A stretch of 64,000 bases of DNA from Prostheceraeus crozeri (lineage: Eukaryota; Platyhelminthes; Polycladida; Euryleptidae): assembly GCA_907163375.1 (NCBI GenBank), contig CAJQUW010007073.1:517700-581699 (forward strand), given 5' to 3'. Positions within the stretch are counted from its first letter, which is position 1. Every line of letters starts with the position of its first letter. The notes below the pieces were generated by a model. The model saw nothing but the letters and a program-made list of their open reading frames with translations, ran no database searches and was not told where the DNA came from. A program made the translations under genes and the position numbers. Positions 1 to 64,000 of this stretch are shown piece after piece.

Positions 1-397
1 TTTAAACCACCAGAAAATGTCTTTGAATTTTTTCCAGTAAACGTAACAAATTTGCCAGCGTCGTCTTCATCAAACGAGAACTGATCGATTGTCAAATTTC
101 GATGTTCGTCACGAGATCTGAGACCGAAAATTTTACACACGTAAAAATATGTAGCGCTGATCAGGCCAGATGAATCGGATGTCGAGAACGCTTCAGAAGT
201 CCACAGACGATGTTCGTCTTCTGTTTCAATGGGGTCCGATTGAACCTTATGCATCCCAATTCCTCTCTCGGTTAATTCCTTCATGCGACTGTCGAGTGAG
301 AGGCGAAGATAATGAAAATCCGTTATGCTTTTATCAAAAAAGTTTAAGTCCGGTCGTAGACATTCATTACTGAAGTACCGCAAAATACCACTCTACT
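1..397. other. Left edge, no gene recognised
   Basis: I see no supportable gene here. The one short open frame (170-373, plus) has no recognisable motif. LINE homology begins abruptly near 398, so this is probably the sequence the LINE fragment inserted into. Confidence 0.4.
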
Positions 398-1407
398 GTG
401 TCAGCTCTCATTAGCCTTCAGCTTCCTCGACAATGTATTTCCTGGGTACTCAATTTTCTACAAAGTCGCAAACAGAGAGTTTGTTTGGAGAATAACACTT
501 CTGAGTGGGTGGATATTCTCAGTGGTGTCCCGCAAGGGAGGACGATTGGGCCCATCCTTTTCACTGCTGTGGTGGATTCCTTAAAGCCGGTATGTGATAA
601 TTCTTTGATTGTAAAATACGCCGACGATATTTCTGTACTGCATTTTGTGCACCAGCAAGGGCAGGATAAGTTACAGCAAGAATGGGATCACCTGGAAGAT
701 TGGTCAAAGCAGGTTGGACTTTATTTGAACTTATCTAAGAGTTGCGTTGTAAACTTTGTGACGAAGAAATCGCTAAGTTTTGATGATGTCATCTCGGCTA
801 CTGGTATGCATATTTCTACTTTGTCTGAAATTAAACTGCTTGGTGTTACTTTTTCAAATGATTTTAGTTGGAATTCCCATATCAAGGACGTTGTCAGCAA
901 ATGTCGTCGTAGAATTTTTATCTTGCGTAATTTGCGTAGAGCCCGGTGTCCTCAGCATGTCATTCATAAATGTTATGTTGCCTATATTCGCTCTCTGATC
1001 ATTTATGCATATCCGTGTTTTTGTAATCTTAGTGACTATCTGATTTCTGACTTACTTCGCGTGGAGCGTCATGCAGCCCGTTTCTTCAATGAATTTGACT
1101 TTGATAAATTGCCTGTTGTGTTGAATAGTGTCTGTGTAAAACTGTTCCAGCAGATAGAGTCTAACCCTGATCATTTCCTTCGACACATTTTTCGTGAGAG
1201 ATCTCGACGTGGCAGAAACCAATGCAGTTTGACGGCACCTCCTGCGGCAAGTCACCGTTTTAGCCGCTCTTTTATCCGTTTTGGCAGATGATTTCTTTTT
1301 ATTCTATGTATTTTACTTAGTAAGTCTCGTTGTGATTTCAAATATTGTTACAGGTTCACCGCTCATTGTGATCTGAATAAAAATTCTTTTCTTTCTTTCT
1401 TTTCTTA
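398..1407 (+). mobile_element. 5'-truncated non-LTR retrotransposon (LINE), RT 3' half
   Basis: The open frame 398-1291 encodes the C-terminal part of a LINE reverse transcriptase. It shows the RT motif GVPQGRTIGPILF, where the usual second half GSVLGPLLF is altered, the catalytic palm motif YADDISVLHF, and the following LLGVTFSNDFSWNSHI thumb-type block. Endonuclease and RT fingers are missing, so the copy is 5'-truncated, the usual result of target-primed reverse transcription. It ends in CTGAATAAAAATTC followed by a (CTTT)n tract at about 1386-1405, a LINE-style 3' microsatellite tail. It resembles the longer LINE at 32,864-35,224 (same CR1/L2-like group) but is clearly diverged. I could not fix a target duplication. 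Confidence 0.85.
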
Positions 1408-1424
1408 CCACACATTATTCCATA

Positions 1425-1709
1425 GATTGTCTTAGGGGTATTCTTGCCCATCTTTTCGGCGAATTTCAAAAATAAAATGACATAAAATTTTTCCAATTCG
1501 GTCACGTGGATATGTAGAAAGCTCGGTCAGCAGAGGAAACGCGCCAACTGGCCTGGCAAAGTTTCTGGCCTCGACCCATGTTTCATAAACATGAGTTGCG
1601 AAGGTGTTGTTCTTGATAGTATTTTTCGGTGTACTCCTCTGAATGCACGAGTCAATGTCTTGGGTGGATACGAACGTAAATCGTGTGTCCATTGTCGTCG
1701 GTCTTCCAC
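1425..1709 (-). pseudogene. Fragment of Crypton/KIAA1958-type tyrosine-recombinase-like domain
   Basis: The minus-strand frame 1692-1432 reads NTFATHVYETWVEARNF and, further on, FIFEIRRKDGQEYP. This follows the pattern of the N-terminal part of the DUF3504 / QRICH1-ZMYM-KIAA1958 domain: a Trp-containing helix, then a phe-x-x-glu-x-arg-lys-x-asp-gly-x-glu-tyr-pro block. That domain derives from Crypton tyrosine recombinases. The frame stops just after EYP, and a donor-like GGTAAGA lies just downstream, so it may be a broken exon. No catalytic domain follows, because the LINE fragment lies immediately beyond. Family assignment is by motif only. Confidence 0.45.
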
Positions 1710-2003
1710 TATTGATATGACTTTGTTTTCTGTTTAACTTGAATATATTTCAGTCTGATTGCATCATATTAAGTCTGACTGAATCATCTCTTTTAAAGTA
1801 TGCAAATTTCAGATAGCAACTCGCTTTAACCAGAAGTCCAATATTAGAAATAATAAAATGCGAGGCGGCTCCTTCTATTTTCAGAGATGTGCCATGACAG
1901 AACAATGAGGGGCAAGATTAAGCATAAATGGGTTTCCTAAGAGAGTCGGAGATTCGCAGCTTCATTTGAGAGGGGCGTAAAAGTCAGACACTAAGAACAA
2001 GTT

Positions 2004-2066
2004 AGTTGTCGCACATGAAAGTTAGACTCGGGCTTCTCCCTCGTCTAACTTTCATGAGCGACAACT
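2004..2066. repeat. Perfect-arm hairpin (inverted repeat)
   Basis: Two 24-base arms (2004-2027 and 2043-2066) are reverse complements with a single mismatch, around a 15-base loop. The arms begin AGTTGTCGC and end GTTAGAC. No coding sequence overlaps it. It could be a foldback element, a small-RNA precursor or a remnant of transposon ends. Confidence 0.8.
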
Positions 2067-3913
2067 ATCACTTATTCACAAATGAAACTCTTTTTATTAT
2101 GAAATGTACGAAATGATGCTGCCTCAAAGCGTAATAGAATAAAATATTAATAAGTCCACACCGAATGAGAAGTTGTGTATTAAATATTTTAAAAGGATAA
2201 TAAGTCAAAGAATTTTACATTGTTTTAGATTAATAGTATATTTTCCAATTTTTCAATGGATAACTTCTGATTCATTGTGGCACTCGTATTATGAATACAA
2301 TTCGATATATGAATTTTGAGTTTAAGCATTCTTTTGTGGTAGGGCCTATTCAGTGATATACGACAAAGTTTGCTTCCTATTCCTGGACAACTGTTTTCCT
2401 GGCTACAACTGCTTTTAAAGGCTAATAGGTCTCATTTGAATGTTGAATCACTGAAACGCGCTTCAAAAAATGTTAGAGATTAGTAATCCTGCACGCGTTA
2501 TAGTTTATTCAAGTACCTACATGCAGTTGGCCTTGCCCAGTTTAGCCATTCGCCAGAATGATTGTGAATAGCAAAAATATACATAAATTTTTTATGAATG
2601 TGTTTATTTCATGTATCTATCTATGTGAGCAAAAATGTGTGTACAAATACAATCCAAAAAACGGAGCTTACTGCAGTCCGCGCAAGCTATTAGGTATGCT
2701 ACAGGTCTGGTAAATAAAATCACATTCAGCGCCATCGACTTTGTCTTGTATGTTAGCTTATCTGTAGATTCTTACCACGATTGAATCAAAAGGTTACGAT
2801 GTCAAAAGAATTTCGTAGAAGCATTCTGAGATTCTTAATGAATTGATTAATATGCTCTGTATGCAAGAGAGTACAGTCAACGAAACTTAAAAATTCGATT
2901 AATCACTTATTTACTTTCTGCCTGATTTTGAGACCTTTTTTCCTTAGGTTTGGAGATTGGCAATTAATTGATTAATTAATCGAAGTATGGACCCAATTGC
3001 AAATAATTGATTGATCCAAATTTAATTGATTGACAATAAATAAATAAATTTTTCCAAGCCGAGCTCCGATGATGGCACAATGGCTTGGCCACCATCAGCG
3101 CTCCGGAGTTGGAGTCTACCGGAGTCCTATCACTTGGCCGGAGTCGAAAGGCCGGAGTCGACTTGGCCGCACTCCGACTTAGTGGTAAGATTGTTATAGT
3201 CTCAAGACAATATTTTTTTTAAACATTTTAATCGTTTTATCTATCGAGTTTCTCTAGCGACATATATCTAGATTCTAGACAATTATTTTATCAATAATCA
3301 TTTGATCATTTTATCTTTCATACAAATAACTTAATTTGTCCATAACTTAACAAGTGATTACCGCAAGCACTCTAGGCTCTATTGTACATAATTTGTTGTC
3401 CTTCAAATGATTTGACGTAGATAGCTATCACAACATAACAAATTTGTAATCATGCAAATTATCTATTATTGATAATACGCATTTATGTATAATGTAGCCT
3501 ACATGTAGGCTTACAGGATGTAATATTCTGTGTATAAGCTATTGTGTTTTCTCGAGTGTTTCATTGAGCAGTCTATGTATGATGAAAAGTCAATGGAATG
3601 ATAGCAAATTCGATTAATACGATATGAATGATGCGGAAGCCACGGGATTGGATTACCTTAATCAACATGCTAAAATGATACTTCTGTAAGTGACTTCAAC
3701 ACAGTTTGACACACGATTTTGATGAACAAGTAGAAAGTTCATAATTTCAAATTTCAAAATTTATCAATTACCTCTATTCACTTTGGTTCCCAAAAGCAAA
3801 CAATTTAAGTATCAACGCATGAAAGAACAACATCTTGCCTGCAGCTGCTGAAGCATACTTCGAAGCAGTTACCAAGTAGAAAAAACTAAGTCATAAATAT
3901 CGCTACAGAATCA

Positions 3914-4060
3914 GTGTACAGATGGAAGTCTGAATGTGAAGCAAAATTTGGGAAAGACGCATTTATTAAATCATATAAATTAGCTACACAAGGTTTCTTC
4001 CCATTTGAAAATGACATGCGTACTCAGGCTGATGGTGTATCGATGGGGTCCCAAACTTCA
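3914..4060 (+). pseudogene. Possible Penelope-like RT remnant
   Basis: One plus frame reads through VYRWKSEC and then QADGVSMGS at about 4026-4050. The latter matches the Penelope-like RT motif (Q-x-DG-x-x-MGSPLGP) up to the point where the frame degenerates. Everything around it is broken. The call rests on this single short motif and could be chance. Confidence 0.3.
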
Positions 4061-4392
4061 AGTCATCGCAAGAATACCTACACGGATTACTAATAAGCAA
4101 TTAAAATCCACAACCAACCAAGCAAACCAAGCAATTGAAATCTTAAAAGCACGCAAAAGATAGGCTACGTAGATCTGATCAAGGGATTATATTTTTCAAT
4201 GCTGATTTCATCAATTCTGATATCCTTTCAATCATCACATCTAAACGATGTTTTCGGACTGATTGAACATCGAAGATTAAGCACAATTAAATGTACGTCG
4301 TATGTACCATCAGGTGATTTGTAATATTTATAATTTATGATGTTTCTTTTCGCTTTTCATGATTGACTAAAACAATCATTTCTTATTTACAG

Positions 4393-6959
4393 GGGAACAA
4401 AATCGTCTGAAAAGTCTACTACCTCAAAACCAGAGTCATCCATTCCACCAAACTCAACGTTGCAGGCGGCATCACCCTCAGAGCCACCCATTGAGCCACC
4501 CGTCCCGCACACCTCAACTGTGAGATACTGCAGAATCAGCGGAACAGCACTCAGGGGTCATGAGAACACTGAGGGCAATTTCAATCTGTTGCTCCGAGTA
4601 CTTCGTGAGTTGTCTCCTGATCTAGATGAATTCTTAAAACGGGATGACAAGAAGAGCAAGTTTACCTCATGGCAAACACAAAATGAGTTTCTGAGAATCA
4701 TGGCTCATAACGTTCAGCGAAAGTTAATTGAAGACATTAAAGCTTCTCAATATTTTAGCCTGATGATTGATGAGACAACAGACATTGCTGGAAAGGAGCA
4801 AGTAGTGTTTTGGGTAAGATGCATACCAGATAGCTTGGATCCTAGAGAGATATTTTTGTCATTCAATGATACGGATTCTACTACTGGTGAAACACTTGCA
4901 AATTTGGCGTTGACGTTTCTTCAACAGTTGGGTCTTCCTCTACAGCTGCTGCGAGGACAGTGTTATGATGGCGCTGCTAACATGTGTGGACAGTATAGAG
5001 GTGTCAAGACGAGAATTTTGGAGAAAAATGAAAAAGCACTTTTTGTTCACTGTGTGAATCACAATTTGAACCTCGTTCTTCAAGAAGCTTCAAAGAATAT
5101 TCCGCTAGTACGAGACACATTGCAGGTGGTCCATGACATAGGAAAACTGGTTAGGGAGTCTGCGCATCGCATGTCAAAATTTAGGGCACTTGCAGAATCG
5201 AAGGATCTTAGTGCGTATTCAATTCGATCTCCTTTGTGTCCGACCAGGTGGATAACAAGAAGTAAAAATTTGAAAATTATGAGCAATCCGGAACAATACC
5301 AATTGACTATGGATGCCCTCGATGAAATAGCTGAGGATTCCACTATGTCTGACATCGGGAGTAAGGCCCGTAACCACTACCTTCAGTTGGAGAGAGGCTC
5401 AATTTACCTCGGGATTTTGCTCTGTGAGGGAGTTTTCTCACTGACAGAATTCCTCGCTACAAAACTGCAAGGGACTAAGATGACTGTTTCTGGCGCAACA
5501 ATGGCTGCTAATGGTGTGATTGAACTCCTGAAGGTAAGCAAATACTGCACGCACGAATTTGGATAACTTGGTTAAAGACATGTAATATAGAAGCATATAA
5601 GTATACATAAAATTTTCTTTTCAGAAAATGAGAGATGACGACTCTTTCGATGAATTGTGGGATCGTTGCCAACAGGTTGTTACCAAGTTGAGTCTCCGAC
5701 CATGTACCGCTCCAAGGACAAGGAAAGTTCCCGCCCGTTTAGAGCACACTGACAAGCCATCAACTCCATCTGATGTCAGTGCTGCCTCCTTTTACAAAAG
5801 ACAATACTTCGAATTGCTTGACTTGGTTATCAATCGTATAAAGGTGAGAAATCAACTCAATATATTAATTTATGGAAAGATGAACTCTTCGAAAAAATTA
5901 TCCTCTATAATTGATTGCAAAGCAAGAAACACGATGCAGTTATGCTCTTTCTAAATAATCGATCAGCTGCAGGTTTCATTATTATTTTTTTAATTGATTT
6001 CAGGAACGCTTTGATCAACCGAATATGTCGACCCTGAAAGTTCTCGAAAATTCTCTATTGACCAAGAACGCAGATCTCATACCTGAAGCATGCCACGACG
6101 ACATGGACATCCAAACTTTGAGGTGTGAGTTTGGACTGTTAAAGCAATCATTCACATCTGCTTCAGATGCTGTTGACGTCTTGAAAAACATGCACGCGGT
6201 AAGTTCCATTGACTTTTCTTATTGTTCAATGATATGCAATGGCCTAATTGTTTGACCTGAAAAATTGTAGAATTTTAAGATGCACAGCCCCAGTGAAGCA
6301 ATCAATTTTGATTTTGAACGCATGTGTGATATGATGTACTCAAATTGACTTAGCTATTACGAAGAGCAATTCTATAGAAATTTTAGAATTTGGTATTGAT
6401 TATGAATTTGATTGATGGAAATATTGATTATAGAAATATTCATTTTGTTCCTACTACTGTTTTTGTATACTAAATATCGAGCGGATTCAACAAACAATTG
6501 ACCAATTTTCATGTAATGTGATTAATGCCCGTATTGTGAGACAATGTACTTTTTCTCATGATTAGTATATTAATGGTTATATCATGATCATATCAACTCA
6601 AACATGGAACAACCTGAATCTGCTATGACACTCATTTAATAAACCTTAAGGAAATATATTTTTTAAGGATAATAGCAAATTCATACTTCCAATTTCATGA
6701 GAAACGTAAACTATTTGAAAATTTGGAGAAATTGGTTAAATTAATTACCGTTGTTCCTCCTACAACCGCATCTGCAGAGCGCAGCTTTTCCAGCTTACGC
6801 CGCCTCTTGACTTGGCTTCGGTCAACGACTGCAGAGTCAAGACTCAATCACTTAGCAGTCCTATACATTCACAAGGAGCTAGCGTGGACCTTAGATTTGG
6901 AGGAAGTGTGCAAGGATTTCATCCACAAAGACAATCGGTCACACGTCTTTGGACGATGA
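4393..6959 (+). CDS. hAT-type transposase (ZMYM1/DUF4371-like), multi-exon
   Basis: Likely exons are 4393-5533, 5625-5843, 6004-6198 and a last one ending at 6959, with clean donors (GTAAGC, GTGAGA, GTAAGT) and acceptors (TTTACAG, TTTTCAG, TTTCAG). The first exon carries the DUF4371/hAT core: LRGHENTEGNF, FSLMIDETTDIAGKEQ (first catalytic Asp region), CYDGAANMCG, and HCVNHNLNLVLQ. The last exon has the hAT C-terminal dimerisation region, TTASAERSFSSLRRLLTWLR. An N-terminal zinc finger (BED/TTF) exon is not seen upstream of 4393. The acceptor of the last exon is unclear; the TTTTTAAG at about 6660-6667 would give the wrong phase, so the gene may be damaged there. It is a DNA cut-and-paste transposase or a domesticated relative. 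Confidence 0.82.
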
Positions 6960-7229
6960 GGGCGTTTGGGTAAGATTTCCACCCATGCATCCGTAAAATA
7001 TACAGCATTCATGACGGAACTGATGTTTTCTCTTGCAAGACAGCATGTATGCTTATCGCGTAAAGTGGGAAATTCTAAATCGTTGAGTACTGATACAGAG
7101 ATAATAAGGGGCATCGATGTCAGTAAACTATGAGCGACTCTGCCTGATAAACAATTGAATGCTGGAGAGCAATTACGCAATATTTCATAATATATCATGA
7201 ATTGATTTTTTACGGTATTTTATGCGACA

Positions 7230-7272
7230 ATTTGTCGGACCCCCCTAGGAAAAATTCGCTGCTGCGCCCCTG
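7230..7272 (-). repeat. Candidate right terminal inverted repeat of hAT element
   Basis: Read on the minus strand, this sequence starts CAGGGGCGCAGCAGCG, which resembles the CAGGGGCG-type ends of many hAT elements. It lies about 270 bp beyond the transposase stop. I did not find a matching left end or an 8-bp duplication, so the element's left boundary is unresolved. Confidence 0.4.
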
Positions 7273-8340
7273 AATAGAAAGCATGACATTTTCATATCAC
7301 ATTTCAAAATCATACATGAAAACGATTTTTGTCTGTTATTTAATACGTTGATGAGGTCAGCATTATATTCCCTTTATATAGTGACAATGTAAACGACAAT
7401 TCTGTGAGCTGTGAAAGTGAAGAATAAAATGTCGGTAGAGTGTCGACTCAAAAAAGTATCTGCATACTGTGAAATTTTTTTTATGAAAATATTCAGTTTT
7501 TTGCGGAGATTGCGTTCCCGTGGTCCAAAAAATTAATTGAGCACTTTTGAAAAAAGTCAAAATTTTGCCAAATTATATGCTATCGAGATGACGCTCCTAT
7601 ATAAGTAGTATGAAACAAGTTGGATATCAGAGGGAATGAATATTTGCTAATAAGCATCCTAACTAAGCGGAAATTAAGCTGATGATCAAGGGAATTTCAT
7701 GAACCGAATTAAAATGGAAGTCTTAATGAAAAAGTCGAGATCTGATTTTGCTTTCTTGGCTGAAGTTTCAAGCTTTTCATTCAATTTTCACCGGCATGAT
7801 TTTATGATTCACTAAATTCATGTTTCGTTTCTTGAATCTGAATAGTGATGTGGACCCATTTGCATCTTTCAAAGTTGATTGAAATCATTGTCCATGATTC
7901 TGTTATTTTGCTCTACCAACGGCAGTTTGTAATGTGATCTCGCTTTAGAAGATTCTCTTGAGGTTCAGCATGAAAGCAATGTCAGGTCATCGAGGTGCTA
8001 ATTTAACAAACATTAAATTTCCAAGGCTGTCATGACACGGATGATCAGTAAAATAATATCATTTCCTTCTGCATTGCTGTCATGATCAGTCAATTCCGTT
8101 GTAATTTCTGCAAAACCACAAAAATTTGCATCTCTCACATTTGGTGACAATACCACCTGTATCCACCTTGAGTTCATTTAATAAAATCGAAAGTGTATAC
8201 ACATTGGGGATTTAATAAATGTGGAGTTACCACTCTACCTAATATACTTACTCTATGGTCACAACAAAGGTTTTTCGCAGTACATTGATTATCTAAAGAG
8301 AATGACAACTATTAAGTCAAACAAATACAACAACACCCTT
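7273..8340. other. No gene recognised
   Basis: AT-rich sequence with only short open frames lacking motifs (for example 7363-7560, minus). Confidence 0.4.
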
Positions 8341-8344
8341 GATT

Positions 8345-8432
8345 CCTCGACCGCACTCGCTTGACTCAGGAATCGAACCGAAGTCCGGGGTGGAGACGAG
8401 CTCGCACCTTCTTCACTAGGCCACGTGCACGG
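8345..8432 (-). repeat. tRNA-derived SINE-like sequence (internal RNA polymerase III promoter)
   Basis: On the minus strand there is an A-box-like TGGCCTAGTGAAG at 8423-8411 and a perfect B box, GGTTCGATTCC, at 8379-8369, correctly ordered and about 32 bp apart. The 5' region resembles tRNA-headed SINEs. The acceptor stem does not fold convincingly, so a functional tRNA gene is unlikely. Confidence 0.45.
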
Positions 8433-8643
8433 TTCAGATTTTAACTAACACTTCAGATTTCCTGGAACATATTAGGCCTACCTCTATGGAAAAGCAAAAT
8501 GTCACACTTGAGACAACAAATAATAAAGTGGAATACCTACACATAAAACCAAAGGAACCGGTTCAAACCAAGTTGAACCATCAGTTCAAAATTTGAGGAT
8601 GTCAGCTAGCAACTTGCTGATGTCATATTATCTTTCATCCTTG

Positions 8644-8945
8644 TCAATACATTAAATTGGCATGTGTGCCAACAAAATACCGCACCACAGACATTAACAC
8701 AGACACCATGCAATCAAACACAAAAATTGACCACGACATATTATTAGGACCACCTAATAATATATAATTGATAACAATGTATAATTATTCATGAATAAAT
8801 AAATAAATATTTCATAATAGTAAATTTACAATTAATCAGTACATTAAATATGCATGTATGCCAACAAATGCCACACTATAAACATATATTGATTAGTAAC
8901 ACAGACACCACACAATCAAACACAAAAATTGACCTAGACTTATTG
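8644..8945. repeat. Diverged direct repeat pair (about 100 bp)
   Basis: Copies at about 8644-8740 and 8837-8945 share TCAGTACATTAAAT, a CATGT(G/A)TGCCAACAAA block, and CAATCAAACACAAAAATTGACC. The second copy carries a small internal insertion. Function unknown. Confidence 0.65.
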
Positions 8946-11130
8946 ACCACCTTCGACATTTAGATGAGAAACTTTTCTTTGGAAATTATAACGCTGCGCT
9001 ATTGTTTTAAAACTAGCAACCGAAAATATCTTATGTAATATCTTATGCAGTCGACGTCTCATGACAACCCATTAATGTTCTGAAAGGTTTGCGTCAGAGA
9101 TGGCCCTTCCAACAAAGTGACGCTGATGTTATCAAAATTTCGATTCACAACACGGACATTGTGGCAGAGAGCTCCGTCTTGCATAAGCATCCCGTTGCTT
9201 TCCGGACACCAGCACTCACGAAATACGGAAACATCCTCCTCTGGAGCGTTTGTAGGGATGAAGCCGAACCGAGCTTTGAAAGTGAATTGTTTGAATTTAT
9301 ATGTCTACATATGTTAATCACTAATTTGATGCTTCTTTTGCAATGTTTTTGTTTAATGTCATATTCATTCGTAAATGCATTTAAGATAACTAATGTTACA
9401 ATTTCATGAATTTCATTTTTTTAGATTATATGTATAAAAAATTAGAAATTTCAGGTTATTATAAAGAGAGATCGTATTTATCTATGGAATGCGTCAGGTA
9501 AGTAATTAATTATTATGATAACATGGTAATGCTTAAAATAAAATGATCAAATAATTTGATTTATGACTGACATCATAATAAATGAAGTATAAATTTGCAG
9601 CTTGATGTGTTTATGTATAAAACAAGACAGTTTAATACTTTGAAAAATACATATATATCAGGAATCGATGGACCTCAAACACAAGTATTACATTTGAAGT
9701 TAATTATGATTGGATAGGATTTCAAATTTAGTGGTAAGTAAATGAAATACAGGGAAATAATTATACGATATACTAAAACTGTGATACTAACTTTATACTT
9801 CAGGTCATAATCGATATTATCTTCACAATCGATGCTTTCTGGAATGCAACAATTCACCATGGTTGCTGTTCATAAGGTATATATATATAATGTTAACTTT
9901 ATTTGGTTATTACTAATATGCTTAATATCAAAGTTCAATTCCTTCAATCATCATAAATTTTGGAAAATTTATTTTGAATGACTATAGTTTCATTCTGCTA
10001 TTTAATTTCAGTAAATCTCATCGATTTAACTTTGTGATGAAAAATCAATTGATAGTATTACTGTATGGATATATTCGGGATAACATGATGGTATGGCATT
10101 TCGATTGAATCGACTTAATGCATTTATTAAACAAATGATTTCTCTTTTCAGACACTACGTAAAATTCGATGTTCAATTACGTGATGACATGCTGGTATTC
10201 TGCAAATTGATTCACATGGTTGAAGGACACATTTAATCACCTACGTTCTAATTATCATTTATAAGGAAACAAAGGATTGAATTATTGCACAATTGAAGTA
10301 CTCTGCAATTGCAGCTTATGAATCTACTAGAAGTAACTAAGCAACACCAGTACGTCCTACATTGATATTATTTTCGGGAAGAAGCCAATCATTCATTATT
10401 TTTTATTTTAGTTACGATCTTCTATTTTCAAAGAAGCTCTAATTCTTCTTGGGAAGTGTCATCAGGTGTACACAGTAACGGAATGAAATGAAAAGATTAT
10501 TATTTTGCCGGAATCAATAAATACATGTGACATTGTTGTTCTTAATTTTGAAATAGCATTTAAGTTGGAAAGCTAGGGATCTGAAATAACCTTAGAAATA
10601 AACCCACAAATTTCAGTAGACATTTCAGAAAAATCTTAATTTACAATTAGATTTCGGTTATGTGAATACAAAAAACAGAAAAATAAAAGCTTACTATTAG
10701 GTAATACGTTTGATTATTATTCAAAGTGGATTTCCTCATAATATAGGAGCTTATGTGCAAGCTGCATCTTACAGACTAAACATTGTTTTAAATAGCTTAA
10801 CTCATAATTGATTGTTAGTAATATAGTAAATTTTAGAAATAACAATGCACATGTTCAAAGACATTGACGATAATAAGAAAATTATAAATATTTAATTTGG
10901 TACATTGAAAGTATAGTAGTTTTTTAATGTTGATACAGCATAGAAATACTGAATTAAACAGTCAGCTATATTACAGGTAGGCTACTACAAACAAAATCTA
11001 CTTTAGGCCTATGCTACACTAAAAAATCGATGATATACGTCATGACAAAAGAGCAAAACAAAGAAAATATCTTGCCCCACCCTCAAGACAATATACTTGC
11101 AGCTTCGACTGCTTCAAAGGATTACATGAA
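8946..11130. other. No gene recognised
   Basis: AT-rich sequence. The open frame at 9089-9409 has no motif, no homologous neighbour and no convincing splice context. Confidence 0.4.
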
Positions 11131-12640
11131 GGAGCTTAATATCAAAAGACTAAAAAGGTAAGACTTTAATAAATGATAGTACAAAAACATAGTTGGATTA
11201 ATAAAGAATAGCTGAAAAAAAAACTTTTAGTTATTATGACTATCGTTGAAACCGCATTGTATTCAATTGCCAAAAAAGTTCAAGATTAAATATCCTTCCA
11301 GCAGCTGCATGCAAACGCTAATTAATAGGTAACCTCATTGATTTTGCTAACATAATATCCCAGATATGTTTCAAATATCAACATGTATTTGAAACTCTTT
11401 ATATCAGACAAAAGAAGATAATTTTCTTCGACAATCCAACGTACCCAAAAATATCAATTAGAAAAGCGTAATTAATTACAATTACCTATCAGCAGACAAG
11501 AATGCACGCATTCATGAAATAGGATCAACAGACAGACAGCGTCATACCAAGCACACGCTAACATTTAAAAATGGGCGCAAAATCAACTTGGACGGGCTTG
11601 AATATCTCAGTCACACTTGCGTAGTTTACGCAACTTACATCTGTAATTGATTATGATGCGAAAGAAATCACAGTCATTCATGTATTTAATGGCCAAAACC
11701 AGTTGATGTTTAAACATCCCTCATCACCTACATACAAAAGGTAACTATCAGACAGTCCCATTGATTTTGCTAACATAATATCGCAGGAATCTTTCAAAAA
11801 AGACCATGTATTTGAATCTTATTACCTATATCACACAAGAAAAGAGAATTGCCATCAAGACTGTCCAACGTAATAAAATACCAAAACGAAAAGCATTATG
11901 AATTGCTTTCATCTTTCAATAAACTTGAAAGCACTCCATGCCATTCATGAAATAGGATTAACAGTCAGACAGCATCATAACGAGCAAACCCCAACATTCA
12001 AAAACGGTGACAAAATCAACATGGACGTGATTGAATGTGTCAGTCCCACTTGCGTAGCTTTCGCTCACAATCATCAACAAGAAAAGCGATTATATCTGGA
12101 CGACTCTAATTGAAAAGACTAAATAGAAAATTAAGTTGTAAGGGATAGAAAAGAAACATAGCTTCATTAAAAAGATACATAAAGAATCAATTTTCTATAA
12201 TAATTATTGATGATCAAAATCTAAAACCAGACAGTGAATTTGAATCTCAAAACAAGTTGAAGTTTAAACATCCCTCATCAGCTACATACTAACGCTAACT
12301 ATCAGACAGTCTCATTGATTTTGGTAACATAATATCCCAGACATTATTCAAACAATAACATATATTTGAAACGCTTTATATCAGACAAAAGAAGACACTT
12401 TTCTTCCACAACCAAACGAAACCAAAAATATCAATTAGAAAAGCGAAATTAATTACTGTTACCTATCAGTAAATATGAAGGCTTTCCATACCACTCAAAA
12501 ACAGGATTAACAGACAGACAGCATCATACCGAGCAAGCGCTAACATTCAAAAATTGTGGCAAAATCAACTTGGACGGGCTTGAATATCTCAGTCCCACTT
12601 GCGTAGTTTACGCAACTTACTGCTAGTCACCCCAATGATT
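11130..12640 (+). repeat. Three diverged tandem units of about 420-550 bp
   Basis: The block ATTGATTTTG(C/G)TAACATAATAT recurs at about 11,337, 11,760 and 12,313. A second block containing AAAATCAACWTGGACG, then CACTTGCGTAG, recurs at about 11,557, 11,990 and 12,540. The middle copy keeps an open frame (11,898-12,113) and the first copy is partly open in the same register, so the unit may derive from a duplicated exon. I recognise no protein family. Confidence 0.7.
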
Positions 12641-14890
12641 ACGCTATTCGTCCACAAAAAAATCAAACGGTTGTAACAGGTCACAGGTCGCAATTTTCAA
12701 AAATGGAAACTGAAATTTTGAGCATCGATGGATCCAATGCAGCTTTTCTGCATCTCCTATTTTGGACATTTAAATCATAGCGGATTAGCCATAATCTTGC
12801 CTTGAAAATCTATGTTTCGGGGCGTCTGTAGGCGACACTATTAACTCGATCATCATGGGAGACATGTCAATTGAAAAGTCAGCAAATTTAACATCTTTTC
12901 ATGATATAGTCTTAAGATGAATGATGACAACACGAATGCGTGACCCAGATCCAGTGAAACTTGGGACTGTTTCCCTGAAAACTTCGAAGCACGACTTTAG
13001 TAGAGCAGTTCATGTTGGACGCAATGCTTCTTCTCGTGATTCTAATTTCTCAAAAATAAGCAAAGTTGCTGGATAGCTTGTAAGTCCCATCCAAACTTGT
13101 AGAAATTGTTCAATAAAAATTCGCTCTTGTACTTTCAAAACATTTGACATGCCATGCAAAAGTTCTGCATCCATTCTTAAACATGAAGAACAACTTCGGC
13201 ACCAATTTTCTGAGTTACTCAAGGTAGCTCCACACACACCATTCACGTTATGCAAACGACACTTCCCAGCTTGGACAAAACTTAAGTCCATGACAAATGA
13301 TAGAAGACATATTTTAATTATATTATTGCTCATTTCTCTTCCCTTCTTGCAATGAGTTGGACAAACTGATGGTTCCTCCAGCCATCCTTAAGTTGTACAT
13401 TATAAAACGGAAAAATCCACTTCACTTTTGTTACCACCGCTAGACTCTAAAAAGCAAAATAAGTATCGCTCTGTTTATCAATAATTGCAGGCATAATTAA
13501 CATCATAATTCTATGATGAGTTTATGACGCCTAATTCTCTGAGTATTCACTTTCATACTTATATCTTTGCAGGTGTGTTAGCATGTGCTTCTTTTAGAAG
13601 TCATAGCATTTGCTCAATTAGAGCATCGGAAACGTGAATTGACATCTAAGTCTAGACTAAGTCTAGACTTTTAAGCTAATTTTTCCCTTTTAGCGAGAAT
13701 AAATCTAAGTTATCAAACTTTAAAAATTGATGCCGACGTTCTCAAAGACAAATGACGAGATGTCAAAAGTCGTTAAGTAAAATACTCTCCACGAAGCAGA
13801 TGCTGAGTTGCGCTCACCATTCTCATATTTCAATAAAAATACCGTACGAAATAGCATTTCTAAGCTTAATGTGGTTTTTTTTTAACTCGCTATCATTAAG
13901 CGGTCAAACTATATAGGTATGATTTATGCTCTTAGAATGCGAACTGGGGCCTATTTCAATTCAAGGTACCTAAACTTAAGATTCTTAGAAATGACGTTTG
14001 TGCATTTCAAAATTAAGTTTAGGTACTTTGGGACAACGTTAGTATCCATGGGGTTGACTCAGCATCAAGAAAAACTAATCTGCCTAATTCGTAGATATTC
14101 GAATTCGTTGTACTTGTATGTTTTCGGTTCCAAATCTCATTCCGCAGTAAATGAAATCTCCTGCAGCGGCTTATTTCAAAGAAATTTGTAGCATAACTAC
14201 TTTAAGACTAGGTACCTAATCTCATGCTGCCTCAAGGTGGATAAGCGTATTTCAATCTCAAGGGAGCATTATCTTAGGGTACCTTAGGGTGTCTAACGAG
14301 CTCCCTTAAGGCACCTAACAGAATATCAAACAATTCAATGCTTCTGGCTGTCACGAGGTCGAATAGGTATCTTACCTAGCGCAATGAATCCACACCACGA
14401 AAACTAAGCCTTAGATTTCATGAATGCATCTGGAGACGAATGACATTTCATTTACTGCAGAGCATTGGAAACAAAAAGACAAGTAGAATCGGCTATTGTT
14501 CTCAAAATGGGTGAAAAAGATCGTCCTTGGCTCTCAAGATAGATCGCATGATGTTCTCGATGGCAGGCAGTCTATTCGCCACATTTGTAAGAGAGAAGAA
14601 ACTTTAGTTTAAGAAGCGTGATATTATCGATGTCCATGAAATCTCACATAAAAGCCATGAAACGAAATGTATGACAACTTTCAGCGTTGTATACAACTAC
14701 ATGCATTTCATAGCTCCGCAATGATAAGTTTGGTGAGTGGTGAATTATCGCCTGATTTGAGTACTGAATAGTATAGCTGAGTGAGTGATATGGTAAATGC
14801 ATGAGGTTATAAGCATCCACCCGCTACCCTTCTGCTTCTGTGCTCAGTTACTAAGATAGTAAAGAATTGAGGTGCAATACACGTGCATTA
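12641..14890. other. No gene recognised
   Basis: Non-coding as far as I can see. A 107-residue minus frame (13,333-13,010) contains a few cysteines (WCRSCSSCLRMD) but no identifiable domain. Several AGGTACCT-type short palindromes occur at 13,910-14,290. Confidence 0.35.
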
Positions 14891-14895
14891 TTTTG

Positions 14896-16903
14896 CTAGA
14901 ATATTGCGCTTCTATATTTTGTGGTGTTTAGCCTCATTTGATTGTTTTTGCACCATACATTCAAATTTGCCGTTTCATTAATAATCAAATTTGTGAGCTC
15001 TTTTGGTTCTTCTGACGTTAAGGGTATAATGAGTGTGAAGTCATCTACATATTTCGCAACTTCTGTGGATGGTGAAGAACTACAGAACGTTCCGACAAAA
15101 GCAGCAAATATCATAGGTCCCAAGACCTGGGTCCCTGGGGCACGCATGTCTTCATTTGAATAGGTTCAGACTTTAAGTTCATTATTTTGAGATGTGCTTA
15201 GCGATCACAAAAATATGACTTGAGCCAGATCAGAAAACCAGTGGGGAAACCCAACTCATGGAATCTTTCTAGAACAAGACGGGGATCAATACAGTCAAAT
15301 GCATTACTTAAGTCGTACCTCTAGATAGCACTACCAAAATATTTTCGTTCATCAAAAAACTTAGATGCTGTGTGAACTGTACGCATCAACGCTGTTGTAG
15401 TTGATGCACCGGGTCTGAAACCATGGTGATTTTGTCAAAATACATCGAGAAAAATTGACTTCGTTTTTCGTAGGATAAGTTTCTCCATTATCTTTGCAGT
15501 TGTTGATTTAGGTAACGCATCTGTTCCTTACTCAGTGGGTAAGTTTTAGGAACTGGTAGAAGCATTGTATATTCCCATTCTTGTGGCATTGCCCGATTTT
15601 TGATAAATTTGTTTAAAATCATTGATAATGGTGTTGACAGAATTTCAGCTAATTCTTTATAAACTCTCGTTGTCATGGAATCTCCGGTGGCTTTCCTGGT
15701 ATCAACCATTTGAAGACTTTTCAAAACCTCCTGGGGTGAAATGAATGCAGTCTAATCATCGTCAGGAATATCAAAGGTTGACACTGGCTCTGAAATAGCA
15801 CTGTTATACGATAAAGAAATACCAAATGTTCCAACAAACGTCCAACTGACCCATGATCTGCAGTTAGTTTAATTAAAGGATCTTGATGATTTTGCCTTTG
15901 ATTTAAAACCACCCTCCACGTTCCGTTTACGGACGACGTACATTTTTCTGCCCATATCTTCTTTGCTCGAGGCACTTCCATTTTCACTTTTGCTTTCAAA
16001 TGGTTATATAAACTCCAATTACGCGCTCTGTAGGCCGCCCATCGATCATTTATCAATTTCTTCATCAATGGAGTTATCCATTCCTTATCCGATCCCGAGA
16101 TGGGGACATATGTGCATGGAAGACACATGTTTATCAGATAAGACACCTGCTGTTGAAAGGCATGCCACTGAGAGTCCACGTTATCAGAAGAATTTAATAA
16201 TGAGACCCAATTAACTTGACAAGCCACATGAAACAGATAGGCCAAGTTAGACTGTAGAAAATCACAAACTTTGTGAAGCCTTATCGAATTATGAATGTCA
16301 GTAGGAATCAAGTTCTTTGGTGAACAAGTTAACATTAAATGATCTGCTGTGGCAATAGGGGAATCATAGGTTATACAAACGCTGTCATAAATAGCAAAGA
16401 TCGTTTGAAACAACAATATGATCAAGTACATTATTCTTCCGTTTAGACTTCTGGACAAGATCCACAAAATCCAATTCATCAGATAAGTTTCCGATCTTAA
16501 ATGATTAAAATCGCCTACAACAAGAGTACTGTACGAAAGCTTTGAACATAATAAATCGTCAATGATATCAAGTATTAAAGTATGCGCATCAGAAAGTACA
16601 TCTGATGTACATTGAGGTGGCATGTATATACATAGAAGAAACATCTTCAAAGTAGAAATATCAATGACAAGAAAGTCAATGTCATTTATGACGGCATAAT
16701 TATGAGTTACATCAACAAATGAATATGATGAATGTAAATATATCGCTACTCCACCTCCTCTACGGCATGACCGATCAGATCTGCACATGTAAAAACCAGG
16801 TATGCTCACGAGAGAAGATTCTACACTGGAGTTCTGCGATGTTTCTGTCAAACATACAATCGATGCCTTTTTTAAATGCACACACAGGATCAGTTAATAT
16901 ATA
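14896..16903 (-). pseudogene. LINE ORF2 (endonuclease + reverse transcriptase), decayed
   Basis: The minus frame 16,881-15,721 encodes an EEP/APE-type endonuclease: CLTETSQNSS, RRGGGVAIYLHSSYSF, a Pro-rich IYMPPQ, VVGDFNH and ATADHLML. It is followed by the linker into RT, with TRKATG at about 15,690 (RT finger motif KATGPD) and LLPVPK. After frame breaks, the palm motif VAKYVDDFTLIIPL appears at about 15,050 in the frame 15,147-14,896. The RT is incomplete and interrupted by several shifts. It belongs with the ORF1 fragments at 18,380-19,172, from which a Tc1 element separates it. The clade looks CR1/Jockey-like. Confidence 0.8.
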
Positions 16904-18309
16904 CTCAGTGACAAAAAGAATGAAACAAGTCCTGATATGAATACTTATGACTTAAACTTGGTTGTACTGTACGTTTGTTTGTTGTTTGTAAAAGGAGAAC
17001 TCGAATGCTTTACTCAAAAACATTTAATTTGATACTCATGATTTTATCAACTTAAGTTAGAAACGGGTGTGACCACCGCGAGCATCCAAACAGGCATCGA
17101 TGCGTGAGGGCATGGATGAGCACAGTCGCTGGATGAATGCCAGGTCTAAGAGGTTCCACTGCTCGATCAGTCTGTCGGCCAACATCTTCAAAGACACTGG
17201 TGGGTGGTTGTACCTCTCCCTCACTCTGCGACCAAGTTCATCCCAGCAGTGCTCGATGGGGGAGAGGTCGGGAGAACGTGAGGGCCATTCCAAGGTTGGG
17301 ATTCCACTGCTTGCTATCCTGTTAGAGACCACTGAAGCGCGATGGGGCTTTGCGTTGTCATCCTGAAAAATCAATTGATTCGATGTCACTGCTGGAACCA
17401 CGACCGGTGTCACGATCTCGTCGGCATATCGCTGTCCTGTCAATGTTCCTTTCACTACGATTGCTGGTGTTTTTCCATTGTGCCAGATACCGGCCCAAAC
17501 CATGTCACTACCGCCGCCGTAGCGGTCGTGTTCTTTGACGCAACATGGAGCAAATCGTTCACTTGGCAAGCGATGAACACGGATTCGACCATCGTTGAAA
17601 TCGAGAGTAAACCTCGATTCATCAGTCCAGAGCACACGTTCCCACTGACTGTCACTCCACGACTGATGACCTTGACACCACGTCACTCGTCTCCTTCGAT
17701 GTTCCAGGCTCAGCGGAATTCTCACAGCGGGTCGTCGAAACTATATATATAAACTATACCAACTTCTCGCAATCTTCGATATGCAGTTCGAACGCTACAG
17801 GCAACGTTCCCAGCAACCTTCCAGTACACAATTAGCTTCGGGACGGACACAAATCTGTTTCTTTTAGCAGCTAAAACTAAGTGTGCATCTGTGCGCTTGG
17901 TTGATACCCTTGGTCTTCCTGATCCGTTCTTCTTTTCCACATTTCCTTCTGCTTTCCAACGACACCGCCACCTCCATACAACGACCCTTGAAATTTTCAA
18001 TTCTTTCGCAACAGTTGTAGAACTTTGCCCACAACGCATCATCCCAATTGCCATTTCTCTGGTAAAGTTTTCGTGCGCCATTTCATAAGTCAAATCTGGT
18101 CAGCAGTAGGTGGTGATTCTGTTCAACTTCTAGCTGTTACTGTGATCAATATCAAATTTTGAAATTTGATGGTCCTATATCATTTCCCTTATCATATGGA
18201 GTTCAATGGTGATACATAGAAAGCGAGATATCATCTCAAACCATAGAAAAAATGAAACAAACTTCCATTCAAGTCAATGATAGTTGGTTTCATTATTTAT
18301 GTCAGTGAG
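16904..18309 (-). mobile_element. Tc1-type transposon (1,406 bp) nested in LINE ORF2
   Basis: Ends are CTCAGTGACA at 16,904 and, inverted, CTCACTGACA at 18,309, extending into a longer imperfect inverted repeat that includes AATGAAAC. TA dinucleotides flank both sides (16,902-16,903 and 18,310-18,311), as expected for Tc1/mariner. On both sides the LINE frame resumes, so the element is younger than the LINE. Confidence 0.85.
17057..18093 (-). pseudogene. Tc1-type DD34E transposase, one frameshift
   Basis: The N-terminal half (18,093-17,722) has paired helix-turn-helix features: GMMRCGQSSTTVAKELKISR and the GSGRPR linker. The catalytic half (17,725-17,057) shows LWTDESRF, then FQDDNAKPH, then PDLSPIEHCW. 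The second Asp and the Glu are separated by 34 residues, so DD34E. The two frames meet at a short (TA)n run near 17,741, where a base change in copy number breaks the gene. All three catalytic acids remain. Probably inactive unless the shift is an assembly error. Confidence 0.85.
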
Positions 18310-18379
18310 TATATTTTGGACAAAAGTGATTGTACATTGAGCAAACAAATGATCGGGTATGAAGTCTGATTGTTATTGT

Positions 18380-19172
18380 TTAAAACCCTAACTGAAAATT
18401 TTGGCTGCCAGTGTCAACCTGTACAATTTTGCCGTTTCGAATAGTGACATTTTCACCCTTTTCACGTCTTTTCTTTAGTTCTTGCCTCAGTTTGTGGTTC
18501 AGCTCTCTTTCCATATCTTGATCTGGCTTCATGAAGACATTTTTGAATGTAGCGTTATTTTTTAACTTCTTGGAGTTCCGAAGTATAGCGCTACGTGTCA
18601 TTTGATTTGGACATTTTAATCGTATGAGACGTGGTTTCATTCCACCTCTTGTAATATATCCGATTCGAGAGCAATCAGACACATAAAGCCTTTCACATTC
18701 AAGAGCTTCTACAATTTCTTCAACTTTTTTCATATCTGAAACTGTGCGCTCAGATAATGTGTTGACGTGACATGATCTTTAGGTACTCTGATGTTATGAG
18801 ATAATCACGTTTATGAAGCCTTTGTACTGCTTCGCTAATTGTTTCTTTACTGTCTGGCCTAATGGGAGCATTCGAGGGATACTCATTTAGTATATCGTGA
18901 GCCTGTTCCAATTTCTCACATCTATGTTTCAACTATTCATATTTTTCTTTCAGATCTTCATAGCTCATGATTATAATATCCATCTTGTGACTCAATGGTT
19001 GAATGTGTTTTCGAAGCTGTGCTTCTAGGTCATCCTGTAAATGTAGTACTGAAGTATCAGATTTTGTTGACATTTCAGTCGAGATATGTTCTTTATATTG
19101 GTTTTTCAAATAAGCTAACGCTATGCCTTTCTTAGGAACATTATTGCGCTTGCAAAGCTCCGCTTCTGACAT
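18380..19172 (-). pseudogene. LINE ORF1 remnant
   Basis: Three successive minus frames form one decayed ORF1: 19,172-18,933 (starts MSEAELCKRN), 18,932-18,750 and 18,733-18,380. The last has the typical ORF1 RNA-binding block: SRIGYITRGGMKPRLIRLKC, DQDMERELNHKLRQELKKRR and VTIRNGKIVQ. An in-frame stop separates the first two frames and a shift the third. It lies directly upstream, in LINE orientation, of the ORF2 remnant at 16.9 kb, with the Tc1 element between them. Confidence 0.75.
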
Positions 19173-19221
19173 TGAAAGTACACTTAACAGAGAAGCTAAA
19201 ACCCCCTCTGCAATTCTCTTC

Positions 19222-19385
19222 TGCTTAGAGAAGAAAATCTCGTGCGCGAAGCTTCATGAACAGAGGTCAACCATCTCACGATCGCTGGCTGTCAGAGACG
19301 CACAAGGCGCATGTCAGATGAACTAAATTAGACCCTTTGTTGGTCTTATTCGCATGTTTATATTGAACAACAAAGGTCAATTGAT
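19222..19385 (-). repeat. LINE 5'-region arm of an inverted repeat
   Basis: About 165 bp upstream of ORF1, probably the LINE 5' untranslated region. It is repeated inverted at 22,570-22,722 with about 93-95 percent identity by eye. Shared blocks include GAGAAGAAAATCTCGT and TCGCATGTTTATATTGAAC. Confidence 0.8.
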
Positions 19386-19469
19386 ATCTAATTAACCGAT
19401 ATATAAATGAAATCAATCAACTTGATAATACTGATCTTGGTCTTGACTCTTGAGTTGATCATGGTGCGT

Positions 19470-19806
19470 CACATGACTAGAGAAGAAATGTTACGGGCAG
19501 TTGGGATGGCTGAAGCAGGGGACGACAATTCCCCACCATACCGAGCGGCTTCTGTTCGTGAGCTGAAGGAGGAGCTGGGCATCTGAACTCTGGCCCTCCA
19601 GATCCCCATGCATGAACACCATCGAGCATGTCTGGGATCTCATGAAGAGGAGGATCCATCAACACAATCACCCTTCTCAAAATGCCAATGAACTCAGGGA
19701 AGCTATCGCGGAGGCTTGGCAACAACTTCCTCAGGTGATTATCAACCGACTCCTGCTCAGCATGACACGACGCGTGGCTGCTCTTCTCCGTGTCCGGGGA
19801 GCATAA
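19470..19806 (+). pseudogene. Tc1-type transposase fragment
   Basis: The frame 19,612-19,806 reads MNTIEHVWDLMKRRI followed by NANELREAIAEAWQQLPQ and SMTRRVAALLRVRGA. This is the catalytic Glu region and C-terminus of a Tc1 transposase, where the usual motif is DLNPIEHVWD. Sequence from 19,470 to 19,610 includes a deletion-joined upstream piece. The first two catalytic acids are missing. Confidence 0.8.
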
Positions 19807-19954
19807 ACACGTTACTGACTTTCAGTATCAGCTGTACACGTAATTTTCATTAATGAGCGTTGACTTTCTGGATAAGATCATTATTTTCTCTTTCATATTG
19901 ATTGCATGGGGCAGGGCTGCAGCGACTCTAATTATACAATTAATCCGTCAATAC

Positions 19955-20800
19955 TACTAGTAGTAGTAGCGTTTATTTGCAATAATTAAAAATCACAAGG
20001 TACAAAGAATGTAAGAAATACAAAAGCAATGAAAGGTAACATTACGAACAAATGCAAAACAGCTTAAAAAATCAAATTCTAATTTGAAGCTGCTGAATAC
20101 ATAATGCAGTGGCCCAGGGTAGAAAAGAACACGAACGCCGCTGAGTGAGAGACAGCGGAGCTCTCAACAAACGTGAAAAGGGCAGTCTCTCAGGAACATG
20201 ACGATTTAGTGGATGATGCTGATTAGATTCCGACTTAAACAAAAGCTTCACGGCAGCTTTGCTAAACCTTAGCGAAATTGTTGGAAATCCACTGCAAGTA
20301 CAGGAGTCGTTACAAATTAACCGATGGCTCCGTTTCTGAAAACGTTCAAACTTATTTAAAAGGAATACAGGAAGACAGATGTAACTATCGAATGATAAAT
20401 CATAATCAGATTTTCTTTGGAAATGTTGAACTTAAGACATCGGATGATATGCAGTCTTTGAGATGCCGTCCTAATAACGGCGGCAACTTGAAGATCCCAT
20501 TTCATATTGCAATCAAAAATGAATCCAAGGATTTTAAAAGAGTCCACGATTTTGAAACCCGTATTAACATCAATAGCATTATCACGTGATCGCTGAACAC
20601 ATAACTGGTAACATTTCTGTAGATTAAGAGTCAATCCAACACTTTCGAAAACAGCTTTACATTTATCGATATGCACAAGAGAAGACTGATGGTTTATTAA
20701 AGGTTCGATAATAGTAACATCATCAGCGTACTTAATACATGTAATAGTGCGTGAATAGTACTCACAAAAAACTAATGTTAGAATTCCTTGCATGAATCAG
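19955..20800 (-). mobile_element. LINE 3' fragment with RT palm
   Basis: The minus frame 20,793-20,356 contains the RT palm motif KYADDVTIIEPL and the downstream block KILGFIFDCNMKWDLQV, then a late RT helix region. The element runs toward 19,960 and ends in a (CTA)n-type tail on the minus strand (TAGTAGTAGTAG on plus at about 19,967). It is heavily 5'-truncated and differs from the other LINEs here. Confidence 0.75.
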
Positions 20801-20900
20801 ATAACATGCATAACAAGGAAATAACATAATTTTAGCCGATAAACACTCATGCAAACATGCGTTACCTTTAGATGTTTTATTGAAATACTTAATCATTATG

Positions 20901-22555
20901 CAGTCCGTTTCATAAAAAGTGGATCATCCTAAAATTTGACTAAATAAAACATAAGTATGATACAGAAAGCATTTTCATGTTATTTCATGTCCCTAATATA
21001 TTTAAATGTCCTTATATAATCTGATAAGCTATGATACAGTAACGGTTCTCAAGAAGCTAATATTTTGTGGTCCTATCCTTATTGTCAATGACATTACCAA
21101 TTCGTCTAGGCATTGATTCGATGACATCGTTGATTTTTGACTGATCTAACTTTCTCCACTCTCTTTTTAACAGTGACGTAAGTTGTGATACGCCATCTGT
21201 AGGTAGCAGTGAACGACGAACGCTACGTTTTAGAATACTCCATGCATTTTCTATGGGATTCAGATCAGAATAACGAGCTGGCCAAGATAATGTCCTAAGC
21301 CCTAATTGAGACTTGCATAAGTTGACTCTACTACTCCTGTGACACGTAGCATTATCATCCATAAATAACCAAGTCGATGGATCACCAAGTTGATCTGTCA
21401 TTTGGCCAATGTTCATTCGTAAAACATTCACATAGCGTTCAGAATTCATGGTTCCTTGCTGTATGTGAAGTTCAGAGCGGCCATTGGTCCAAATGCCAGC
21501 CCAAATCAGTATAGTCGCACCACCTTGTACCCGGGGACGATGTAAATGTCTCGGAATTTCCTGATCAGATTTTATCCATAATCTCAATCGACCATCACTA
21601 TCCTTCAGACGGACTGATGCCTCATCAGACCAGACAACCCGATCCCATTGATTTCGCCAGTGACAATGACTCATTGCCCATCTGAGACGTCTTTTTGTAT
21701 GCTGATCTGATAAGTCGATGTGAAAAGGCCTCTTACAGCTCTTGAAATTCGACTCAATAAGTCTTCTACGAATAGTGAACTTCGAAATAGACGAGTCTAG
21801 TGCAGCCATCTCAGTTAACGAGAGACTTGGATCAACTTTAACAAATCTCAAAATTAGGCGGTCTCTACGTTTGGATGTTTTGCGTGGACGGCCAGAGCCC
21901 TCTTTACGACAAAGTCGAAAATCATCATTATGCCATCGATGCACATTTGCGTAAGGGACATTTAGTCGCTTGCTTGTAGCTCGCAAAGAAAACCCTAGTT
22001 CTAGCAAGGCTGACACTTTGCCTTTTGTGAATGCGATCTCGTTATTGTTCATTAGTGCTTTGTGTTGTTTTCAACCGGCAAGAGATAGATTTTTAGCTGA
22101 AAGCAATCAGGAGTGCTGCCAACACCACCGCAACGAAGTCAGGAAGCTATGGAACATGAAGTCCAGTTAATCACATGTAGCAGTTACATTATTGTTGATG
22201 AGTAATGGTGCTATACTGGTTCTGATTGACCGATTTTCTTTATTTTTGTTTTGCTTGATAGCCATTGGCTTGTAGAACAACATATTACATAACAAAGGAA
22301 ACAAATGTAATTTTATAAGAGTGAGGTATGATTTTGTGCAACATTGCTAAATGAAGATCAAATTATCTACTACTTTTTTATCTATAACAGGCAAACAACT
22401 CAATATTCATGCTTGAAATTTCCAACAATGATATTAGTAAGCACAACTGACATATCTTCCAAATTTCAGAGAAATTCGTTCAAGTTTGGCGGAGTTAGAC
22501 AAAGTTGAAGTTAAGGCGATGTTCAAGGGTGATCCATTTTTTATGAAACAATCTG
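20901..22555 (-). mobile_element. Tc1/mariner transposon with intact transposase
   Basis: The left end CAGTCCGTTTCATAAAAAGT (20,901) and the inverted right end CAGATTGTTTCATAAAAAAT (to 22,555) form imperfect terminal inverted repeats. TA follows the right end. The left neighbour reads TG, possibly a mutated TA. Length is about 1.66 kb. Confidence 0.8.
21057..22052 (-). CDS. Tc1-type DD34E transposase, intact
   Basis: A 331-residue uninterrupted protein, the usual Tc1 length. The N-terminus is helix-turn-helix (SLRATSKRLNVPYANVHRW), followed by a GSGRPRKTSKRRD hinge (GRPR-like plus basic) and a second DNA-binding region. Catalytic motifs are VVWSDEAS, LFMDDNATCH and DLNPIENAWS, with exactly 34 residues between the second Asp and the Glu. 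It would cut and rejoin its own element at TA sites. Whether the element is active is unknown; the ends are imperfect. Confidence 0.92.
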   Translation of the reverse strand: MNNNEIAFTKGKVSALLELGFSLRATSKRLNVPYANVHRWHNDDFRLCRKEGSGRPRKTSKRRDRLILRFVKVDPSLSLTEMAALDSSISKFTIRRRLIESNFKSCKRPFHIDLSDQHTKRRLRWAMSHCHWRNQWDRVVWSDEASVRLKDSDGRLRLWIKSDQEIPRHLHRPRVQGGATILIWAGIWTNGRSELHIQQGTMNSERYVNVLRMNIGQMTDQLGDPSTWLFMDDNATCHRSSRVNLCKSQLGLRTLSWPARYSDLNPIENAWSILKRSVRRSLLPTDGVSQLTSLLKREWRKLDQSKINDVIESMPRRIGNVIDNKDRTTKY

Positions 22556-22569
22556 TACATTTGATGTAT

Positions 22570-22722
22570 TGACCTTTGTTGTTCAATATAAACATGCGAA
22601 TAAGACCAACAAAAGGTCTAATTTAGTTCATCTGACATGCGCCGTGTGCGTCTCTGACAGCCAACGGTCGTGAGATGGTTGATCTCTGTTCACGAAGCTT
22701 CGCGGACGAGATTTTCTTCTCT
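22570..22722 (+). repeat. Second arm of LINE 5'-region inverted repeat
   Basis: Reverse complement of 19,222-19,385. It stops at CTAGCAGAAACATAG, where a different dispersed repeat starts. It may be the 5' end of another LINE copy in head-to-head orientation. Confidence 0.75.
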
Positions 22723-22990
22723 AGCAGAAACATAGAAATTGACAACAATAAAACCTCTAGAATGGAAATTAAGCTTCATGCAATGCACAATAACGGCACA
22801 TAAATCGCACGCATTTTCACTTAGATGCACCTGCCAACGTCTGTATCATTGGGTTAGAATCAGTCACATGAGTAAATCGAAGCTTTTAATTGGTTCTTCA
22901 TGCCCCAACTTAGTTCCCCCGGATGTGCCGCGACCTTGAGTCAATTTCCATTCTAGCGAACTTCAGATAAACAGTTTATTTCTATGAGCA
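22722..22990 (+). repeat. Dispersed repeat family, copy A
   Basis: About 260 bp, also present in part at 57,565-57,690 and in full at 59,325-59,560 and 62,086-62,320. Shared blocks include AAGCTTCATG(C/T)AAT, CGCACGCATTTTCACTTAGA, TTAGAATCAGTCACATG and GATAAAC. No coding capacity; short open frames in it are shadows. Confidence 0.8.
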
Positions 22991-23599
22991 GAAGAGAATT
23001 GCAGAGGGGGGTTTTAACTTCTGTAAAAGGTATATCAGTTATTGACGCCATTTGTTAGATTGCAATTATTACAAGCCCGTCTCGTGATTTCCAACGCAAT
23101 TCTTGTCGTGAATGAAGACAAGGTTATGTTGTACTGACGTATGGCCACACGTAATCAAAAATCAATAATTAAGATTTTCACGTTGTGGGTATGTTTCCAT
23201 CAAGCAGCAGATAACAGCTGATCAATTCAGGACTGACAATTCCATACCCCACATACACGAGCCACAACAACGAATATGATGATCGAGTGACACTGATCGA
23301 AGCTTGCGTTTCACAGAATGCTAAATATAGCAACAATGAATGAGAAATTCCACTCTGAATCGACACTGTTGAGAGGTATTCAATCTTGAAGACAATGAAT
23401 ATCACAAATCCACGATGTACATACAATGTATTGGAATTTCAGTTGCGACTTGTGACAGATCTTTTTTTCTCGTGTATCTCTGCCCTTGCTTCCCCTCCTT
23501 GCAGTGAAAAGGGAATAGCACATAGGCAAACAAATATGTCTAACTCCTTACTGATAAAATCACTAGATTATCAAATATATACAAAACATAATTTATATA
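22991..23599. other. No gene recognised
   Basis: Only motif-free short open frames. Confidence 0.35.
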
Positions 23600-24660
23600 T
23601 ACATATAGTTAGTTTCTGAGAAATAAGCAAGGAATCTACGAAAACAACATTCAAAATTCTTCAAAGACAGAAGTTCTCGAGATAATTTTATCTGCGAGCT
23701 GGCAGGCGATTCACCCTTCCTCAGACACAGCAAATTGAGAATGAATGAATAATTAATTGGTGCATATAACACACAAAAGCTAAGTACATATGACGTTGAA
23801 TAACACGTTGCCCTAATATCCACCACCTGCGACACTATCTTTGCGCAATGTTATTGTAGACATTACAAAAGCAAATAAAAACGCATTTAATTAAATTATA
23901 TGCCTGGTATACATAAGCAAATTCAAGGCGTGGCAAAGAATGTTGGATTGAAGGTGCGATGTTCTAGATCCCAGTCTCTGGGAGATGCCGTCAGCCATCC
24001 GAAGGTGGACAAGGCAGATATCATGGAAAGAAGAGGAGCGATTCATCAACAGAAGTGTGGAAACTGACAAATGTTGTGTGGGCGAGGCGTCACAAAAAGC
24101 AGGGGTGAGGAAGAAAGAGCATGAATACGCGTGAGATGAATCCTCAATCGGTTAACAGTGAACAGTATCACAAGCTTGGTCACCGGCCCGGATTTGATAC
24201 ATTCGAAGTCATCAGAACAGTGAAGGATGGGACGAATAGAAGAAACACGTGTCCTCAGCAGCCAACACTTTTAACAGAGACAGTGGCTTTTCGATTGACC
24301 GGTGTTGGAGCATTTCAAATTTATACATTACTTATAATGTGGTAGCCAGTAGTCATTTTAGTTTTTATAATTTGCTTCTGGAATACATTACATAATAGCA
24401 TAGCGCAAAGATAGTGTCAGTGTTGGTGGATAGTAGAGTAACGTGTTATTCAACGTGATGTGGACTTGGTTTTTATGTGTTATGTGTACTATTTTACGTT
24501 TTATTCATTCTCAACTTACTGTGCTTGAGGAAGGATGTATCACCTAAGATAACTTTGGTCTTTGAAGAACTTTCATTGGGAATAATTGTCTGGATTCTCG
24601 AGAAGGAAATATGCACGAAAAGAACATTTTAGGTTCTTTATTAACTCGGGGTAATTGCAT
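23600..24660 (+). mobile_element. Penelope-like element remnant with GIY-YIG nuclease between inverted repeats
   Basis: Arms at about 23,600-23,860 and 24,400-24,660 are diverged reverse complements; both include GTTGAATAACACGTT and a GACACTATCTTTGCGC core. Between them, the plus strand in shifting frames shows a Penelope connector (ending SHPKVDKADIMERRGAI) and then KCCVGEASQKAGVRKKEHEY, followed by YHKLGHRPGFDTFEVI. These fit the C-terminal GIY-YIG endonuclease (Y-[IV]-GE-T, R, EH). Frames are broken. RT is not present here. Penelope elements often carry direct or inverted pseudo-LTRs, which would explain the arms. Confidence 0.65.
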
Positions 24661-27540
24661 AGGTAGATGCAAAATTTCTTTTCAGTTCTATATCAAGCAG
24701 GTTGAGAAGAATCATCATTGCCTTTAATTCGAAAGTTTCATTTTAATTCATCATAATTGATGTTAAATTACCTTGTAAATAATACATAAAAATGGAATTT
24801 AGGAGGAATCAAACCTGTTCCTTTCAAGACAACTTCCTAAGTCGATGGCCATTGCACTATCAACACAGTCAGCGTCAGGGCGCTGATTTTACGTTATTCT
24901 ATTTGTTGATGACAATCGACTATCTTATAGGCAAGGATTTCAGTTTGAAGAAGGCGATAAAAAATGCTAGCATCACCGAAATCAACAGATACACAAAATG
25001 TAACAATATGCGGAAGGGATTACTGATTTGATATTGTAGTGAATGCTATTCGGAATTCACATGTATAGTCAGTATCCCCGAGCTTCTGCATGTACAAGAA
25101 TCATAGCACGCATTCACTGCAATATTAATTAATCATGCCTAGCTTTTTCGAGCATCAATTATCTTTACTGCCTCAGGCGCCTTGCGGCCCCGGCTGCGCC
25201 ATTCATGCCTTCAAAATCTAGGCATGATTGATATATTACATCAAAATTTTGATTGGTTCTCCATTGTTATGGATAATTTGAATTCAATGATCAACAGTCC
25301 ACTGTTACCGCTCTGTCACACGGGAAATTGATACACATTTGAAAATTCAAAGCGTCACGCATGTCGCATCAGAAACGTTTTGAAAGCACTTAAATTGCAA
25401 AAATGCAAATTCATGAAAAATTCCAATCGATAAAGCTCCCGGTCATTATTCTGTCTCTTCCCTCCACTCACCTAATAATATGGATAAGAATTTGATATAA
25501 AACATCAACATGCACGTACCTACTAGGCTTTAGGCAGTTTTCATTCTTTCAACGGAATGGACAGTTTGAAATTTTCACGAAATTTAATCGTCCCACCAAG
25601 AAAATTTGTCTAGACATCAGAACTTGATCTCAAATTTAGATATCAGTGTGTTAGAGTTAATCTAGGCGAATAGGTTATTGACACATTCTAGAGACTTCGA
25701 AAGCTGATTTCAAATCTAATTTTGTAGCCATGTGCAGCTCATATTAAATAAGTTATTAGTTATGACGAAGAAAAAATTGTCAACATTGTTCAGCATCTCG
25801 ACATTCGAGGATAATGTGATGCACTAAGAAATTGGCGAAAAATAGGGATGCTTATAAAAACGTCGCTCCTGAAAATTCGAACCATCAATTTTCTCTACCT
25901 CGTTTTTAACTAACATATAAATACTTTGCCATCAAGAAATTAATTTCGCTAAAATATCAGTGGATATGCATACGGACTTCAATCGTCCACTCTCGTCGGA
26001 CACTAGCTATGTGCAATCACATTCTGAGAACATAATATCACCGAGAAAAAAATGATGCGATAATGGTTTGCGACATTGATTTTAATTTCGATTATCTCAG
26101 GCAATTTATACTCATAGGCTAGACATATTTTCACTTATCACATTATGACGTTGCTTTAACTTTATGTTGTCAGTATACAAAATCCAGAATATCGACAATT
26201 TGATGGTCTGCTATACTTAGAAATCCTTAAACGTGGAGTCACTTATTGAATCATGCGCATCAAACATGAAACAAAGCCAAAACTGAAAGAAAAAATAAAC
26301 AAATAGATTAATTTCATCATAAAGCCGCTGTAATCGATGTTTCATGAATCACGATTTCGTAGATATAATATAACAATGGCCATTTAGAAAGGTGGATTTT
26401 ACTAACATTCGTTAGTGGCATGGTCAGTCTTCTTGACTTTTGATTTGTTGTTTCGATTGAAATAAAACTGATCCTCTTTATGTTTACCCTTTTCTCGATA
26501 AAGGTTTTGTTGCCGTACTATGTCTTCTAACTCATAACAGTACATCACTGTATCCGTCTACAACATGGCCATATATGTATAAAGCTTCAGGGAAAATAAT
26601 CTATCAACTAATTTTGATGTTATCGAAGATGATCAAGCAAGAATTGATTCATATATCTGAAATTGTTTATGCACATCACATTCAAGTAATTGTCTCGCAA
26701 TGCAGGCCACAAAGTCTAAAATGAATTTCCTACATCATCTAAGGGCATCTTTAGAAGTAAATCTACATCTATCTTTCAATCTATTTTCATAGTAAATTTG
26801 AATGATACTGTTAAGTTGCCTAGGCTAATCTGCACTAAATCCAGTCTATTAAGCATGGCGTATTGCTGTGTGATAATTCTATTATGTCAGTACATTTGTA
26901 TCTGAGTTGATGGACTCCACTCCGGTGTTCCAGGAGTTCGGATACAACCACTGGCTCTATAGCAGCTATGCAGCGTCTAAGCATCTCGAATCCGACGCTT
27001 TATTCGTAAAATAACGGTAATGAACAAGCTTTCAAATATCTACGTTTGTAGATCATCTGTATGAAATTGTGATTTTCTGGAAATTTTGTATTACATGAGA
27101 TCCTGGAAGAACATGAATTTGAAATGCTCGTATTTCCTCACTTGGTGCTATCACATCCTTTACACAGTCAAGATAATTTACCCTTCATGTATAAGCTTTT
27201 ACAAACTCGAAAATTAAGCCAGGAAGTTGAATCATTTTCAGATTTCTATATGATGACAATGAATTCATAGCGCTGTTCATTGAATTTCCTACCTTGATTT
27301 CATTTAAGTTCTACTATGCTTTACGATTCCTATCAGAAATTTTTCATGCTTTTTGATATTTTGATTAGATCATACTACTTAGAATGCAAATTATTTTTGT
27401 GCAGCTGCAACCAATGAATAGACATAATAAGCGCATACGCTGACAATGACAAACAACGATTCAAGGAAAACAATATCAATTATCAGAAACAATTATTCGA
27501 ATACTTTTAAGAAAAGGGATTTACCATTAAGACTTAGGGT
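24661..27540. other. Long non-coding stretch with one hairpin
   Basis: No gene recognised. Arms AATCATGCCTAG (25,131-25,142) and CTAGGCATGATT (25,218-25,229) form a 12-bp perfect stem around a GC-rich interior. The frame at 24,792-25,031 has no motif. Confidence 0.45.
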
Positions 27541-27659
27541 TTGATTGAATCTAGGAGTTTTATCATCTATTAACAACGCCGCTACTGTACGAGTTTCAAA
27601 TTCACTACGTCCTGCGTATGTAACAGAAAAAATAATTATTAATGTCTACTACAGTTTGG

Positions 27660-28001
27660 ACATATGTTCAGATGGCTACTTACGGCTGAGTTGCCTCTTA
27701 CATGTCATTTTATTCTTTGATGTAATCTGTGTTTCGTTTGTCCCAAGTATTGGGTATCAGGATCAACCAGTATTCAAAATAATACACAACGCATGATCGC
27801 ATCTGCCTATTTCTTTCATCTTTCAGACTACAGTACTGTCCTGTTCTACAAGTGTTGAATATCATTTTAACATCATGGTCCAATTTCCTAAATATTTTAA
27901 CCAGTTTGGGTCGAAATTTTATGGATGTTTTAGCCACAAAGGGAAGTATCAAAATCTTGGCATCTTCCCATTCATCTTTCTTCGTTGCATTTTTATCCGT
28001 A
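27660..28001 (-). pseudogene. Penelope-like element: connector and GIY-YIG end, split off by Polinton
   Basis: On the minus strand from 28,001 downward the frame reads ILILPFVAKTSIKFRP and KMIFNTCRTGQYCSLKDE, then SCVVYYF, the Penelope connector that precedes the nuclease. After a shift the sequence continues as TQYLGQTKHRLHQRIK and, after a stop, HVRGNSAVSSHL, the GIY-YIG core (Y-[IL]-GQT-K-x-RL-x-x-R). It continues the RT at 53,352-54,760. Removing the Polinton and one TCCGTA joins the two halves in a single open frame. Confidence 0.8.
27996..28001. repeat. Left target-site duplication TCCGTA
   Basis: Six bases identical to 53,346-53,351. Six base pairs is the standard duplication made by Polinton integrase. 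Confidence 0.95.
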
Positions 28002-29220
28002 AGTAGTAAGAAAGTGACAAACACCCGACCGGCGCGCCCCCCTCCCCTCCCCCTCCCCTCCCCCTCCTCCCCCTCTGGAACGACAGAGGTTGTGGTCTGT
28101 CGTGGTGTGCCGGCCAGGTTGGTTCACGTTCACAACATGTTCGCTGACTCCCCCCTCCCCCTCCCCCCCTCTGGAACGACAGAGTGTGAGACTCGGATGT
28201 GTTGGTCTCGTATGGGTTGACGTGGCCGACCGCCTAGGTTGACGTGGGCGACCGTCTAGGTTGACGTGGGCGACCGTCTAGGTTGGCGTGGTGGAATGGT
28301 GAAACGGACTTTAGATTCGTGATCAGCGTAAAATTCCGCATCGGTATGGTGAATTTGAAGTCAATCGGCGAGAAAAAATGTTTCTTCAAAAATTTGGCAG
28401 AGTTAAAATTTGGGACGTTTTGGTCTGTAGCGCCAAAACGAAGCATCGGATGAGAAAACGGAGGCCAGATTCGGATTCAGCGTGAAATTCTGCATCGGTA
28501 TGGTGAATTTGAACGCCATCGGAGAGAAAAATTTTCGCTGACTCCCCCCCCCTCTGGACAGCTTGCTTCGATTTTGGCTTCCAGTGGACGGATTTTGTCG
28601 TGCCATAGCTCGTTTGAAAGCTAAGAGTGAGACAAATTCACTGAAAGAATCGGCTTGTTCCTATCTGTCTTCGTTTAGATGTGAGACGCCATTTAAGACG
28701 CCATTTAAGATTTTGGGACATTGGCGAAAAACGACAGAGTTAGAATTTGGGACGTTTTGGGCTCTAGCTTCAAAACGAAGCATCGGATGGGAAAACGGAT
28801 TTCAGATTTGGAATCAGCGTAAAATTCTCTATCTGTATGGTGAGTTTCAAGTCAATCGGCGAGAAAAAGTTTCGCTGACGTCCCCCCCCTCTGGACAGCT
28901 CGCTTCGATTTTGGCTTCCAGTGGACGGATTTTGTCGTGCCATAGCTCGTTTGAAAGCTAAGAGTGAGACAAATTCACTGAAAGAATCTGCTTGTTCCTA
29001 TCTGTCTTCGTTTAGATGTGAGACGCCATTTAAGATTTTGGGACATTGGCGAAAAACGACAGAGTTAGAATTTGGGACGTTTTGGGCTCTAGCTTCAAAA
29101 CGAAGCATCGGATGGGAAAACAGATTTCAGATTTGGAATCAGCGTGAAATTCTTTATCTGTATGGTGAGTTTCATGTCAATCGGAGAGTTTCAAGTCAAT
29201 CGGAGAGAAAAATTTTCAAC
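28002..29220 (+). repeat. Left terminal inverted repeat with internal tandem repeats
   Basis: From the end inward: a C-rich tract of CCCCTCCC units (28,037-28,078), a second short C-rich tract (28,151-28,168), three 22-bp repeats of TTGACGTGGGCGACCGTCTA type (28,218-28,283), then two copies of a roughly 325-340-bp unit starting at CTCTGGACAGC (28,551 and 28,890). The first long unit carries an internal 12-15-base duplication (GACGCCATTTAA). Long open frames here (starting MDGFCRAIARLKAK) exist because the repeat is open. They are not genes. Confidence 0.9.
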
Positions 29221-29414
29221 ATTTTTCGGAAAAACGACAGAGTTAGAATTTTTGCGATGGCTGCCTACTGTAGAGCCAAAACGAAGCATCGGATGGGAAA
29301 ACGGAGGCCAGATTCGGATTCAGCGTCAAATTCTACATGGAAATGGTGTATTTCCAGCTCAATCGGAGCACTAGAACCGGAGATAGACGGGTTTTTAGTG
29401 TTTGGATGATGGGT

Positions 29415-29498
29415 ATTACGTCATCAGCTGATCGCCACACACTATATAAGCTGGGAACCGACGGAGACTTGTCATTCAGACGAGAGCGATTGTCAGAG
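29415..29498 (+). promoter_or_regulatory. Left internal promoter and first non-coding exon
   Basis: TATATAAG at 29,443-29,450 lies 31 bp before the A of a TCATTC initiator (A at 29,474). A CRE-like ATTACGTCATC is at 29,415. The transcript would run into CAGAG then the donor GTAGGT (29,499), giving a short 5' exon spliced to the acceptor at 30,413, just before the ATG of the coiled-coil gene. Predicted from sequence only. Confidence 0.65.
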
Positions 29499-30413
29499 GT
29501 AGGTCGTCTCTCTGAGCTCCGATGATAGCTTCGGACATTCCAAATCCCGAGTTTCTGTGAGAAACCGACTTAGAAAATTTCATTGCTGATATCAGCTAAG
29601 GCGTCAGACTTAGAGGTTCGCCAGGAGATGGCCTTCGTCTCCAGGCCATAAAAGACTCCAAAACTTTAAAAAATTTAAATTCACTAGTTTTGGAGGTTTT
29701 CTGGGGTTTTCGACCCTGCTGAAGTCAATGAAAGCATTTTTAATGATGTCTGAGCCAGTCTTCTCATGGTATAAGCGGCTTTTCACTGAAAGCGAGCAAG
29801 ACACGGAGAGTTTTGCTGTAATATTCCACTGACAGGGTGTTCCTTCAGGACGGCGGACGATGCCGTAGTGATAAGTGTGGCAAGGGAATGTGTCATATTT
29901 GAGACCGTAACCGCTGGGACAACTCATGTCTCATGTTGGGCATTTGACACAGCTCTCAACGTAGGACTTTCAACGCCAATCGGTTAAGTCTTAGCTATCT
30001 TGTCATGGGTGGCCTCTAAACATCTCCATTGCAAAACGCTGGTGAATCAAGCTCTCTACGGCTTGCTATCAAGCTGATCAAAGCAATGACTTGGAATGTT
30101 TCCTCAAGGTTTTCAAGTATGCTGAGTTCAAATCTGCTATCAGATTTCAAATTTAACTAAGTCTAAGGCAGCTTTGAGGGGTTAGATCCCAGCTACTGTT
30201 CACTACCTTTGACTCGACGTTGCTGTTACCACTTCGGGGCAGTGACAATGATGTCTTCAGCTGTAAATAGCGGGTATCGGGGAAGATCTCTCACTTCCCT
30301 AGTGATCAGTACAAGGCCTTCGGGCTGTTGACGGGATCGAGTGCCACTCACTACACTTAAATCTATCATTCCTCACTAAGTGTAAAATCATTGTTTTCCG
30401 TTTTTCGCTTCAG
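29499..30413 (+). other. Predicted 5' intron of the coiled-coil gene
   Basis: Donor GTAGGT at 29,499 and acceptor TTTTTCGCTTCAG ending 30,413. The intron holds one copy (about 29,690-30,030) of a diverged direct repeat whose partner lies downstream of the gene at about 31,640-31,985. Shared stretches include a GTTCCT...GGCGGCGG-type block, CTCAACGTAG and CCATTGCA. The minus open frame at 29,927-29,610 lies in this repeat and is not a convincing gene. Confidence 0.5.
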
Positions 30414-30415
30414 AA

Positions 30416-31585
30416 ATGCCGAAATACAATAATATGAAGACCAGTTTCAAACTGTGTCAATGCCGGAAGGTATTCCGAGCTGACGCCTTCAAGAAGCACG
30501 CTTGCACTAACAAGAAACAGATAGGGGTCGCTCGCTACTATTGCGGAGCCCACAAAGTCAATCGCTTAAGTGAGCGGCTGGAGGATTGGCACTCACAACA
30601 CAGCGAGTGTCAAACAGGCGAAGTAGGCGAAGAAGAACGGAGTTCACTCTTCGCCACTGAGCTCCGCTCTTTGGAGCTACAATCTGCCAACGAGCAAGAA
30701 CGGAGTTCACTCTTCACCACTGAGGCCACTGAGCTACAATCCGCCATTGAAGCGATTGCCGCTGTATCCTCACTTAGTAGCGAGAGCTCGCTGACCAGCA
30801 GCGATAGTGAGGAGGAGGGAGAGCTACAGTCGCAACTTATCGAGGACGTCGACCTCGATCGCGAGACCCCTACAGCCGTAACTGCGAGTGGAATTGCAAC
30901 ACAATGTCGCAATTTTGTCAAGCGCCCGCCGGTGATCGCCGAACGGGATAGACTAAAGAAAGAGGTGGAGAAGTTGAAGGAGGAGGCCTTCTCATACAAG
31001 GCAAAGTATGAGGACCTAAAGAACGTGGCCGGAGAGATGAAGAAGGTGAAGGAGAGATTAAGCGAGCGGGATGGCGAGTTGGAGCAGGAGAGGCTCAAGA
31101 CTCTCGAGGGGAAAGCCAGAGAAGAGACTTTACTAGCAGACAGGGAAAGTAGGGAGAAGGAGATACGAAGGTTGAAGGAGGAAGTGGAGAGACTCCGTGT
31201 GCAGATGGCTAAGGTGGTCGAGACGAACCACGAGCTGCACCGTTCGGCGCAGCTGGTGGATCGCGATCGAAGGTTGCGTTCCAGTCGTCTGCACATCCCT
31301 ATTAGAAAGGGGAGAGTAGCAGAAACTCCTCTCTTGCACGAGCGTGGAAGAGGGGAGAAATGCTACTCTCGGGTGAAGAAAGGGGTGGAGTGTCTACACT
31401 TCACCTTCGATCATCGTGATCCGATCTCGAATTTCCTTTATGAGGAAGCGTCCGAGAAGATCTGTAAGTAAAAATGACTAAATTAAAATGTAAGATGATA
31501 ACTCACTACTTCTTTCTTTAAAGACATCCAAGAGAAGCGACCACCCGCCCCGTTGCCGGAGCCGCAGTCGAAACAGCAAGCCTGA
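30416..31585 (+). CDS. Zinc-binding coiled-coil protein of the Polinton (unknown function)
   Basis: Coding exons 30,416-31,463 and 31,524-31,585, with a 60-bp intron (GTAAGT...TTTAAAG); total about 369 residues. Without splicing the frame reaches only three codons past the exon. Residues 10-70 have two Cys/His clusters, LCQCRKVFRADAFKKHAC and YYCGAH...WHSQHSEC, suggesting zinc binding. Residues 75-150 are Ser/Glu rich. Residues 175-285 are a long charged heptad-type coiled coil (KKEVEKLKEE and onward). The spliced tail is Pro-rich. It is the first gene inside the left end and has its own TATA promoter. I recognise no family; a DNA- or virion-associated structural protein is a guess. Confidence 0.7.
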
Positions 31586-31639
31586 GTCCCTCCAAACACC
31601 CCGAGAACGAACCATCGGCTCTCTTAAGGGCCACCATGG

Positions 31640-31985
31640 GGCAAGACATGATAGAACCTCCTCGCGGTTTGCCCTGGGCAGTCTTCGGACTGGCGAATAC
31701 TATCATCAAGTTGAATCTGCTATCAGTCAACTTGAACGTTGCAAATGAAGTTCTGTGTAATACTTCCTTTCGACGGGCGTTCCTGTAAAGGGCGGCGGTG
31801 AAACCCGTAGCTATGTATACCGCAAGGGACATTCGGCAATGGTCAATCTTGTTAAACCTCTCTGCGTCATGTTTGCAAGTGATTGCCTCTGTCTCAACGT
31901 AGTATGCATTCGCGCCAGGGCGACATTTAGCCAACTGTCGAAGGTTGCCTTATAAACTTTCCATTGCATACGTTATGAGAACCAT
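31640..31985. repeat. Second copy of diverged direct repeat flanking the coiled-coil gene
   Basis: Partner of the copy in the 5' intron (29,690-30,030), roughly 60-65 percent identical by eye over the best 60 bases. The minus frame 31,934-31,518 overlapping it shares no reading frame with the partner, so it is probably non-coding. Confidence 0.4.
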
Positions 31986-32335
31986 GAGTTCTACCTGTCT
32001 CTATCAATGAGACGAATTGATGAATGGAATGAAATGGGAGGACACTCACGCGCCACACGCAAAATAACACACTTCTCTCTTCCGTAGTCTAACAAGCTCT
32101 TTACACATGGATCGCAGTCGATTGCTATCCCTGTATCAGAAGTGTAAGCTATCTTAATTTTATTTGACACTATTTCATCTACCATTATCATCCATATGAA
32201 ATGTTATAAGAATTGCAAGTTAAAATAAGTGTGCTACTATTTCCAAATGAAAAAGTATACATGGTTAAATCATCCACTGAAGCCCCATTCAAGTAAGTCA
32301 GTATGAAAGCAAAGATAATATGAAATAAAAATTTA
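31986..32335. other. Intergenic, no gene recognised
   Basis: AT-rich spacer between the convergent coiled-coil gene and the minus-strand gene ending at 32,336. AAATAAAAATTTATT at about 32,325 carries AATAAA-type signals on both strands. Confidence 0.4.
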
Positions 32336-32782
32336 TTATGGCATGTATTTCAAAAGGTCTTCATCATCAATATCGTCCCAGAGTCTGACTTCACATAGAT
32401 AACAAAAACAGTTCAGTTGCTTTAATCGTTCTTCCACTGCGAGCCTCACTTTGTCAATATACTCCCACTCTGCCATAGTTCGTGGCTGGGAGTTAGGGGT
32501 GTACCACTCCCATAATTGGTGGAGGAATTTCGTGCTGGTGATCTCCATCACATCGTCAGTATCGTACTGGAGATACTTCCACCTCACGCCTGTTAAGTCG
32601 GGACACTCCTTCTCACATACACTCTCTTCGTTGTCCGCTGGTAATGACAACTTTCTGATATTGTCCAGTCGGTACACCTTCTCTACCTTCCCTTTCGTTG
32701 GAGCGTTTGGTGCAACGAGCGCCTTGGATGTTGAGCATGGAGAAGAGAATTTTGTGTTTGGTGTGGTCGGAGGGCTTGTCAT
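32336..32782 (-). CDS. Polinton hypothetical protein, 148 aa
   Basis: I chose the ATG at 32,782 (start MTSPPTTPNTKF); the open frame extends further upstream, but only into sequence next to a LINE insertion. The N-terminal 40 residues are Ser/Thr/Pro rich. The C-terminal part is acidic and Trp-rich (WKYLQYDTDDVMEI, LHQLWEWYTP, MAEWEYIDKVRLAVEERL) and ends with a Cys pair (NCFCYLCEV). No family recognised. If the LINE and one copy of its 13-bp duplication are removed, the frame stays open a little further upstream, so the native start could lie near 35,511. Confidence 0.55.
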   Translation of the reverse strand: MTSPPTTPNTKFSSPCSTSKALVAPNAPTKGKVEKVYRLDNIRKLSLPADNEESVCEKECPDLTGVRWKYLQYDTDDVMEITSTKFLHQLWEWYTPNSQPRTMAEWEYIDKVRLAVEERLKQLNCFCYLCEVRLWDDIDDEDLLKYMP

Positions 32783-32820
32783 GTTGACTGTGAATAATGA
32801 CTTTGAAATGTTTTCTAATT

Positions 32821-32833
32821 CTGAAGTATCAAC
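32821..32833. repeat. Left 13-bp duplication flanking the LINE insertion
   Basis: CTGAAGTATCAAC, identical to 35,482-35,494. A 13-base exact match at these two places is very unlikely by chance and fits a LINE target-site duplication. Confidence 0.75.
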
Positions 32834-32863
32834 AAGCAACCAATCAGAATGAACAGCCAATGA

Positions 32864-35224
32864 ATGATGAATATGAAAGTATATTGTGACTGCATCCCGG
32901 CAATCAATACATCTCACAAAGCGCTGAAATCCGAATTCTTGACATTCATTATTGATTCTAATGTGCTGGTGATTGCTCTATATCATCCTTATTGGGGAAG
33001 TTCCCCTCTTCACGATGCGGTTATCGACATTCTAATAGATATTGTAGCACATGGTCGAAATCATCATTCGGTTTCCAGTGTGCTGATATGTGGTGACTTC
33101 AATGGTTTGGCTGCCCGAGTTCCCCAAATTAATGCGCTCCTCGGTACAAGCAGCTTGTTTGATTTTCATACTCGCTGTGGTGCTCAGTTGGACTTTGTTC
33201 TCACAGATTGCAAGGAAGCTTATAGCGATGCATGTGTGCTCCCACCCTTGGCTCGCTCTGACCACAATGTAGTCCATTGCAAGGCATCGAACAAATACCC
33301 ACGTCCACGTGTTACAAAGATACAATATCGGAAAAAGCTACCAGCCAGCTGTGCCAGATTCAGAGAGGCTTTGACTGCGACATCAAGTTTCCTCGAGAGT
33401 GTTATGTTCGAATGCGACACTGATGAAGCAGCATGTGTATTAACAGACGGATTATCTGAACTATACAATTCTGTGTTTCCCTTAAAGACTCTCCGGCTTC
33501 GTAATGACGACAAGGCATGGGTCAAACCATCATTAAAGCTTCTTATAAACGCACGCGATCGGGCCTATGCAGAAAGAAAACATCTCAAATATCTGAGACT
33601 GCGTGATACAGTAATTGCTCATATTCGTGACTTGAAGAGAAATTTTCTCAATTCTGTGCCTTGCAACAACAGTAACAGCAACTCACGAAAATGGAAAGCA
33701 GTTAATGAACTAATTCATCACAAGAAAAAGCCAACTCAAGTCAATGTCAATGATATGCTTGAAGTATTTTCACAAACATTTGTCCCATCTGACATTGATG
33801 GCATTCTTGAGCAATTGGATACCATGCCATATAATGCACCCTTATCTGTCACTCAGAACGAAGTATTTGACATTTTGATCCATCTGAAAAAAGGCTCACC
33901 AGGACCTGACGAAGTTCCCTTTTGGGTATTGCGGGACTTTGCTGATATACTGGCTCCTTCTATCCAACATGTGATTAATTTAAGTCTTGCTACCGGTGTG
34001 ATGCCAACCTGTTGGAGGAGGGCTAATGTTGTGCCTATCCCCAAAGTCAGCCAACCTAAACTTACTGATTATCGCCCTATTTCTTTACTACCGATTCTTT
34101 CTAAAGTGATCGAGAAGCTTGTTTTGAAAAAGTGGCTTTACCAGAGCGTTTCACCAATTGGACCAACTCAATTCGCCTTTGTACCAAGGACTGGTCAAGG
34201 AACTGTGACGGCACTCACCTACACGATTCATCGTATTTTATCCCATCTAGACACTCCGGGAGCCGTTAGACTTCTGATGTTGGATTACAGCAAGGCATTT
34301 GACAGAATACCACATCAGGTTATTCTACAATCCTTGATTGACAAAAATGCTCCAAAAGAACTGTTGCTCTGGATTGCATCATATCTGTCTGTGCGAGAAC
34401 AAAGAATTAAATGCAATGGTAACTATTCATTGTGGTTTAGAGCCACAAGTGGAGTCCCTCAGGGAGGCGTGTTAGCTCCATTGTTGTTTGCCTCAGCAAT
34501 GGATAGCTTGGAGCCAAAGTTTGGAAACTCCACCCTGGTAAAATTTGCAGATGACATATCAGTGCTGCACTGCATTCGCGAAGTCGAGGACGATAAGCTC
34601 AGTGAGGAGCTGAATCATATACTGACATGGTCTCATGAGCATGGCATGCATTTGAACTATATGAAAACCAAGGTAATGAATTTCAATACTAAGAAGGCCC
34701 TCAACCTTTCAGCTCTCTGTGACCCAGAATCATCAACCATTATCGAGGAAGTTAGCTCTGCCAAACTTCTGGGAATTGTTCTTGACAACAAGCTCAATTG
34801 GCAACAGCATCTCGACCACACACTTTCGAAAGCTAGACGCCGAATTTATCTACTACACCGCCTAAAGCAAATTTCGCCGAATAACCACCAATTGCTCCGA
34901 ACCGTGTACGTGACCATGATAAGATCTATCTTGACATATGCTTATCCCGCGTGGTGCAACATCACTGCCTCGAGATTCAGACATATTGCTAGCCTTGAAA
35001 AGCGATTGTGCAAGTTGTTCGGTTTTAGCTGTTCAGAGGATATTACCAGCTTCTGTTTGCGAACGGCCGAGCAATTAGCATTAAAGGCAGAAGATGAGGA
35101 ACACCCATTACATCTTATTCACGATAGCGAAGAAACTCGACATAGTGAAAGACTTGGTAGTCGGAACAGAAAACTCAGATCAAGAACAATGCGCTTCCAA
35201 AATTCTTTTATTCGCTTTGCCTGA
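32864..35224 (+). CDS. LINE ORF2: partial EEP endonuclease + reverse transcriptase, open
   Basis: 786 codons without a stop. The first 110 residues are the C-terminal half of an EEP endonuclease: YHPYWG, VLICGDFNGL, LDFVLTD and the catalytic ARSDHNVV. A linker follows. The RT spans about residues 335-640: KKGSPGPDEVPFW, YRPISLLPILSKVIEKL, LMLDYSKAFDRIPH (first Asp), TSGVPQGGVLAPLLF and VKFADDISVLH (catalytic FADD). The thumb/C-terminal block includes KLLGIVLDNKLNWQQHL and YAYPAWCN. The N-terminal endonuclease half and ORF1 are absent, so it cannot act on its own. The long open frame implies a young insertion. Confidence 0.92.
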   Translation: MMNMKVYCDCIPAINTSHKALKSEFLTFIIDSNVLVIALYHPYWGSSPLHDAVIDILIDIVAHGRNHHSVSSVLICGDFNGLAARVPQINALLGTSSLFDFHTRCGAQLDFVLTDCKEAYSDACVLPPLARSDHNVVHCKASNKYPRPRVTKIQYRKKLPASCARFREALTATSSFLESVMFECDTDEAACVLTDGLSELYNSVFPLKTLRLRNDDKAWVKPSLKLLINARDRAYAERKHLKYLRLRDTVIAHIRDLKRNFLNSVPCNNSNSNSRKWKAVNELIHHKKKPTQVNVNDMLEVFSQTFVPSDIDGILEQLDTMPYNAPLSVTQNEVFDILIHLKKGSPGPDEVPFWVLRDFADILAPSIQHVINLSLATGVMPTCWRRANVVPIPKVSQPKLTDYRPISLLPILSKVIEKLVLKKWLYQSVSPIGPTQFAFVPRTGQGTVTALTYTIHRILSHLDTPGAVRLLMLDYSKAFDRIPHQVILQSLIDKNAPKELLLWIASYLSVREQRIKCNGNYSLWFRATSGVPQGGVLAPLLFASAMDSLEPKFGNSTLVKFADDISVLHCIREVEDDKLSEELNHILTWSHEHGMHLNYMKTKVMNFNTKKALNLSALCDPESSTIIEEVSSAKLLGIVLDNKLNWQQHLDHTLSKARRRIYLLHRLKQISPNNHQLLRTVYVTMIRSILTYAYPAWCNITASRFRHIASLEKRLCKLFGFSCSEDITSFCLRTAEQLALKAEDEEHPLHLIHDSEETRHSERLGSRNRKLRSRTMRFQNSFIRFA

Positions 35225-35377
35225 CTTCTATCTGATTCTACTTCTGATGTATTTTATAAATGATTTGTGTAACGCTACTTCTGAATAACCACCGGTTGTG
35301 AAGTACGAATAAAGCTACATTATTATTATTATTATTATTATTATATATGCAAAGTGACATTCGTGTCATTTCACTCT

Positions 35378-35475
35378 GTCTTTGAGACGTATAAGTGAAG
35401 TGTTCTCTAGCGAATTCTATATTTGAGGTGTACAAGTGAACTGCTCTCTAGTGAATTCCAAATTTGAGACGTATT
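35378..35475. repeat. 41-bp tandem repeat, about 2.3 copies
   Basis: Units begin TTTGAGACGTATAAGTGAAG and TTTGAGGTGTACAAGTGAAC, with a third partial unit. They lie just after the (ATT)n tail and just before the zinc-finger gene. Confidence 0.75.
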
Positions 35476-35481
35476 ATTTGA

Positions 35482-35494
35482 CTGAAGTATCAAC
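35482..35494. repeat. Right 13-bp duplication flanking the LINE insertion
   Basis: Matches 32,821-32,833. The zinc-finger gene's ATG is only 22 bp further on, so the LINE sits in what must be the promoter region shared with the minus gene at 32.3 kb. Confidence 0.75.
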
Positions 35495-35515
35495 CTTAAA
35501 CTTGATTTCATTGAA

Positions 35516-36010
35516 ATGGTAAGTTGAAAATTTCTTCACTCATCTCCCTCAAACGTGTGGCTAATAGCATTTTCCTCAAATTCAGGCATCAACTTCATCA
35601 CCAACGCCCTCCCTTCTCGAGGAAAGTTTAGAGTTGTTGAGTCAAGGTAGGTTGTAACAATACACTGAGACTTGAACAGAGATGAAAGAATGATTTCTCT
35701 TTCAGGTGATACCAGTTCCATCTCGTGCGAGTCCATATCAACATTGTCGCGGGAATGCAACGATCGGGAATGTGCTGACTGTGGACACATCTTCACGAGG
35801 AAGCGTGATCTCATCCGACACATCAAGCGAGGTGTTTGTAGACCTAAGCCGGCATCAACCTCCGAAGGTAGGGATGATTCTGTTAACGATGTCTCCTTTT
35901 CTTGCGATTTATGCATTCAGTCTTTCGAGACACGTTTTGAACTATCTTCGCACAGACTTCAACATACACACAGTGACGATAGTTATACTAACAGCACCTC
36001 CTCTATCTGA
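35516..36010 (+). CDS. C2H2 zinc-finger protein, three exons with an ATG-only first exon
   Basis: Predicted exons: ATG alone at 35,516-35,518 (donor GTAAGT follows at once), 35,586-35,646, and 35,706-36,010, with acceptors TTCCTCAAATTCAG and CTCTTTCAG. The protein is about 121 residues. The start is Ser/Thr-rich, then two C2H2 fingers appear: CADCGHIFTRKRDLIRHIKR and FSCDLCIQSFETRFELSSH. It ends 42 bp before the PolB ATG on the same strand. It probably binds DNA or regulates transcription. The same start-codon splicing occurs in the zinc-finger gene at the other end (51,690). Confidence 0.7.
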
Positions 36011-36052
36011 CTCACTGAAGTGTCCATAAATAATTTAGTGAGGAACTACCAG

Positions 36053-39000
36053 ATGGACTCCTCAGAAACCATTGCTATCTTTGAGGAATGGTTTCATCAA
36101 AATTCATCATTGATAGAAGCGCTCTTCAACAATTTAGACAATTTTAGAATGAAGGCGCTCATCTATCTTAAAATAAAATATGTAAAAATCGACCACCATA
36201 CTGGACAAATAATAGAGAGGTTGGAGTTTCACATACCCTCCTCTCCTGCAACCGAGGTTGTAGACTATGAGTCTTGGATAAATTTTCACATCAAAGGATT
36301 AAAATTAAATATTGATGAATTTAACGAGCGCGATAGTGGTCTCATTTTTGACGGCATTGAGTCCGCCTTATTTAAAATCACTTTATTAGAGAACTACTCT
36401 GGACGAGGCTCCTTTAAACTTGCGAAAAGTTTAAAAAATAAAACAGCAGTCATTTCTGTAGATTGTGAATCGCAATGTTTTAAATATGCTGTCCTCTCCA
36501 TTCTCCACTATAATGATGTACAGAATAGCCGATACCGCAAGAGTAAGTATCAACAGTGGGAGAATGAATTAAACTTCGATGACTGTAATAGTGACGATAT
36601 GAAAATTAAAGATATAGAAAAATTTGAAAAATTGAACAACATTAAAATAGTTCTCCATGTTTGGGGAAAAGGATTGAAGGGTGTGCGCTACAACTCGCGT
36701 TCGAGTTGTTATGAACGTACAGTAAACCTGTTATTAGTAAAACAGGATGATAGTGAGGAATGGCACTACTGCGGCATTCCCAAAATCTCTCGCTTATACC
36801 ACCACTTAGAAAACTCTAGTAGAGAGTTATATTACTGCGACAGATGTATTCGGAACTTTAGGAGTAAAAACAAATTTGAAACTCATTACGAATGGTGTAA
36901 GCGAGGTAAACTGCAAATGGAGCGCATGCCCAAAGATAAGGAGTTTTCATATAGAGAGAATGGCGATGAACTAAGTCCTCTTCGTGTCATCTATGCTGAC
37001 ATCGAATGCTATATCGATGATAACATCCATCGACCAGCAGCCATTTCCTGCTATGAAGTATGGCATGATCACTTTAGGGGTAGGCAAAATAAAATGCGCG
37101 TCTGGCAAGGTGAGGATTGTATTTACCATTTCCTACAATTCCTCGAACAGGCTGTAAAATTTCAGCAAAAGTATGATGGTGAACTCTATCGCAGATCATT
37201 GCATATGACAGCAGATGATCAAGCAAAATTTGATAGCTGCAACGTTTGCCCCAAATGTAGGAAAACATTTGATGATGATAAGATTAAGAAAGTGCGCGAC
37301 CATGATCACATCACTGGTAAATTTAGAAACGCACTCTGTTCAAAATGCAATTTTTCACTTAGGATGAAACGGCGTACATTACTCGTCATTTTCCATAATT
37401 TCAAGGGCTACGACAGCCATATGATAATAAAAGGAGGTTTAGGTCAAATGAAAGAGTGGAAGCTTGATGTAATAGCACAAACGAGAGAGAAGTTTATGGC
37501 CATGACAGCAAAAGTGCCTGTCGATAAAACTAAAGAAAATAAGACGGTCTATTTTGATATAAAATTTTTAGATTCCTACCAATTTATGACTGCATCACTG
37601 GCCTCTCTCGTACAAAATCTAAAGTCTCTTCCACTAACACAAAATCTTAAGAAACAATATCCAAATCTAACCGATGAAGTCATCACACGGAAAGGAGTCT
37701 TTCCATATGCATATTTTGATGCGATTAGTAAACTCGGCGAGACTTCTCTTCCGCCCATAGATAAATTTAAAAATGATTTGAGCGGTGCAGAATGTAAGAC
37801 CGAAGATTATGATCATGCACAAGATGCATGGATAAAATTTGACTGCCATACATTTGGTGAATATATGATTGCCTACCTTAAGTTAGATGTATTTTTGCTG
37901 GCTGATGTATTTCAGGAGTTTCGACGAGTGGCATTAGAAGAAGATAAGTTAGATCCCGTCCACTTTGTCAGTCTGCCAGCCATGTCATTTAAGTCTGCTT
38001 TTAAAATGACTGGTGAGACCATTCATCTCTTACAAGATCCAGAGATGTATAATTTATTTGAGCGAGGAATTCGCGGTGGTCTCACATTTGTAAATAAACA
38101 TAGGTTAAAATCAAAAGTAGTAGGTAATGATCATACCCATCTTAAGTATTATGACCAAAATAATTTGTATGGTAGTTCATTATCCAAACCACTCCCTCAC
38201 TCTGAGTTTAGCTGGTTAGATGATAGTGAAATTCAACATTTCTCCAACCCTTCTAACATACTAGCAATTCCAGATGAAGGTGATTGGGGATATTATTTTG
38301 AGATAGATCTAATCTATCCAAATAATATTAAACATAAAACCGTAGATTTTCCACTCGCACCCGAATCAGGTGAAGTGACCAAAGATATGTTTTCCGACTT
38401 TATGAAACAATTTCATAAAGATTTAAAATCATGCGGTCAACCCGACTATAAGCCTTGCCGCAAACTTTTACTCACCCAGTATGATAAGGAAAACTATCTA
38501 GTCCACTTTAGCATCTTAAAATTTTATTTAGAAATGGGTATGATTTTAAAAAGAGTTCACCGCATTATTAAATTTAGACAGAAAGCTTTCCTCAAACCAT
38601 ATATTGATAGCAACAGCAAGAAACGTGCACTAGCCCAAAATAATTTTGAAAAAGATTTTTATAAATATAAGAACAACAGTCTATTTGGTAAGACGATGGA
38701 GGATGTTAGAAAACGTGGAAACTATAAACTAGTCAATGATGTTACAAAATTTAAGAAATTGGTCTCATCACCTCTATTCATCGATAGAGACATTATCGGT
38801 GAGGACCTTGTAGGTGTTAAAATGATAAAATCTGAAGTTGAGTTGTGCAAGCCCATCTATATTGGTCAAGCTGTACTAGATTACTCTAAGCTTGAAATGT
38901 ACCAACTCTTTTATAAAATACTAAAACCATGTCCTCTCGTAAAAGAGGTTCGTTTGTTGGGTGGCGATACAGATAGTTTCTTCTTAGGTATTACCACTCA

Positions 39001-39502
39001 AAAAGATTTAAATTTCAATGAAGTAGGAAAATCTTTAGAAAGATATTTTGATACATCAAATTATCCTACTGATCACCCACTCTACTCCATCAAAAATAAG
39101 GCAAAACTTGGCTGCTTTAAGGATGAGACAGCAGGGAAGGAAATAGATGAAATGATTCTCCTCCGTCTAAAAATGTACAGTATGAAATTAAAGGATAGTG
39201 ATGATAGCATTAAGCGTGCTAAAGGCATATCAAGATCATTGGTCTCTAACATGAAACATAAGAATTTCAGGAAAGCCTATAGAAATAAAAATATAACATT
39301 TGTCAATATGACAATCTTAAAATCTAAGTCGCATGAGATCAAAACTCATACTTTTAGGAAACGGGCGCTTTCAGCATGGGAGGATAAGAGGTGCTGGCTA
39401 GAACACAACATATCTCTTCCACATGGACATCCTGACACAAACATACCACCACCCAAAAGAATTAAACTCACACTACCACATTCAGGAGACGTCTTAGCAT
39501 AA
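36053..39502 (+). CDS. polB: Protein-primed family B DNA polymerase
   Basis: 1,149 residues from the ATG at 36,053, intact; the frame is open 33 bases further but starts there with GTG. Domains: an N-terminal region with FKYAVLSILHY typical of Polinton polymerases; a Cys/His cluster YYCDRCIRNFRSKNKFETHY; exonuclease motif I IYADIECYID (about residue 315); an HNH/endonuclease-VII-like zinc block, CPKCRKTF...VRDHDHITG...ALCSKCN (about 393-425); Exo II HNFKGYDSHM (446); Exo III YMIAYLKLDVFLLADV (603); polymerase motif A YYDQNNLYG (698); motif B KNNSLFGKTMEDV (872); and motif C GGDTDSFF (968). It replicates the element, probably primed by a terminal protein. All catalytic motifs are present. Confidence 0.97.
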   Translation: MDSSETIAIFEEWFHQNSSLIEALFNNLDNFRMKALIYLKIKYVKIDHHTGQIIERLEFHIPSSPATEVVDYESWINFHIKGLKLNIDEFNERDSGLIFDGIESALFKITLLENYSGRGSFKLAKSLKNKTAVISVDCESQCFKYAVLSILHYNDVQNSRYRKSKYQQWENELNFDDCNSDDMKIKDIEKFEKLNNIKIVLHVWGKGLKGVRYNSRSSCYERTVNLLLVKQDDSEEWHYCGIPKISRLYHHLENSSRELYYCDRCIRNFRSKNKFETHYEWCKRGKLQMERMPKDKEFSYRENGDELSPLRVIYADIECYIDDNIHRPAAISCYEVWHDHFRGRQNKMRVWQGEDCIYHFLQFLEQAVKFQQKYDGELYRRSLHMTADDQAKFDSCNVCPKCRKTFDDDKIKKVRDHDHITGKFRNALCSKCNFSLRMKRRTLLVIFHNFKGYDSHMIIKGGLGQMKEWKLDVIAQTREKFMAMTAKVPVDKTKENKTVYFDIKFLDSYQFMTASLASLVQNLKSLPLTQNLKKQYPNLTDEVITRKGVFPYAYFDAISKLGETSLPPIDKFKNDLSGAECKTEDYDHAQDAWIKFDCHTFGEYMIAYLKLDVFLLADVFQEFRRVALEEDKLDPVHFVSLPAMSFKSAFKMTGETIHLLQDPEMYNLFERGIRGGLTFVNKHRLKSKVVGNDHTHLKYYDQNNLYGSSLSKPLPHSEFSWLDDSEIQHFSNPSNILAIPDEGDWGYYFEIDLIYPNNIKHKTVDFPLAPESGEVTKDMFSDFMKQFHKDLKSCGQPDYKPCRKLLLTQYDKENYLVHFSILKFYLEMGMILKRVHRIIKFRQKAFLKPYIDSNSKKRALAQNNFEKDFYKYKNNSLFGKTMEDVRKRGNYKLVNDVTKFKKLVSSPLFIDRDIIGEDLVGVKMIKSEVELCKPIYIGQAVLDYSKLEMYQLFYKILKPCPLVKEVRLLGGDTDSFFLGITTQKDLNFNEVGKSLERYFDTSNYPTDHPLYSIKNKAKLGCFKDETAGKEIDEMILLRLKMYSMKLKDSDDSIKRAKGISRSLVSNMKHKNFRKAYRNKNITFVNMTILKSKSHEIKTHTFRKRALSAWEDKRCWLEHNISLPHGHPDTNIPPPKRIKLTLPHSGDVLA

Positions 39503-39807
39503 TCATCCTTAACTTAGTATTTTGATGTTGATTTCAGTAGATAAACATTGTTGTTTTATGTATCGCATGAGATTGTTTTTTCCTTGTGAATATGTGTCCA
39601 CATCTGTACATTCCCCATGTGATGACTTTTCCACTGAAAGACATTTTTCCTATCCCTGTATATTTCCACCCTTCACGAAGTAAAAAGACTTTTTGTATAT
39701 AGCAATGTTTATTGAAGTGCGCTCATGTATATATTTTCAGTGGATGTTGTATAAAGTCTATTGCTTCACATTCATGTACATATTTCAATAAATGTTGTAT
39801 AAAGACT
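39503..39807. terminator. Convergent 3' ends of PolB and a minus-strand virion gene
   Basis: AATAAA on plus (about 39,786) and TTTATT, that is AATAAA on minus (about 39,704), lie between the two stop codons, so the transcripts would overlap. A partial 66-bp duplication is visible (both halves contain GATGTTGTATAAAG or AATGTTGTATAAAG). Confidence 0.55.
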
Positions 39808-41328
39808 TCACTTTGTTTTCCGAAACACTAACGTTATGAGGGATTTAGTATCTTTCACGTGGATGCACTCTTGTAAACCATTGGTAATTTTGATAGCAAT
39901 AGAGGGTATAGTTTGTTTGACGACGGGATGATAGAAAATAGATTCAAACATCTTCTCGACTATTCCATATGAAGCGTCTTTATCATGAATGAAATCACGT
40001 AAAATGTATTCTTTTTTCTCACCAACAGAAATAGGTAGAATCAAATCACTTTGAATGTAAAGGTGCTGTTCATGTTTATCAAGTGTCATTGGTGTTTCTA
40101 TACCAATCGTATGCGCAGCAGCAAACACTGTTTGTAGCATTGAAAAACCAAAGAGTTTTTTCAAATTTTTACTCAATCGACATTGAATGTCATCACCCAG
40201 TCTCAGAACAACGCGTTGATTTTCAATTGAAAACGAAATGTGGTGTGTCTTTACATCATATTTACTTTTCATCACATGCTTCAACTTCTGTTGTATATAA
40301 GGATTTACTACATGAATGAAGCTTTCAACTGTATGATATAGACGCGGCATTATATTGATAGCAACTTTAGATTCTTCATAAGACTGGTAAATTTTCTTGA
40401 TGCGATCGCCATAGATGTCCACCCACCATTCATCATTAACTGAATCAGCTTTAGTGTGATATTCATGAGAAGCATACACCACACCGCTTCCAATAATAGG
40501 TGTATAATGTCTTACAAAATGACGCAAGGTTGGAGAGAAATAAACTGTAAGTTTGTCATTATATTTCTGAATAACCAACTTATTTTTGTTCGCCATAATT
40601 TTCTCTCCATACTTCTTACCCACAGTCTCATTCCATCGTTTTACTAACTCAATAAGTGATAAAGGTTGAACACCACGCTTTTTCAAAATGATGCGTTCTT
40701 CACATTCTACAACATCTTCATCAAATATTTTAAATCTATAATGAAATTTGTTGATTCGATTTGAATAAACTTTTTTAACATTTGCAGTAGCAATTGATGT
40801 TAGATGTAGTCCATGACCAAAACCGAGATGTGGATAGAATTCATTATCCAACCTCAGCGTAAGACCTTTAGTAAAAGAATGAAAGCGGAGGAACTGTCTC
40901 CCACTCCAATGATAGATAGTAAACTCATAAGCTTTCTGATTTTTATTCTTCATGATGGAAGTATTACCACTGTTGAATGCCTTAATAATTTTCTCATTCC
41001 CAAATGGCTCATAAGAATCTGATTTTATCTGAATCCATTCATAGTTCCACTTTCCATCTGATGTTAAATTGTATGGGAACTGAAATGCATTATTCATCGT
41101 TATTCCATCATGGGTGCGAGGAGTCAATATCATTTCTTCCAAATCATTCACATTCTGAATATTGCTATCATAGCAAATACTAGAAACGCCAACCTCCCAT
41201 TCTCCTTCTAAAAGCAGTGGCCGATTTAATTCTACTCGATATTCTGATGGTTTATTTTTGGGAAATTTATTCATAGAAGCATTACTGGGCAAGTAGATTA
41301 GAAACGAGTCCTTATTTTCACTTTCCAT
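39808..41328 (-). CDS. WEVG-type Polinton virion protein candidate 1
   Basis: 506 residues from the second ATG (MESENKDSFLIYLPSNAS); the frame is open 10 codons earlier. The N-terminus has the pattern LPSNAS...FP-KNKPSEYRVELNRPLLL, then GEWEVGVSSICYDS, shared with the next gene (41,368-42,765). From memory this block recurs in invertebrate Polintons. Repeated beta-rich stretches follow; no catalytic motif or membrane segment is seen. It could be a minor capsid or penton-type protein, but that is inference. Intact. Confidence 0.55.
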   Translation of the reverse strand: MESENKDSFLIYLPSNASMNKFPKNKPSEYRVELNRPLLLEGEWEVGVSSICYDSNIQNVNDLEEMILTPRTHDGITMNNAFQFPYNLTSDGKWNYEWIQIKSDSYEPFGNEKIIKAFNSGNTSIMKNKNQKAYEFTIYHWSGRQFLRFHSFTKGLTLRLDNEFYPHLGFGHGLHLTSIATANVKKVYSNRINKFHYRFKIFDEDVVECEERIILKKRGVQPLSLIELVKRWNETVGKKYGEKIMANKNKLVIQKYNDKLTVYFSPTLRHFVRHYTPIIGSGVVYASHEYHTKADSVNDEWWVDIYGDRIKKIYQSYEESKVAINIMPRLYHTVESFIHVVNPYIQQKLKHVMKSKYDVKTHHISFSIENQRVVLRLGDDIQCRLSKNLKKLFGFSMLQTVFAAAHTIGIETPMTLDKHEQHLYIQSDLILPISVGEKKEYILRDFIHDKDASYGIVEKMFESIFYHPVVKQTIPSIAIKITNGLQECIHVKDTKSLITLVFRKTK

Positions 41329-41367
41329 ATTATTCACATTGGAAAAATATATTAGCATACGTTTGCA

Positions 41368-42765
41368 TTAACTCTTCATTCGGAAATGGAGTGTGATACT
41401 TGTCACAGCATCTTTATGAAAAGGAATCAACGCACCAGCATCGTCATAAATGGCAATATCAATTTGTGGGATGTAGTTTGATTTCAGCTTTGTATAATGC
41501 ACTTTCTTGAAAGTATGCTCAGATAAAATACTGCAGCTTTTTGGCTGGTATGGTATCATTGCTAGCAATGGAGCTTCAACATCTCCCACACGTACATCTT
41601 CACCAATATTGGAATATATCTGAAAATAGTTAATACGACGCGATAGCGACATGTCTGCGCTAGCTTTGGTTACAGTACCACTTTTAAAGATATTTTGATC
41701 AAAATCCAAAATGTCCATTAGAGTTTTATCCATAATTAGTTCAATACCTTTTCCACTTATAGTGAGAGACAGAACACCTTCTCTTTCAGAAAATGAAATA
41801 TGTTGCTCATTAATCACTTCATTTAAATAATCTACAACCAATTTAACCGAAGTAATAATGCGAGGCATCAACACTCTTGTTTCATGTAAGATACCACCTA
41901 AAGGCTCTACACACTTTCTGTATAAAGATACGGACCATTCTGTATCAAATTGATTTGACTTTTCACATGGTAAATGTTGCATATCAGATTTTCCATGAAC
42001 AGCTGCAGAACGATGTCGTAAGAACTGATGAAAATTTTTGAACAAACTAATACTAGATCATCATCATTTAATTTGCTTATTGCAATATGATTAGATGATT
42101 TAATATAAGTCAATGTTGCCACTTGTTTACCATCAACTCGAAGGAGATAATTAAATTTCTTCAATAATGTTTCAGGAGTCATGTTTGTCTTTCTTGGCTT
42201 AATCACAATCTTCTTCACCAACGTCTTCTCATTTCTTGGAATAAGATCTACATAATAAGCTTCCTCTCGATATATTAACTGTTTATGACCACTTATGTGG
42301 TAATTAACGTTAAAATTATCATAGCTTGTTAAGGCGCTAGCGAGGTAGCCTAAATCACTTCTTAAACTTGGACTTAAACCAAACAATCCAATCTTTCTCA
42401 ACTACATGATGTACATAAGTATAATCATCATTGTGCGGAGTAAATTGGACATTATGTTTACACGCTTTATTCAAGAAATCATATATAAACTTTTTACATG
42501 ATAAGAGATCTTTCTTTGGCCACTGTGGAATGTATACTCGGCACCCCTTTTCACATTGGTAAGCAGCTGTACGCCTCATATTAATGGTCATCACCTCATG
42601 ATCAAAAGTATAGACACAGTTGCTATAAACAAGTTGAGTGACACCCACTTCCCAATTTCCATTTAGCTGTTGTGCATGATCAATGGGAGTAGAAAAGAGT
42701 GCGGCTCGATTACTAGCAAATCTCTTTGTAGCCGCATTGCTAAGCAAAATATGATAAAACGACAT
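41368..42765 (-). pseudogene. WEVG-type Polinton virion protein candidate 2, two frameshifts
   Basis: Starts at ATG 42,765 (MSFYHILLSNAATKRF) and carries NGNWEVGVTQLVY, so it is a diverged paralogue of the gene next to it. Three overlapping frames (42,765-42,355, 42,401-41,907 and 42,045-41,368) together cover about 460 residues. Breaks lie near 42,385 (TTT run) and 42,030. The last part has the family's C-terminal block, VGDVEAPLLAMIP and IDIAIYDDAGALIPF...LHFRMKS. Single-base changes in short runs may be true mutations or assembly errors. Confidence 0.6.
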
Positions 42766-42800
42766 TTTTATATTGCTGATCTGCAACTTTGCATAACATC

Positions 42801-43157
42801 ATGAAGACTTGGATTTTGGACTCTCTACAATATATCAGAGTTGATCGTGATGGAAACGTACATTTCAAAAATTCTCATGGTCATACATCAAGAGGAATTA
42901 CATTAACATGGCGACAATTTGTCAACCTCAATGATATCATGAGGGATTTGGAATATTTTGAAACATTAAGATTCATCTCCTTGGGTGATCAAGTTTGGCT
43001 TCAACATTACAGAAATGAAATTCAAATCTACCATTCTCATTCCGCAAACTGTTTCTCATTTCGCAAATACAATTGGGAAAAGTATAGAAGATATATACAT
43101 CGCTCCATCATGACATTTATTCGTCGTGAGTTCATCGCCCTACTATGCAAATCTTAA
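42801..43157 (+). CDS. Polinton small protein, possibly PC4-like, copy 1
   Basis: 118 residues from ATG 42,801 (MKTWILDSLQYIRVD). It starts 35 bp from the divergent virion gene. The sequence has two similar halves: DGNVHFKNSHGHTSRGITLTWRQFVNLNDIM, then a WLQHYRNEIQIYHSHS strand region and SFRKYNWEKYRRYIHRSI. The GITLTWRQF...L...I element resembles the strand-helix end of PC4-type transcription coactivators (GISL-x-x-x-QW-x-x-L). That resemblance is my inference. Being a neighbour of a TBP-like gene makes a transcription role plausible. Confidence 0.55.
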   Translation: MKTWILDSLQYIRVDRDGNVHFKNSHGHTSRGITLTWRQFVNLNDIMRDLEYFETLRFISLGDQVWLQHYRNEIQIYHSHSANCFSFRKYNWEKYRRYIHRSIMTFIRREFIALLCKS

Positions 43158-43179
43158 TCAGACATGACTACCACACATC

Positions 43180-43830
43180 ATGAGTTGGAAATTAGATTCC
43201 CTACAACGTATTGAAACGGATCATGATCGAAACGTCTATTTCAAAGATTCAACTGGAAATGTGAGAAGAGAGTTTGCTTTATCTTATCGTCATTTTCAAT
43301 CTCTACATCATATCATGAAGGACTTGAAATACTTCTATATGAAAAGACATTCACGTATTGGAAATCGCATCTGGCTGCGCGTCAACAATCGGCGAATTCA
43401 ACTCTATCATTCCCAACTTCATACTAACTTCACATTTCATCAAGGTAGTTGGGAAAAGTATAAAAGGAAGGTACATCGCTCAATTTACTCATTCTTTCAT
43501 CATGAAGCGCCATCGCTACACCATCGTCAACATTCTCCGTCGCTTCAGACTCTACACCAAAATCGATCTCACAACATTACACCAACAGCTTCCAAACAGC
43601 AAGTATTACCCGGGCCGCCCTCAAATGTTAGTGGTGAAGATGAACAATTCACGGAATCTTCAACTCTTCCCAAATGGGACTGTACGGATTCTCGGCGCCC
43701 TTTCTCATTCATCGGCGCAGTCAATGCGCTTAGAGCTACAAAGACTACTACGTCGGATATGGAAGAGGGAGAGGTGTGTGATGTCGAATCTGACTGTGGA
43801 CAATATGGTGATCTCTACTCAATTGAGTGA
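43180..43830 (+). CDS. Polinton small protein, possibly PC4-like, copy 2 with overlapping tail
   Basis: 216 residues. The first 110 are clearly paralogous to the protein at 42,801: WKLDSLQRIETD, NVYFKDSTGNVRREFALSYRHF, IWLRVNNRRIQLYHS, SWEKYKRKVHRSIYSFF. The next 106 residues (from about 43,510) are read in a different frame from the TBP-like gene and are Ser/His/Thr rich with an acidic end (DMEEGEVCDVESDCGQ). The paralogue stops where this tail begins, so the tail may be fortuitous or a real overlapping extension. The real product may be just the 110-residue domain. Confidence 0.55.
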   Translation: MSWKLDSLQRIETDHDRNVYFKDSTGNVRREFALSYRHFQSLHHIMKDLKYFYMKRHSRIGNRIWLRVNNRRIQLYHSQLHTNFTFHQGSWEKYKRKVHRSIYSFFHHEAPSLHHRQHSPSLQTLHQNRSHNITPTASKQQVLPGPPSNVSGEDEQFTESSTLPKWDCTDSRRPFSFIGAVNALRATKTTTSDMEEGEVCDVESDCGQYGDLYSIE

Positions 43831-44047
43831 CAGTCTATCATTTTTGAAGATTCGTACCAGCAGTTACAATTTGTGTTATGAACCCGAACTTTTTCCTGCA
43901 GCTCTCATTAGTTGTTGGTTACCTGTGCATGTGGAAATCTTTCATAATAGTAAAGTGATCATTACTGGACTAAAATCTCATGTACAAGCAAATATGATCC
44001 TAGACTATCTCATTGAGTATGTACGTACCCAGCGGATTGTAAAATAA
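43502..44047 (+). CDS. TATA-binding-protein-like transcription factor
   Basis: 181 residues from ATG 43,502, the size of the TBP core. Two direct repeats of the TBP saddle are visible. Repeat 1: TIVNILRRF, TKIDLTTL, LPNSKYYPGRPQ, LFPNGTVRILGA. Repeat 2: LTVDNMVIST, NLCYEPELFPAALI, VEIFHNSKVIITGLK. Both follow the TBP pattern (NIV, L-x-x-[KL]-DL, Y-x-P-x-RF, LIF-x-SGK-[MV]-x-x-TGAK; and QNMV, YEPELFPGL). Three of the four DNA-kinking Phe positions are Phe; the fourth (RF in repeat 1) is RP here. It has no N-terminal extension. It probably directs RNA polymerase to the element's own promoters. It overlaps the previous gene by 329 bp in another frame. Confidence 0.88.
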   Translation: MKRHRYTIVNILRRFRLYTKIDLTTLHQQLPNSKYYPGRPQMLVVKMNNSRNLQLFPNGTVRILGALSHSSAQSMRLELQRLLRRIWKRERCVMSNLTVDNMVISTQLSDSLSFLKIRTSSYNLCYEPELFPAALISCWLPVHVEIFHNSKVIITGLKSHVQANMILDYLIEYVRTQRIVK

Positions 44048-44072
44048 AAAACAATTTTCCAACATGATGTTT
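44048..44072. terminator. Short convergent 3' junction
   Basis: AAAATAAAAAAC just after the TBP-like stop (AATAAA on plus), next to the end of the minus-strand protease. The gap between stops is only 25 bp. Confidence 0.45.
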
Positions 44073-44535
44073 TTATTTCAAATCATGATAGAACTTACAA
44101 ATCATTTTTTCATTAGAGGATGGATTACATGAAAAGTTTTGAATAACAGATGCAAATCGAGATACATGTAAACGTTTTAAGATGAAGTACAGTACAAAAG
44201 CACCACACGTTGATGAAAGTGGATGTTGTAGTATGCGTTCATTTCGCTGATATTGACGCGTATGTTTTCTCAACCACTGCTGTGTTGGTATATTTGGAGG
44301 TTGAGCAAGAGAGTCAAATAGTTCACCACGTCGGTCTTCTCCAATAAAGATCGCTTTCCAATGCTCACCGCCTAAATTCTGTGAATGAGTGTTTTAGCAC
44401 AATAAAGATGGGATAGTGATTTACTGCAGGTGGTAAGGTATCGAGTGAATAGACATTATCGAAAGCTTTCAACGTCGCTTCGTCTGCATTACGCTGCACT
44501 TTAGTCTTAATATCGTCAGCAGTCAACCAACTCAT
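44073..44535 (-). pseudogene. Adenain-like cysteine protease (PRO), one frameshift
   Basis: Starts MSWLTADDIKT at 44,535, its ATG sharing one base with the MCP stop (TAATG). The protein is about 150 residues. After the break it shows GGEHWKAIFI (catalytic His), ELFDSL (Asp-type), and LQHPLSSTCGAFVLYFI (oxyanion Gln and catalytic Cys), as in adenovirus-type maturation proteases of the C5 family. The break is one extra base in an A4 run at 44,391-44,394. A GT-AG intron reading is possible but would remove a conserved strand before GEHW. It matures virion proteins. Confidence 0.75.
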
Positions 44536-45812
44536 TAACGATTATACTGAAGAATCACGTCACGATACTTTGTAATTTCAATATTTGAATCGAAGACTGC
44601 ATAAATTAATACATTGATCGTCTCAGGTAGTGTTCTTTTGAACGTCAAATCCAAACGAATATTATGAGGCACGTTCGCTTGACGATAGGGTGCACTAATA
44701 TCGCTGTCAGCAGTCAAATCAAATGCATAAATAGTATATCCACTCTTAAACTCTTTCATAGTAAGTCCGTTGGTGTCATCCGTATCGTAAAAGCCAAAGA
44801 CATCCATAAAATCAACATAACTGCGCATAAATTGATCCGAAGCAAAATCTGGTTTGTAGGGTGGACCAGGATGACTGACACCATTTACACGTAAAGCAAT
44901 TTCACTTAACTGATTGTGTTTAAAATTGAAAGGATTCTTCTTTATATTACCATTAAATGCATTATTTTCAACCATTGCCACCATGAGGAGCTTCGGTGCT
45001 TCCGATGGAAAGAGGCCATCTTTCATGAAACTCTTTTGATCTTTCGGAATTGTAAAGGTGAGAAGCTTTGTATGCTGAACGGGGTAAATGGCATTTTGGC
45101 GGTTAAGGCCTTCAGCATGCCCTCTAATGACACTTGGATTCGGTACTACTCGACGAATGTAAAGTGCAATATCTTCCACATGAATTCTAAAATTGTCAAC
45201 TTTAGCAAATGCATTCAGCGCAAATTCAGGCTTATTCAATGTCAGCTTGAGTCGCATGCTGGTATTACACAGTAAAAACTTTGACTGTCTAAAGAAGTCT
45301 AAATTCAGCGGACCATATAGTTGACATACTTTACTATCTTTAATCATAGCAGATCGCTTTACAAAGCCACTGTTTGTTTCAACATCAAATTTTCCTGCTT
45401 CATCTCTATACCATCCCATGGCTTCCATATGACTTTTTTGTGCTGCTGGATGAAACTGTGATACATGATTGAAATATGATTTATAGGGATAATCGCTTTG
45501 ACCACCTTCCACCTGCTGCTCTCCAATCGTTAGAGAAACATCGCGAAGTAATGTAGTCAATGGTAAATTGTTCAGTCCAACTTTATGTGCATCGTCAATA
45601 GCAGTTCCATCTGCTTGCTGAATTCTAAACCTCAAATCAAGCATCGCATAACTCAAATCTATGTAGTCATCACTACCACCAGGAATAACAAATTCAATGG
45701 GGCCAGCATTCTCAGCTGTTCGAGGATGATAATCTACAATACTTGAACTAAGAATATCTGTCTGTATTGCTTGTTGATCAAACAAACAAAAACCGGAAGT
45801 TTTACACTCCAT
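44535..45812 (-). CDS. Major capsid protein candidate (double jelly-roll type)
   Basis: 425 residues, intact, in virion-gene context between the protease and core-like genes. Visible blocks: PIEFVIPGGSDDYIDLSYAM, a SDYPYKSYFNHVSQF region, NLDFFRQSKFLLCNTSMRLK, KKNPFNFKHNQ, and the C-terminal TIYAFDLTAD...IRLDLTFKRTLPETINVLIYAVFD. They match a protein widely found in invertebrate Polintons. It is nearly all beta-type sequence with no catalytic motif. I assign it as the MCP from size, position and composition; jelly-roll folds cannot be seen directly. Confidence 0.65.
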   Translation of the reverse strand: MECKTSGFCLFDQQAIQTDILSSSIVDYHPRTAENAGPIEFVIPGGSDDYIDLSYAMLDLRFRIQQADGTAIDDAHKVGLNNLPLTTLLRDVSLTIGEQQVEGGQSDYPYKSYFNHVSQFHPAAQKSHMEAMGWYRDEAGKFDVETNSGFVKRSAMIKDSKVCQLYGPLNLDFFRQSKFLLCNTSMRLKLTLNKPEFALNAFAKVDNFRIHVEDIALYIRRVVPNPSVIRGHAEGLNRQNAIYPVQHTKLLTFTIPKDQKSFMKDGLFPSEAPKLLMVAMVENNAFNGNIKKNPFNFKHNQLSEIALRVNGVSHPGPPYKPDFASDQFMRSYVDFMDVFGFYDTDDTNGLTMKEFKSGYTIYAFDLTADSDISAPYRQANVPHNIRLDLTFKRTLPETINVLIYAVFDSNIEITKYRDVILQYNR

Positions 45813-45814
45813 GA

Positions 45815-46269
45815 TTAGAAGTTATAGCAGCGTCGTCGTTTAGCGCCTGATGAATGATTAGAGCCTCTACGACGTTTGCGTGAATGCCTTTTGACTGAAG
45901 ATCGCACCTTACCAGCTCCGCGATGTTTCCTCCTTCCTTTATTCATTCGTTTAGGTGATTTCTTTCCTTGAGTAACACCAGCAAAGGTCTGCTTCAATGT
46001 TTTTAAACCGCGTTCCTTCCACGATTCAACAAACTGCTCTTAAAACTTCTACCTCTGGAAAGATCACTAGCAACATCACCAGCAAAGCCAACGGCATTAC
46101 TTAAAACATTTCGTTTTAAAGATCTACCGACATTGGATATGAGAGGTGCTACAACAGATTTCAGTGCACCAAGTATGCTACCTCCACGTTGGCGGCGAGC
46201 GCCCATGTAAATTTGTCCTCCACCACTTACATAGGAGGGTCGTGAATAAAATGAGGCAGTTGGATTCAT
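45815..46269 (-). pseudogene. Small basic core-like virion protein, one frameshift
   Basis: The first frame (46,269-46,003) reads MNPTASFYSRPSY, then ARRQRGGSILGALKSVVAPL. The second (to 45,815) is a very basic tail with KKSPKRMNKGRRKHRGAGK and KRHSRKRRRG. They join as one protein of about 150 residues if a base is added near 46,030 (GTTTG run); the sequence just before the second frame's start stays open in that register. Gly-rich hydrophobic head plus Arg/Lys tail resembles adenovirus-type core or membrane-lytic small proteins, by analogy only. It ends 2 bp before the MCP start. Confidence 0.6.
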
Positions 46270-46310
46270 AGCTCAAACCCTAAACATTGTTAGTTACAAC
46301 TTTGCATGAA

Positions 46311-47399
46311 TCACTGTCGATCACTTAGATGAAAGATGTCGGCAGGACGCATCCAAGAGTTCATACTTGAAGGATAACCAGTCCATTTAACAAGACACCA
46401 TTCTTCACCTTGCCGTTTTTTACATCGAATGATTTTCTCTACCAAATATGTTTCACTTTCAGTGACTACCTCAATCTCATCGCGGTAAAAGCTACCCTCA
46501 ATTTCTTCATTATCGTAATCTTTCAACTTGTAGGTGGTCGGAGAGTCTTTTTGATTAATCCTTGATACTGTAAATACCTCCTCTGTCCAATTCGGAAGGT
46601 ACCCTTTAGCAAAAACACTTTTCACTTTTGAGATACGAACTTTATCGCCAATTTTCACATCAATTTTCACATGAGTGCGTTTACGTTGGAATGATTCGCG
46701 CACTTTATCTACATTGTCAGCATTTACATCTACTGGTCTGAGTCCAATAGAGCGATGGATAGAGTGATTGTAGGCATGGAGTGTATCTTGTAGAACCTTT
46801 GTCCAATTTTGTGTCAAGTTGGCAGTAAAATGTCGCCACAAGCGATTTTTTAATGTGCGATTAAAACGTTCAACGAGTGCAGCTTTATAAGCACTGTTTA
46901 CACTAAACAACTCAATGTCATGCCTCTCAAATAATCTTCTCACATGCTGATTTTCAAACTCTTTTCCTTGATCACTCTGAATTCTTTTTGGAATCCGACC
47001 TTCTCGAAAAATTGTTTGGAATGCTTTTGCTACTCCTTTCCCTTCTTTAGTTTTTAAAGGTTGAGCCCACGCATAACGCGAGAAAATATCAATGACGGTT
47101 AAAATAAAATTATTACCCGAGTTATGTTTTGAAATGGAGGCGACATCGCACAAATCTGCTTGCCACTGTTCATCGATGTCATGAACAATATAATGGCGGG
47201 TGCGGTACTTCTTTTTCGCTTGTTTGTGGAGTGTATAGGTAGCCTGACCCTTTAACCATCGTTTCACTTGTGATTGTGGAAGACCACTCGCTTTTGATAA
47301 TTTCTTGATAGATGCAAATCCTGCCGGATGTTTTACATCATAATAGATTGACTTCAAACGTTCAGTCGATGACGACTGACTCTTTTTCCTCCTTCTCAT
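46311..47399 (-). CDS. int: Retrovirus-type integrase with C-terminal chromodomain
   Basis: 362 residues from ATG 47,399 (MRRRKKSQSSSTERL); the longer open frame upstream overlaps a Cys-rich gene. Domains: an N-terminal zinc-free helical region (KSIYYDVKHPAGFASIKKL), an RNase-H-fold core with the D,D-35-E acids WQADLCDV, SDQGKEFEN and AALVERFNRTLK, an SH3-like region (VKIGDKVRISK), and a chromodomain YLVEKIIRCKKR...WCLVKWTGYPSSMNSWMRPADI. It would insert the element and create the observed 6-bp duplication. The chromodomain may steer integration to modified histones. Intact. Confidence 0.95.
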   Translation of the reverse strand: MRRRKKSQSSSTERLKSIYYDVKHPAGFASIKKLSKASGLPQSQVKRWLKGQATYTLHKQAKKKYRTRHYIVHDIDEQWQADLCDVASISKHNSGNNFILTVIDIFSRYAWAQPLKTKEGKGVAKAFQTIFREGRIPKRIQSDQGKEFENQHVRRLFERHDIELFSVNSAYKAALVERFNRTLKNRLWRHFTANLTQNWTKVLQDTLHAYNHSIHRSIGLRPVDVNADNVDKVRESFQRKRTHVKIDVKIGDKVRISKVKSVFAKGYLPNWTEEVFTVSRINQKDSPTTYKLKDYDNEEIEGSFYRDEIEVVTESETYLVEKIIRCKKRQGEEWCLVKWTGYPSSMNSWMRPADIFHLSDRQ

Positions 47400-47577
47400 C
47401 TTTTTGTTTTCTTGCCTTTCTACATTTACAACAACTACAGCATTTAGCTTTAGCGATTTTGCGATCGTGTTCACATTGCTTAGGGGTTTCATTATGAGAG
47501 CTGGCGCAGCAAGTGCAAGTGACAACGACATTCACCTCTGGCGGCTCATTACATGGCAAGCAACACATCTGCTTCAT
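47362..47577 (-). CDS. Cysteine-rich small protein overlapping the integrase start
   Basis: 71 residues starting MKQMCCLPCNEPPEV, with 13 Cys in the first 55 residues (CTCCASSH, CEHD, KCCSCCKCRKARKQ), ending in a charged KDEKEEKESV tail. It begins one base after the stop of the 53-residue gene and overlaps the integrase start by 38 bp. The Cys spacing suggests zinc binding. I do not recognise the family. Confidence 0.5.
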   Translation of the reverse strand: MKQMCCLPCNEPPEVNVVVTCTCCASSHNETPKQCEHDRKIAKAKCCSCCKCRKARKQKDEKEEKESVVID

Positions 47578-47578
47578 A

Positions 47579-47740
47579 TTAATAGTCTGAGAACATGTAT
47601 TTCCTGGGAGGAGCTGTTTTACGTTTTCCTTTTACCAGTTTTAGTGGCGATGTAGATCTACGTCGAGTTCTTCCTCTTGTTTGCTTAGTGAGTGTGGGAG
47701 GGGATGTAGCAGGTGACGACTTAAACCAATTTGTTGGCAT
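47579..47740 (-). CDS. Small basic Pro/Ser-rich protein, 53 aa
   Basis: Short frame MPTNWFKSSPATSPP through TRGRTRRRSTSP to PPRKYMFSDY. Very basic. It overlaps the end of the preceding frame (47,721). It could be a separate small protein or the displaced C-terminal tail of that protein. Confidence 0.35.
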   Translation of the reverse strand: MPTNWFKSSPATSPPTLTKQTRGRTRRRSTSPLKLVKGKRKTAPPRKYMFSDY

Positions 47741-47956
47741 TTTTCATCGTCTGAAGCGCTGAAAGCATTGGAGCAGTAGCCACTGTTGAATCAAGTTCTT
47801 TCAATGTCTCATTATTCAAAGCAAATTTTGGTACATTATGCTTTTTCAATAGTTTAAGAAAGTATGACCAACCAGGTGGAACATAGCCCTGACGGCGCTT
47901 TCTACGTGTCGCATACTGAATCAAGTCTTCATAACGTGAAGCATCAATCACTTTTT
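47721..47956 (-). CDS. Polinton hypothetical, about 76 aa, start broken in an A8 run
   Basis: The frame reads VIDASRYEDLIQYATRRKRRQGYVPPGW and KKHNVPKFALNNETLKEL, ending MKNANKLV. Its only upstream ATG lies just before eight consecutive A (47,952-47,959), out of frame by one base. A one-base length error there would give an ATG start. Basic, helical; family unknown. Confidence 0.4.
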
Positions 47957-48009
47957 TTTCATCTGTTATGATTTCTCATCTATCATTTACATTGTGTTGG
48001 GGCTAAATA

Positions 48010-48237
48010 CTATTGAAAATAGATATGGCTTGTGCGCGAGATGCTAAAGGTGTAGCTGTCGCGTGAATTAATCGACGTATCAGAGTCACGCATCTTATTC
48101 TTCAAGTTTTTCAATTGCTCAACAGTTTCCGATTGTAATAATACAGCACGATGTGGATCTTTCATGTGAACATTTTGCTGATAATCTATTTCTTTCCTAT
48201 ACATTTGATTTGCAAGAGGTTGCTTTACTTGCTGCAT
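48010..48237 (-). CDS. Polinton hypothetical, 75 aa
   Basis: From ATG 48,237: MQQVKQPLANQMYRKEID, then RAVLLQSETVEQLKNLKNKMRDSD. Helical, charged; no family recognised. Just downstream of the packaging ATPase. Confidence 0.4.
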   Translation of the reverse strand: MQQVKQPLANQMYRKEIDYQQNVHMKDPHRAVLLQSETVEQLKNLKNKMRDSDTSINSRDSYTFSISRTSHIYFQ

Positions 48238-48292
48238 GGCAGTCAATTGTACATATTCATCCTAGGAATAACAATCATGCGAGAATAAGAAC

Positions 48293-48910
48293 TCATAGTT
48301 TGTAGATAATCATGGGAGTTTTCAAAATATCACTTCGAAATCTAAATTCTTCCGGACACTCTTGCGTAAAGTCAATGAATAAGTAACCGTATGGTTTATC
48401 AGTAGCTGCTTGAAAAATTTCAATTAAGGCTTTTGATCCTCTGGGTGCAACTTGTCGCGCTAAAATTTCAAATTGACTTTTATCTCGCGGATTCTTGAAA
48501 ATAGCATAATAGTGTGTATTCAGGTTTCGTGTACGAGCTTCTTTTCCATCAGGAAACAAATTTTGTGTAATATAGATGATAAAACACCTTTTATTGTGTG
48601 CTGCGCGAGTGAACATATCTGTAACATCTTTTGAATTCTTACTTTCTTTTAATAAATCATCCAATACAACAACATCATTAGACTGAAGTTTATCCACTGG
48701 AATAATTCCTTCATGTCGAATAAAGTTGCGACTTTGCAATTCCTGAAACAGCGACGGTTGATAAATACCATAACACCAAATCACTCGATTGATAGGTTCC
48801 TTAAACAACTCCCTTCTTTTAACCAATAAATTCAGCGTGAAAACAGTTTTACCTGCATGAGATGGACCTGATACAGTCAGAACTTTATCACATTGAAGTC
48901 TGAAATCCAT
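48293..48910 (-). CDS. Genome-packaging ATPase (FtsK/HerA-type, A32-like)
   Basis: 205 residues from ATG 48,910 (MDFRLQCDKVLTV); an in-frame TTG lies 16 codons earlier. Walker A is GPSHAGKTVFTLNLL, Walker B is DVVVLDDLL, and a sensor-type ITQNLFPDGK follows, the pattern of Polinton/virophage packaging ATPases. It would pump the element's DNA into a capsid. Intact. Confidence 0.92.
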   Translation of the reverse strand: MDFRLQCDKVLTVSGPSHAGKTVFTLNLLVKRRELFKEPINRVIWCYGIYQPSLFQELQSRNFIRHEGIIPVDKLQSNDVVVLDDLLKESKNSKDVTDMFTRAAHNKRCFIIYITQNLFPDGKEARTRNLNTHYYAIFKNPRDKSQFEILARQVAPRGSKALIEIFQAATDKPYGYLFIDFTQECPEEFRFRSDILKTPMIIYKL

Positions 48911-48941
48911 TTTATTACTTTGAGACTCAACATTTGCATAA

Positions 48942-49297
48942 TTAACGCTTAGAGCCAAAGATATTACCCAATAGGTTGCCCACGGCAGGAGCTATCATTG
49001 GAAGTATTGCTGAAAGGAAACCGCCCTTTTGTGTTAGAGTTTTCCTCTTTCTTTGAAGGGCGACTTTAGGATTGGAGATGAAACGCAATTTCGTAGCATA
49101 TCGCTTAAGTAACTTTCGTTGTTTTGGCGCTAATTTCTTCGTCCTCAACTTCCTCACATGAGAAATAATTTCACAAATGAATTTATCGTTAGCATGTCGT
49201 ATAGCATTGTATCGCTGATTTGCTTTCATTCGTCGGAGAGCTTGAATGGCTGAAGAAAACTTTTGACTTTTACGTTCGTCATTTTACGTTTCGCCAT
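48942..49297 (-). pseudogene. Conserved small Polinton protein with GGFL hydrophobic tail, frame-broken start
   Basis: The open part (49,229-48,942) reads ANDKFICEIISHVRKLRTK, KRKTLTQKGGFLSAILPMIAPAVG and ends NIFGSKR. The basic helix plus QKGGFL hydrophobic C-terminus recurs in Polinton small proteins. An earlier ATG at 49,297 begins a frame that meets this one only after one base is changed at a TTTT run near 49,255. If read from 49,226 instead, it is intact at 95 residues. Probably a membrane-active or virion component; not certain. Confidence 0.55.
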
Positions 49298-49348
49298 TTT
49301 CCGTGTTAGTCTTTGCTAAAACCTATCTTTACCACATTTGCATAGGTA

Positions 49349-49672
49349 CTAACTATTGCGACATAAGTGACACTCGAAATGAGCAATATCACAGTGGTTA
49401 CATTGGCAAAGTTGAATGCAATTACGTATGAAACAGCGTTGACAAAAAGCATGCTTACATCTCTTGAAGATGCGCTTTTCATTTCCATCCTTTCGCTTAC
49501 ATACATCGCAACACATAGTTTCACCGTTACTGATGTCTATAGCAAGTCTTTTTGAAGATATGAATTTGCTAGCCTTTTCTAAATAATAGACGCATGTACA
49601 GAAGGAATATACTTCGAGAGTGAGCAGACATAGCTCGAAAACCAGTTGTGCTACAATCAAGTACCACTGCAT
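49349..49672 (-). CDS. Membrane-anchored RING-type protein
   Basis: 107 residues from ATG 49,672. Residues 3-30 are hydrophobic (LIVAQLVFELCLLTLEVYSF), a probable membrane segment or signal anchor. The C-terminal half is a RING-like zinc domain: CCDVCKRKDG, FKRCKHAFCQRC, NHCDIAHFECHLC. That suggests an E3 ubiquitin ligase or a zinc-binding adaptor; the host target is unknown. Confidence 0.65.
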   Translation of the reverse strand: MQWYLIVAQLVFELCLLTLEVYSFCTCVYYLEKASKFISSKRLAIDISNGETMCCDVCKRKDGNEKRIFKRCKHAFCQRCFIRNCIQLCQCNHCDIAHFECHLCRNS

Positions 49673-49674
49673 TT

Positions 49675-50160
49675 TCAATTTTTCTTTATGGAAAGTTGAA
49701 TGTGAATATCTGAAATCGCTTCAATCACTAGACTGCTACCATGATGGTTAAATGCGTTAAGACGTTCAGCAATTTTTATCATATGTCTTTTAAAAAATTC
49801 TTCGGGGTGATCTACCACTTCCATTGAATAAGAAGCAAAAAATGGAAAGAGCGACTTTCCACCTCTTCCTTTCCAAAATGACTAAACTTAATTTTCGCAA
49901 CTAATCGCGCCATGATAATGCTATCAGAGAATGTATTCATTAACTCTAGAAATAGAGTGCTAGCATCATCAACCACTGCTTCGATGTCGGTCTCATCTTT
50001 ATGAAATTTTATCACATAATCTTGAACAGCTCCTTTTTAACTTTGCCTATGAAAACGTAATGTTCCGCAGTCGTTTGAGAAAGACATGATCGCCCTTTAT
50101 CTAACCCATCCATTGCATGAAAACAACAACTCTTCTCATAGTAACATTTATTGAATAACG
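49675..50160 (-). pseudogene. Conserved Polinton protein, two homopolymer frameshifts
   Basis: Three frames in order form one protein: SCCFHAMDGLDKG...YVFIGKV (ending 50,012), KFHKDETDIEAVVDD...ARLVAKIKFSHFGKEE (to about 49,850), then MEVVDHPEEFFKRHM...SLVIEAISDIHIQLS (stop 49,675). Breaks lie in a T5 run (about 50,035) and an A6 run (about 49,850). The N-terminal border is unclear because it overlaps the end of the exonuclease gene. No enzyme motif. The stop overlaps the RING gene's start region. Confidence 0.5.
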
Positions 50161-50174
50161 GTAACAAGCATGCA

Positions 50175-50705
50175 TTATAAATCAATGGTTTGAAAGAGAT
50201 AAAATAGATACAGCTGGTAACTATCATACAGCGAGCAATGATAACCATACAGGACTTTGGCAGTGTTGAGGTAAGGAGGAAAGAAGCATTGGTTATGAAC
50301 GTAGCTACTACAACGAACAGACAAAATAGGAACACACAAATCCTTAAAACGTTTCGTGACTTCATGATAATGTTGATTCACTCTACTATCCCAAGGCGGG
50401 AGCAAAATATCATCAATGATTAGATTGGGAAATACTTTCCTCTCCTTACCAGGATTATTACAAAAGATGCGTATAACATTGAAAGCAGCTAACCATCGTT
50501 TAAAGTCAATAAGAAGAGCACTTTCACAAGAAAAGCCATAGTCTTGCAAATATTTCAGATTAAGTCCATGAATGTGTTTTCTCGCCCATTGATCAACATT
50601 GGGATCGCAGTTGGCATGTTGATGATAGACACTAACAATCTGATATGTCCAATTGTTCATAGCAATAGCACTGAGCTCCTGTACAGGTTCACCCTCACAA
50701 TCCAT
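50175..50705 (-). CDS. DEDDh-type 3'-5' exonuclease-like protein
   Basis: 176 residues from MDCEGEPVQELSAIAM. Exo I is D-C-E in DCEGEP; the middle has HIHGLNLKYLQDYGFSCESAL and IFCNNPGKER; Exo III is HCSLYD, i.e. H-x4-D, near the end. This fits an RNase-H-fold DEDDh nuclease, though the Exo II Asp is not certain. An acceptor-like TTTCCGTTTTAG lies just upstream of the codons before MDCEGE (about 50,725), so a spliced 5' exon is possible. Roles could be DNA repair, recombination or RNA decay. Confidence 0.6.
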   Translation of the reverse strand: MDCEGEPVQELSAIAMNNWTYQIVSVYHQHANCDPNVDQWARKHIHGLNLKYLQDYGFSCESALLIDFKRWLAAFNVIRIFCNNPGKERKVFPNLIIDDILLPPWDSRVNQHYHEVTKRFKDLCVPILSVRCSSYVHNQCFFPPYLNTAKVLYGYHCSLYDSYQLYLFYLFQTIDL

Positions 50706-50756
50706 AAAAATGATGATAGAAGCCTAAAACGGAAATTACACATCTAAGGAAGCGTT

Positions 50757-51690
50757 CTATAACATATTACAAAATGAAGAATTACATCGATGCTTTTCAC
50801 GACAAAATACACAAATGATATGATGGCAACGAAGAAGTAAAATGTATCTAATAAGACCACGTCTACGACACTCAAAGCACATAAGCGAATTGTCATAGGG
50901 TAGAGTTAGGAAAGGGTAGTAATTCTCCTTCTTTGATTTGCGTTTTGATGTAGCATTCTTCTCCGACTTGCGCTTCGTACCACTGCTGTTAAGGATTTGA
51001 TCAATTATGTCGTCCACGTTGGGTGGTTTTGGAATATATAGGATGGATTCCATATGCATGGAGAGAGAGGCTATTTTATTATCCTTGTGTCGACCATAAT
51101 ATAGCCCATTCACTTTGAAAAGGATATCCCAAGTACCTTCTCCGAGCTCATCACATCTGATGGCTATTGATTGATCTCCCTCCTTCTTATAGTAAGTACA
51201 CCAATGTGATACCGGTAGGCAAATGTGATTACCATCCCAAATCTTTCTATAGGAGTATCCTTGTCATCTCTAGCCTTCCACTCTTGAGCAAGAGGAGTAG
51301 GAATGTCCATATTTAATGTCACATACTCCTCAATAATATCAAGTTGGTGGCGAATGTACGGACTCACGGGGATCAGTATGTAGTCCCCATACTGATTGCG
51401 CATTATCTTGACATCCGTGGAAGGGAGCATTCCCGTTTGGAGTACTACGCTATGATCGTCATAACGCAAGACTTGTTTAAATTTACGCTGTAGCGGTGTA
51501 GGATTATGTACCTTGGTTGTTTCTTCCACTGGCCTCAGTTGTAGATGATCTGACCGTAGCGAACCTTGTAACGTTTGACCGCCATTTTGTCCTACTAGTG
51601 CAGCAGATGGAGTAGATGCCTGAAAATGAAAAAAGATTGTATTAAGTTTACGTTCAAGGGAGGAGAGGGAGGAAAGTAGCGACTTACCAT
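50757..51690 (-). pseudogene. Polinton zinc-finger protein with ATG-only exon, one frameshift
   Basis: ATG at 51,690 is followed at once by donor GTAAGTCG. The acceptor TTTTTTCATTTTCAG ends at 51,620 and exon 2 begins at 51,619. The body reads PTPLQRKFKQVLRYDD...SPYIRHQLDIIEEY; near 51,185 one base in an AA/GGAGG stretch shifts it into the frame ending at 50,757. That frame has a basic stretch (KRKSEKNATSKRKSKKE) and a RING-like zinc cluster CFECRRRG...LLRCHHIICVFCREKHRC. It faces inward from the right end with a strong TATA promoter, mirroring the left gene. Function unknown. Confidence 0.6.
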
Positions 51691-51764
51691 TTTAGTTGGA
51701 TAATAGAATAGGGAACTAGAGAGAGAAAATGTGCGTCCGTCACTCGTATGATTCAACGATGGAA

Positions 51765-51836
51765 TGATTCTCACTGTGGAAGGCTCGCTATTTATACAGA
51801 AATGCTTGATTCTCATTGGATGATGATCCTCATTGG
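51765..51836 (-). promoter_or_regulatory. Right internal promoter: two CCAAT boxes, TATA, initiator
   Basis: On minus: CCAAT at 51,836-51,832 and 51,819-51,815, TATAAATAG at 51,796-51,788, and the initiator TCATTCC with A at 51,765, 31 bp from the first T of TATA. The start ATG is 75 bp further. TATA-to-initiator spacing and the TCATTC initiator are the same as at the left end. Confidence 0.72.
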
Positions 51837-51929
51837 ACAATAACATCAAGCTGATTCCAAATCTGGCCTCCGTTTACCAATCCGAGCCTTCATTCGCCTG
51901 GTGGAGATGTATCTTGGGAAATTCTAACT

Positions 51930-53345
51930 CTATCGTTTTTCGTCAATCTCCCAAAATCTTAAATGGCGTCTCACATCTAAACGAAGACAGATAGGAACAA
52001 GCCGATTCTTTCAGTGAATTTGTCTCACTCTTAGCTTTCAAACGAGCTATCGCACGACAAAATCCGTCCACTGGAAGCCAAAATCGAAGCGAGCTGTCCA
52101 GGGGGGGGGGACTCAGCGAAACTTTTTCTCGCCGATTGACTTGAAACTCACCATACAGATAGAGAATTTCACGCTGATTCCAAATCTGAAATCCGTTTTC
52201 CCATCCGATGCTTCGTTTTGAAGCTAGAGCCCAAAACGTCCCAAATTCTAACTCTGTCGTTTTTTCGCCAATGTCCCAAAATCTTAAATGGCGTCTCACA
52301 TCTAAACGAAGACAGATAGGAACAAGCCGATTCTTTCAGTGAATTTGTCTCACTCTTAGCTTTCAAACGAGCTATGGCACGACAAAATCCGTCCACTGGA
52401 AGCCAAAATCGAAGCGAGCTGTCCAGAGGGGGGGGAGGTCAGCGAAACTTTTTCTCGCCGATTGACTTGAAACTCACCATACAGATAGAGAATTTCACGC
52501 TGATTCCAAATCTGAAATCCGTTTTCCCATCCGATGCTTCGTTTTGAAGCTAGAGCCCAAAACGTCCCAAATTCTAACTCTGTCGTTTTTCGCCAATGTC
52601 CCAAAATCTTAAATGGCGTCTCACATCTAAACGAAGACAGATAGGAACAAGCCGATTCTTTCAGTGAATTTGTCTCACTCTTAGCTTTCAAACGAGCTAT
52701 GGCACGACAAAATCCGTCCACTGGAAGCCAAAATCGAAGCAAGCTGTCCAGAGGGGGGGGGAGTCAGCGAAAACTTTTTCTCTCCGATGGCGTTCAAATT
52801 CACCATACCGATGCAGAATTTCACGCTGAATCCGAATCTGGCCTCCGTTTTCTCATCCGATGCTTCGTTTGGGCGCTACAGACCAAAACGTCCCAAATTT
52901 TAACTCTGCCAAAATTTTGAAGAAACATTTTTTCTCGCCGATTGACTTCAAATTCACCATACCGATGCGGAATTTTACGCTGATCACGAATCTAAAGTCC
53001 GTTTCACCATTCCACCACGCCAACCTAGACGGTCGCCCACGTCACCTAGACGGTCGCCCACGTCAACCTAGGCGGTCGGCCACGTCAACCCATACGAGAC
53101 CAACACATCCGAGTCTCACACTCTGTCGTTTTCGAGGGGGGAGGGGGAGGGGGAGGGGGAGGGGGGGGGAGTCAGCGAACATGTTGTGAACGTGAACCAA
53201 CCTGCCCGGCACACCACGACAGACCACAACCTCTGTCGTTCCAGAGGGGGAGGAGGGGGAGGGGGAGGGGAGGGGGAGGGGAGGTGGAGGGGAGGGGGAG
53301 GGGAGGGGGGCGCGCCGGTCGGGTGTTTGTCACTTTCTTACTACT
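51930..53345 (-). repeat. Right terminal inverted repeat, with three long internal units
   Basis: Mirror of the left end. Units of 325 bp start at GAGCTGTCC (52,091), 52,416 and 52,741; the left end has only two. The 22-bp minisatellite (53,027-53,090) and G-rich tracts (53,137-53,171 and 53,246-53,310) follow. Its long open frames are repeat artefacts. Confidence 0.9.
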
Positions 53346-53351
53346 TCCGTA
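53346..53351. repeat. Right target-site duplication TCCGTA
   Basis: Identical to 27,996-28,001; confirms the Polinton's right boundary. Confidence 0.95.
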
Positions 53352-54759
53352 CTATATTTCATTTCCAGAAACTGCTTTATTAACGAGTTGATGAAGTTAA
53401 TGGGATATGAGTTGCTTAATAGAATTTTTGTTATATTTTTAATCTCTATGTCAAACAGTTTGCAGCTTGAGCATCCATTATACGCTCTATGGAACACCCC
53501 TATCACAAGTGTACGTTTCCATTGGATAGGGCAGGTAGCATCATAATTCATTAGTAGACCTGCATGTACTTTTCCTAAAAATCGATGTGGATAGGCCATT
53601 ACTTTTGTCGATTTCAACATCCAAAAATGAAATGAAATTTTTACTTTTCTCCACTGTCAACTTTAAATTGGGGTCTTGTGAATTTTAAAAAGAATGAAAT
53701 TCATCTATGTTCTCAATATTATCAAAAACAACTAATATATATGTTCTCAATATTATCAAAAGCAACTAATATATATCATCGACATACCGTCTATAAAACT
53801 TTGGTGCAAATGCCTCATTCATCCAACTTTGCTAAAGGTTAGAAAGAAAGAAATTTGCTAAACGTAGGTCCCAATGGTGAGCTCATAAAAACGCCATCGA
53901 TTTGGCGATATACATTACCATTAAAAGATAGACACCCATTGACCGCAAAACCTTACAGCTTTTTGAAAATGGTTTCATTACATTTGGGCTTACTATTGTT
54001 ATTTTCAATATAAACAAGATCTGTAGCTAAATTAATTACTTCTTATACAGGCACGTTTGTAAACAGTGACTCGACGTCAAAACTAAACAAACAATTGTTT
54101 GTGTCAAATTTGTCCTTCGCAACCTCAATTTCTTGAATGAATTGATTAGTTGAGCTAAGCATATACATTGTACTTCGTGTTGATTTGTTTTTTTATTATT
54201 TCGTCCAAATACTCAGCTAAACCGCATGCCGGATTGCCAATGGTGCTAACAATTGGTCTTGCTCCTTTGCTTTTGTTATGAACTTTAATTGTACCATATA
54301 ATTTACCTATTGAACTACCAGATGGTAGTATTCTCTTGAAAGTGCGAATTGGTATTTTCGGCTTTACATATTTGCTCAAAAAGTACGTCAAGCTTCGTTC
54401 ATCTTTACAGAATGGGTGATTATCTTAATTATTTGGGATACCTATCTTTTCAAATTTATCAGTATCATTGACAATAGCATGTATTTTTGCAGTATACTGT
54501 TCATTATCCAGTACCACCACACCGTTGCCTTTATAATACTAACAGATTTTAATACTTTTATTTTTACTTAATCTACTGAGAGTCCTGTGCATCCTTTTAT
54601 TTTCATAGCTATTAGTGATGCTGCTGCGTCCTTCTCGAATTCTTAAGTTATCATTACAAATTCTTGCTCTATGTCTTTCGACAAGTTATAACATGTACTA
54701 AGTGATTTTTCAATTTCATATCGTAATGTATAGACAGATAGACACTTATTTAGATAGAT
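53352..54759 (-). mobile_element. Penelope-like element: reverse transcriptase, split by Polinton
   Basis: On minus from about 54,700: a KGNGVVVLDNEQY region, GSSIGKLYGTIKVHNKSKGARPIVST (54,391-54,155), LFSFDVESLFTNVP, then QIDGVFMSSPLGP (about 53,860), a palm motif FYRRYVDDIY (about 53,790) and the C-terminal RKSTC/RAYNGCSSC-type thumb block ending near 53,355. These are Penelope RT motifs. Several shifts are present. The nuclease continues at 28,001-27,660, beyond the Polinton. Confidence 0.85.
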
Positions 54760-55205
54760 CCTACGTTTAGCAAATTTCTTTCTTTCTAACCTTTAGCAAA
54801 GTTGGATGAATGAGGCATTTGCACCAAAGTTTTATAGACGGTATGTCGATGATATATATTAGTTGCTTTTGATAATATTGAGAACATATATATTAGTTGT
54901 TTTTGATAATATTGAGAACATAGATGAATTTCATTCTTTTTAAAATTCACAAGACCCCAATTTAAAGTTGACAGTGGAGAAAAGTAAAAATTTCATTTCA
55001 TTTTTGGATGTTGAAATCGACAAAAGTAATGGCCTATCCACATCGATTTTTAGGAAAAGTACATGCAGGTCTACTAATGAATTATGATGCTACTTGCCCT
55101 ATCCAATGGAAACGTACACTTGTGATAGGAATGTTCCATAGAGCGTATAATGGATGCTCAAGCTGCAAACTGTTTGACATAGAGATTAAAAATATTACAA
55201 AAATA
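54760..55205 (+). repeat. Inverted arm copied from the Penelope RT
   Basis: Reverse complement of 53,425-53,869, almost identical; it starts at CCTACGTTTAGC and ends soon after GACATAGAGATTAAAAATAT. It repeats the palm (YVDD) region in the opposite orientation. Spacer between arms is 890 bp. Inverted partial copies are common for Penelope insertions. Confidence 0.85.
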
Positions 55206-55628
55206 TTGCCTAATACCGAGACCTCCAGCATCGCATAGATGTGTTGTAAGCAAACACAGGAATAATTAGCAAAGGTTAACTTCACAAACTCATCAAATAT
55301 GTTTTAGACCTCAGGAATATGATGTCCAAGCTGAATCCTTTGATGTAAAATGTTTCGCTGCATTCTTCAATATTTTGAGTATACACTCCGCGCAATACAT
55401 CCCTGATCCAATTACAGACTTGGGCTGCTATCTATTGACCGTGTATTTGCTCCATCTGGAAAAGTGTATTTCTGGGCATCGATTCTGGGTGTCGTTCTAA
55501 ATAGTTTGCTCCCGTATTTGATTTCCTACTGTGGATAACTGAGTCCTACTGATCTATTTATGCAAGCGATGAATTAATAAATGTCCTTTGACAAATACTC
55601 AATGCAGTATGACATCCGGGCAATCGCA
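55206..55628. other. No gene recognised
   Basis: Short AT-rich spacer between the Penelope arm and the MITE. Confidence 0.4.
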
Positions 55629-55631
55629 TAA

Positions 55632-55854
55632 GGCCTCAGCCACACAAAAGCAGCCAAACACTCGTGAAAGCAAAGCAAGCACGAGTGTCCCGAGCAAACG
55701 CGAGAAAACGTATCTCCTCAAGCTATCAATCGCTCTGGTTTGCTTCGCTCGCGGTGTGCAGTCTACAACTGCTGCTATAAAACAACTGCTTTATATTTTC
55801 CGCAGATCGCTTTGCTTGGAAACGCTTGGAAAAGCTCGCAGTGTGGCTGAGGCC
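55632..55854. mobile_element. Harbinger-like MITE (223 bp)
   Basis: Perfect 14-bp inverted ends GGCCTCAGCCACAC (55,632-55,645 and 55,841-55,854) flanked by TAA on both sides, as expected for PIF/Harbinger TWA duplications. Non-coding; the open frame through it is accidental. Confidence 0.75.
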
Positions 55855-55857
55855 TAA

Positions 55858-57564
55858 GAAACACTTGTCAGAACAACCCGTAATTAAGAAGTTCTTTATA
55901 TCCGGTTCATAATTATATCTTCATGTAAGAAGCACCCGCTGATGTAATAAACTGATAACAGATTGGCTTCAATGATAAAACGTCAGTTTACTCATTGACT
56001 CCTGTTTCCTCTGTGTTCTTAGTATTAGAGACAGTTAGCGAAGAATATTCTGTAAATTTATCGACACAATAAATGTTGAATAAGAAGACATATATGTGAA
56101 GAACTTACTTTCATCTGTTCCAAAATTTGCAAAGATAAATAGAGAGCCCGAAAGATGAAGCTTTCTGGTTGTGAGTTGATACGCTGAATGGTCATAGCCG
56201 CATAAATAGTAAATACACTGTACCTACTAGTTCAATTTCAACCATGTCCATGAACAAAGAGCTTATGTGAATGCTGAGTCGGTATGCAGAGTTCATGACA
56301 TATGACATATGCAGTGAATATGAAACAAATTCTCATTGCTCTTTTCTATTTCTCTAAATGATTATCGGGCTGCACCATTTACACCTTGGTAAACCGAAGT
56401 GCAACTTAAATGATGAGTTCGTAGAATGCCGTATAATACACTGCCGTACAATGCCGTACAATACGTACAATGCCGTACAATACACAAAGAATTTTCCTTT
56501 GATCACGAAACCTGTCTTAAATGCCAGTTCGACTGTTGTAAGAAATCGATTAACGAGCTCCAATGACCTCTGTACATGACATAATCGATATTATCCTGAC
56601 AGATCCATCATCTGATCACCACTTATCTCAAAAATATACATTGGCATTGCATCGAAGTTCAAATAAAGCACATTTTGCGAATCCAAAAATTAGAAAAATA
56701 ACTGAAAACACAAAATAGTTAAAAAAAGTACTCAGTTGAAGACTTTCATTGAATATTTGAGACGGAAGCACCGATCGACTGCTGAATTAATTACTTCGTA
56801 ACATGAGAAAATTTTCCTAGAAAGGAGCTTTGATCACAAGATATGTGCAATCCGCTTTATGACTTCACTTTCCCCTCTAAGATGTTGTCTGCGCCTAATG
56901 AGGCTTTGGTTCGTCTAATTTGCGATGAAGTGCACATTACATGTACAAGATAAGATTGACGCAAGAGGAAATTGGCTTTAATAAATGACTATTTCTATTA
57001 GATATTTTATTTCTAGGTTTTCCACCACATAGCGAGATGATGTATAGCTCATCAACGAGTCCGCGCTAACAAGGACCAGATTCAGCTTATTCAAAGGATG
57101 GAAGCTGGATCTAAAGATCAAAGTGACACAATTTCCGACTCAGAACTATCTAAGATAATAGTGATCAAGAATTGATACTAAGTCACGATGGCAATGATTC
57201 TACGCCTTAGAAATATATTCTAAGTGCGCTGTGAAAAAGACTATGTAAAAATCTAATACAGGCTGATGGAGTTTAAATTTGTATTAGTCAAATAAAACGT
57301 TCATTAACTATTTTTAGCAAAAAAAATGATTGATTCAAGGTCAAAGTATTGTTAAAACACAGCTAAATTTAAAGGCCTTTTTCTTGTAATAAGCTGCCGG
57401 CTTGGATATTGGTTTATGCAATTTACAGATTTTAAGTACATGACTGTTACCGAAATCAGTTGCCAACCCCAGCCGGTACCGATACTCCCATTTAATGCCT
57501 TTGGCCCACGGACTAATTTGATTCTTGTAAAGATTTAGCAATCGCCGCATAACAGAGCAGCAGA
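55858..57564. other. No gene; one small tandem repeat
   Basis: Contains a short array of TGCCGTACAATAC-type units at 56,427-56,482. No other supportable feature. Confidence 0.45.
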
Positions 57565-57690
57565 AATCATAGAAATTTATAACAACGAAACCTCTGCGTG
57601 CAGAATGGAAGTAAAGCTTCATGTAATACACAATAGTCGAACAGAAATCGCACGCATTTTCACTTAGATGCATTTGTCAACGGAGCAATT
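57565..57690 (-). repeat. Dispersed repeat family, copy B (partial)
   Basis: Matches the start of copy A (22,722-22,990): AACAACGAAACCTCT, GGAAGTAAAGCTTCATGTAAT, CGCACGCATTTTCACTTAGA, then diverges. Confidence 0.75.
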
Positions 57691-58024
57691 CTTCGCGTAT
57701 GACAACCATTGACCAAAAACATAAAGTACTTTTTTCCTGAGTAAAATTGCTTGGGATTATCAAAGAATAACCTGAAGTTGATATTTTGGGACTTTATTAA
57801 GGTAATCGTGCATTACTTAGTATTTCAGACAGCCACAAAGACTAATGTCATAATTTTCACCAAAAAATCATCAAATGTCTATAGATTGTTGATGGCGTGA
57901 TCATGTATGTGATCCTGTTTTTTATCAATAAAAATACTAATTTGAGACATGCTTAAAAGTTAGGTACAGTGTTGTCTGCGTTCAACCGCTTTAACTCAAG
58001 TAAAACACGAAGGCTTTGTACAAT

Positions 58025-59291
58025 GTAAGTCAGCGACGTTATATGATGTATTTTTATATTGTTACATGTTCATAGATTATGTTTGCAAAGGCTGATAAAT
58101 ATCAAAAACTACTTCATCATAGAGGAACCAATTATGAAATATCAGTAATATTCTCTTGTTGAAAGCAAACAAATTTTAACTTCGAAAAGTGTAAGTCAGC
58201 GACGATAAATAACGTCGCTGACTTACACGTTCTAATATTCCGTTGGACCATGGCGAGATGTGGACTAAGTGATATCAAAATCTTCGGTGACGGCGTGCCA
58301 AGCCACTTCAAGAATCGCTATATGCTCAGAATGGTGTCTGATAGTATTAGCGCTCAAATGAATGTGACAACTAGTTGGTCATTTTTCGAAACTAGTCACG
58401 GCAAAGGTGTGGCGGGTGCAATTGTTGGGAAGCTGAAGGCTCATGTCCGACGCTTGGTCTTATCGAGACGTGTGCAGGTGAGTTGTGCTGAGGATTTCAT
58501 ATACAACTCGAAACAAGTCGGCGTTAACGTGATTTCATACACGAAAAAATGATGTCTCTGAGGCAATGAAGACATACACGAATGATTGGAGTTTGTTCAC
58601 AATGCAGGTCAAGGACAGTTCCAAACATTTTACAAGACAATTGATTGAGGAAAATATTTGCATAATAAAACAAACATCTCACGTTCGTCGGAGAAAACCA
58701 TCAGTTTAGTAAAGTGATAGCAGCCTTCAATTCATATTGTGTTATTATAGTTTCCTGAATTCAAATGAATACTTCTTATTCTTTAAGTTCACAGTAACTT
58801 GAGTTTGGGGTTCAGAGCTGATATAGAAACAATAATTAGACGAACAAACTCACATTAATGATTTGGAGAACCTTAAAAAGAAAATATTTTTTCTGTAAGT
58901 CAGCGACGAAAAAAATGTGCAAGTCAGCGACGATACAAAAATCAATCTACCACAAGTATATCTAGCTATAAAATTTCGACCATTCAAATGATAACTATGA
59001 TATGCACAAGATATATCCTACAAAAAAATTAACATTCATGCATACAATTCACAGGAATTCCGCTTAATGTAGAAACATCTATAAAATCATTTTTGTGCGC
59101 GTAAGTCAGCGACGTTACTAAATGTCAACACAAAAGTTAGTTGATACATCTTAGAGGTAATTTTTTGATTCCAAGTGAAAGATAGAAGTATAGAATACAA
59201 TTTTAGATGTTCACTTGCTTATGAGTACTTTGATCAGTAATACAAAATTGTGCATAAAAATTAAAAGTCGTGAAAGTGTAAGTCAGCGACG
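58025..59291 (+). repeat. Seven copies of GTAAGTCAGCGACG, one pair as a hairpin
   Basis: Copies at 58,025, 58,191, 58,213 (inverted), 58,895, 58,920 (CAAGTCAGCGACG), 59,101 and 59,278. The second and third form a 16-bp perfect stem (58,189-58,204 with 58,213-58,228) and an 8-base loop. All recur in unit 2. Sequence between copies is not repetitive. They may be binding sites of a transposase or another protein. Confidence 0.9.
58250..58552 (+). pseudogene. SHGKG-type protein fragment
   Basis: 100 residues: MARCGLSDIKIFGDGVPSHFKNRYMLR, then WSFFETSHGKGVAG and VGKLKAHVRR. The D-G-x-x-S-x-x-K/QFKNR and SFF-x-TSHGKG pattern occurs in multicopy uncharacterised proteins of many invertebrates, probably transposon-derived; I recall no verified function. 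It starts 22 bp after the hairpin of the seven-motif set. The rest of the protein is missing. Confidence 0.5.
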
Positions 59292-59324
59292 CAAAGAATT
59301 GTTCTAACGGTTGTATCATTCTAC

Positions 59325-59560
59325 AAGCAGAATGGAAGTAAAGCTTCATGTAATACACAATAGTCGAACAGAAATCGCACGCATTTTCACTTAGATGCAT
59401 TTCTCAACGGTTGTGTAATTGGATTAGAATCAGTCACATGTGCAATTCAAAGCTTTTCATTGGTGGCTGATGCCCCAAATTAGTTCCTCCGAATGTGCCG
59501 CAACTTTGAGTCTATTTCCATTCTAGTCAACTTCCGATAAACAATCTATTTCTATGGCTG
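59325..59560 (-). repeat. Dispersed repeat family, copy C
   Basis: Full-length member of the family at 22,722; the equivalent in unit 2 is 62,086-62,320 (copy D). Confidence 0.85.
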
Positions 59561-59876
59561 AAATTACATCCTTGTGCAAATTAATTGAAACAACACTACA
59601 TTAAGCTATATCCATATCTTTCTTCTTTCTTACATCTCGACTTATTCGAATAAGTATCAATACTCCACTTTCATGAGATTGAATAGTGTAGATATCTTTC
59701 ATTTTCAAGTAATCATTCAATCCTTCATCACATTGTAAGTGCTTACACCATTTGAATTTAAATTCAAATTTTCATAGAAATTGTCATATTGACTATATTT
59801 GGTTGTGTAGAGAGGTTTCTCTTACGTTGATTCTTTACAAACCGAAATCTTTTCTGAACCATTTTCTATCGACGTT

Positions 59877-60415
59877 ATGGATGGTTCACCAGCGAAACGT
59901 ATTAAGATCATTACTTTAAAAGAGAACACATCAAAAACGTACCGACAGATTGCTTCAGTTGTTGGGGTGAGTCTTTCTTCTGTCAGTCGCATCATCCGTC
60001 TTCATTGCAAGACTGGTTCAATCTCACCAAAACGGGCGGGTCGCTGTGGCCGTAAACGGAAAACTGCGTCCAGAGATGATGCTTATCTATTGCGTGAAAG
60101 TGTAAAGGATCCACGGAAGTCGAGTGATGACCTCAACAGAGACTTACAGAGCAAAGGAATTAAAATCAGCTCCTCTACTGTAAGGCGACGGTTGTTAGCG
60201 GCTGGTCGAAAAGCGCGTCGTCCTGTCCGAAAGCAGCTTCTGACAAGAAGAATGAAGCAGAAACGTCTTAACTGGGCCAGAAAGTATCGACATTGGACAA
60301 AAGAGAATTGGAGGAACGTTCTCTTTAGTGATGAAAGCCATATGTTTGTCCAAGGGCAGCGCAGTCAACATGCTAGGAGATCAGATGGTGAGGTGATACG
60401 AGATTCCCATAGTAG
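59877..60415 (+). pseudogene. Truncated Tc1-type transposase
   Basis: Two DNA-binding helix-turn-helix regions (TYRQIASVVGVSLSSVSRII and SSSTVRRRLLAAGRKARRP) followed by the first catalytic Asp motif VLFSDESHMFVQG. It stops soon after HARRSDGE; the rest is replaced by a TAGGTACATG-type short repeat. The second and third acids are absent. Confidence 0.82.
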
Positions 60416-60442
60416 TGAAAACTGTGCCCTACTTCCGAGGGA

Positions 60443-60565
60443 TAGGTACATGGATGGGTACATGTACAATTTAGTGTTATCAATAGGAACATGGATAGGT
60501 ACATGTATAATTCAGTGTTATGAATAGGAACATGTATGACATCTGTTTTACTGGATAGGTACATG
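60443..60565 (+). repeat. Short tandem repeat with GATAGGTACATG
   Basis: About 48-bp units containing GGTACATG and TTCAGTGTTAT blocks; repeated in unit 2 at about 63,205-63,330. Confidence 0.65.
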
Positions 60566-61006
60566 TGTTTAGTACACTCGGTTGAGTACATTGTGTGTTC
60601 GGAACGTCTATGATCGAACTTGTGCGACTTGGTTCTGAGTACTTGGGTACGTACCGATAGACGTCCGTTGTTTGATTTTGAATGGGTTTGCTCAATTGCG
60701 ACTATTGTGACTATTGCAACCATTGTAACCATTAGCGTTCAACCGCTTTAACTCAAGTAAAACACGAAGGCTTTGTACAATGTAAGTCAGCGACGTTATA
60801 TGATGTATTTTTATATTGTTACATGTTCATAGATTATGTTTGCAAAGGCTGATAAATATCAAAAACTACTTCATCATAGAGGAACCAATTATGAAATATC
60901 AGTAATATTCTCTTGTTGAAAGCAAACAAATTTTAACTTCGAAAAGTGTAAGTCAGCGACGATAAATAACGTCGCTGACTTACACGTTCTAATATTCCGT
61001 TGGACC

Positions 61007-61310
61007 ATGGCGAGATGTGGACTAAGTGATATCAAAATCTTCGGTGACGGCGTGCCAAGCCACTTCAAGAATCGCTATATGCTCAGAATGGTGTCTGATA
61101 GTATTAGCGCTCAAATGAATGTGACAACTATTGGTCATTTTTCGAAACTAGTCACGGCAAAGGTGTGGCGGGTGCAATTGTTGGGAAGCTGAAGGCTCAT
61201 GTCCGACGCTTGGTCTTATCGAGACGTGTGCAGGTGAGTTGTGCTGAGGATTTCATATACAACTCGAAACAAGTCGGCGTTAACGTGATTTCATACACGA
61301 AAAAATGATG
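61007..61310 (+). pseudogene. SHGKG-type protein fragment, frame-broken copy
   Basis: Same as 58,250-58,552, but two bases are missing after ATGTGACAACTA, so the frame stops early at 61,192. Confidence 0.5.
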
Positions 61311-62085
61311 TCTCTCAGGCAATGAAGACATACACGAATGATTGGAGTTTGTTCACAATGCAGGTCAAGGACAGTTCCAAACATTTTACAAGACAATTTA
61401 TTGAGGAAAATATTTGCATAGTAAAACAAACATCTCACGTTCGTCGGAGAAAACCATCAGTTTAGTAAAGTGATAGCAGCCTTCAATTCATATTGTGTTA
61501 TTATAGTTTCCTGAATTCAAATGAATACTTCTTATTCTTTAAGTTCACAGTAAACTTGAGTTTGGGGTTCAGAGCTGATATAGAAACAATAATTAGACGA
61601 ACAAACTCACATTAATGATTTGGAGAACCTTAAAAAGAAAATATTTTTTCTGTAAGTCAGCGACGAAAAAAATGTGCAAGTCAGCGACGATACAAAAATC
61701 AATCTACCACAAGTATATCTAGCTATAAAATTTCGACCATTCAAATGATAACTATGATATGCACAAGATATATCCTACAAAAAAATTAACATTCATGCAT
61801 GCAATTCGCAGGAATTCCGCTTAATGTAGAAACATCTATAAAATCATTTTTGTGCGCGTAAGTCAGCGACGTTACTAAATGTCAACACAAAAGTTAATTG
61901 ATACATCTTAGAGGTAATTTTTTGATTCCAAGTGAAAGATAGAAGTATAGAATACAATTTTAGATGTTCACTTGCTTATGAGTACTTTGATCAGTAATAC
62001 AAAATTGTGCATAAAAATTAAAAGTCGTGAAAGCGTAAGTCAGCGACGCAAAGAATTGTTCTAACTGTTGTATCATTCTACAAGC

Positions 62086-62320
62086 AGAATGGAAGTAAAG
62101 CTTCATGTAATACACAATAGTCGAACAGAAATCGCACGCAGTTTCACTTAGATGCATTTCTCAACGGTTGTGTAATTGGATTAGAATCAGTCACATGTGC
62201 AATTCAAAGCTTTTCATTGGTGGCTGATGCCCAAATTAGTTCCTCCGAATGTGCCGCAACTTTGAGTCTTATTTCCATTCTAGTCAACTTCCGATAAACA
62301 ATCTATTTCTATGGCTGAAA
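62086..62320 (-). repeat. Dispersed repeat family, copy D
   Basis: Copy C's counterpart in unit 2, with single-base indels in homopolymers. Confidence 0.85.
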
Positions 62321-62636
62321 TTACATCCTTGTGCAAATTAATTGAAACAACACTACATTAAGCTATATCCATATCTTTCTTCTTTCTTACATCTCGACTT
62401 ATTCGAATAAGTATCAATTACTCCACTTTCATGAGATTGAATAGTGTAGATATCTTTCATTTTCAGGTAATCATTCAATCCTTCATCACATTGTAAGTGC
62501 TTACACCATTTGAATTTAAATTCAAATTTTCATAGAAATTTGTCATATTGACTATATTTGGTTGTATAGAGAGGTTTCTCTTACGTTGATTCTTTACAAA
62601 CCGAAATCTTTTCTGAACCATTTTCTGTCGACGTTA

Positions 62637-63180
62637 TGGTTGGTTCACCAGCGAAACGTATTAAGATCATTACTTTAAAAGAGAACACATCAAAAACGTA
62701 CCGACAGATTGCTTCAGTTGTTGGGGTGAGTCTTTCTTCTGTCAGTCGCATCATCCGTCTTCATTGCAAGACTGGTTCAATCTCACCAAAAACGGGCGGA
62801 TCGCTGTGGCCGTAAACGGAAAACTGCGTCCAGAGATGATGCTTATCTATTGCGTGAAAGTGTAAAGGATCCACGGAAGTCGAGTGATGACCTCAACAGA
62901 GACTTACAGAGCAAAGGAATTAAAATCAGCTCCTCTACTGTAAGGCGACGGTTGTTAGCGGCTGGTCGAAAAAAGCGCGTCGTCCTGTCCGAAAGCAGCT
63001 TCTGACAAGAAGAATGAAGCAGAAACGTCTTAACTGGGCCAGAAAGTATCGACATTGGACAAAAGAGAATTGGAGGAACGTTCTCTTTAGTGATGAAAGC
63101 CATATGTTTGTCCAAGGGCAGCGCAGTCAACATGCTCGGAGATCAGATGGTGAGGTGATACGAGATTCCCATAGTAGTGA
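62637..63180 (+). pseudogene. Truncated Tc1-type transposase, second copy with extra frameshifts
   Basis: Copy of 59,877-60,415 with extra A in runs at about 62,790 and 62,970. Its ATG is changed to ATGGTTGG. Two frames only, the later one from 63,014 (MKQKRLNWARKYRHWTKENW). Confidence 0.8.
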
Positions 63181-63575
63181 AAACTTGTGCCCTACTTCCG
63201 AGGGATTGGTACATGGATGGGTACATGTACAATTTAGTGTTATCAATAGGAACATGGATAGGTACATGTATAATTCAGTGTTATGAATAGGAACATGTAT
63301 GACATCTGTTTTACTGGATAGGTACATGTGTTTAGTACACTCGGTTGAGTACATTGTGTGTTCGGAACGTCTATGATCTAACTTGTGCGACTTGGTTCTG
63401 AGTACTTGGGTACGTACCGATAGACGTCCGTTGCTTGATTTTGAATGGGTTTGCTCAATTGCGACTATTGTGACTATTGCAACCATTGTAATCAAGATGA
63501 CAGTCACATTGATTTTCCTTTTTACGTAGACAAACTATGCTATAAATATGAGATAGTTGTTTGATGACATACATA

Positions 63576-64000
63576 ATGATGACTAGTGTCCCAACGTCGT
63601 GGGTTGTGGCAAGAGACCTTGGATATTCGTTCAAAGTTATAGAAACTGTAACAAATCTCAGTGAAAATATCAACGCTGATGATTTAGTTGATCGACTAAT
63701 GGATCTATATGAGCATGCTATGAATCACAATTTGGATCGTAGGTGGATAGAGGATTTCTCCATGCTACACTGCAATGATAATGAAATTAGGAGGATCAAA
63801 TTGGAACGATATGGAAAGAAGGAGACATTTGACAGTGTTTTAATAAAAAGTTCTCCCAATAAAAGTGACTTCAGAAGGAAATTAGAAGAAGAGACATTCA
63901 AATTATTATGTGAACGGAACTGCGTTAAATGTTTTAAACAGGAACGATCCCTTCTCTTTTTACCATGTTCTCATAGCGTTATGTGTTCTACATGTTATGT
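63576..64000 (+). CDS. UBA-like + RING protein, cut by the window edge
   Basis: Open from ATG 63,576 to the end of the window (141 codons seen, no stop). Residues 8-45 form a UBA-like helix bundle (ARDLGYSFKVIETVTNL...DDLVDRLMDLY). A charged stretch follows. The end shows the first part of a RING: CVKC, then LLFLPCSHSVMCSTC (C-x2-C ... C-x-H-x3-C-x2-C). This is the layout of an E3 ubiquitin ligase such as an IAP or a related family, which I cannot settle without the rest. It may be a host gene; no transposon sequence adjoins its start. Confidence 0.6.
   Translation, partial: MMTSVPTSWVVARDLGYSFKVIETVTNLSENINADDLVDRLMDLYEHAMNHNLDRRWIEDFSMLHCNDNEIRRIKLERYGKKETFDSVLIKSSPNKSDFRRKLEEETFKLLCERNCVKCFKQERSLLFLPCSHSVMCSTCY

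Follow-up and report, generated by a model that had tools for sequence, protein, structure and literature searches.

The Polinton and its TBP-like gene

The window, i.e., the whole stretch of DNA analysed here, comprises 64,000 nt of Prostheceraeus crozeri (GCA_907163375.1, contig CAJQUW010007073.1, positions 517,700-581,699 of the forward strand). It contains a Polinton/Maverick element in which a gene for a TATA-binding protein (TBP), which marks the sites at which the reading of genes begins, lies next to two genes for Pur-like proteins (Table 1). The element is recognized as a Polinton/Maverick by its terminal inverted repeats (TIRs) of about 1.2 kb (principal alignment 96% identical across 1167 columns), by the 6-bp duplication TCCGTA that bounds it, and by the joint presence of a type B DNA polymerase (PolB) and a retroviral-type integrase. 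Its termini begin AGTAGT, and the excerpt of PMC8097293 describes AGT twice at the start of vertebrate Maverick TIRs. PolB, the chromodomain integrase, the doubled AGT and the 6-bp duplication are features in common with Polinton/Maverick elements and Adintoviridae, but the TBP and Pur-like genes set this element apart from them.

Table 1. Positions of the element, its flanking duplication and its genes in the window
Feature	Position	Strand	Remarks
Target-site duplication TCCGTA, left copy	27996..28001	.	
Polinton/Maverick element	28002..53345	.	25,344 bp; TIRs begin AGTAGTAAG
Type B DNA polymerase and endonuclease VII-like stretch	36053..39502	+	DNA_pol_B_2 1.2e-15
Element protein, 516 aa	39808..41358	-	no function assigned
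PUR1, 118 aa, paralogue of PUR2	42801..43157	+	42% identity; model fits human PURA repeats I-II
PUR2, with a Pur-alpha/PC4-like part at about residues 1-116 and a long tail	43180..43830	+	fold inferred from paralogue PUR1
TATAAAAGG, lead only	43459..43467	+	43 nt 5' of the TBP ATG, within the PUR2 frame
TBP-like gene encoding 181 aa with both TBP lobes	43502..44047	+	
Putative major capsid protein, 425 aa	44535..45812	-	from gene order
Retroviral-type integrase with chromodomain	46311..47531	-	rve 1.7e-11, Chromo 1.7e-06
Putative packaging ATPase	48293..48910	-	Pfam matches all weak, best 0.03
Core-protein-like ORF	48942..49229	-	Adeno_PX 0.0018, under the Pfam cut-off
Target-site duplication TCCGTA, right copy	53346..53351	.	

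The DNA_pol_B_2 match was obtained in a Pfam profile scan of the polymerase piece 36953-38500; it was not listed in scans of the whole polymerase protein or of the piece 37703-39400, and a PDB search with the polymerase ORF gave no match. The 425-aa ORF, which we take to be the capsid gene from its place in the gene order, had no match in profile and PDB searches for a double jelly-roll protein. In the window copy some genes other than the TBP gene are interrupted, and the corresponding frames are longer in two other copies of the same lineage (lineage A, see below). For example, the element gene at 41368-42786 (-) is split across several frames, and each of its counterparts in those two copies occupies one frame (465 and 477 aa). 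A C2H2 zinc-finger ORF (35690-36010, +; 1.8e-07) lies 5' of the polymerase, and a non-LTR retrotransposon ORF (32864-35224, +; RVT_1 2.2e-29) is nested in the Polinton. Sub-repeats arranged in tandem, with about 325 nt per period, lie within the TIRs (28354-29188 and 51936-52916). Immediately outside the element stands a pair of inverted repeats of 445 nt that are 99% complementary (53424-53868 and 54760-55204), and a Mariner-like transposase ORF was recognized by eye at 21057-22052 (-).

The 181-aa protein matches the TBP profile PF00352 in two stretches, corresponding to both lobes, with an E-value of 5.5e-20 (71.4 bits, cut-off 22.9), and has the saddle fold of TBP. Like the TBPs of eukaryotes and archaea, it possesses the two-lobed saddle, the glutamates that contact TFIIB, and three of the four kinking phenylalanines, a full set of which is usual in TBP but not universal. 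It differs from them in its low identity to the TBP chains compared (19-27%), in altered residues at the N-lobe DNA contacts and on the TFIIA side, and in the lack of an N-terminal tail. In Foldseek searches it also matched named giant-virus TBPs (e.g., 1.2e-10). By profile and fold, the element protein is therefore a diverged TBP, albeit not a textbook one. A first-pass annotation of this DNA had described a TBP-like gene carried by a Polinton, with two saddle repeats, three kinking phenylalanines and no tail. That observation is confirmed by the profile, the fold, the element ends and the synteny in other copies.

The model of PUR1 adopts the (beta4-alpha)2 fold of Pur-alpha/PC4-like proteins, and the N-terminal part of PUR2 probably does so as well. 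PUR2 departs from Pur-alpha, PC4 and related single-strand-binding folds by its long tail, which is read over the TBP gene. Sequence searches of Pfam and PDB gave no match to any family. In Foldseek searches with PUR1, dioxygenases led the ranking (0.047), PURA came twelfth (0.11), and no entry reached 0.001. Among the structures in BFVD, adintovirus 'MOSUB' proteins resemble PUR1 weakly: the lancelet adintovirus protein was found at 4.6e-3 (TM 0.65) and the insect one at 0.029, the top row was a T4-like phage protein (1.6e-3), and none reached 0.001.

Copies, lineages and descent

Searching the 2.05-Gb assembly with PF00352 yielded 10,982 first-look candidates, of which 150 rows were scored; all 150 lie above the cut-off and 9 have a stop. 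Only 4 of them belong to host loci, namely two exons of the canonical TBP (C9306) and a TRF2-like gene (C3829), so that at least 146 rows lie outside the host TBP and TRF2-like loci. Element TBP queries matched all 37 of the non-host places examined, which were selected by hand from the 146. The copies fall into a window-like lineage A, which contains an 80% subgroup, lineages B and C with about 40-44% identity to A, and lineage D, represented by one place with 37% identity to B. PolB, capsid or integrase matches accompany the TBP gene in 20 of 20 stretches of 8-10 kb and in the lineage D stretch of 7.4 kb, i.e., in 21/21 of the larger stretches. In lineage D, an ORF at about 4353 (-) of the reverse-complemented stretch lies between the capsid and TBP genes; by its motif, it looks like an adenain-like protease.

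The PUR2 frame runs over the initial 329 nt of the TBP gene and is kept open across copies; on its length, an overlap by chance was rejected. A Pur-like gene and the TBP gene form a common cassette in three lineages, and a Pur-like match sought 5' of the TBP gene in lineage D was not found. For the identity of the PUR2 tail alone, P was 0.42 between lineages A and B, 0.02 between A and C, and 0 of 5000 between B and C. The overlap is a well-supported case of two conserved proteins encoded on about 300 common bases.

Beyond this genome, a protein search of public data with the window TBP returned 28 relatives, and at E ≤ 1e-6 its profile retrieved 982; beyond the best 120, which are those listed, these may include cellular TBPs. 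Searches of viral contigs with the TBP (twice), the capsid protein and PolB gave no match, nor did a search of genome contigs, and among phages the sole match was a haloarchaeal virus TBP (E 0.1). A tree was built from 33 element-family rows and 6 cellular TBP/TRF2 rows, 39 altogether. The two sets are split in it at 100/100, a value that concerns the split and not the placement of the root; lineage D and a partial TRF2 form long branches. As the element and cellular rows are separated and lineages A-D fall among the public-data rows, we read the element TBP as an old acquisition. A recent capture of the host TBP or TRF2 finds no support in the tree. It is noteworthy that the host TRF2-like gene reads EPELHSG and KVYTTG at the C-lobe phenylalanine sites, whereas the element family retains F at both in 126/126 members and accordingly lacks the replacement characteristic of TRF2/TLF. 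The pooled pN/pS is 0.46 for 8 of the 10 lineage A copies, two having been left out for length, and an ATG-to-stop TBP frame of at least 173 aa is intact in 20 of 34 copies.

Conserved surfaces and upstream motifs

For the residue counts, human TBP was aligned with 126 family members, namely the window protein plus 125 database rows; positions are given in human numbering. Since the members were gathered by similarity to the window's 181-aa TBP, their conservation is somewhat inflated and partly due to sampling. Within this set, none of the C-lobe residues that kink the DNA or contact its groove varies, and the positions of Phe214, Phe288, Phe305, Asn257 and Val259 are identical in 126/126. 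The DNA-contact positions of the N lobe are different. The first kinking phenylalanine, Phe197, is replaced by Pro in 121/126, Leu212 by Gln in 121/126, and Val220 by Gln in 125/126, the sole exception being the window's own copy. Ordinary TATA binding may therefore be weak. Glu191, which presumably belongs to the TFIIA side, is Lys in 100/126.

The TFIIB-contact glutamates, on the other hand, are kept: position 284 is E in 121 members and D in 5, and position 286 is E in all 126. In human TBP, E284 and E286 contact TFIIB, and the substitutions E284R and E286R lower transcription (excerpt of PMC7221094). TBPs of giant viruses, asfarviruses and mirusviruses are known (excerpts of PMC7221094, PMC7458399 and PMC10132985; also PMC11464507 and PMC12085832), and the excerpt of PMC10675990 mentions TBPs in mirusvirus-like elements. 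The element protein resembles those of giant viruses, asfarviruses and mirusviruses as a virus-carried TBP fold. However, the viral TBPs known so far differ among themselves at the TFIIB glutamates (about 40% at the first), and almost all TBP-bearing viral genomes also hold a TFIIB-like gene (excerpt of PMC7221094), while the TBP-bearing asfarvirus has its own RNA polymerase (excerpt of PMC7458399). By contrast, the glutamates of the element TBPs are near-invariant, and a scan of 27 ORF translations from the element gave no match to TFIIB or to a multisubunit RNA polymerase; for this reason the family looks built for the use of host TFIIB.

The first-pass annotation knew of no well-described TBP in Polintons, and we likewise came across none described for Polintons or adintoviruses among the literature matches listed, the scope of which did not include the founding adintovirus paper. 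Two of these matches, PMC7786948 and PMC11640650, contain both terms of the search. The term TBP was not found in PMC11071308, PMC10120064, PMC8097293, PMC11071296 and PMC12220804, nor TATA in PMC8363768.

The accompanying interpretation is partly supported. A TBP carried by a Polinton is borne out; that such an element could redirect host transcription to its promoters is a conjecture. The good TATA boxes ascribed to these promoters did not hold up: TATAWA occurs within 120 nt of the start of only 3 of 19 genes, compared with a background of 8%, and TATA boxes were rejected as a general feature of gene starts. The exception is TATAAAAGG before the TBP gene, which is conserved no more strongly than the overlapping code. 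The motif TATAAAAG lies within 50 nt upstream of the TBP start in 28/34 copies, mostly at 43 nt, and doubles as Y-K-R codons of PUR2. In the codon control, however, 19/29, 17/29 and 16/36 of the codons shared there in PUR2 are identical in any case, so that the retention of TATAAAAG represents no excess over the protein code and makes it a candidate promoter at most. Another motif, ATGCAAA, lies 10-40 nt upstream of 5 of the 19 element genes (sites at 43145, 46307, 48939, 42794 and 41368 in the window; 89 of 2000 in a best-of-all-7-mers permutation) and is retained in two lineage A copies. In a scan of six stretches from lineages B and C, it was absent before ORFs of at least 75 aa and was rejected as an element-wide promoter motif. 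A promoter motif common to the lineages was sought and none was found.

Proposed role and competing explanations

On balance, we consider it fairly probable that the gene encodes a true, long-diverged element TBP that starts the element's genes via TATA-like DNA and host TFIIB or Brf, assisted by the Pur-like partner. The TBP gene would have diverged within Polinton/adintovirus-like elements for a long time, and its product would bind TATA-like DNA of the element mainly through the conserved C-terminal lobe, with an altered reading of the 3' half-site. The kept glutamates would recruit host TFIIB (or Brf) and RNA polymerase, so that the element could start its genes while relying less on host TFIID and TFIIA, and the Pur-alpha/PC4-like partner from the overlapping upstream gene may cooperate by aiding promoter opening or activation. 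It is plausible that the protein acts in transcription of the element itself, the more so as the TFIIB-contact residues are kept. Together with the gene that shares its letters, the TBP points to elements that may initiate their own transcription with host machinery. Retained by several diverged Polinton lineages with its TFIIB surface intact and its TFIIA side altered, it would represent a natural separation-of-function TBP, and it would offer a testable way for virus-like elements to turn on their genes in animal cells.

A more specific version of this proposal is conceivable, if tentative. The long-tailed Pur-alpha-like single-strand binder and the TBP, encoded in overlapping frames, might form a compact two-protein initiation cassette, in which Pro and two Gln, in place of the kinking phenylalanine and the hydrophobic groove contacts, rebuild the N lobe to read a new half-site, with host TFIIB retained and control by TFIIA and TFIID escaped. 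If so, the transposon would own a start signal within the host transcription system.

The same surfaces could also serve host shut-off. A decoy TBP that occupies TFIIB or TATA boxes without the support of TFIIA and TFIID would damp host transcription during element activity, and the kept TFIIB side, the Glu-to-Lys change on the presumed TFIIA side and the missing TATA boxes at most element genes would fit it. We nevertheless regard it as unlikely given the invariant kinking and groove residues of the C lobe and the cassette with the Pur-like gene in three lineages, although a decoy could keep these too. An architectural role, in which the protein bends DNA at the termini during replication, integration or packaging and not in transcription, agrees with the altered N-lobe readout, the scarcity of TATA boxes at genes and the residence of the gene in a replicating virus-like element. 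However, such a role has no need of the TFIIB-contact glutamates, and the complete conservation of E286 makes it quite improbable. Brf1 and Brf2 share with TFIIB a highly conserved Arg, which contacts the first of the two glutamates (excerpt of PMC7221094), as would suit a factor that, with host Brf1 or Brf2, drives polymerase III transcription of element RNAs, yet the element genes identified are protein-coding and we give this little credence. Finally, a captured passenger gene without a role, decaying in its copies, would account for the 14/34 copies that lack an intact frame (one of them masked at that place) and for a pN/pS that is not very low, but it is scarcely credible for a gene with invariant functional residues and 28 public-data relatives that is carried by all lineages at only about 37-44% identity.
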